Under the pieces are notes generated by a model, which had not been told where the DNA came from, searched no databases, and was given only the letters and a program-made list of their open reading frames with translations. From Catenulispora sp. MAP5-51 (GTDB lineage: Bacteria > Actinomycetota > Actinomycetes > Streptomycetales > Catenulisporaceae), in NCBI RefSeq assembly GCF_041261205.1, contig NZ_JBGCCH010000016.1, positions 1-64,000 on the forward strand: a DNA stretch of 64,000 nt. The letters are read 5' to 3'. The position numbers and the translations under genes were made by a program. Positions 1 through 64,000 of this stretch are shown here, in pieces. How positions within the stretch are numbered: position 1 is the first letter of the stretch; each line of letters opens with the position of its first letter.

Positions 1-255
1 GTGCTGCTGCGTCCGGCGCGCAAGGGCGAGGCCGAGCGCGGCGGATCGTCGCTGTTCAAGCCGCTGCGTCAAACCATCGAGTCGATCAACCAGACCTTCA
101 AGGGCCAGCTCGACCTGGAACGCCACGGCGGCCACTCCTGCAACGGCGTCGTCGTCCGCGTCCTGCAACGAATCCTCGCGCTGACCGCAGTGATCTGGCA
201 CAACGACAAGATCGGCGCACCGGTCCATCGTTCACTGACCGCCTACGACCACTAA
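1..255 (+). CDS. IS982-like transposase, C-terminal fragment
   Basis: The frame is open to the left edge, so only the last 84 residues of a transposase are visible. The tail carries KPLRQTIESINQTFKGQLDLE, then a GGHS segment, and ends in IWHND...RSLTAYDH. I associate this ending with actinobacterial DDE transposases of the IS982 group; that assignment is from memory and tentative. The stop codon lies 21 bases before a 23-bp terminal repeat at 277-299, which fits the 3' end of an insertion sequence. It has no role in the polyketide pathway and marks a mobile-element boundary beside the cluster regulator. Confidence 0.65.
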   Translation: MLLRPARKGEAERGGSSLFKPLRQTIESINQTFKGQLDLERHGGHSCNGVVVRVLQRILALTAVIWHNDKIGAPVHRSLTAYDH

Positions 256-276
256 CGACCCCTTGGACTCAGTCAT

Positions 277-299
277 CTAGACGATTGATTCCTGGGGGT
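277..299 (+). repeat. Right-end terminal inverted repeat of the IS
   Basis: This 23-bp segment starts CTAGACGATT and ends CCTGGGGGT. It lies just after the transposase stop and is the exact reverse complement of 450-472. Read inward from the element's outer edge it begins ACCCCCAGG, which resembles an IS terminal repeat. The element probably ends at about 299. Confidence 0.7.
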
Positions 300-449
300 A
301 CCGGCGCGAAACGTCTGATCAGCGGCGCATGGCCGCCCCGGCCGACCACCCACAGCCAACCAGGCTGAGGGAGGTCGTCCGGGTCGCCCATGCTTGCTGC
401 TGAGCCGTTTCGCAAGACTGTTTGTCAGGTGCGGTGCTGCTTGCCGGAA

Positions 450-472
450 ACCCCCAGGAATCAATCGTCTAG
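450..472 (-). repeat. Solitary inverted copy of the IS end repeat
   Basis: This is a perfect 23-bp reverse complement of 277-299, 150 bp further in. Its orientation is that of a left end facing right, but no transposase sequence follows it. It is best read as the remnant end of a second, deleted copy. The 150 bp between the repeats is outside any element, so this is not a MITE. Confidence 0.6.
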
Positions 473-677
473 CCGCACACACGAGCGGATCACCCCGACC
501 TTACTGGCCAGTACGGTCCGCATGGTGATCGACCGGGATTCTGCCGCCGATTCCACCGAGGTCGATACAGGGTGGAGTTTTTCCTACCAACGCCGGGGTG
601 TTTTCACCCCTGTATCCCGTCGGTGCGTACAGGATCCTCGTAAGCGGCAGGAACAGACGCCTCCGGAGGGAGGAACG

Positions 678-842
678 ATGACCCGAGCAACCGAACGGGG
701 TGCGGCCGGACCGGGCCGCCGACGTCGGCGGGGCCGCCCCCGATCTGAGCTCGGACATCTGCCGCGGATCGGGCGCGATGAGCGCCTCGAACCGGTACAC
801 AGGCCGGTATCTGCCAGTATTTCTCGACTATTCGATGAATGA
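678..842 (+). CDS. Possible small basic ORF with strong RBS
   Basis: This is a 54-codon frame with ATG at 678, preceded by an almost ideal GGAGGGAGGAACG ribosome-binding site. The product is Arg-rich near the start (GRRRRRGRPRSE) and matches no family I recognise. An RRGRPR-like start occurs in TetR-type regulators, so it could be a truncated regulator remnant, a leader peptide, or chance. Only the ribosome-binding site makes it worth listing. Confidence 0.25.
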   Translation: MTRATERGAAGPGRRRRRGRPRSELGHLPRIGRDERLEPVHRPVSASISRLFDE

Positions 843-1140
843 TAACCCTGGGATGGCCCACCGGCGGCCGACGCTATCAGTACTCTGATCGCTCAGATGT
901 CCGAGTCCGCCGTCCGATACGCCGCTTGCGCGGCATACGGACTACCGGGCCCGCGCCAATGGCGACGCCGGTCCGCGAAAACCGCGGCCGATATCAGGGG
1001 GCTGAGGCAATTCGAGGATGTGTGCTGTCGGTCCGGGGAGTGCCGTTCGCGGCAGGGGAGCTCACCGGACCATTGTCGGTTTCCGACCAGCGATCAGTCC
1101 ATGGGCAAAGGGAACAGCTGAAGATAAACGGGTGGGGATC

Positions 1141-4074
1141 ATGCTGACGACGAAAGCGGATGAGTATTTCGGACCCCTACGGGGGCGCGCACGCCCCCGG
1201 CACACTGGAGCGGCGCACGCCCGGACCGCCTCGCCGCTGGAACCGGACGAGGCGCTGGCGCTGTTCCAGAACCTGCTGGCGGCCGGCACCCTGGCCGGTC
1301 CCGGGCAGCTGGCGGTGGTCAGCGGCGGCATCGCCAGCGGCAAGACCCAGTTGATGCACGCCTTCGGCCAGGCCGCGGCCGGCGCCGGCGTCCTGACGCT
1401 GAGCGCCACCGGCGCGGCCGACGAACAGCACGACTTCGGCGTGGTCGAGCAGCTGCTGGCCGGCTCGGCCCAGTCCGCCGAGGCCGCGCACCGGATCGCG
1501 CCGGCCCCGGGCCACGCGGACGTGCGGCTGCGCGAGGACTGGCAGGCCGGCATGCGCAGCTGGGCCGACGACGCGGCCGCGGTGCGCGGCATCCGCCAGA
1601 TCCTGCTGGACCTGGCCACCGAGCGTCCGGTCGTCATCCTGGTCGACGACCTGAACTACGCGGACATCCTCTCCTTGCAGATCCTGTTGCAGCTCCAGCG
1701 GCGGATCAGGTCCACCAGGCTCCTGATGGTGCTCAGCCAGCCCGACCGGCCGACCGACCACCCCCTGCCGCACTGGGTGCGCACCGGGCTGCTCCCGCAG
1801 CACCACATCCGGCTGACGCCGATGACCGAGCACTCGATCCGCAACCGCGTCCACGCCGCGCTCGGCGAGGCCGGCGAGGTGGTGGCCACCGACATCGCCT
1901 TCCCCTCGGACCTGCTGGCCGACCCGGAGGAGACCGGGACCTGGTTCGAGACCGACTGTGTGGAGGAGCCCAAGCCGGATGGCCAGTCCGCCTGCGACCT
2001 CGCCGCCTTGATCCACCGGCTCAGCGGCGGCAACCCGCTGCTCGTCCAGGCCCTGATCGACGACTGCGCCGAGGGCGGCGCGGAGCGGGTCCCCGGCGCC
2101 GGCTACACCCACGCCGTGTCCACGCTGCTCAGCCGGCGCGACCCGCTGCTGTCGAAGGCGGCCGGCACGCTGGCCGTCCTGGACGGCGACGGCGCGGCGG
2201 ACACCGTGGCCGAGATCGCCGAGCTCGAACGCCCGGTCGCGGTCACGGCCCTGTCCGTGCTGACCGCGGCCGGCCTGCTCGCCGACGGCGCCTTCCGCCA
2301 CCCGGCCGCGGCCCAGGCGGCCCTGGCCTGCCTGACCCCGGCGGTCCTGTCCGACCTGCACATCCGCGCCGCCGAGCTGAAGTACCGGCGGGCCGCCCCG
2401 GTCGGCGAGATCGCCCGGCACCTGGTCGCCTCCGCCGACGCACCACCCGGCTGGGCGTACCCGGTCCTGTGCGCGGCCGCCGACCACGCCATGCTCGGCG
2501 ACGAGCCGATCTTCGCGCAGCGCTGCCTGGAACTGGCGCTGGACCTGGCCTCCGGCCCCGAACAGCGCCGCGCCGTCCTGGGCCTGCTGGCCGGCGGCAT
2601 GTTCCGGGTCAACCCCCTGATCACGCAGTCCTATCTCGCGGCGCTGCGCCAGGAGATCCGCGAGGAGTCCGCCGAGCACCCGGCCACCGCGGCCCCCTCC
2701 CGGGGCGGCACGGGCTCGCTGAGCGCCCGCCAGGCCGAGTCGACGGTCCTGGCCCGCATGGCGCTGTGGAACGGCGACGAGGCGGGCTTCTCCCAGGCTC
2801 TGGACTCCCTGCGCAGCGGCCCCGATCCGCTGGACCCGCAGTCCGAGGCGGTGCTGATGCTGGCGCACCAGTGGTGCTTCGGCCCGCCGCGCTCGCAGCT
2901 GACCGAGGACGCCGAACCGGCCGACGTCGACCCCTGGATCGGCACGGCCCGCAGCCTGGCCAGCATCTGGGCGCACGGCGGCGGCACCCAGGCCAGCGCC
3001 AGTGCCGAGCAGATCCTGTGGAACTGCCGGCTGTCGGACACCACCTTCGAGGCCCTGCTCACCGCCATCACCGCGCTGGCCTACGGCGGCAAGACCGACC
3101 TGGCCGAGCAGTGGTGCGCCGAGCTGAGCAGCAAGGCCGCCGCCCGCGGCGCGGTGACCTGGCAGGCGATGATCGACGGCGTCTGGTCCGGGATCAGCTT
3201 GCGCCGCGGCGACATCCCCACCGCGATAGCGCTGGGCGAGTCTTCCCTCAAAATGTTGAGCTGGGGCGTCCCGGTCGGCTATCCGCTGACGACGTTGATC
3301 AGCGCCTACACGGCGACCCGCGACTTCGACCGCGTGGAGGAGACCCTCCGCCACCCGGTCCCGGACACCGTCTTCAACACCGTCTGCGGCCTGCGCTACC
3401 TCCGGGCCCGCGCGCGCTACCACCTCGCTGCCGACCGCCCCCTGGCAGCGATCACCGACATCCACGAATGCCGCCGCATGATGGTCCGCCGCGACCTGGA
3501 CCTCCCGGTCCTGGTCCCCTGGCGCAGCGACCTGGCCGAGGCCTACCTGAAGATGGGCAACACCACCTTCGCCCTGGGCCTGGCCCGCCAACAGCTCGAA
3601 CTGTCCCCGGAATCGGACTGCTACTCCCGGGGCGAGGCCCTGCTGGTCCTGGCCCAGGCCACCGCCACCGAGAACCGGGAGGAACGCGGCCGCCAGGCGG
3701 TGGCGTCCCTGGAGGCGGCCGGCGACCGCCTGGCCCTGGCCCGCGCGCTGAAACTGCTGGGCCTGCCCGGCCCCCAGCCGACCACCATCGGCACCACCAC
3801 GGTGAACCTCGAAGAGGCCCGCAGCCGCCTGCGGGCCCCGGCCCCGTCGGTGGGCATCGCAGGGGACGTGGAACGCGAACCCACGGACTCCACCGCGCTG
3901 AGCGAGGCCGAACTGCGCGTGGCACGCCTGGCCGTGATGGGCCGGACCAACCGCCAGATCGGCAACGCGCTGTTCATCACGGTGAGCACCGTCGAGCAAC
4001 ACCTGACCAGGATCTACAAGAAGCTCGGAATACGAGGCCGCAGTGATCTGCCCGCAACCCTGTCGTCCATCTGA
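1141..4074 (+). CDS. LAL-family (large ATP-binding LuxR) transcriptional regulator
   Basis: This 977-residue protein is of the LAL/MalT type, common as a pathway-specific activator in macrolide and macrolactam clusters. The N-terminal AAA-like ATPase shows a Walker A motif (GGIASGKT) at about residues 63-70 and a Walker B strand (PVVILVDDLNYAD) around 165. A long helical, TPR-like middle follows. The last 65 residues are a LuxR helix-turn-helix: LSEAELRVARLAVMGRTN, then STVEQHLTRIYKKLGI. I chose ATG 1141 because GGGTGGGGATC lies just upstream; an in-frame ATG at 1018 lacks such a site. It stands alone on the plus strand, convergent with the PKS operon, and a hairpin terminator follows. It probably activates the PKS operons, an inference from family and position. 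Confidence 0.88.
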   Translation: MLTTKADEYFGPLRGRARPRHTGAAHARTASPLEPDEALALFQNLLAAGTLAGPGQLAVVSGGIASGKTQLMHAFGQAAAGAGVLTLSATGAADEQHDFGVVEQLLAGSAQSAEAAHRIAPAPGHADVRLREDWQAGMRSWADDAAAVRGIRQILLDLATERPVVILVDDLNYADILSLQILLQLQRRIRSTRLLMVLSQPDRPTDHPLPHWVRTGLLPQHHIRLTPMTEHSIRNRVHAALGEAGEVVATDIAFPSDLLADPEETGTWFETDCVEEPKPDGQSACDLAALIHRLSGGNPLLVQALIDDCAEGGAERVPGAGYTHAVSTLLSRRDPLLSKAAGTLAVLDGDGAADTVAEIAELERPVAVTALSVLTAAGLLADGAFRHPAAAQAALACLTPAVLSDLHIRAAELKYRRAAPVGEIARHLVASADAPPGWAYPVLCAAADHAMLGDEPIFAQRCLELALDLASGPEQRRAVLGLLAGGMFRVNPLITQSYLAALRQEIREESAEHPATAAPSRGGTGSLSARQAESTVLARMALWNGDEAGFSQALDSLRSGPDPLDPQSEAVLMLAHQWCFGPPRSQLTEDAEPADVDPWIGTARSLASIWAHGGGTQASASAEQILWNCRLSDTTFEALLTAITALAYGGKTDLAEQWCAELSSKAAARGAVTWQAMIDGVWSGISLRRGDIPTAIALGESSLKMLSWGVPVGYPLTTLISAYTATRDFDRVEETLRHPVPDTVFNTVCGLRYLRARARYHLAADRPLAAITDIHECRRMMVRRDLDLPVLVPWRSDLAEAYLKMGNTTFALGLARQQLELSPESDCYSRGEALLVLAQATATENREERGRQAVASLEAAGDRLALARALKLLGLPGPQPTTIGTTTVNLEEARSRLRAPAPSVGIAGDVEREPTDSTALSEAELRVARLAVMGRTNRQIGNALFITVSTVEQHLTRIYKKLGIRGRSDLPATLSSI

Positions 4075-4116
4075 CCGCCGCGACGCCTGACCCCCCACGC
4101 CAGACGTAGCGGTGAG

Positions 4117-4162
4117 GATCCCGCTGATTGCCCACCCCCCGGGCAGTCAGCGGGATCTTTTT
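4117..4162 (+). terminator. Rho-independent terminator between convergent units
   Basis: GATCCCGCTGA (4117-4127) pairs with TCAGCGGGATC (4147-4157). The inner TTGCCC/GGGCAG extends the stem to about 17 bp around a 7-nt ACCCCCC loop. A TTTTT run follows at 4158-4162. The T-run is on the plus strand, so it terminates the regulator. It also insulates the end of PKS A, whose stop is at 4192. Confidence 0.85.
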
Positions 4163-4191
4163 GCTTTTCGGTGCGGCAGAAGCCGGTGGCG

Positions 4192-7100
4192 TTACAGGTC
4201 CCCGAGCTCGTCATCGAGGATGCCGAACAGTTCCTCGGCGCTGACCGTGTTCAGGTCGTCGACGGCCTGAACGCGGTCAGGGCCGTCGGCGGCCTGGCCG
4301 CCGGCCAGCGCGGTCGCCAGCCCACGCAGGCGGCCCGCGGCGTCGGCACGCTCGGCCTCGGACAGGGCGTCGGCGAGCGCGCCGGAGTCCAGCAGGGTAC
4401 GCAGGGCGGCCAGGTGGCCGGCCAGCTCGGTTCCGGCGCCGGGCAGGTCCTTGCCGAGACGGGCCGCCAGGGTGGAGACCGCCGGGTAGTCGAAGACCGT
4501 CGTGGCCGACAGCCGGTGGCCGGTGACGGCCTCCAGCCGGTTGCGCAGCTCGATCGCGGTCAGCGAGTCCAGACCGAGTTCGAGGAAGCCCTTGTCGGGG
4601 TCGACGGCTTCGGGGCGGTCGTGGCCGAGGACGGCGGCGGTGGCGGCGCGGACCATGGCGATCAAGGCTTCGGAGCGGTCGGTGCCGCTGAGCGCTGCGA
4701 TACGGGCCCATTCGCCGCCGGCGGCCCGGCCGCCTGTACCGGCACCGATGCCGGTGCCGTTGCCGCCCAGCCCTGCCGCGGTCCTGCGCCGGGCCGCGCC
4801 CGGAATCAGGTTTCGCAGCACCGGCGCAACGCCACCAGCCTGCGCGCCACCGCCAGCCGATCCGGCCTGCGCCCGAATCGCCTCGACATCCAGCTTCACA
4901 GGCACCAACAGCGGCTCACCGAGCCCGACCGCTCGGTCGAACAAGGCCAGCCCTTCGGCCGTCGAGAGCTCCAGCACGCCGCCGCGAGCCAACCGCGCGC
5001 GATCAGACCCGGCCAGCTCGGCGCCCATGCCGCCGCCGTCCTCGCCCCCCAGGCCCCACAGTCCCCACGCCAGGCTCAGCGCCGTCGCACCATCACCGGC
5101 ACGCCGAGCGGCCAGCGCGTCGAGGAACGCATTGCCCGCCGCGTAGCTCCCCTGACCAGCAGCACCGAGGACACCGCTGACCGAGGAGAAGAGCACGAAC
5201 ATGGCCAGCTCGCGGTCGTGGGTCAGCGCGTGCAGGTTCCACGCCGCGTCGATCTTCGGCCGCAGCACCGCCGTCATCCGCTCGGGCGTGAGCGAGGCGA
5301 TCACACCGTCGTCGACCACCCCGGCGGCGTGCACCACAGCCGTCAGCGGACGCCGCTCGGGGATCGCCGTGAGCAGCTGCCGCAGCGCGTCCCGGTCGGT
5401 GACGTCGCACGCGGCGACCGCCACCTCGGCACCGAGCTTGGCCAGCTCCGCGGCGACCGCGCCGGCGCCGGGGGCGTCGGGGCCCTTGCGGCTGACCAGC
5501 AACAGGTTCCGGGCGCCGTACTCGGTCACCAGGTGCCGGGCCAGCGCGGCGCCGAGCGCGCCGGTGCCGCCGGTGATGAGGACGGTGCCGGCTGGATCCA
5601 GCGCACGACGTTCCCCCGCGCCCGCCGGCCGTCGCGCCAGTCGCGGCACCGTAGTAACACCGGAGCGCACCGCGATGCAGGGCTCGTCGGTGTGCAGAGC
5701 GCTCAACGGCAGGTCGCCCTGAAGGTCGAGCAGGACGAAGCGGTCGGGATACTCTTGCTGGACCGTGCGGATCAGGCCCCACAGCGGAGCATGCACGAGG
5801 TCTGAGACGGAATCCCCCGGACCGGCCGCGATCGCGCCCCGCGTCACCACGACCATCCGCGTATCGGCGAGCCGCTGGTCGGCGGCCCACGCCTGGGCCA
5901 AAGCCAGCATCCGCTCAGCAGCGGCGCGTGCGGCTGTCGCGTCCTGCGCCTCTGGCGGGGCGAAACACGGGATGAGGACGGTCGCGACGTCCGACGCCGC
6001 ATCGGCGAGCGCCGCCAGATCGGCATAGCTCCTTACGGAATGCCCGGCAGCCTCGACCGCCGCCCCGAGGCCCATCTCATCGGCACCGAGGACGGCGTAC
6101 GTGGCCGGCGCAGGCTGCCCGAGGTCGCCGAGAGGCACCCAGTCGAGTCCGAACAACGTGTCGGTTCCAGCGGCCGCGGCGGCGGGCGCCGGCAGCGGCC
6201 GGAAGAGCAGTTCCGCGACGCTCAAGACCGGCCGGCCATCAGAATCGGCCGCGCTGATCGCCATCGCATCAGGGCTCTGAACGACTATCCGCACCCGCAG
6301 CGCCGCGGCACCCGCGGCGTGCAACCGCACCCCCGACCACGAGAACGGGACCATGCCTTGTTCGGTCTGCGGCCCGGCGAAGCTGATCGCGTGCAGAGCG
6401 GCGTCGAGCAGCGCCGGGTGCAGCCCGAAGGATCCGGCCTCCAGCTGCTCCGCGTCGGGCAACGCGACTTCGGCGTAGATCTCTTCGCCGAGCGTCCACA
6501 CCGCGGTCAGCCCGCGGAAGGCGGGGCCGTAGTCATAGCCCTGCTCGGCGAAGGTCTGGTAGGCCTCCGAGAGATCCAGGCTCACCGCTCCGGTCGGCGG
6601 CCACTCCCGGGGCATGGGCTCGATCGAGGAGCCCGCTTCTTCCGGGGCGAGGACTCCGACCGCATGCCGGGTCCAGAGTTGGTCATCCCCTGCTGCGGCG
6701 ACCGGTCGCGAGTGAATGCTCACCGGGCACCGGCCGCTCTCGTCCGGCGCGTCGACCGCGACCCGCAGGTCCCTGCCCGCGCCCATGGCCGCGACGCCGT
6801 CCAGCACCAGCGGGGCTTCCAGGGCCAGTTCCTGAAGCACCGGGCAGCCGGCCTCATCACCGGCCCGCACGGCCAGCTCGACCCACCCGGCCCCGGGAAC
6901 CATCACCGCGCCGTGCACCGCGTGGTCGGCCAACCACGGCCACGTGTCCTGAGACACCCGCCCGGTCAGCACCACCCCGCCGGATCCGGGCATCTCCACG
7001 ACCGCACCGAGCAGCGGATGCCCAGCCCCGGCCTGACCGAAGCCGGCCGGATCCGTAGCCGCCGAACGCTTCGCGGAACGCCCCAGCCAGTACTCCCGCT

Positions 7101-9828
7101 GATCGAAACCGTACGTCGGCAGGTCCACGCGCCGCGCGCCGCTGCCGGCGTAGTAGGCGCCCCAGTCGACGTCGGCGCCGTGCGCGTGCAGCGCGCCCAA
7201 GGCCGTCAGGACCGACGTCTGCTCAGCACGGTCCTTCCGCAGCATCGCGACGGCGAGGACCCCCTCGACGCCGTCCAAGCACTGCCCGACGAGCGCGGTC
7301 AGCGTGGCGTCCGGCCCGAGTTCGACGAACCGGGTCACGCCCTGATCGCGCAGCGCCTCCACCCCGTCGGCGAAGCGCACCGTCTCGCGCACATGCCGCA
7401 CCCAGTACTCAGGGTCCTGCAACTCCCCCGGCGCGACCACGGCTCCGGTCAGATTCGACACGACCGGGATCTGCGCGGGTCCGTAGGCCAGGCCCCGGGC
7501 CACCGCCCGGAACTCCTCCAGCATCGGCTCCATCAGCGCCGAGTGGAAGGCGTGCGACACCGTCAGCTGCCGCGTCCGCTCGAACCCGGCGGCCACCTTC
7601 GCGACCGCCTCGGCCTCCCCGGACACCACCACCGACCGCGGCCCGTTGACCGCCGCGATGTCCGCACCGGCCACCAGCGCCGCGCGCACCTCGGCCTCGA
7701 CGGCCGCGATCGCGATCATCACCCCGCCGGCGGGCAGCGCCTGCATCAGCCGGCCGCGCGCGGCCACGAGCGCGCAGGCGTCCGGCAGGGACCAGACTCC
7801 GGCCGCGTGGGCCGCCGCGAGCTCGCCGATCGAGTGACCGGCGACGAAGTCCGGGCGCAGGCCCCAGGATTCGGCCAGCCGGTACAGCGCGACCTCCACC
7901 GCGAAAAGCGCGGCCTGGGTGTACCCGGTCTGCTCCAGCGCCTGGGCGTCGGCGGCGATCACGTCGCGGATCGGACGGTCCAGGTGCCTGTCAAGCTCGG
8001 CACAGACCTCGTCGAAAGCGGCCGCGAACACCGGGAACGCGGCAGCGGCTTCGGCACCCATGCCGATCCGCTGCGCGCCCTGACCGGTGAACAGGAACGC
8101 CGTCGCGCCCCCGGGACGCACGACGCCGCTGAGTACCGCCGAGGACTCGCGCCCCTCAGCCAGCGCAGCCAGGCCGTCGAGCAGCGACTCGCGGTCCGCG
8201 CCGAGCACCACCGCACGGTGGTCGAGAGCGGCGCGGGTGGTGGCGAGGGAGTAGGCCACGTCGAGCGGGCCCGTCACCGAGTCCTGGCCGTCCTCCTGGC
8301 CGTCCTCCTGGCCGTCCTCCTGGAGGTGGACACGAAGCCTGGATGCCTGCACCGGCAACGAATCGGCACTGTGCGCCGACACCGGCCACAGCATCAGGCC
8401 CGGAGCATTCACCAGCTCCCGAGCCGGCTCCTCAGCCCGAAATTCCTCCAAGATCACATGCGCGTTCGTCCCGCTGATCCCGAACCCGGACACCCCGGCC
8501 CGCCGCACCCGCTCCCCCGCGGGCCACGGCACCGGCTCGGTCAGCAGCTCGACCTGGCCGGCCGTCCAGTCCACGTGCTCGGAGGCGTTCTCGCTGTGCA
8601 GGCTCCGGGGCAGCACCCCGTGCCGCATCGCCATCAGCATCTTGATGATCCCGGCGGCACCGGCGGCGGCCTGGGCGTGGCCCATGTTCGACTTCACCGA
8701 CCCGAGCCACAGCGGCTGCCCGTCGGCGCGCTCCCGGCCGTAGGTCGCCAGCAGCGCCTGGGCCTCGATCGGGTCGCCGAGGCGGGTGCCGGTGCCGTGG
8801 CCGTCGACGGCGTCCACGTCCGCCGCGCTCAGGCCCGCGTCGGCGAGCGCCGCCCGGATCACGCGCTGCTGCGAGGGCCCGTTCGGGGCGGTGAAGCCGC
8901 TGGAGGCGCCGTCGGAGTTCACCGCCGAGCCGCGCACCAGGCCGAGGATCCGGTGGCCGTTGCGGACCGCGTCGGAGAGCCGTTCGACCACCAGCACGCC
9001 GGCGCCCTCGGCCCAGCCGACGCCGTCGGCCGAGGCCGAGTACGACTTGCAGCGTCCGTCCTTGGCCAGGCCGCGCTGGCGGGAGAACTCGATGAACGCC
9101 TCGGGCGTGGCCATCACCGTCACCCCGCCGGCCAGGGCCAGCGAGCACTCGCCGCGGCGCAGCGCCTGCATCGCCAGGTGCAGGCCGACCAGCGAGGAGG
9201 AGCAGGCCGTGTCCACGGTCAGCGACGGGCCCTCCAGGCCCAGGGTGTAGGAGACGCGGCCGGAGACCACGCTGAGCTCGGTGCTGGTCAGCAGGTAGCC
9301 CTCGGCGGTCGCGGCCTCCGCCCCGCGCACGCCGTAGTCGGAGAAGCTGCATCCGGCGAACACCCCGGTGGCGCTGCCGCGCAGGGCCACCGGGTCGATG
9401 CCGGCGTCCTCCAGCGCCTCCCAGGAGCACTGCAGGAACAGCCGCTGCTGCGGGTCCATGGCCAGCGCCTCGCGCGGGGAGATGCCGAAGAAGGCGGCGT
9501 CGAAGCGCGCGGCGCCGGTGACGAACCCGCCGGAGCACGAGTACGAGGTGCCGGGGTGCTCGGGGTCGGGGTCGTAGATGCCGTCGAGGTCCCAGCCGCG
9601 GTCGGCCGGGAAGTCGCCGATGGCGTCGATGCCGCTGCCGACCTGGGCCCACAGCGCGTCGGCGGTGTCGACGCCGCCGGGGTAGCGGCAGCCGACGCCG
9701 ACCACCGCGACCGGCTCTGTGGCGGCGGCCGCGGTGGCGGTCAGTTGGTGGTTCTGACGGCGCAGCCGCTTGGTCTCCTTCAGGGACGCGCGCAACGCCT
9801 CGGCCAGTTGTTCGGTGGAGTCGGTCAC
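4192..9828 (-). CDS. Type I PKS protein A: one module, KS-AT-DH-KR-ACP
   Basis: This 1878-residue protein is the last PKS gene of its operon. Order: N-terminal docking helix (1-35); KS (37-460) with DTACSSS Cys at about 209, HGTGT and SNMGHAQ; AT (575-870) with GHSIGE Ser at about 666 and HAFHS at about 759, the malonyl-CoA signature; DH (936-1209) with [10 protein letters not shown] His at about 969 and DAALH Asp at about 1142; KR (1410-1600) with [11 protein letters not shown] (B-type) and active Tyr at about 1562; ACP with LGLDSL Ser at about 1755. No ER or thioesterase. The tail ends [16 protein letters not shown], a C-terminal docking motif that should meet a YLKRAT-type N-terminus. It adds C2 and leaves a double bond. 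The KS-AT linker carries a QEDG repeat. GTG start, 31 bp after gene B. Confidence 0.95.
8284..8322 (-). repeat. 12-bp tandem repeat encoding (QEDG)n in PKS A linker
   Basis: CTGGCCGTCCTC is repeated in tandem for just over three units on the plus strand. In frame it encodes [14 protein letters not shown] in the KS-AT linker of protein A. In-frame copy-number change would lengthen or shorten the linker without breaking the gene. Confidence 0.85.
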
Positions 9829-9859
9829 GAGCGTGCCTCGCAGTCTTCGAAGGGGGCGG

Positions 9860-31575
<21,716 letters not shown>

Positions 31576-31621
31576 CGCCGAACTCCCGTACTCTCCCGTA
31601 GTCCTAAGTCCTAGGAACCGA

Positions 31622-32821
31622 TCACCAACCGACCGGCAGGAGCACCGGTCCCCGCACGATCACGCCGAACTGCCACTGCACGGCCTCGCGGCCCTCGGCC
31701 AGGTGCAGGTCCGGGAACCGCGCCAGCAGCGCGGTCATCGACTCCTGCAGCTCCATGCGCGCCAGCGCGGCGCCGATGCAGTGGTGCGGACCGTGCCCGA
31801 ACGCCATGTGCGGGTTCGCCTGGCGCGTGATGTCCAGGCGCTCCGGGTCCTGGAAGACCTCCGGGTCCCGGTTGGCCGCGGCCAGCGCCGGCATCACCGG
31901 GTCGCCGGCGCGCACCACGACGTCGCCGAAGCGGACGTCCTCCAGCGCGTACCGGGCGAACATCGCCGCGGTGTTGATCGGCACGTAGCGCAGCAGCTCC
32001 TCGACCGCGTTGGGCATCAGCTCCGGGCGGGAGCGCAGCAGCGCCAGCTGGTCGGGGTGGTCGGCCAGCAGTGTGAACATGAAGCTGGGCAGCCCGGAGG
32101 AGACGGTCTCCACGCCGCCGGTGAGCAGGCCGGGGCCGGCGATCGCGATCAGCTCGTCCTCGGTCAGCTTGTCGCCGTCGTCGCGGGCGTAGACCAGGGC
32201 GCCGAGCAGGTCGTCGGTCGGCTCCTCGCGGCGCTTGGCGATCAGCCGCGACATGTACTCCCCGAGCGCGCCGCCGATCTCCTCCAGCACGTAGCCGTTC
32301 ATGGTGGAGTCGTTGGTCAGGCCCTCGGTCCACTCCCGGAAGATGTGGTGGTCCGAGAAGGGCACGCCGAGCAGGTCGCAGATCACTGACACCGGCAGCG
32401 GCCGGGCCATGTCCTCGCACAGGTCGGCCGGCTGGCCCTTCTCGACCATCGCGTCGATCAGCCGGGTGCAGCGGGATTTGATGTCGGCGCGCATCTGCTC
32501 GACGCGGCGCGCGGTGAAGGCCTTGTTGACCAGCTTGCGCAGCCGGGTGTGGTCCGGCGGGTCCATGCCCATGATGCCGTCGCCGGTCAGCTCCTTGCGC
32601 AGCCGCGGCTGGTCCAGGCCCTGGGCGATGGAGCGGCTGAACCGGGGGTCGGCCATCACCAGCTTGACGTCGGCGTAGCGGGTGGCCAGCCAGGCCGGCT
32701 CGCCGTAGGGCAGGCGGACCCGGCTCATCGGTTCCTGCTCGCGCAGCGTGGTGTACATCGGGGAGACCTCGACGTCCGTCATGTCGAACGGGTAGTCGCG
32801 GATCCGTTGCTCGGTCGTCAT
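31622..32821 (-). CDS. Cytochrome P450 (starter/PKS operon)
   Basis: This 399-residue soluble bacterial P450 probably hydroxylates or epoxidises the macrolactam after cyclisation; the site cannot be told from sequence. The I-helix oxygen-activation motif reads TGGVETV, the K-helix ExxR is EELLR, and the heme-binding loop is [10 protein letters not shown] with Cys at about 348. No signal peptide or membrane anchor. The ATG at 32821 overlaps the TGA of the mutase large-subunit gene (ATGA), so it belongs to the starter/PKS operon. Redox partners are not encoded nearby. Confidence 0.93.
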
Positions 32822-34158
32822 TCCGCCTTCCCTTCCAAGATCCTTCGTCCTGCCGCACCGGCCGGATGGCCGGCGCCGCGGTCGAGCGCGACCGCGTCGA
32901 ACTTGTCCCGCACATAGCCCAGGACCTTCAGCAGCTCCCCGGAGGTGATCCGGCGGCCGGGACGCACTTCGGCGATCCCGTTGAGCGGGAGCTCGCCGAG
33001 CTCGGACCAGCACAGACGGCCGTTCTCGTCCAGGTAGCTGCGGGCCCGCTTGGCGTTGTCCGGGTGCAAGCAGTACGGGATGTCCAGCAGCCCGCGCTTG
33101 AACGCGCCGATCAGGGCCGCGCCGACGTCGGCGGCGCCGCTGAGCACCTCGGTGACCAGGGCGTAAGCCTCCTGATACACCTGGCTGTCGGTGGGGGCGG
33201 GCGCGGCGGCGGCCAGCGCCTCGGACTCGCTGGACAAAGCACCGTGCCGGTACTCGCGCGCGACGGCGGTCGCGAACTCCAGGGAGTCGATGTTGTCCTG
33301 CACGGTCGGGATCCGGCTGGCCTCGGCGGCGGTCTTGACGATCAGCCGCTCGGAGCCGGTGGCCACAGCGAGGCGGACCGCCTCGGCCATCAGCGCCTGC
33401 GAGCCCCCGACGGTGCGCGGGTAGACGCCCATGTAGGCGTAGATCACGACGTGCCAGCTGGCCTCCGGCAGCAGCTGCCGGCACAGGCTTCGCAGGGCCC
33501 TGACGGCCTCGGCGTCCTGGTCGGCGTTGGTCTGCTGGGCGTAGCTGACCGACAGGGAACGGACTCCCAGGCCGTAGAAGAACAATGCTTCCAGCACGCT
33601 GATGGCGACCAGTTGGCTCGGCGGGCACAGCTGGCCCATCATGCAGCCGCCGAAGGTCTCCAGATGCGGCTGCACGCCGGTGCCGGCCAGCGTCTGCACC
33701 GCCAGCTCGCAGGAGTCCTCCCAGTTGCGCACCGACTCGTCCAACGGGATGCGGCCGTAGGGCAGGCAGTAGGAGACCGGGCCGCCCTCGGTGGCGTGCA
33801 GCCCGACGTCCAGCAGGGCCTGGACGATCGCCAGCGGCCGGGCCGAGCCGTGCCGGACCTGGACCGGGAAGCCGTCCTCGACCAGGCCGTCGAGCATCTT
33901 CAGGGTGACCTCGGCCGGGTAGCTGACGATCGGATAGCCGTTCAGCTCCACGCCCTCGCACAGCGCGCGCCGCACCGATTCCAGGTCGCCGGTGCGGGTG
34001 TAGCTGTCCAGGGTGACCGTGCCGACGGTGTCGGCGTTCGCGTATTTGGTCGCCTCCAGCCCGGCCCGCATCGCCGCCGGGTCGGACATCCCCATCCGCG
34101 GCTGCACCACGAGCACGCCGCCGGCGTGGGCGCGCCGCACGTGGTCACCGAAGTTCAT
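32818..34158 (-). CDS. Glutamate (methylaspartate) mutase large subunit, VinI/MutE-like
   Basis: This 446-residue catalytic subunit belongs to coenzyme-B12 glutamate mutase, which interconverts L-glutamate and (2S,3S)-3-methylaspartate by radical rearrangement. The protein is full length for the E subunit. Family-like stretches include VVQPRMGMSDP near the N-terminus, LNGYPIVSYP, QVRHGSARP, ETFGGCMMGQLCPPSQL and SYAQQTNADQD. It must pair with the B12-binding small subunit encoded just upstream; the two genes overlap by 14 bp, suiting 1:1 synthesis. In vicenistatin the VinH/VinI pair supplies 3-methylaspartate, which becomes the 3-aminoisobutyrate starter. The same use is inferred here from the neighbouring ligase, decarboxylase and acyltransferase. 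RBS GGCAGG precedes ATG 34158. Confidence 0.93.
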   Translation of the reverse strand: MNFGDHVRRAHAGGVLVVQPRMGMSDPAAMRAGLEATKYANADTVGTVTLDSYTRTGDLESVRRALCEGVELNGYPIVSYPAEVTLKMLDGLVEDGFPVQVRHGSARPLAIVQALLDVGLHATEGGPVSYCLPYGRIPLDESVRNWEDSCELAVQTLAGTGVQPHLETFGGCMMGQLCPPSQLVAISVLEALFFYGLGVRSLSVSYAQQTNADQDAEAVRALRSLCRQLLPEASWHVVIYAYMGVYPRTVGGSQALMAEAVRLAVATGSERLIVKTAAEASRIPTVQDNIDSLEFATAVAREYRHGALSSESEALAAAAPAPTDSQVYQEAYALVTEVLSGAADVGAALIGAFKRGLLDIPYCLHPDNAKRARSYLDENGRLCWSELGELPLNGIAEVRPGRRITSGELLKVLGYVRDKFDAVALDRGAGHPAGAAGRRILEGKAE

Positions 34159-34708
34159 GGACCTGCCGCCCGGACAGGCGGCCCAGCATGCCGACGAAGG
34201 CCATGGCGGCCTCGGGCCGGTCGTCGAAGACCGCGTCGAAGCCGGCGGAGAGCAGGTCGTCGATGTGCTCGGCGCTCTCCCCGCCGGTGATGCCGAGCTT
34301 GCCGCCGATCACCACCGGCAGGCCGGCCAGCCCCGCCTCGCCGCGCAGGCTCTCGATCACGCGCAGGCCCTCGTGGTAGCCGTGGCCGTTGACGCTGGAG
34401 AGCACCACCAGGTGCGGGTCGCGCTCGCGGCACTCCTCGAGGAGCATCTCGTCGGGCACGGTCGCGCCGAGGTTGACCACGTCGAAGCCGAGTTCCTCGA
34501 TGAGCAGCTGCAGGAACACCAGGTTCCAGGTGTGCGCGTCGGAGGCCATGCTGCTGACGATCACGGTCCCGCGCGAGCCGGGACGGGCCGGGGCGGCGGA
34601 ACGCTGCGCGGGCAGCGCGGCCGAGCCCTGGGCGGGCAGTGCCGTCGTGTCCTGCGACGCGTCCGGGGCGTCCCGCTCCACGATCCCGTCGGCGGCCGCG
34701 CCGGTCAT
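34145..34708 (-). CDS. Glutamate mutase B12-binding small subunit, VinH/MutS-like
   Basis: This 187-residue protein has a cobalamin-binding Rossmann-like domain from about residue 47. The axial-ligand motif appears as SDAHTWN, with His at about 59. The canonical DxHxxG is changed at its last position (Gly to Asn). Later family segments include LGATVPDEMLLEE, VVLSSVNGHG and IGGKLGITGG. About 45 low-complexity residues (LPAQGSAALPAQRSAAPAR) precede the domain and are extra relative to the usual subunit. ATG 34708 overlaps the decarboxylase TGA, and the end overlaps the large-subunit start. Together with that subunit it forms the mutase making 3-methylaspartate. Confidence 0.9.
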   Translation of the reverse strand: MTGAAADGIVERDAPDASQDTTALPAQGSAALPAQRSAAPARPGSRGTVIVSSMASDAHTWNLVFLQLLIEELGFDVVNLGATVPDEMLLEECRERDPHLVVLSSVNGHGYHEGLRVIESLRGEAGLAGLPVVIGGKLGITGGESAEHIDDLLSAGFDAVFDDRPEAAMAFVGMLGRLSGRQVHELR

Positions 34709-36042
34709 CGGACTTCCACCGCCGCCGCTGCCGGTGCTGCCGGTGCCGCCGGTGCCGCCAGTAGCGCCGGCACCTCGGTCCGGACGGATTCCAGCCGGGT
34801 GGCCGAGACCACCTGTCCGCCGCGCACCACCGCCTCGACAGCGACCGGGCGGCTGAGGAAGCCCTGCAGGCTCGCGCTGACCCCGTAGGCGCCGACGTTC
34901 GGCACGACGATCACGTCGCCGGGCTCCAGCGCGGGCAGCCGCACGTCCCGGCCCAGGCTGTCGCCCGGGGTGCACAGCGGCCCGACCAGGCTGGCCACGC
35001 CTTCGGGTTCGGCGCCGTCGAGCTGCACCGCGGCCGGCAGCAGCCGGCCGAGTCCGGACAGCCCGCCGAGCACGTTGATCCCGGAGTCCAGGATCACGAA
35101 CTTGCTGCCCCGGCTGTCCTTGATGTTGACGACGCTCGCCAACAGGTATCCGCTGCTGCCGACCAGATAGCGGCCGGACTCGACCGCCAGGTGCGGCGTG
35201 CCGGAGCGCCAGCGCGGCAGGTGCAGATCCAGGATCCGCTCCAGCTCGGCGGCCAGCTTCGGGTAGTCGGCACGCTCGCCGGGCACCGCGTAAGGGGAGG
35301 AGAAACCCCCGCCGATGTCCAGGAACTCCAGCGGCAGGCCGACTTCGGCTTCCAGCCGGGCCGCGGCGGTCACCGTCTGCTCGAACTCGCCGACCAGTCC
35401 GTTCTCGTCGACGGCGTTGCTCATGGTGAAGAAGTGCGCGCCGACGATGCGGGTGCCGGGCACCGCCATCAAAGCCGGCATCAGCTCCGGCAGCGTCTCG
35501 CTGTCGATGCCGAACTGCGAGGGCTTGCCCATCATCCGGATGCCGGTGGTGGCGGCCTTGGTGCCGGCGCTGTTGATCCGCAGCAGGCACTCGGCGGTCA
35601 CGCCGTGGCCCAGCGCGGCCTCGCCGACGTGCTGCAAGTCGGTGTAGGACTCGACGGAGAACATGCGCACGCCCAGGGCGATCGCGTGCTCCAGTTCGGC
35701 CGGGGTCTTGCCCGGGCCGGTGTAGAGGCACTCGCCGGCGGTGTACCCGGCGATCAGGGCACTGGCCAACTCCCCGGCCGAGCTGATCTCGGCCCGGCAG
35801 GCGGTACCGGTGCCCTCGCGCAGGGCGCGGGCGAGCTCCGGGTGCGGGTTGGCCTTCAGGGCGTAGAAGATCTCGAAGCCCTCGGGCAGCGAGGCGGCCA
35901 GAGCCTGGCGGGACTCGTCGACTCGGTCGAGGTCGTAGACGTACAGCGGGGTCCCGTAGCGCGCGGCCAGGTCCCGGTAGCGGTCGGCGCGGCTCCGGGT
36001 GGGGTCGGCGGAGTCCCGGTGGCCGTCGGCGAGGCTGTTCAT
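34705..36042 (-). CDS. PLP-dependent decarboxylase (fold type III), VinO-like
   Basis: This 445-residue enzyme is of the diaminopimelate/ornithine/arginine decarboxylase group. The PLP-binding Lys is K63 in YALKANPHPE. The glycine-rich phosphate loop is LDIGGGFSSPY, and the substrate-side Cys loop is VGPLCTPGDSLG. In vicenistatin, VinO removes a carboxyl group from carrier-bound 3-methylaspartate to give 3-aminoisobutyryl-ACP; the gene context supports the same role. The start is ATG 36042, with GAAGGGA 8 bases upstream, overlapping the ligase stop (ATGA). The C-terminus is an Ala/Pro-rich tail (AAPAAPAAPAAAA) from a short DNA repeat. Confidence 0.9.
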   Translation of the reverse strand: MNSLADGHRDSADPTRSRADRYRDLAARYGTPLYVYDLDRVDESRQALAASLPEGFEIFYALKANPHPELARALREGTGTACRAEISSAGELASALIAGYTAGECLYTGPGKTPAELEHAIALGVRMFSVESYTDLQHVGEAALGHGVTAECLLRINSAGTKAATTGIRMMGKPSQFGIDSETLPELMPALMAVPGTRIVGAHFFTMSNAVDENGLVGEFEQTVTAAARLEAEVGLPLEFLDIGGGFSSPYAVPGERADYPKLAAELERILDLHLPRWRSGTPHLAVESGRYLVGSSGYLLASVVNIKDSRGSKFVILDSGINVLGGLSGLGRLLPAAVQLDGAEPEGVASLVGPLCTPGDSLGRDVRLPALEPGDVIVVPNVGAYGVSASLQGFLSRPVAVEAVVRGGQVVSATRLESVRTEVPALLAAPAAPAAPAAAAVEVR

Positions 36043-37547
36043 CGGGCGGTCCCTTCGCCGTTCTCGAGCATCCGGGCCAGCTCGGCGGTGGCGAACTTGC
36101 CGTGCGCGGTCAGCGGGATCTGCTCGACCACCCGGCACAGCGAGGGCACCTTCTGCGGCTCCAGGCGCCGGGCGAGCTCCCGCAGGACGGTGTGCGGCGG
36201 CAGGTCGGCCTCGACGAAGATCGCCAGATCGCGGGTGCCCGCCGGGGGCACCACGGCGGCGGTGCGCACGCCGGGAATGTCCACGGCGGCCGCCTCGATC
36301 TCCAGGGTGCTCATCCGAATGCCTTTGCGTTTGAACATGTCGTCGCGGCGGCCCTGGAAATACAGGTAACCGTCTTCGTCGAGGGATCCGTAATCACCGG
36401 TGTGCAAACGCAGTTCGCCGGTTTCCGGATCGGGGCGGAAAGTCTTGGCGGACAACTCCGGCGCATTCCAGTAGCCCGGCATCACGTGCGGCCCGACGGC
36501 GACGATCTCGCCGGCCTGCCCCACCGGGACCTGGGCGCCGTCCTCGTCCAGGATCAGGACCCTGGTTCCCGGCAGCGGCCGCCCGACCGAGTCCGGCCGG
36601 TGCTCGTCGAGCTCCGGCGGCATGATCGCGATCCGCTTGCACTCGGTCTGCCCGAACTGGCGCACCACCCGCACGCCGCCGAAAGCCTTGCGCAGCTTGT
36701 CGATCGTGGGCTGCGGCAGCGCCGCGCCGGTGTTGGTGAACATGCGCACGCGGTTCTCGACGCCGGCGCCGGTCTCGCGCTCGGCCAGGGTGGCGATCAT
36801 CGCCGCCAGCGAGGGCACGATCGGCACGATGGTGGTCCCGGTCCGGCGGATCAGGTCCAGGATCCGCAGGTCCGACTCGGCGCCGGCGAGCACGATCTCG
36901 GCCCGGGCGTGCACCGTCATCAGGACCTTGTACAGGCCGTAGTCCCAGGAGACCGGGAAGCGGCAGAAGACCACGTCGTCGTCCCGGTAACCCAGGACCG
37001 AGGTCAGCGCCATGGTGGCGAAGGTGATCTGCGCGTGCGGCTCGATGACGCCCTTGGGCTCGGCGGTGCTGCCCGAGGTGTACACCAGCACGGCGACGTC
37101 GGCCGGATCGACCGCGGTCGGCTCGGCCTGGAAACCCTCGCGAGCGGCCTGCTCGATGCCGTCCCACGCGTCGGCCGCGTCGGCGCCGGTGAGCACCAGC
37201 CGCGGCTGCGCGTTCGCGATGACGCTGTCCAGGTGGTACTGCTTCATACCCGGGTTGAGCGGCACGAAGACCGCGCCGCGCCGGGAGGCGCCGAACATCA
37301 GCGCCACCAGTTCGCACGTGGTCTCCCACTGCACGACGACGCGGTCGCCGTGCTGCACCCCCCGCTCCTGCAGCCAGTACTCGGCGGCGCGGCTGTACCG
37401 CGCCAACTCCCGGTAAGTCCACCGGCCGGCGCCATCCCGGACCGCTGGAGAATCAGGGCTCTGCGCCTCGGCCTCGTCCAGAAAGGAATGAACCAGCATG
37501 GTGCGCTTCAGGTAATCGACAGTGTCCAATACCCCGCTCCAAGCCAC
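36039..37547 (-). CDS. AMP-forming beta-amino acid:ACP ligase, VinN-like
   Basis: This 502-residue ANL-superfamily enzyme activates a beta-amino acid as an adenylate and loads it on a carrier protein. Motifs: P-loop YTSGSTAEPKG (about 156-166), FGQTE (about 298-302), LHTGD (about 381-385), GRRDD hinge (about 399-403) and C-terminal catalytic Lys K484 in AHGKF. Asp202 in FPVSWDYGLY and Arg305 in TECKR sit near where, as I recall, VinN reads the beta-amino group and side carboxylate of 3-methylaspartate; I could not align them. The start is uncertain: GTG 37547 gives the longest form, TTG 37529 has a good GGAG site, and ATG 37499 is also possible. It opens a tightly overlapped block running to the mutase, P450 and PKS, after a 139-bp gap. 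Confidence 0.88.
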   Translation of the reverse strand: MAWSGVLDTVDYLKRTMLVHSFLDEAEAQSPDSPAVRDGAGRWTYRELARYSRAAEYWLQERGVQHGDRVVVQWETTCELVALMFGASRRGAVFVPLNPGMKQYHLDSVIANAQPRLVLTGADAADAWDGIEQAAREGFQAEPTAVDPADVAVLVYTSGSTAEPKGVIEPHAQITFATMALTSVLGYRDDDVVFCRFPVSWDYGLYKVLMTVHARAEIVLAGAESDLRILDLIRRTGTTIVPIVPSLAAMIATLAERETGAGVENRVRMFTNTGAALPQPTIDKLRKAFGGVRVVRQFGQTECKRIAIMPPELDEHRPDSVGRPLPGTRVLILDEDGAQVPVGQAGEIVAVGPHVMPGYWNAPELSAKTFRPDPETGELRLHTGDYGSLDEDGYLYFQGRRDDMFKRKGIRMSTLEIEAAAVDIPGVRTAAVVPPAGTRDLAIFVEADLPPHTVLRELARRLEPQKVPSLCRVVEQIPLTAHGKFATAELARMLENGEGTAR

Positions 37548-37686
37548 GAGAAGGTGATGCGACGGAAATGAATGTCGCGAAGGGTTTTATGGGGGACGCA
37601 CTAAATCCCGTTCGCAAAACTAGCGGGCGGCCGGGGCTGAATCACACCCCTTAGGGTCCCCTAGGCCTGCTGGGAGCGCGTCCGGC
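37548..37686. promoter_or_regulatory. Gap with CCCCTTAGGG element, possible internal promoter
   Basis: This is the only sizeable gap inside the minus-strand starter operon. It contains ACCCCTTAGGGTCCCCTAGG at about 37646-37665, whose CCCCTTAGGG core also forms the centre of the palindrome at 39618-39636 in front of the operon. It may hold an operator or secondary promoter for the ligase-to-PKS block. No confident -35/-10 was found. Confidence 0.35.
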
Positions 37687-38643
37687 TCAGGCCACGGCGC
37701 CGCGGCGGCGCGGCTGCATCGCCAGGCGCGGGGTGGCGGCCAGCACTTCGAAGTGTTCGGTGGTGCAGGCGACCCGGCCGAACAGGGAGTCGGGGCCGGC
37801 CACACACATCGTGCCGACGTCCATGGATCGCAGAGTGCCGACGACGTCCGGCCACCGCAGGGGCCTGACGAAGCTGTCCAGCAGCATCGTGCGGATCTCC
37901 TCGCCGGTGCGCAGGACGGTGCCGTCCTGGTCGGCCACCACCGGCAGGTGCGGGTCGGCGAACTTCAGCTCGCCGATGACGGTGTCCTCCGCCTTGCGCT
38001 GGAGGGCACCGAAGACCGAGACGTGCATCGGCGGTCGCATCGTGTAGAGGGAGAACCCGCCCAGGGAGCGGATCCGCTCCAGCAGCCAGTCCAGGTTCTG
38101 CTCGCGCAGGGAGACCATGAAGAAGTCGCGGTCGATGTAGCAGGAGATCTCGTGCCACTCCCCGCGCGCGGTGAGCTCGGCGAGGACTTCGGTGAGCTGC
38201 TCCTGCGGGGTGCGCGTGAAGGAGTGCGTGACGACGTCGGTGTACTCGGTCTCGAAGAACTCGTCCTGGACGCGGGCCAGTTCGGCGGTCATCCAGACCG
38301 CGTCCTCGATGTCCAGGGCGCCGCAGTACGCGGTCAGCGTCTTCTCGCCGAAGCTGGGGCCGGCGCACACGTCGGCCTCCACGCCCAGTTCCTGCTCCGC
38401 CCACTGTGCCAGGGCCAGGCAGTTCACCAGGAAGCCGACCTGCGCGGCGGTGCTGTAGTCGGCGTCGTCCTCGCGCATCCGGTCCAGCAGCGGGTAGCCG
38501 AGGCGGCGGCTGGCGGCGGCGGTCAGCTTGCGGGCGAACGGGTTGACCGCCATGAAGCGGCCGACGTCTGCGAACTTGCTGGGGGCCATGCCGGGAAAGA
38601 CCACGGCCTGCCCCTTCGGCTTGTTCACCTTCGGCTCATCCAT
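37687..38643 (-). CDS. Discrete aminoacyl-transferase, VinK-like
   Basis: This 318-residue stand-alone member of the malonyl-CoA:ACP transacylase fold should move a protected aminoacyl starter from a carrier protein to the loading ACP of PKS C, as VinK does. It starts with an FPGMAPSKF stretch. The nucleophile elbow is GPSFGE (Ser97), differing from the GHSxGE of the modular ATs by Pro for His. The partner His is H207 in PPMHVSVFG. ATG 38643 has GAGAAGGACG upstream and lies 14 bp after the aminopeptidase stop. It is too short for a PKS AT with linkers and lacks HAFH or YASH. It could in principle also serve the AT-defective module E, but nothing in the sequence shows that. Confidence 0.87.
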   Translation of the reverse strand: MDEPKVNKPKGQAVVFPGMAPSKFADVGRFMAVNPFARKLTAAASRRLGYPLLDRMREDDADYSTAAQVGFLVNCLALAQWAEQELGVEADVCAGPSFGEKTLTAYCGALDIEDAVWMTAELARVQDEFFETEYTDVVTHSFTRTPQEQLTEVLAELTARGEWHEISCYIDRDFFMVSLREQNLDWLLERIRSLGGFSLYTMRPPMHVSVFGALQRKAEDTVIGELKFADPHLPVVADQDGTVLRTGEEIRTMLLDSFVRPLRWPDVVGTLRSMDVGTMCVAGPDSLFGRVACTTEHFEVLAATPRLAMQPRRRGAVA

Positions 38644-38657
38644 CGGTCGTCCTTCTC

Positions 38658-39548
38658 TCAGTCGAGGTTCTGGAGGAACTCGAGCAGGACCGCCAGGAAG
38701 CGCTCGGGCTCCTCCAGGTTCGGCACGTGGCTCGACTCCTCGAAGACCTCCCAGCGCACGTCGGGGATCAGCTCGAAGTACGGCTGCACGGTCGCCGGGG
38801 TGGCCTCGTCGTGGCGGCCGGTGAGCAGCAGGGTGGGGACGTCGATGGCGGCCAGACAGTCCTCGACGGTGTAGTCCTTGAGCGTGCCGATGACGTGGAA
38901 CTCGCTGGGCCCGTTCATCACCGAGTAGACGGTCGGGTCGTTGGACATCTCCATGTGCGAGGCCCGGTAGTCCCGCGGCCACGGCACGATCCGGCACACG
39001 TGGCGGTCGTTGAAGGCCCGCACGGCCTTGTGGTAGGCGTGCTCGTCGGTGGTCCCGGCCTCCTCGTGGCGCCGGAGCGTGTCGTCGACCCCCGGCGGCA
39101 GCGCGGCCCGCAGGACCTCCATCTCCTTGCGCCACAACGGATAGGACGCCGGCGAGTCGGCGATCACCAGCCCCCGCAGCCCCGGCGGCTGCTCCGCGGC
39201 ATGCCGGGCGGCCAACAGCCCGCCCCAGGAGTGACCGAAGAGCACGTAGTCATCGGTGACGCCGAGCGCACGCAGGAGATTGTCCAGCTCGGCCTGGAAC
39301 AACGGCGGCAGCCAGAAATCAGGACCCTTGTCCGGCAGCCGCGTCGACCCCCCGTTGCCGAGCTGGTCGTAGTGCAGAACCGGGAACCCGAACCGCGCCA
39401 GCTCGGCCAGGTTGCCGAGATAGTCGTGGGTACTGCCGGGCCCACCGTGCGCGACCACCAGAACCGGCCGCCCCGCACCGGGGCTACCGGTCATGCGGTA
39501 CCAGGTCTCGTACTCGCCGAAGCGGATCCGGCCCTTCGCCACGTCCAT
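38658..39548 (-). CDS. Proline-iminopeptidase-like hydrolase, VinJ-like
   Basis: This 296-residue alpha/beta hydrolase shows the oxyanion motif HGGPG (about 34-38), nucleophile Ser107 in GHSWGG, Asp247 in GRHDEATP and His274 in SSHVPNLEEPE. In vicenistatin the equivalent VinJ removes the protecting alanyl group from the finished chain so the free amine can close the macrolactam. I place the start at ATG 39548, behind a GGTGGGGTG site; the open frame continues to 39707, but that extension covers the palindrome at 39618 and looks non-coding. It is the first gene of the starter operon, divergent from the histidine kinase. Confidence 0.87.
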   Translation of the reverse strand: MDVAKGRIRFGEYETWYRMTGSPGAGRPVLVVAHGGPGSTHDYLGNLAELARFGFPVLHYDQLGNGGSTRLPDKGPDFWLPPLFQAELDNLLRALGVTDDYVLFGHSWGGLLAARHAAEQPPGLRGLVIADSPASYPLWRKEMEVLRAALPPGVDDTLRRHEEAGTTDEHAYHKAVRAFNDRHVCRIVPWPRDYRASHMEMSNDPTVYSVMNGPSEFHVIGTLKDYTVEDCLAAIDVPTLLLTGRHDEATPATVQPYFELIPDVRWEVFEESSHVPNLEEPERFLAVLLEFLQNLD

Positions 39549-39886
39549 CACGATCACCCCACCGAAGTCAGCGGCCTGTTCCGCATCCCATGTGTAGCTC
39601 CCGGTACGAGCGCGGAACCAGCCCCTTAGGGGCTGGTCGGGGTGGGGGTTCGTCGGATACTGGGGGGGTCGCGGCCCCGATCCGGCCCGGATCCGGCCCC
39701 TGATCACAGACCCCTACTTCACGGTGAAGAAATCACTACCTCGACCGGGGTGTTTACTCCCCTGACACACGGCCGCCAAGACTGAAGACTGAAGTACGGA
39801 CAGAGAAGATTCACGAGGAGGCGGACTGTGATCCGAGCACGCAGGTACGTCGGCCCCGTGGCCGGCCGGACAGCGGGAGCGCAGCG
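39549..39886. promoter_or_regulatory. Divergent promoter region, starter operon / two-component operon
   Basis: This 338-bp gap separates the aminopeptidase gene (-) from the histidine kinase gene (+) and must hold both promoters. Visible elements are a 19-nt palindrome (39618-39636), a second odd palindrome CTTCACGGTGAAG (39717-39729), repeated GATCCGGCCC units around 39680-39700 and a GACTGAA direct repeat near 39779-39793. Clear promoter hexamers could not be assigned. Confidence 0.5.
39618..39636. promoter_or_regulatory. Perfect 9-1-9 palindrome, candidate operator
   Basis: CCAGCCCCTTAGGGGCTGG has perfect 9-bp arms around a central T, 70 bp upstream of the aminopeptidase start. Its CCCCTTAGGG core recurs in the gap before the ligase. 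The LAL regulator or the NarL-type response regulator in this window are possible binders; this is inference. Confidence 0.45.
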
Positions 39887-41137
39887 ATGAGCGGCAAGGT
39901 GGGGTGGGGCCGGCGGGCGGCCCGGGTGGTGGCGGCGTGTGGCAGGGGGCTGGTACAGGCTCTGCTCTCGCAGTTCGCCGGGGTGCCGTTGCTGGTCGGG
40001 TCGCTGCTGTCGATCATCTTCCTGCCGCTGGGCCTCGGGGTGGTGACCACGCCGCTCGTACTCAAGGGGGTGCGCGGGTTCACCGGGGTGCAGCGGCGGT
40101 GGGCCAGGGACTGGTCCGGGGTGCCGATCGAGACGCCGTACCGGAAGGTGCCGGAGCCGGGTGCGGGGCTGCTCGCGCGGATCGACTACTGCATGAAGTT
40201 GGTGAAGGACCCCGCGACGTGGCGCGACCTGCTGTGGCTCGGCCTGAACGTGCCGGTCGGGGCGCTGCTCGGGGTGCTGCCCTTCGCGCTGCTGGTGAAC
40301 GGGTTCGGCGGCATCCTGGTCGCCCCCTTCCTCGTGGCGCTCACCCATGCCCACCACCTGTACTGGATCCTGAACATCCCGCTGGGCGCGCTGATGCTCG
40401 CGGTGGGGCTCGCCGGGTCGCCGCAGATCATCAAGGGGCATGCCCTGTTCAGCTCCGCTCTGCTGTCCCCCACGCGGCAGCAGCTGTCCGAGCGGGTCGA
40501 CTCGCTGACCGACTCGCGCAGCCATGTGGTCGACGCCTCGGCCGCCGAGCTGCGGCGGATCGAGCGCGATCTGCACGACGGCGCGCAGGCCCGCCTGGTC
40601 GCCCTGGGGATGAACATCGGTTTGGCCGAGCAGCTGATCGAACAGGATCCCGCGACCGCCACCGCTTTGATGGTCGAGGCCCGGGAACACAGTGGTCTGG
40701 CACTGACCGATCTGCGGAACCTGGTGCGCGGAATCCACCCGCCGGTGTTGGCCGAGCGGGGTCTGGACGGGGCGATCCGGGCTGTGGCGCTGTCCATGCC
40801 CTTCCCCGTCGAGGTGCGGATCGACCTGGCGGGACGGCCTGAGGCCCCGGTGGAATCGGCCATGTACTTCGCGGTCGCCGAAGCGCTGGCGAACGTGGCC
40901 AAGCACAGCGCGGCCAGCCGGGCCTGGGTACAGTTGGCGCACGACCACGGCAGGCTGGTGGCGCTCGTCGGCGACGACGGCATCGGCGGCGCGGATACGA
41001 CGGCCGGCGGCGGGCTGGCCGGCATCGAGCGCCGGCTGGCCGCCTTCGACGGGGTCCTCGTCGTCACCAGCCCCTCCGGAGGACCGACCACCATCACCAT
41101 GGAGCTGCCGTGCGCGTTGTCATCGCCGAAGACCTGA
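39887..41137 (+). CDS. NarL-type sensor histidine kinase
   Basis: This is a 416-residue kinase. The N-terminal half has several hydrophobic segments (about 25-60, 113-150 and 155-178) of the sensor-domain type common in actinomycetes. A HisKA_3 dimerisation helix with phospho-acceptor His230 in RRIERDLHDGAQ follows, then an ATPase domain with an N-box (AEALANVAKHS) and G-box (GGGLAGIERR). ATG 39887 has a GGGAGCG site. The next gene, its response regulator, begins 28 bp before this one stops. The pair is divergent from the starter operon and precedes a P450 gene. The signal sensed is unknown. Confidence 0.9.
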   Translation: MSGKVGWGRRAARVVAACGRGLVQALLSQFAGVPLLVGSLLSIIFLPLGLGVVTTPLVLKGVRGFTGVQRRWARDWSGVPIETPYRKVPEPGAGLLARIDYCMKLVKDPATWRDLLWLGLNVPVGALLGVLPFALLVNGFGGILVAPFLVALTHAHHLYWILNIPLGALMLAVGLAGSPQIIKGHALFSSALLSPTRQQLSERVDSLTDSRSHVVDASAAELRRIERDLHDGAQARLVALGMNIGLAEQLIEQDPATATALMVEAREHSGLALTDLRNLVRGIHPPVLAERGLDGAIRAVALSMPFPVEVRIDLAGRPEAPVESAMYFAVAEALANVAKHSAASRAWVQLAHDHGRLVALVGDDGIGGADTTAGGGLAGIERRLAAFDGVLVVTSPSGGPTTITMELPCALSSPKT

Positions 41138-41763
41138 CCCTGCTCCGGGACGGGTTGATCAGGCTCCTGACGGCCTACGGCCTGGAGGTCGTCGAGGCGG
41201 TGGACAACGGCCCGTCCCTGCTGCAGGCCCTGATCCACCACAAGCCGGACGTCGCGGTGGTCGACGTCCGGCTGCCGCCGACCCAGACCGACGAGGGGCT
41301 GCGCGCCGCGGTCGAGGCCCGCACCCGCGTACCCGACCTGCCGGTGCTGGTCCTGTCTCAGCATGTTGAGCAGCTGTACGCCAAGGAGCTCCTGGCAGCC
41401 GGCGGCGGAGGGCTGGGCTACCTGCTCAAGGACCGGGTCTCGGACGTGAACCGCTTCGTCGACGCGGTCAAGACGGTCGCGGCCGGCGGCACGGTCCTGG
41501 ACCCGGACGTCGTGAACCAGCTGCTGTCGCGGCACTCGAACAACAGAGTCCTGCAGAACCTGACCCTGCGCGAGCGGGAGGTCCTGGCCCTGATGGCCGA
41601 GGGCCGCACCAACGCCGGGATCGCCAGCCGGCTGCTGATCACCGACAAGGCGATCAGCAAGCACATCAACAACATCTTCTCCAAGCTCGGCCTGCTGCCG
41701 CACGACGACGACAACCGCCGCGTCCTGGCCGTGCTCACGTACCTCAACGAGATGGTCCCGTGA
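41110..41763 (+). CDS. NarL/LuxR-type response regulator
   Basis: This 217-residue regulator has a receiver domain with Asp52 as phosphorylation site (VAVVDVRLPP), the acidic ED pair at 7-8 and a Lys in LLKD. A LuxR helix-turn-helix closes it (LTLREREVLALMAEGRTN, then SKHINNIFSKLGL). GTG start inside the end of the kinase gene, giving translational coupling. Likely target: its own operon including the P450, possibly also the divergent starter operon. Confidence 0.9.
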   Translation: MRVVIAEDLTLLRDGLIRLLTAYGLEVVEAVDNGPSLLQALIHHKPDVAVVDVRLPPTQTDEGLRAAVEARTRVPDLPVLVLSQHVEQLYAKELLAAGGGGLGYLLKDRVSDVNRFVDAVKTVAAGGTVLDPDVVNQLLSRHSNNRVLQNLTLREREVLALMAEGRTNAGIASRLLITDKAISKHINNIFSKLGLLPHDDDNRRVLAVLTYLNEMVP

Positions 41764-41801
41764 TCGAAACACCGCCCTGATACCGGGTTGAGGAGTCGCT
41801 C

Positions 41802-43001
41802 GTGTCCGAGATCGATCTGCCGTCCTTCCCGTTCCCGCACGACCACCTGACCCCCTCCCCGGCCTACGCCGAGCGGCGCGCCTCCTGCCCGCTCGGCCGG
41901 GTCCGGCTGCCCAGCGGCCACGCCGCGGTGCTGCTGGTCACGCACCCGGACATCGCGGCAGCGCTGGCCGACTCCCGGCTGTCGCACACCGTGACCGGAC
42001 CGGATGCCCCGCGCTCGACTGTCCAGCCGAGCTTCTTCAACGACCCGCGCAGCATGAACACCATGGACGGCGAACCGCACCTGCGGATCCGCCGCATCGT
42101 CGCCTCGGCCTTCACCCCGCGCGCCGTCGACCGGCGCCGCCCGGCGATGGAACAGGCCGCCGCGGGCCTGCTGGACACCATGGAGCGGGCCGGCGCGCCG
42201 ACCGACCTGATCGCCGACTACTGTTTCCCCCTGCCGGTGCTGATCATCTGCCGCCTGCTCGGCGTGCCCGAACGCGACGCCCTGCGCTTCCGCGACTGGT
42301 CGACGGCGTTCCTTTCGGCCGCGGACATGAGCGTCGAGGAGCGGATGGGACGGATCGGCGAGTTCGCCGCGTACATCGCCGGCCTGCTGGCCCGCCACCG
42401 CGCGACCCCGGGCACGGACCTGGTCGACGACCTGATCGCGGCCCGCGACGGCAGCGACCGGCTCTCCGAGGACGAGCTCGCGTATCTGACCACAAGCCTG
42501 ATCGCCGGCGGCAACGAGACCACGGCGAACTCACTCGGGCGCGCCGTCCTGGCACTGCTGAGCGAGGGACGCGAGGCGTGGGAGCAGCTGGTGGCCGATC
42601 CGTCGCTGATCCCGGCGGCGGTGAACGAACTACTGCGGCACAACGTTCTGGGACCGGGCGCCTCGCTGCGCATAGCGACGGAGGACGTCGCGTTGCCGTC
42701 GGGCACGATCACGGCGGGCGAGGTGGTGGCGATCGTGGGCGTGTCCGGCCAGCACGACGAGCAGGTCTACCCCGAGCCGGAGCGGCTCCGCTTCGACCGC
42801 ACCACACCGGCGGAGCTGGCCTTCGGCGGCGGCCCGCACTACTGCCTCGGCGCGCATCTGGCGAAGGCCGAGCTGCAGATCGGGCTGCGGCTGCTGATCG
42901 AGCGCTTCCCGAAGCTACGGCTGACCGTCGACCCCGCGGATCTGCGGTTCACCGACGGGGAGATCCTCAGCTCCCTGATTGAGCTACCGGTCAGCTGGTA
43001 G
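41802..43001 (+). CDS. Cytochrome P450 (two-component operon)
   Basis: This 399-residue P450 shows the I-helix motif AGGNETT, ExxR as ELLR and the heme loop FGGGPHYCLG with Cys at about 348. GTG start with GAGGAG seven bases upstream, 38 bp after the response-regulator stop, so probably co-transcribed with it. Presumably a tailoring oxygenase for the macrolactam. It is not closely similar to the P450 at 31622-32821, so two different oxidations are likely. A strong hairpin follows its stop. Confidence 0.92.
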   Translation: MSEIDLPSFPFPHDHLTPSPAYAERRASCPLGRVRLPSGHAAVLLVTHPDIAAALADSRLSHTVTGPDAPRSTVQPSFFNDPRSMNTMDGEPHLRIRRIVASAFTPRAVDRRRPAMEQAAAGLLDTMERAGAPTDLIADYCFPLPVLIICRLLGVPERDALRFRDWSTAFLSAADMSVEERMGRIGEFAAYIAGLLARHRATPGTDLVDDLIAARDGSDRLSEDELAYLTTSLIAGGNETTANSLGRAVLALLSEGREAWEQLVADPSLIPAAVNELLRHNVLGPGASLRIATEDVALPSGTITAGEVVAIVGVSGQHDEQVYPEPERLRFDRTTPAELAFGGGPHYCLGAHLAKAELQIGLRLLIERFPKLRLTVDPADLRFTDGEILSSLIELPVSW

Positions 43002-43007
43002 GGGCTC

Positions 43008-43050
43008 GGCGCCTGCTGCCGACACCATCACCGCCGGCAGCAGGCGCCGG
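43008..43050 (+). terminator. Hairpin after the second P450
   Basis: A 15-bp perfect inverted repeat (43008-43022 against 43036-43050, CGGCGCCTGC... type) with a 13-nt loop starts seven bases after the P450 stop. No T-run follows, as is common for actinomycete terminators. Confidence 0.65.
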
Positions 43051-43052
43051 AC

Positions 43053-43100
43053 CGGATTCAGCCCTCCGGTCCGGATTCAACGCACCGGGCCGGATTCAGC
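43053..43100. repeat. Three CCGGATTCAxC direct repeats
   Basis: CCGGATTCAGC or CCGGATTCAAC occurs at 43053, 43072 and 43090, spaced 18-19 bp apart, between the P450 hairpin and the end of the small membrane-protein gene. Function unknown. Confidence 0.6.
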
Positions 43101-43501
43101 GCACCATGATCGCGGTCAAGATCACCCCGGCGAGGATCACTGTCATCACGGCGATCGAGGCTGCGATCCCCCGTCGCCGGATCATCGGATACCGAGGGTG
43201 ATCGCGGATCGCCGGATCGGTACTGCGCGGAAGGTCCTCGGGCAGCTTGCCCATCACCAACACCGCCAAGGCCATCGGCAGCAAGATGACCGCCGTGTAC
43301 CACAGCACGATCCGGCTGAACGCTGAGCCCACGGCGAGGAGCGCTATCCCCGGCGCCAGGTTGTTGCGGATGATCTGCGCGCGCTGCCACTTCGGCATGA
43401 CATACAGGACTACGCCGACCATCGCCGCGCATCCGACAGCCGCCAGCCGCCAGCGCGATCAATACGGAGATCGGGACAGCGGACAACTCGATGTGCGACA
43501 T
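43096..43501 (-). pseudogene. Small multi-pass membrane protein, frameshifted
   Basis: Two frames together make one plausible product. The first starts at ATG 43501 (MSHIELSAVPISVLIALAA). The second runs from 43422 to 43096 (MVGVVLYVMPKWQRAQIIRNN, 108 residues). The break is a tandem duplication AGCCGCC-AGCCGCC at 43438-43451; removing one 7-bp copy joins them into a protein of about 132 residues with a continuous first membrane helix. Two further hydrophobic regions follow (IVLWYTAVILLPMALAVLVMG and IAASIAVMTVILAGVILTA). No family recognised. Either a recently broken gene or an assembly error; translation from 43422 alone is possible but lacks a good ribosome site. Confidence 0.5.
43438..43451. 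repeat. 7-bp tandem duplication causing a frameshift
   Basis: AGCCGCC is present twice in direct succession. Seven bases shift the frame by one, exactly what is needed to explain the split membrane-protein reading frame. Confidence 0.75.
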
Positions 43502-43528
43502 CCCGAGATCTTCGCAGACTCCACCAGC

Positions 43529-43581
43529 GAGTCGGGCGCTTGCTGTCGGCATCAACACCGCCGACAGCAAGCGCCCGACTC
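43529..43581 (-). terminator. 21-bp perfect hairpin downstream of PKS D
   Basis: Arms 43529-43549 and 43561-43581 are perfect reverse complements over 21 bp, with an 11-nt loop (CATCAACACCG). It lies about 60 bp past the PKS D stop and 28 bp upstream of the proposed start of the small membrane-protein gene. It probably terminates the F-E-D transcript. Confidence 0.7.
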
Positions 43582-43638
43582 AGTCCCGCTTAGCCCTGCT
43601 TAGCCCTGCTCAGTCCCGCTCAGTCCTGCTTGGTCCTC

Positions 43639-43640
<2 letters not shown>
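43581..43640 (-). repeat. 10-bp tandem repeat array at the PKS D stop
   Basis: Six decamers in exact 10-bp phase run from the hairpin to the PKS D stop: CAGTCCCGCT, TAGCCCTGCT, TAGCCCTGCT, CAGTCCCGCT, CAGTCCTGCT, TGGTCCTCCT on the plus strand. The minus-strand consensus is about AGCRGGRCTR. The array joins directly to the outer arm of the terminator hairpin. Confidence 0.8.
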
Positions 43641-54322
<10,682 letters not shown>

Positions 54323-54330
<8 letters not shown>

Positions 54331-57300
54331 CTGAAACCCTCGCCGTTCCGCTCGATCCGAGCTCTCTGTCCAGCAGGTTGAACATGTCTTCCGCGGTCGC
54401 GGATTCGAGCACCCGCGCCAGGCCGGGGCCGGCGGGGCCGGTGCCGGGCGTGTCGTTCTCGGCGTCGCCGCCGGCCAGCCGCGCGGCCAAGGCCTGCAAC
54501 CGGGGCCCGAGCCGGGCCCGCTCGGCCTGCTCGGGACTGAGCCCGGCGGCCAGCGCCTCGATCCGGTCCAGTTCCGCGCTCACCGCCGCGACCCCGCCGG
54601 GCCCCCGGTCGGCCAGCTCGCCCTCCAGGAACTCGGCCAGCGCCCGCGGGTTGGCGTGGTCGAACACGACGGTGGCCGGCAGCCGGCACCCGGCGGCGGC
54701 CCCGAGCCGGTTGCGGAAGTCCACCGCCGACACCGAGTCGAAGCCGAGGTCCTTGAAACTGCGGCCGGGCTCGACCGCCCCGGACCCGTCGTGCCCGAGC
54801 ACCAGCGCCGCCTGTTCGCGGACCACGCCGAGCACGATCCGCGAGCGCTCCTGCCCGGACAGGCCGGCGAGCCGCTCTGCGAGGCTCGGGCCGGCGGCCG
54901 GGGCGTCGGCGCCCTCGCCATCGAGTGCCGCGCCGGTCAGGGCTCTGATGGCGGCGGGCAGCTCGCGCAACAACGGCCTCGGACGGGCCGCGGTGTAGAC
55001 CGGCGCGAAGCGGGCCCAGTCGATGTCGGCCACGACCAGGTGGCTCTCGTCGCGGGCCAGGGCGAGCCACAGCTCGTCGAGCGCGCGCCCGGGGTCCATG
55101 GAGGCCATGCCGATGCTCCGCAGGTGCCCGTCGGCCTCGGCGTCGACCATGCCGCCCCCGGCCCAGGTGCCCCAGGCGACGGAGGTGGCGACGGCTCCGC
55201 GCGCCCGGCGGCGTTGCGCCAGCGCGTCGAGGTAGGCGTTGCCGGCGGCGTAGGAGGCGCGACCCGAGGTGCCCCAGACGGCCGCGCCGGAGGCGAACAG
55301 GACGAAGGCCTCCAGCGGGCGGTCACCGAGCAGGCGGTCCAGGTGGTGGGCGCCGGCGACCTTGGCGCGGACGGCACGGGCGAAGTCCTCGGCGGTCAGG
55401 TCCAGGGGCGAGGAGGCCTCGGGGAACTGGCCGGCGGCGTGGAAGACGGCGGTCAGGGGTGGCTTGGGCGCGGCCGGCTGCGGCTTCGAAGCGGCTGCCC
55501 CAGGCTCGGGCTGCGCGCTCGGTGCAAGCTCGGCGAGCAGCGCCGCGACCTGCTCGGCGTCGGCGGTATCGCAGGCCTCGATGGTCACCTCGGCCCCGAG
55601 CGCCGTCAGCTCGGCTTCGAGCTCCGCGACACCGGGTGCGTCGCGTCCGCGCCGACTGGTCAGCACCAGGTGCTCGGCACCGGAGCGGGCCAGGCGCCGC
55701 GCGACGGCCGCACCGATCGCGCCGGTTCCGCCGGTGACCAGCACTGTTCCGCACGGCTGCCAGTCCTCAGTACCCTGATGCGCCTCGGTCGGCACCAAGC
55801 GCCTGGCGTAGGCCCGCGCACCACGGATCGCGACCTGGTCCTCACCATCAAGCCCGGCAAGCACCGCACACAACAGATCGCCCGACTCCGCGCCGAACTC
55901 CGCCGGCACATCCACCATGCCGCCCCAGGCGCCCGGCAGATCCAACCCGAGCACCGTGCCCGCACCCCACAAGGCACCAGCCTCGGGATCGACGTCCTCG
56001 CGCTCGTCGACGGCCACCCCGGACCGGGTCACGCACCAGAACGGCGCACCGATCCCGGCGTCGAGCACCGCTTGCAGCACCGGGATCGTCGCGTTCAAGC
56101 CCACCTGCGAGAGCACGCACGCAGGCTGCTCATCACCGAGCAACTGCGTGATCTGCGCGCTCAGCCCGGCCCGGTCCGCCTCGGCGGCGGCCACCGGAAG
56201 GCGAACGACCTCGGCGCCGTTCTTCTCGAGCGCCACCACCACCGCGTCCGCTTCGTTGTCCCCGGCAACGAGCCAGAGCCCTGACAAAGCAGGCTTCGGC
56301 GGCTCTGTCACCGGCGTCCAGCGCACCTTGTAGCGCCAGGAATCCGTCGGCGCCTCAGTGAGCACCTGCGGCTGCACCTGGTGCTGCGTCCAGAAATGCT
56401 TGTGCTGGAACGGATACGTGGGCAGGTCGACCACCTGGCCGCCCGGGAAGAACGACGTCCAGTCCGGACCGAAGCCACCCACGTACGCCTCGGCCGCGGA
56501 GAGCGCGAACCGGGCCAGGTCGCCGCCCCGGCTGAGCGTGCCGACGACCACGGCTTCGTGGTCGAGCTCGCCGCAGATCTCGCGCAGCCGCGAGGCCAGC
56601 ACCGGATGCGGACTGACCTCGACGAAGGCGCGGAACCCGCGCTCGGCGAGCTCCTTGACGACCGGCGCCGGGTCCGCGCCGCGTCCCAGCGCGGCGAGCC
56701 AGGGCCCGGACCCGGCTTCGGTCTCGTCCCAGTCCAGCAGGCCGCCGAGCGCGGTCGAGTACACCGGCAGCACGCGGTCCGCGGCGGCCGGCGCCGGCTC
56801 GGGCCGGGCCGGCAGGCCGGGTCCGTTCGCCCGCCCCAACGACACCGCCGCGCGCGCTCCGTCGGCCAGCGACAGCAGCCCGGCGACCGTCGCCGCGGCG
56901 ACCTCGCCCTGGCAGTGCCCTGCGACGGCGTCCGGCTCGACACCGTGCGCGCGCCACAGCGCCGCCAGCGCGACCTGGACCGCCCACAGCACCGGATTCG
57001 CCACTTCGAGCAGGTCCATCGACGGCGCGCCCGGTTCCCCGCGCAGCACGTCCACGACCGACCATCCCAGCCGCGGCGCGAGCTCTTCGTCGCACTCCCG
57101 CAGGCGCCGCGCGAAGGCCGGCGAACCGTCCATCAGCCCGGCGGCCATGCCCGGCCACTGCGAGCCCTGGCCGGTGAACACGAACACTGTCTTGCCTACG
57201 ACGTCCGCGTGGCCGACGACGGTTCCGTCCTGCGGGTTTCCGGCGGCCAGGGCGTCCAGCGACTCCAGCAGGTGATCCCGGTCGCGGCCGACGACCACGG

Positions 57301-58897
57301 CCCGGTGCTCGAACACCGACCGGCTCGCGGCCAGCGAGTGGCCGATGTCGGCGAGCGCCAGCTCGGGGCGGGTCCGCAGGTGGCCCGCGAGCCGTCCGGC
57401 CGCATTCGCCAACGCCGCGGGCGTCTTGGCGGCGAGCGCGAAGGGGATCGGCGAGGCTTGCTGCGGCTCGGCGGCCGCACTAACGCCTATTTCTTCGGGC
57501 TCTGATGATGTCGCGCCTTCGATTGCCGCAATTGCCGGAGCCTGCTCCAGGATCACGTGCGCGTTCGTCCCGCTGATCCCGAACGAGGACACCGCGGCCC
57601 GGCGCGGCCGGTCGAGGGCCGGCCAGTCCTCGTTCTCCGCGAGCAGCCGCACCGTGCCGCCGGACCAGTCCACGTGCGGCGTCGGCTCGGCCAGGTGCAG
57701 CGTCCTGGGCAGCACGCCGTGCTCCATGGCCAGCACCATCTTGATCACCTGGGCGACGCCGGCGGCGGCCTGGGAATGCCCGAGGTTGGACTTGATCGAG
57801 CCCAGCCGCAGCGGCTCGGCGCCGGCGCGGCGGCCGTAGACCTCGATCAGCGACTGCGCCTCGATCGGGTCGCCGAGCGTGGTGCCGGTACCGTGCGCGT
57901 CGACGGCGTCCACCTCCGCCGGGGTCAGTCCGGCCGCGGCCAGCGCCGCGCTCAGTACCCTGACCTGCGAGGGGCCGTTCGGCGCGGTGATGCCGTTGCT
58001 GGCGCCGTCCTGGTTCATCGCCGAGCCGCGGATGACCGCGTGGACCCGCAGGCCCCGGCGGCGCGCCTCGGAGAGCCGGGCGAGCACCAGGACCCCGACG
58101 CCCTCGGACCAGGAGGTGCCGTCGGCGTCGGCGGAGAACGCCTTGCACCGGCCGTCCGGCGCCAGTCCGCGCTGCCGGCTGAAGTCGACGAACATCTCCG
58201 GCGTGCCCATCACGGTCACCCCGCCGGCCAGCGCCAGCTCGACCTCGCCGCGCCGCAGCGCCTGGCAGGCCAGGTGGATGGCGACCAGCGAGGAGGAGCA
58301 GGCGGTGTCCAGGGAGATGGCCGGGCCCTCCAGGCCCAGGCTGTACGCCACCTGGCCGGAGACCAGGCTGCCGCCGGGGCTGCCCTGGAGGTAGTCGTGG
58401 TACATCAGTCCGGCGTAGACGCCGGTGTTGCTGCCGTGCAGCGCGAGCGGATCCAGGCCGGAGCGCTCGATCGCCTCCCAGCAGACTTCGAGCAGGATGC
58501 GTTGCTGCGGGTCGGCGCGCCGGGCCTCGTTGGGGCTGATGCCGAAGAACTCGGCGTCGAAGCCCCCGGCCCCGGGCAGGAACCCGCCCTGGCGCACGTA
58601 GGTCTTGCCCTCCTTGCCGGGCTCGGGGTCGTAGAGCGCCTCGGCGTTCCAGCCCCGGTCCTCCGGGAAGCCGCCGATCGCGTCGCCCCCGCGCACGACC
58701 AGATCCCACAGATCCCGCGGCCCGGCGACACCGCCGGGATAGCGGCATCCCATCCCGACGATCGCGATCGGCTCGGCCGCGGCCGCCTCCACCTCCCGCA
58801 GCCGCCGCCTGGTCTGCTGCAGGTCGGCAGTGGCGCGCTTGAGGTAGTCGCGCAGCTTCTCGCCCGCGTCCTGGGTCTCCGTGCTTCGGTCTTCCAT
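54323..58897 (-). CDS. Type I PKS protein E: KS-AT(defective)-KR-ACP module
   Basis: This is a protein of about 1524 residues with a docking helix ([21 protein letters not shown]). The KS looks active: DTACSSS Cys at about 200, HGTGT, SNLGHSQ. The AT begins normally ([11 protein letters not shown], a methylmalonyl-lineage look) but the nucleophile motif is GHCQGE (Cys at about 662). The following block of about 85 residues, including the catalytic His motif, is absent, and sequence resumes at [12 protein letters not shown] before [10 protein letters not shown]. There is no DH. The KR has TGGTGAIG, no LDD Asp, Trp in AAVWGTSG and Tyr at about 1216, so A-type. A Pro/Ala-rich insert ([14 protein letters not shown]) precedes HAAG. 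ACP Ser at about 1388. The C-terminus ([13 protein letters not shown]) fits D. I prefer ATG 58897 (AGAGG six bases upstream); GTG 58927, overlapping the F stop, is the alternative. Confidence 0.93.
56600..57185 (-). other. Degenerate AT domain of PKS E
   Basis: This span codes what is left of the AT. The N-terminal acyltransferase core is recognisable up to [14 protein letters not shown] and [18 protein letters not shown]. It jumps across the VNGP/VVSG and YASH/HAFH region to [12 protein letters not shown] and ends at [13 protein letters not shown]. Only about 94 residues separate GHCQGE from SPHPVL; about 180 is usual. Both Ser and His of the catalytic dyad are missing. The frame is intact. 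Confidence 0.9.
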
Positions 58898-58923
58898 GCT
58901 CCGCCTCTTCGCAGCCGGCCCGT

Positions 58924-61900
58924 TCACTGGACGCCCAACTCCTCGTCGAGCGCCTGGAAGAGCTCATCGTCAGTGGCCTGATCCCAGTCCTTGTCCGGCT
59001 CCTCGCCGCCGGCCGCCGCGACCCCGCCCCGGTCCTGCCACCGACGCAGCAGGCTCTCCAGCCGACTGGCGACGGTCGCCCGCCCGGGCCCGTCCGGATC
59101 GGCCGGATCGACCCCGGCCAGCAACGCCTCCAGCCGGTCGAGCTGCGCGAGCACCGGCGCGGCGGCACTGGCGGCCGCCGGCTCGATCAGACCGCGCAGA
59201 TACCTGGCCAGCGCGACCGGCGTCGGATGGTCGAACACCAAGGTCGCCGGCAGACTCCGCTCGACCAGCGCACCGAGCTGGTTGCGCAACTCGACGGCGG
59301 TCAGCGAGTCGAAGCCGAGCTCGGAGAACGCCCGATCCGCCCGGATCGCACCCCCGGAGGCATGCCCGAGAACCGCGGCGGCCCGACCCGCGACGACCCC
59401 GACGAGGTACTCCTCGCGCTCGCCCTCCGGCACCGCGGCCAGGCTCCGCACGAGGCTGCGTCCGGACTCCGCCGCACGCGCCTTGGGGCGCGCACCGGCC
59501 ACGCCGCGGAGCACGGCGGGGAGCTGGTCGGTACGGGCTCGCAGGGCGGTGAGGTCGAGGCGGAGGGGGGCGAGGAGGGCGGTGGGAGCAGCTGCTGGCG
59601 TGGCGTTGGCGTTGGCCGGTGTGGTGGAGGTGTTGCCGGGTGCGGCGACGTTCAGCACTTTGGCGACGGTCTGCGCGGCGGCGGCCAGCGTGGCGGCGGT
59701 TCCGGTGCGGCCAGACTCAGCACGATCGGCGCCACCGGGTGCGGCGACGTTCAGCACGGCGGCGACGGTCTTCGCGGCAGCGGCCAGAGCGGCGACCGTA
59801 CCGGTCCGGCCAGGCTGGGCAGTCGATGCGTCGGCAGTATCGGTGCCGGTGCCAGCGCTGCTCAGCGCGGCATCGAACAGCGCCAAACCCTCGGCGGCGC
59901 TGATCGGCGGCATCCCCAGACGCCGCAGCCGGCGCGCGCCGGCCTCGTCCAACTCTGCGGCCATGCCGGCGCCGTCCATCGACCAGGCGCCCCAGGCCAG
60001 TGACAGTCCGGGGAGTCCGGCGGTTCGGCGGTGCGCGGCCAGGCCGTCGAGGAATGCGTTCGCCGCAGCGTAGTCGGCCTGGCCGGCGCCGAGGACCAGG
60101 CTCGCGGCCGAGGAGAAGAGGACGAAGGCTGCGAGGTCCAGGTCGGCGGTCAGCTCGTGCAGGTACCAGGCGCCGTCGGCCTTGGGGCGCAACACGGTGT
60201 CGAGGCTCTCCGGTGTCAGCGTCTCGACCAGGCCGGTGCCGACGACACCCGCCGCGTGCACGACGGCGGTCAGCGGGTGTGCGGCCGGGATTCCGGCTAG
60301 CAGCTTGGCGACGGCGTCACGATCGCCGATGTCGCACGCGGCCACCTCGACATATGCCCCGAACTCGGCCAGCTCCGCGCACAGCTCGCGCGCGCCGGCC
60401 GCCTCCAACCCACGACGGCTGGTCAGCAGTAGTCTGCGAACCCCGTGCTCGGTGACCAGATGGCGGCTCAGCAAAGCACCCAGGCCACCGGTACCGCCGG
60501 TGATCAGTACGGTCCCGTCCGGAGCCCAGCGCGCCGGCTCGCCGACCACCTCCGGCGCGCGACGCAGCCGGGGCACCAGCACCTCGCGGCCACGGATCGC
60601 GACCTCGGGCTCGCCGGTGGCCAGGGCGTGGGCGAGCAGGTCAGCGTCTTCGGCGGCGGCGTCATCGGCGGTGACATCAGCAGCGACATCGGCAGCAGCG
60701 TCGATCAGAACAAACCGGCCCGGATTCTCCGCCTCGGCAGCGCGAATCAGACCCCAGACAGCGGCCCCGATCGGCAGCGAGTTGTCCGCGACCACCGCCA
60801 GTCGACCGTCGGAGTCCAGGTGTTCCCGAACGGCCTCAAGCACCTCGGCCAGCACCGAGCGCAGAGTCTGCGGCACATCGCTTCCGGCCTCGGCCGCGAC
60901 ATTCAGGACCCTGGCTTGCGAGCCGGCCGACCCACCAGCCGGCGCCGCCTCCCACTCCACGCGATACAGCAGATCCCCGACTCCGCGGTCGAGCTGCCCC
61001 GCGCTGATCGGACGCGCCACCAGCCCCTGAACCGTCGCCACCGGCAGCCCGGAGCTGTCCGCGAGCGTCACCGACACCGTGTCCGGACCCACCGGGCTGA
61101 TCCGCACCCGCACCGCCCCGACCCCGGACGCCGCGAGCGTGAACCCGTTCCAGGCGAAGGGAACCACCGGCTGCGGCGCAGTGTCGGACACCCCGGATGC
61201 ATCGGCCAGCAGCTGGACGTGCAGCGCCGCGTCGAGCAGCGCCGGGTGCAAGGAGTACGCGGCGGCCTCCGCGAGTGCCGACTCGGGGAGGGCGACCTCG
61301 GCGTAGAGATCCTCGCCGTCACGCCACGCGGCACGCAGACCCCGGAAGGCGGCACCGTACCGGTAGCCCTCCTCGGCCAGCCGCTCGTACCCGCCGTCGA
61401 CCTCGATCGGCACGGCGCCGGACGGCGGCCACCGCACCAGGTCCGGACCAGACCCGGCAGCCTCGACCGGCTCGGCGTCCAGGATTCCGGTGGCATTCCG
61501 AGTCCAGGAACCATCGTCATCGCGGGAGTGGATGCTGAACGACCGCCGACCATCCGCGTCCGGCCCCTCGACACTCACCTGAACCGCAGCACCGCCCGCT
61601 GGCACCACCAGCGGCGCCTCAAGCATCAGCTCCCTGACGGCCTCGCACCCGGTCGCCACCCCGGCCCGCATCGCGAGCTCGACGAAGCCCGTCCCGGGGA
61701 ACAGCACCGTGTCCAGCACCACGTGATCGGCGATCCACGGCTGCGCCGCCGCGGAGACCCGGCCGGACAGCACGACGGCATCCGTGCCGGCCAGCGTGGT
61801 GACGGCCCCCAGCAGCGGATGATCGACCGACTCCAAGCCGAGCGACGCCGGGTCGCTGTGCTCGGTCGCGGGGATCAGCCAGTAGTCCTCGTGCTGGAAC

Positions 61901-64000
61901 GCGTAGGTGGGGAGATCGGGCAGCGAGGTGTCGGCGTCGATATAGAAGGAGTGCCAGTCCACTGTGACGCCGTGAGCGTGCAGCGTGGCCAGCGCGGAGA
62001 CGACCGCACGCTCCTCCGGCTGGTCCTTACGCAACGCCGCGACCGCGACAGCGCCCTCGACATCCACCAGACCGGTCAGCGTCGCCTGCGGCCCGAGCTC
62101 GACGAACCGGGTGACCCCGCCTTCCGCCAGAGCACTGACATCGTCGGCGAACCGCACCGCCTGCCGTACGTGACCGACCCAGTACTCGGGGTCGCACACG
62201 TTCGAGAGCAAAGGGATCTGCGGTGTGTTGTAGGTCAGGCTCTCGGCGACCTTGCGGAAGTCGGCCAGCATCGGATCCATCAGCGCCGAATGGAAGGCAT
62301 GCGAGACCGTCAGCTGCTTGGTCCGCGCGAAACCGGCCGCCACCTTCGCCACAGCCTCCGCCTCACCGGACACCACCACCGAAGCCGGCCCGTTGACCGC
62401 AGCGACATCCACGCCCGGCAGCAGCGCTGCACGCACCTCGGCCTCGGTCGCGGCGATCGAGATCATGGCGCCGCCGGTCGGCAGCGCCTGCATCAGGCGG
62501 CCGCGTGCTTCGACCAGGGTGCAGGCGTCCTCCAGCGACCACACGCCGGCCACATACGCCGCGGCGAGTTCACCGATCGAGTGACCGGCCAGGAAGTCCG
62601 GCCGCACACCCCAGGACTCGAACAGCCGGAACAACGCCACCTCGAACGCGAACAGCGCGCACTGGGTGAAAGCAGTCTGGTTCAGGAGCTCCGGCTCGGA
62701 CCACATGACCTCTCTGAGGGGATGGTCGAAGCCCGCGGACACCTCATCGAGCGCCGAGGCGAACACCGGGAAAGCCTTGTAGAGCTCGGCACCCATGCCG
62801 AGCCTCTGCGAACCCTGGCCGGAGAACAAGAAAGCGGTGCGGCCAGCAGAGGCGACACCGGTCACCATCGGCGCCGACAGCAGCTCATCCCGGTCGGCAC
62901 CAACCACAACAGCACGGTGCTCGAACTGCGTGCGAGTCAGCGCCAAAGCCCGGCCGACAGCAGCCGCATCGAGCTCCGACGCGCCCTCGGCCCAAGCCAG
63001 CAACCGCTCAACCTGCGCGCTCAACGCCTCCGGAGAACGACCAGAAACCGGCCATACGGTGACCGACGTTCGCTGCTCACCATCAAGAGAAGTTGTTGGG
63101 GCGTACTCCCCCGCCTCCTCAATGATCACATGAGCATTCGTCCCGCTGATCCCGAAAGACGAGACCCCCGCCCGCCGCGCCCGCTCCCCCGCCGGCCACG
63201 CGACCGCCTCCGTCAGCAGCCGTACCGCGCCGGCCGTCCAGTCCACGTGCGGCGAGGGCTCGTCCACGTGCAGGGTGCGGGGCAGCTCAGCATGCTGCAT
63301 CGCCAGCACCATCTTGATGATTCCGGCCACGCCCGCGGCGGACTGCGCGTGCCCGAAGTTCGACTTCAGCGACCCCAGCCACAGCGGCCGGTCCGCCGGG
63401 CGGTCGCCGCCGTAGGTCTCCAGCAGGGCCTGGGCCTCGATCGGGTCGCCGAGCGTGGTGCCGGTGCCGTGGCCCTCGACCACGTCCACGTCGGCGGCCG
63501 TCAGCTCGGCGTTGGCCAGGGCGGCGCGGATCACCCGCTGCTGGGCCGGGCCGTTGGGGGCGGTCAGGCCGCTGGAGGCGCCGTCCTGGTTCACCGCGCT
63601 GCCGCGGACCAGGGCCAGGATGCGGCGGCCGTTGCGCACCGCGTCCGACAGCCGCTCGACCACGAGCACGCCGGCGCCCTCTGCCCACGCGGTGCCGTCG
63701 GCGGCTGCGGCGAAAGACTTGCACCGGCCGTCCGGCGACAGGCCGCGCTGCTCGCTGAAGTCGACGAACGTCCCGGGCGTGCCCATCACGGCGACCCCGC
63801 CGACCAGCGCCAGCGAGCACTCCCCGCGCCGCAGCGCCTGGCCCGCCAGGTGCAGCCCGACCAACGAGGAGGAGCACGCCGTGTCCACCGACAGCGACGG
63901 GCCCTCAAGCCCCAGCGTGTACGAGACCCGGCCCGAGACCACGCTCCCGATACACGTGCTGCCGGGATAGTCGTGGTACATCAGCCCGGCGAAGACCCCG
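58924..64000 (-). CDS. Type I PKS protein F (5' end outside window): KS-AT-DH-KR-ACP
   Basis: The frame runs off the right edge, so the docking region, any earlier modules and the first part of the KS are not visible. KS: DTACSSS (Cys codon 63874-63876), HGTGT, SNFGHAQ. AT: GHSIGE (Ser codon 62578-62580), HAFHS (malonyl type), with a short gap ([12 protein letters not shown], lacking the usual LTG segment). [12 protein letters not shown] with Asp for the motif Gly, plus [15 protein letters not shown] and active Tyr, but HAAGVVGTG in place of LDD and no Trp, so stereotype unclear. A 33-residue duplication sits in the KR's C-terminal part. [12 protein letters not shown] (Ser codon 59305-59307). 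The tail [15 protein letters not shown] fits protein E's docking helix. Confidence 0.94.
59641..59812 (-). repeat. 99-bp tandem duplication inside PKS F
   Basis: TGCGGCGACGTTCAGCAC begins at 59641 and again at 59740, with about 73 bp of clear similarity in each unit. In protein it gives [20 protein letters not shown] followed by [20 protein letters not shown]. The copies extend the segment between the KR and the ACP; the domain motifs on either side are intact. Confidence 0.85.

Follow-up and report, generated by a model that had tools for sequence, protein, structure and literature searches.

Conserved loss of the acyltransferase in one module of a macrolactam-type polyketide synthase line from Catenulispora

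The question raised by this locus is what an elongation module does once its own acyltransferase (AT) has been damaged. The window (the whole stretch of 64,000 nucleotides analysed here, from one contig of Catenulispora sp. MAP5-51) holds, together with the following 12 kb, seven polyketide synthase (PKS) genes, which we call P1, P2, P3, F, E, D and G; those within the window are located in Table 1, and G encodes two modules and a thioesterase (TE). E is a single module whose frame, by translation, is open throughout, starting with the Met codon at 58897 and ending with the stop codon at 54323 (1524 residues). Its ketosynthase (KS), AT region and acyl carrier protein (ACP) lie on one polypeptide with docking ends, the AT being present as a remnant only. 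Among sequences in the PDB its best matches, as judged by sequence match only, are Lsd14 and DEBS, both of which are cis-AT systems.

The position of E in the line can be read from the ends of the proteins. P3, F and E carry a similar stretch at the C terminus, resembling ELF/DMF-xxLDxEL, whereas F, E and D have YLKRAT in common at the N terminus; the ends of P2 and D are different, and fit P3 and G, respectively. The first-pass annotation had already matched the docking ends of E to F and D, and our own reading, with F before E and D after it, agrees. Docking ends and gene order together indicate the order P1-P2-P3-F-E-D-G, with E as module 7 of 11. Every other extender module (10 of the 11) has an intact AT with a GHS[IV]GE motif and the histidine in its usual place, this being within HAFH in nine cases and QAVH in one (G2); E is the exception.

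The surrounding genes are those of a vicenistatin-type cluster for a macrolactam with a β-amino acid starter: a VinK-like acyltransferase, an iminopeptidase-family hydrolase, adenylation enzymes, a loading ACP and a terminal TE were all found. For a 3-aminoisobutyrate route there are a PLP decarboxylase and mutase subunits whose matches lie below the NCBIfam cut-offs. With this starter, ring size is 4 + 2n. The ring would thus be 26-membered (4 + 2 x 11) if E extends the chain and 24-membered if it does not. A search of the open-licence literature found no product for these clusters.

Table 1. Positions of module E, its domains and lesion, and the neighbouring genes in the window
Feature	Position	Strand	Basis
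PKS E, single KS-AT(dead)-KR-ACP module with docking ends	54323..58897	minus	translation, Pfam
E ketosynthase, Cys-His-His motifs retained	57533..58774	minus	Pfam, motif search
E acyltransferase remnant, about 80 residues gone	56348..57187	minus	Pfam, alignments
Codon TGC, Cys replacing nucleophile Ser (GHCQGE)	56912..56914	minus	sequence read
Junction of in-frame deletion, approximate (E residues 690-709)	56771..56830	minus	alignments
E ketoreductase, catalytic motifs retained	55148..55762	minus	Pfam, motif search
E acyl carrier protein, GFDS Ser retained	54626..54823	minus	Pfam, motif search
PKS P1, loading ACP and modules 1-3	15382..31575	minus	
PKS P2, one module, start approximate	9860..15409	minus	
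PKS P3, one module	4192..9828	minus	
PKS F, KS-AT-DH-KR-ACP, upstream partner of E	58924..64000 in window, to ~64488 of contig	minus	
PKS D with two modules, partner downstream of E	43639..54330	minus	
VinK-like starter acyltransferase, 318 aa, GPSFGE	37687..38643	minus	
Proline iminopeptidase-family hydrolase (VinJ-like by context)	38658..39707	minus	
Adenylation enzyme (VinN-like by context)	36039..37547	minus	
PLP decarboxylase (VinO-like by context)	34705..36138	minus	
Methylaspartate mutase E-like subunit, below curated cut-off	32818..34158	minus	
Frame with C-terminal B12-binding mutase S-like subunit	34145..35731	minus	

The lesion and its distribution

The interval from the GHxxGE motif to the motif at the end of the AT is 171 residues in E, as against 244–258 (median 252) in 20 ATs of the GHSQGE type and 219–261 in 42 of the GHS[IV]GE type. 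The shortfall is therefore about 80 residues (73–87 when measured against the GHSQGE-type set). The best Pfam stretch of the E AT stops at profile position 118, the genome scan picking the profile up again at 246, and Lsd14, the best solved relative by sequence, aligns on either side of a jump of some 80 residues. The segment that is gone carried the VNGP/VVSG stretch and the YASH histidine; its main content is what we take to be the small subdomain of the AT. A search of E for [YH]A[FS]H found no such motif. The exchange of the nucleophile serine for cysteine and the in-frame loss of the catalytic histidine, both claimed at first pass, thus stand, the earlier figure of about 85 missing residues being slightly too large. 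Judged by its sequence, the E AT is dead.

The same deletion is found in four genomes, namely that of the window, a second member of its genus (G008, with an E orthologue at 91% in the genus search) and two assemblies of Kitasatospora phosalacinea, in which E is 70–71% identical in the best segment of the contig scan and 75% over its full length. One of the latter, G015, carries the same seven PKS genes as the window's line. In all four orthologues the catalytic Ser-His pair is absent and the histidine region deleted, the nucleophile position being Cys in the window and G008 (GHCQGE) and Gly in both K. phosalacinea assemblies (GHGPGE). A sequencing or assembly error could not have been ruled out from one genome alone, but a lesion that recurs in four, two of them from another, named species, is neither chance nor artefact; we reject error as an explanation, its probability being negligible. 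The loss of the E AT is real and conserved.

All four orthologues retain the motifs of the other domains: Cys200 within DTACSSS, HGTGT and NLGH in the KS; TGGTGAIG and the Lys, Ser and Tyr in the ketoreductase (KR); and GFDS in the ACP. The statement of the first-pass annotation that these motifs are intact consequently extends to the whole set. The alignment with related PKSs that it had called for shows, besides the four deletions, an intact counterpart. It lies in G006, a third member of the genus, as an E-like module with 67% identity across residues 6–692; the AT of this module is intact and of the methylmalonyl type, with GHSQGE and YASH, and is followed immediately, on reading, by a KR-type region. 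A VinK homologue is also present in G006, where the contigs are short; the two may or may not belong to one cluster.

In the AT tree the E remnant is placed in the GHSQGE (methylmalonyl-type) clade with a support of 1.0, from which it follows that the ancestor of the E AT probably used methylmalonate. A structure model of the KS-AT portion (13 sequences, mean pLDDT 78), for which the closest structure is Lsd14 (Z 57.1, rmsd 7.4, 765 aligned residues), is compatible with a folded AT remnant; we place little weight on it because the alignment included full-length ATs and the KS accounts for a large part of the model.

Short ATs also occur elsewhere. The window's genome has, on contig C30, a second VinK-containing PKS cluster of the macrolactam type, in which the AT of module 3 bears a deletion in almost the same position as that of E and has kept its serine (GHSYGE; the counterpart in G008 reads GDSCGE). 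In the AT tree, which contained three of the four E proteins, the E and C30 module 3 ATs fall in one clade of six with a support of 0.90; this clade includes an intact AT, joined to C30 with a support of 0.09, and the two deletions may or may not have a common origin. The divergence between C30 and C22 is too small for gauging AT decay. A profile search for short ATs gave matches in at least four of 394 genomes of the class, full-length in at least three: the window's genome, at two sites, and a pair of genomes from one other genus (G031 and G176), where the short AT lies within a KSQ-AT-ACP loading module. Two partial matches in G177 proved on reading to be intact ATs. In a sample of the phylum, at least three of 396 genomes gave matches, full-length in the window's genome and partial in G110 and G168. 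These counts are lower bounds, as the two samples overlap and eight candidates were scored per listed genome. Among other loci there were, beside those already known, 13 further candidate stretches, with L037 and L033 among their sources; nine were read. Five of these (L036, L047, L030, L035 and L029) have intact ATs, and L020 has an AT with a different deletion. Short ATs that lack the serine are found in two metagenome-assembled genomes (MAGs): L044 has two such modules, with GHD, and L048 has GHG. The stretches from L080 and L068 belong to modules in the orthologous lines, with GHSIGE and HAFH.

Divergence of the domains and the fate of the chain

If E no longer served in chain extension, its KR might be expected to drift with the AT. 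Between the window and G015 the E AT is 56% identical, with a dN/dS of 0.65 (bootstrap limits 0.49–0.85, which reach into the limits of a few of the intact ATs, such as the 0.32–0.60 of G1, the highest of these), as compared with 65–81% and 0.23–0.45 for the ten intact ATs. The faster change lies 3' of the deletion junction (47% identity, dN/dS 1.27); the part ahead of it, at 66% and 0.34, has no clear relaxation. In the same comparison the E KS is 90% identical (other KSs 80–93%), the ACP 86% (73–86% in the seven others measured) and the KR 79%, with a dN/dS of 0.30, the ten other KRs lying at 72–86% and 0.13–0.45; with other domain limits, in a comparison that omitted three KRs, the E KR gave 77% and 0.32. 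Between the window and G008 the E AT again has the highest dN/dS of the ATs (0.26, against 0.07–0.23), its identity not being the lowest, and the E ACP has the highest of the eight measured, 0.38, or 0.15 with other limits. That the AT has diverged, with KS and KR within the range of their counterparts, suggests that E extends and reduces the chain and that its ACP is loaded in trans.

Our preferred reading, with a probability of roughly 0.56, is that E still works in elongation with its own AT destroyed and with malonate supplied in trans to its ACP. Its former methylmalonyl-type AT would have been lost by the in-frame deletion together with loss of the nucleophile. The chain would pass from F to the KS of E, the ACP would receive malonate from FabD or from the malonyl AT of F or D, the KS would condense the two and the KR would then reduce the product to the hydroxyl, before the extended chain moved on to D.

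Alternatively, the KS and ACP of E might merely relay the chain from F to D, giving the 24-membered ring and leaving the KR without a substrate and in decay. An AT that is dead in four of four genomes is what such a relay would allow, and when one K. phosalacinea strain is compared with the other, the E KR does have an AT-like dN/dS of 0.67 (0.31–1.44), the E AT itself standing at 0.75 (0.46–1.32). In the same pair the KRs of D give 0.10 and 0.49 and its intact ATs 0.66 (D1) and 0.21; with limits so wide, these values back neither constraint on the KR nor a special decay of the AT. The E KR may be relaxed in the K. phosalacinea lineage, or the numbers may be too few, and the strain pair weakens the argument for elongation that is drawn from the KR. 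Over the longer comparison between the window and K. phosalacinea, however, the E KR is retained and resembles the ten other KRs, its catalytic residues are intact in all four orthologues, and both condensation histidines of the KS remain. It is mainly because a relay should let the KR drift as the AT has done that we judge E to extend the chain. Transfer without extension, which the first-pass annotation had allowed, is accordingly disfavoured, and we consider it unlikely; that the module has been kept in the line, as it also proposed, is borne out by the motifs, the docking ends and the conservation between the window and K. phosalacinea. A further possibility is that F or D acts twice, with E as a relay, so that the ring stays 26-membered. 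There are parallels for this in the accounts of sceliphrolactam, where 11 extensions by 10 modules are put down to an iterative module (PMC5785472), and of irumamycin, whose authors offer iteration of M11 as one possible way to account for the dead AT12 (PMC11672594). The docking ends of E, which put it between F and D, and a KS as conserved as the others nevertheless make iteration improbable.

Loading in trans and its precedents

Elongation by E would require a donor for its ACP. A scan of the window's genome with PF00698 found no discrete AT in the cluster, and hence no dedicated malonyl AT; the sole short-frame match above the cut-off is a FabD-like gene at C5:202706-203908, whose neighbours read as FabH, ACP and FabF. 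Where a trans-AT system encodes a cognate discrete AT with the line, only the VinK-like enzyme is found here. As the one discrete acyltransferase in the cluster, and a candidate of the first-pass annotation, the latter might be thought to charge E with malonate. VinK-type enzymes are, however, described as placing the protected starter on the loading ACP and as a general marker for such clusters (PMC10662134), so that the presence of one does not explain E, and the enzyme of the window falls in this starter-loading family (PF21124); we regard it as a very unlikely loader. Loading in trans, which had been listed among the outcomes of the lesion, is in our view its likeliest consequence. The most likely donors are FabD and the malonyl AT of F or D, the two not being separable, and malonate is the likely extender unit.

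Several published systems, described here as far as the cited accounts go, bear on this proposal. In DEBS, the malonyl-CoA:ACP transacylase (MAT) of S. coelicolor rescues an AT6-null synthase with malonate to give 2-desmethyl-6-dEB (PMC6164871); as proposed for E, a dead methylmalonyl AT is compensated in trans with a desmethyl product, although the DEBS lesion was engineered. The auroramycin line is likewise a macrolactam system with an inactivated AT, rescued by the discrete disorazole AT, but both the lesion and the foreign trans-AT were introduced (PMC6943886). Module M12 of irumamycin is a natural case, in a cis-AT line in which one module has Gly in place of Ser (GHG), as in E of K. phosalacinea; besides iteration of M11, its authors discuss a modelled M12 carrier that can reach AT11. 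M12 differs from E in being the final module before the TE, with the donor AT in the preceding module, and the available part of the account does not mention an AT deletion (PMC11672594). PepC of pepstatin biosynthesis is described as a PKS whose AT is truncated, and the cluster it belongs to has been shown to be functional; this helps the reading of E as loaded in trans, although PepC is part of a short NRPS-PKS system whose PKS lacks a KR (PMC12081711). From DEBS, irumamycin and PepC it follows that FabD or a neighbouring AT would suffice. The sceliphrolactam line resembles that of E as a macrolactam system with a VinJ-like gene and a mismatch between modules and product; it differs in that its ATs are all reported intact and it is one module short (PMC5785472). 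The trans-AT PKSs of bacillaene and disorazole have, like E as proposed, ACPs loaded by a separate AT, but they contain many AT-less modules and a co-expressed discrete AT (PMC11907408). In a Bacillus trans-AT cluster, truncated ATs have been regarded as docking sites (PMC5964695).

It had been remarked at first pass that such a module is unusual outside trans-AT systems. This is fair, but E is not unique, because C30, the loading modules in the two genomes of the other genus, irumamycin M12 and PepC also have dead or truncated ATs. By analogy, E would most likely be a natural counterpart of the engineered AT-null, trans-loaded module, with partial natural precedents. A more far-reaching and tentative reading, which we think possible but rather doubtful, is that the locus records a conserved natural switch of extender unit, in which a methylmalonyl AT was excised and FabD supplies malonate, giving a mixed line that is part cis-AT and part served in trans by a housekeeping enzyme. 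It would include the repeated loss of this AT segment, in module 3 of C30, in the loading modules of the other genus and in Desulfobacteraceae and Anammoxibacter MAGs.

Four E orthologues, a relative with an intact AT and the other damaged AT of the window's own genome together make a testable system. Should E extend the chain on malonate taken from another enzyme, an arrangement that PKS engineers construct deliberately would have arisen and persisted in nature; the case would then indicate which ACPs and linkers can cope with AT-null modules and trans loading, and AT motifs alone would mispredict the ring size or methyl pattern of the products of such lines.

Acyltransferase deletions in other assembly lines

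In the genome that contains the window, the third module of a further PKS cluster, also VinK-containing, carries a second damaged acyltransferase (AT). Its deletion is similar to that in the AT of PKS E, the module with the GHCQGE motif, and its nucleophilic serine is retained; the counterpart in G008, a second genome of the genus (contig C22, locus L078), has the motif GDSCGE.

Location of the second damaged AT
Feature	Genome, contig	Positions	Strand	Loci
AT of module 3, VinK-containing PKS cluster	G000, C30	54783-55400	minus	L074/L084

A deletion similar to that of E also occurs in the AT of KSQ-AT-ACP loading modules at L086 (G031) and L087 (G176), in two genomes of a single genus other than that of the window. 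Short ATs that lack the serine are encoded in two metagenome-assembled genomes, namely in two PKS module frames of a Desulfobacteraceae MAG (L044, from 11498 and 18025; GHDVGE) and in one of an Anammoxibacter MAG (L048, from 9982; GHGIGE). The deletion in Streptomyces varsoviensis (L020, frame from 9937) differs from that of E; there the motif is GHSQGL and the YASH histidine is retained.

Rfam matches within the PKS genes

Rfam ASpks matches occur on the plus strand at seven places in the window (8692 to 63438), all within PKS genes coded on the opposite strand; they probably represent conserved KS coding sequence rather than RNA genes.

Other modules of the line

In the last PKS of the line, G, the AT of the second module (L009:452-11806) has GHSVGE, but QAVH where HAFH is usual. 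The dehydratase domain of PKS F (58924-64000), the upstream partner of E, has HVVLD in place of the expected HxxxG, and this motif is identical in G008 and Kitasatospora phosalacinea; judged from this shared motif, therefore, the dehydratase of F may be altered.
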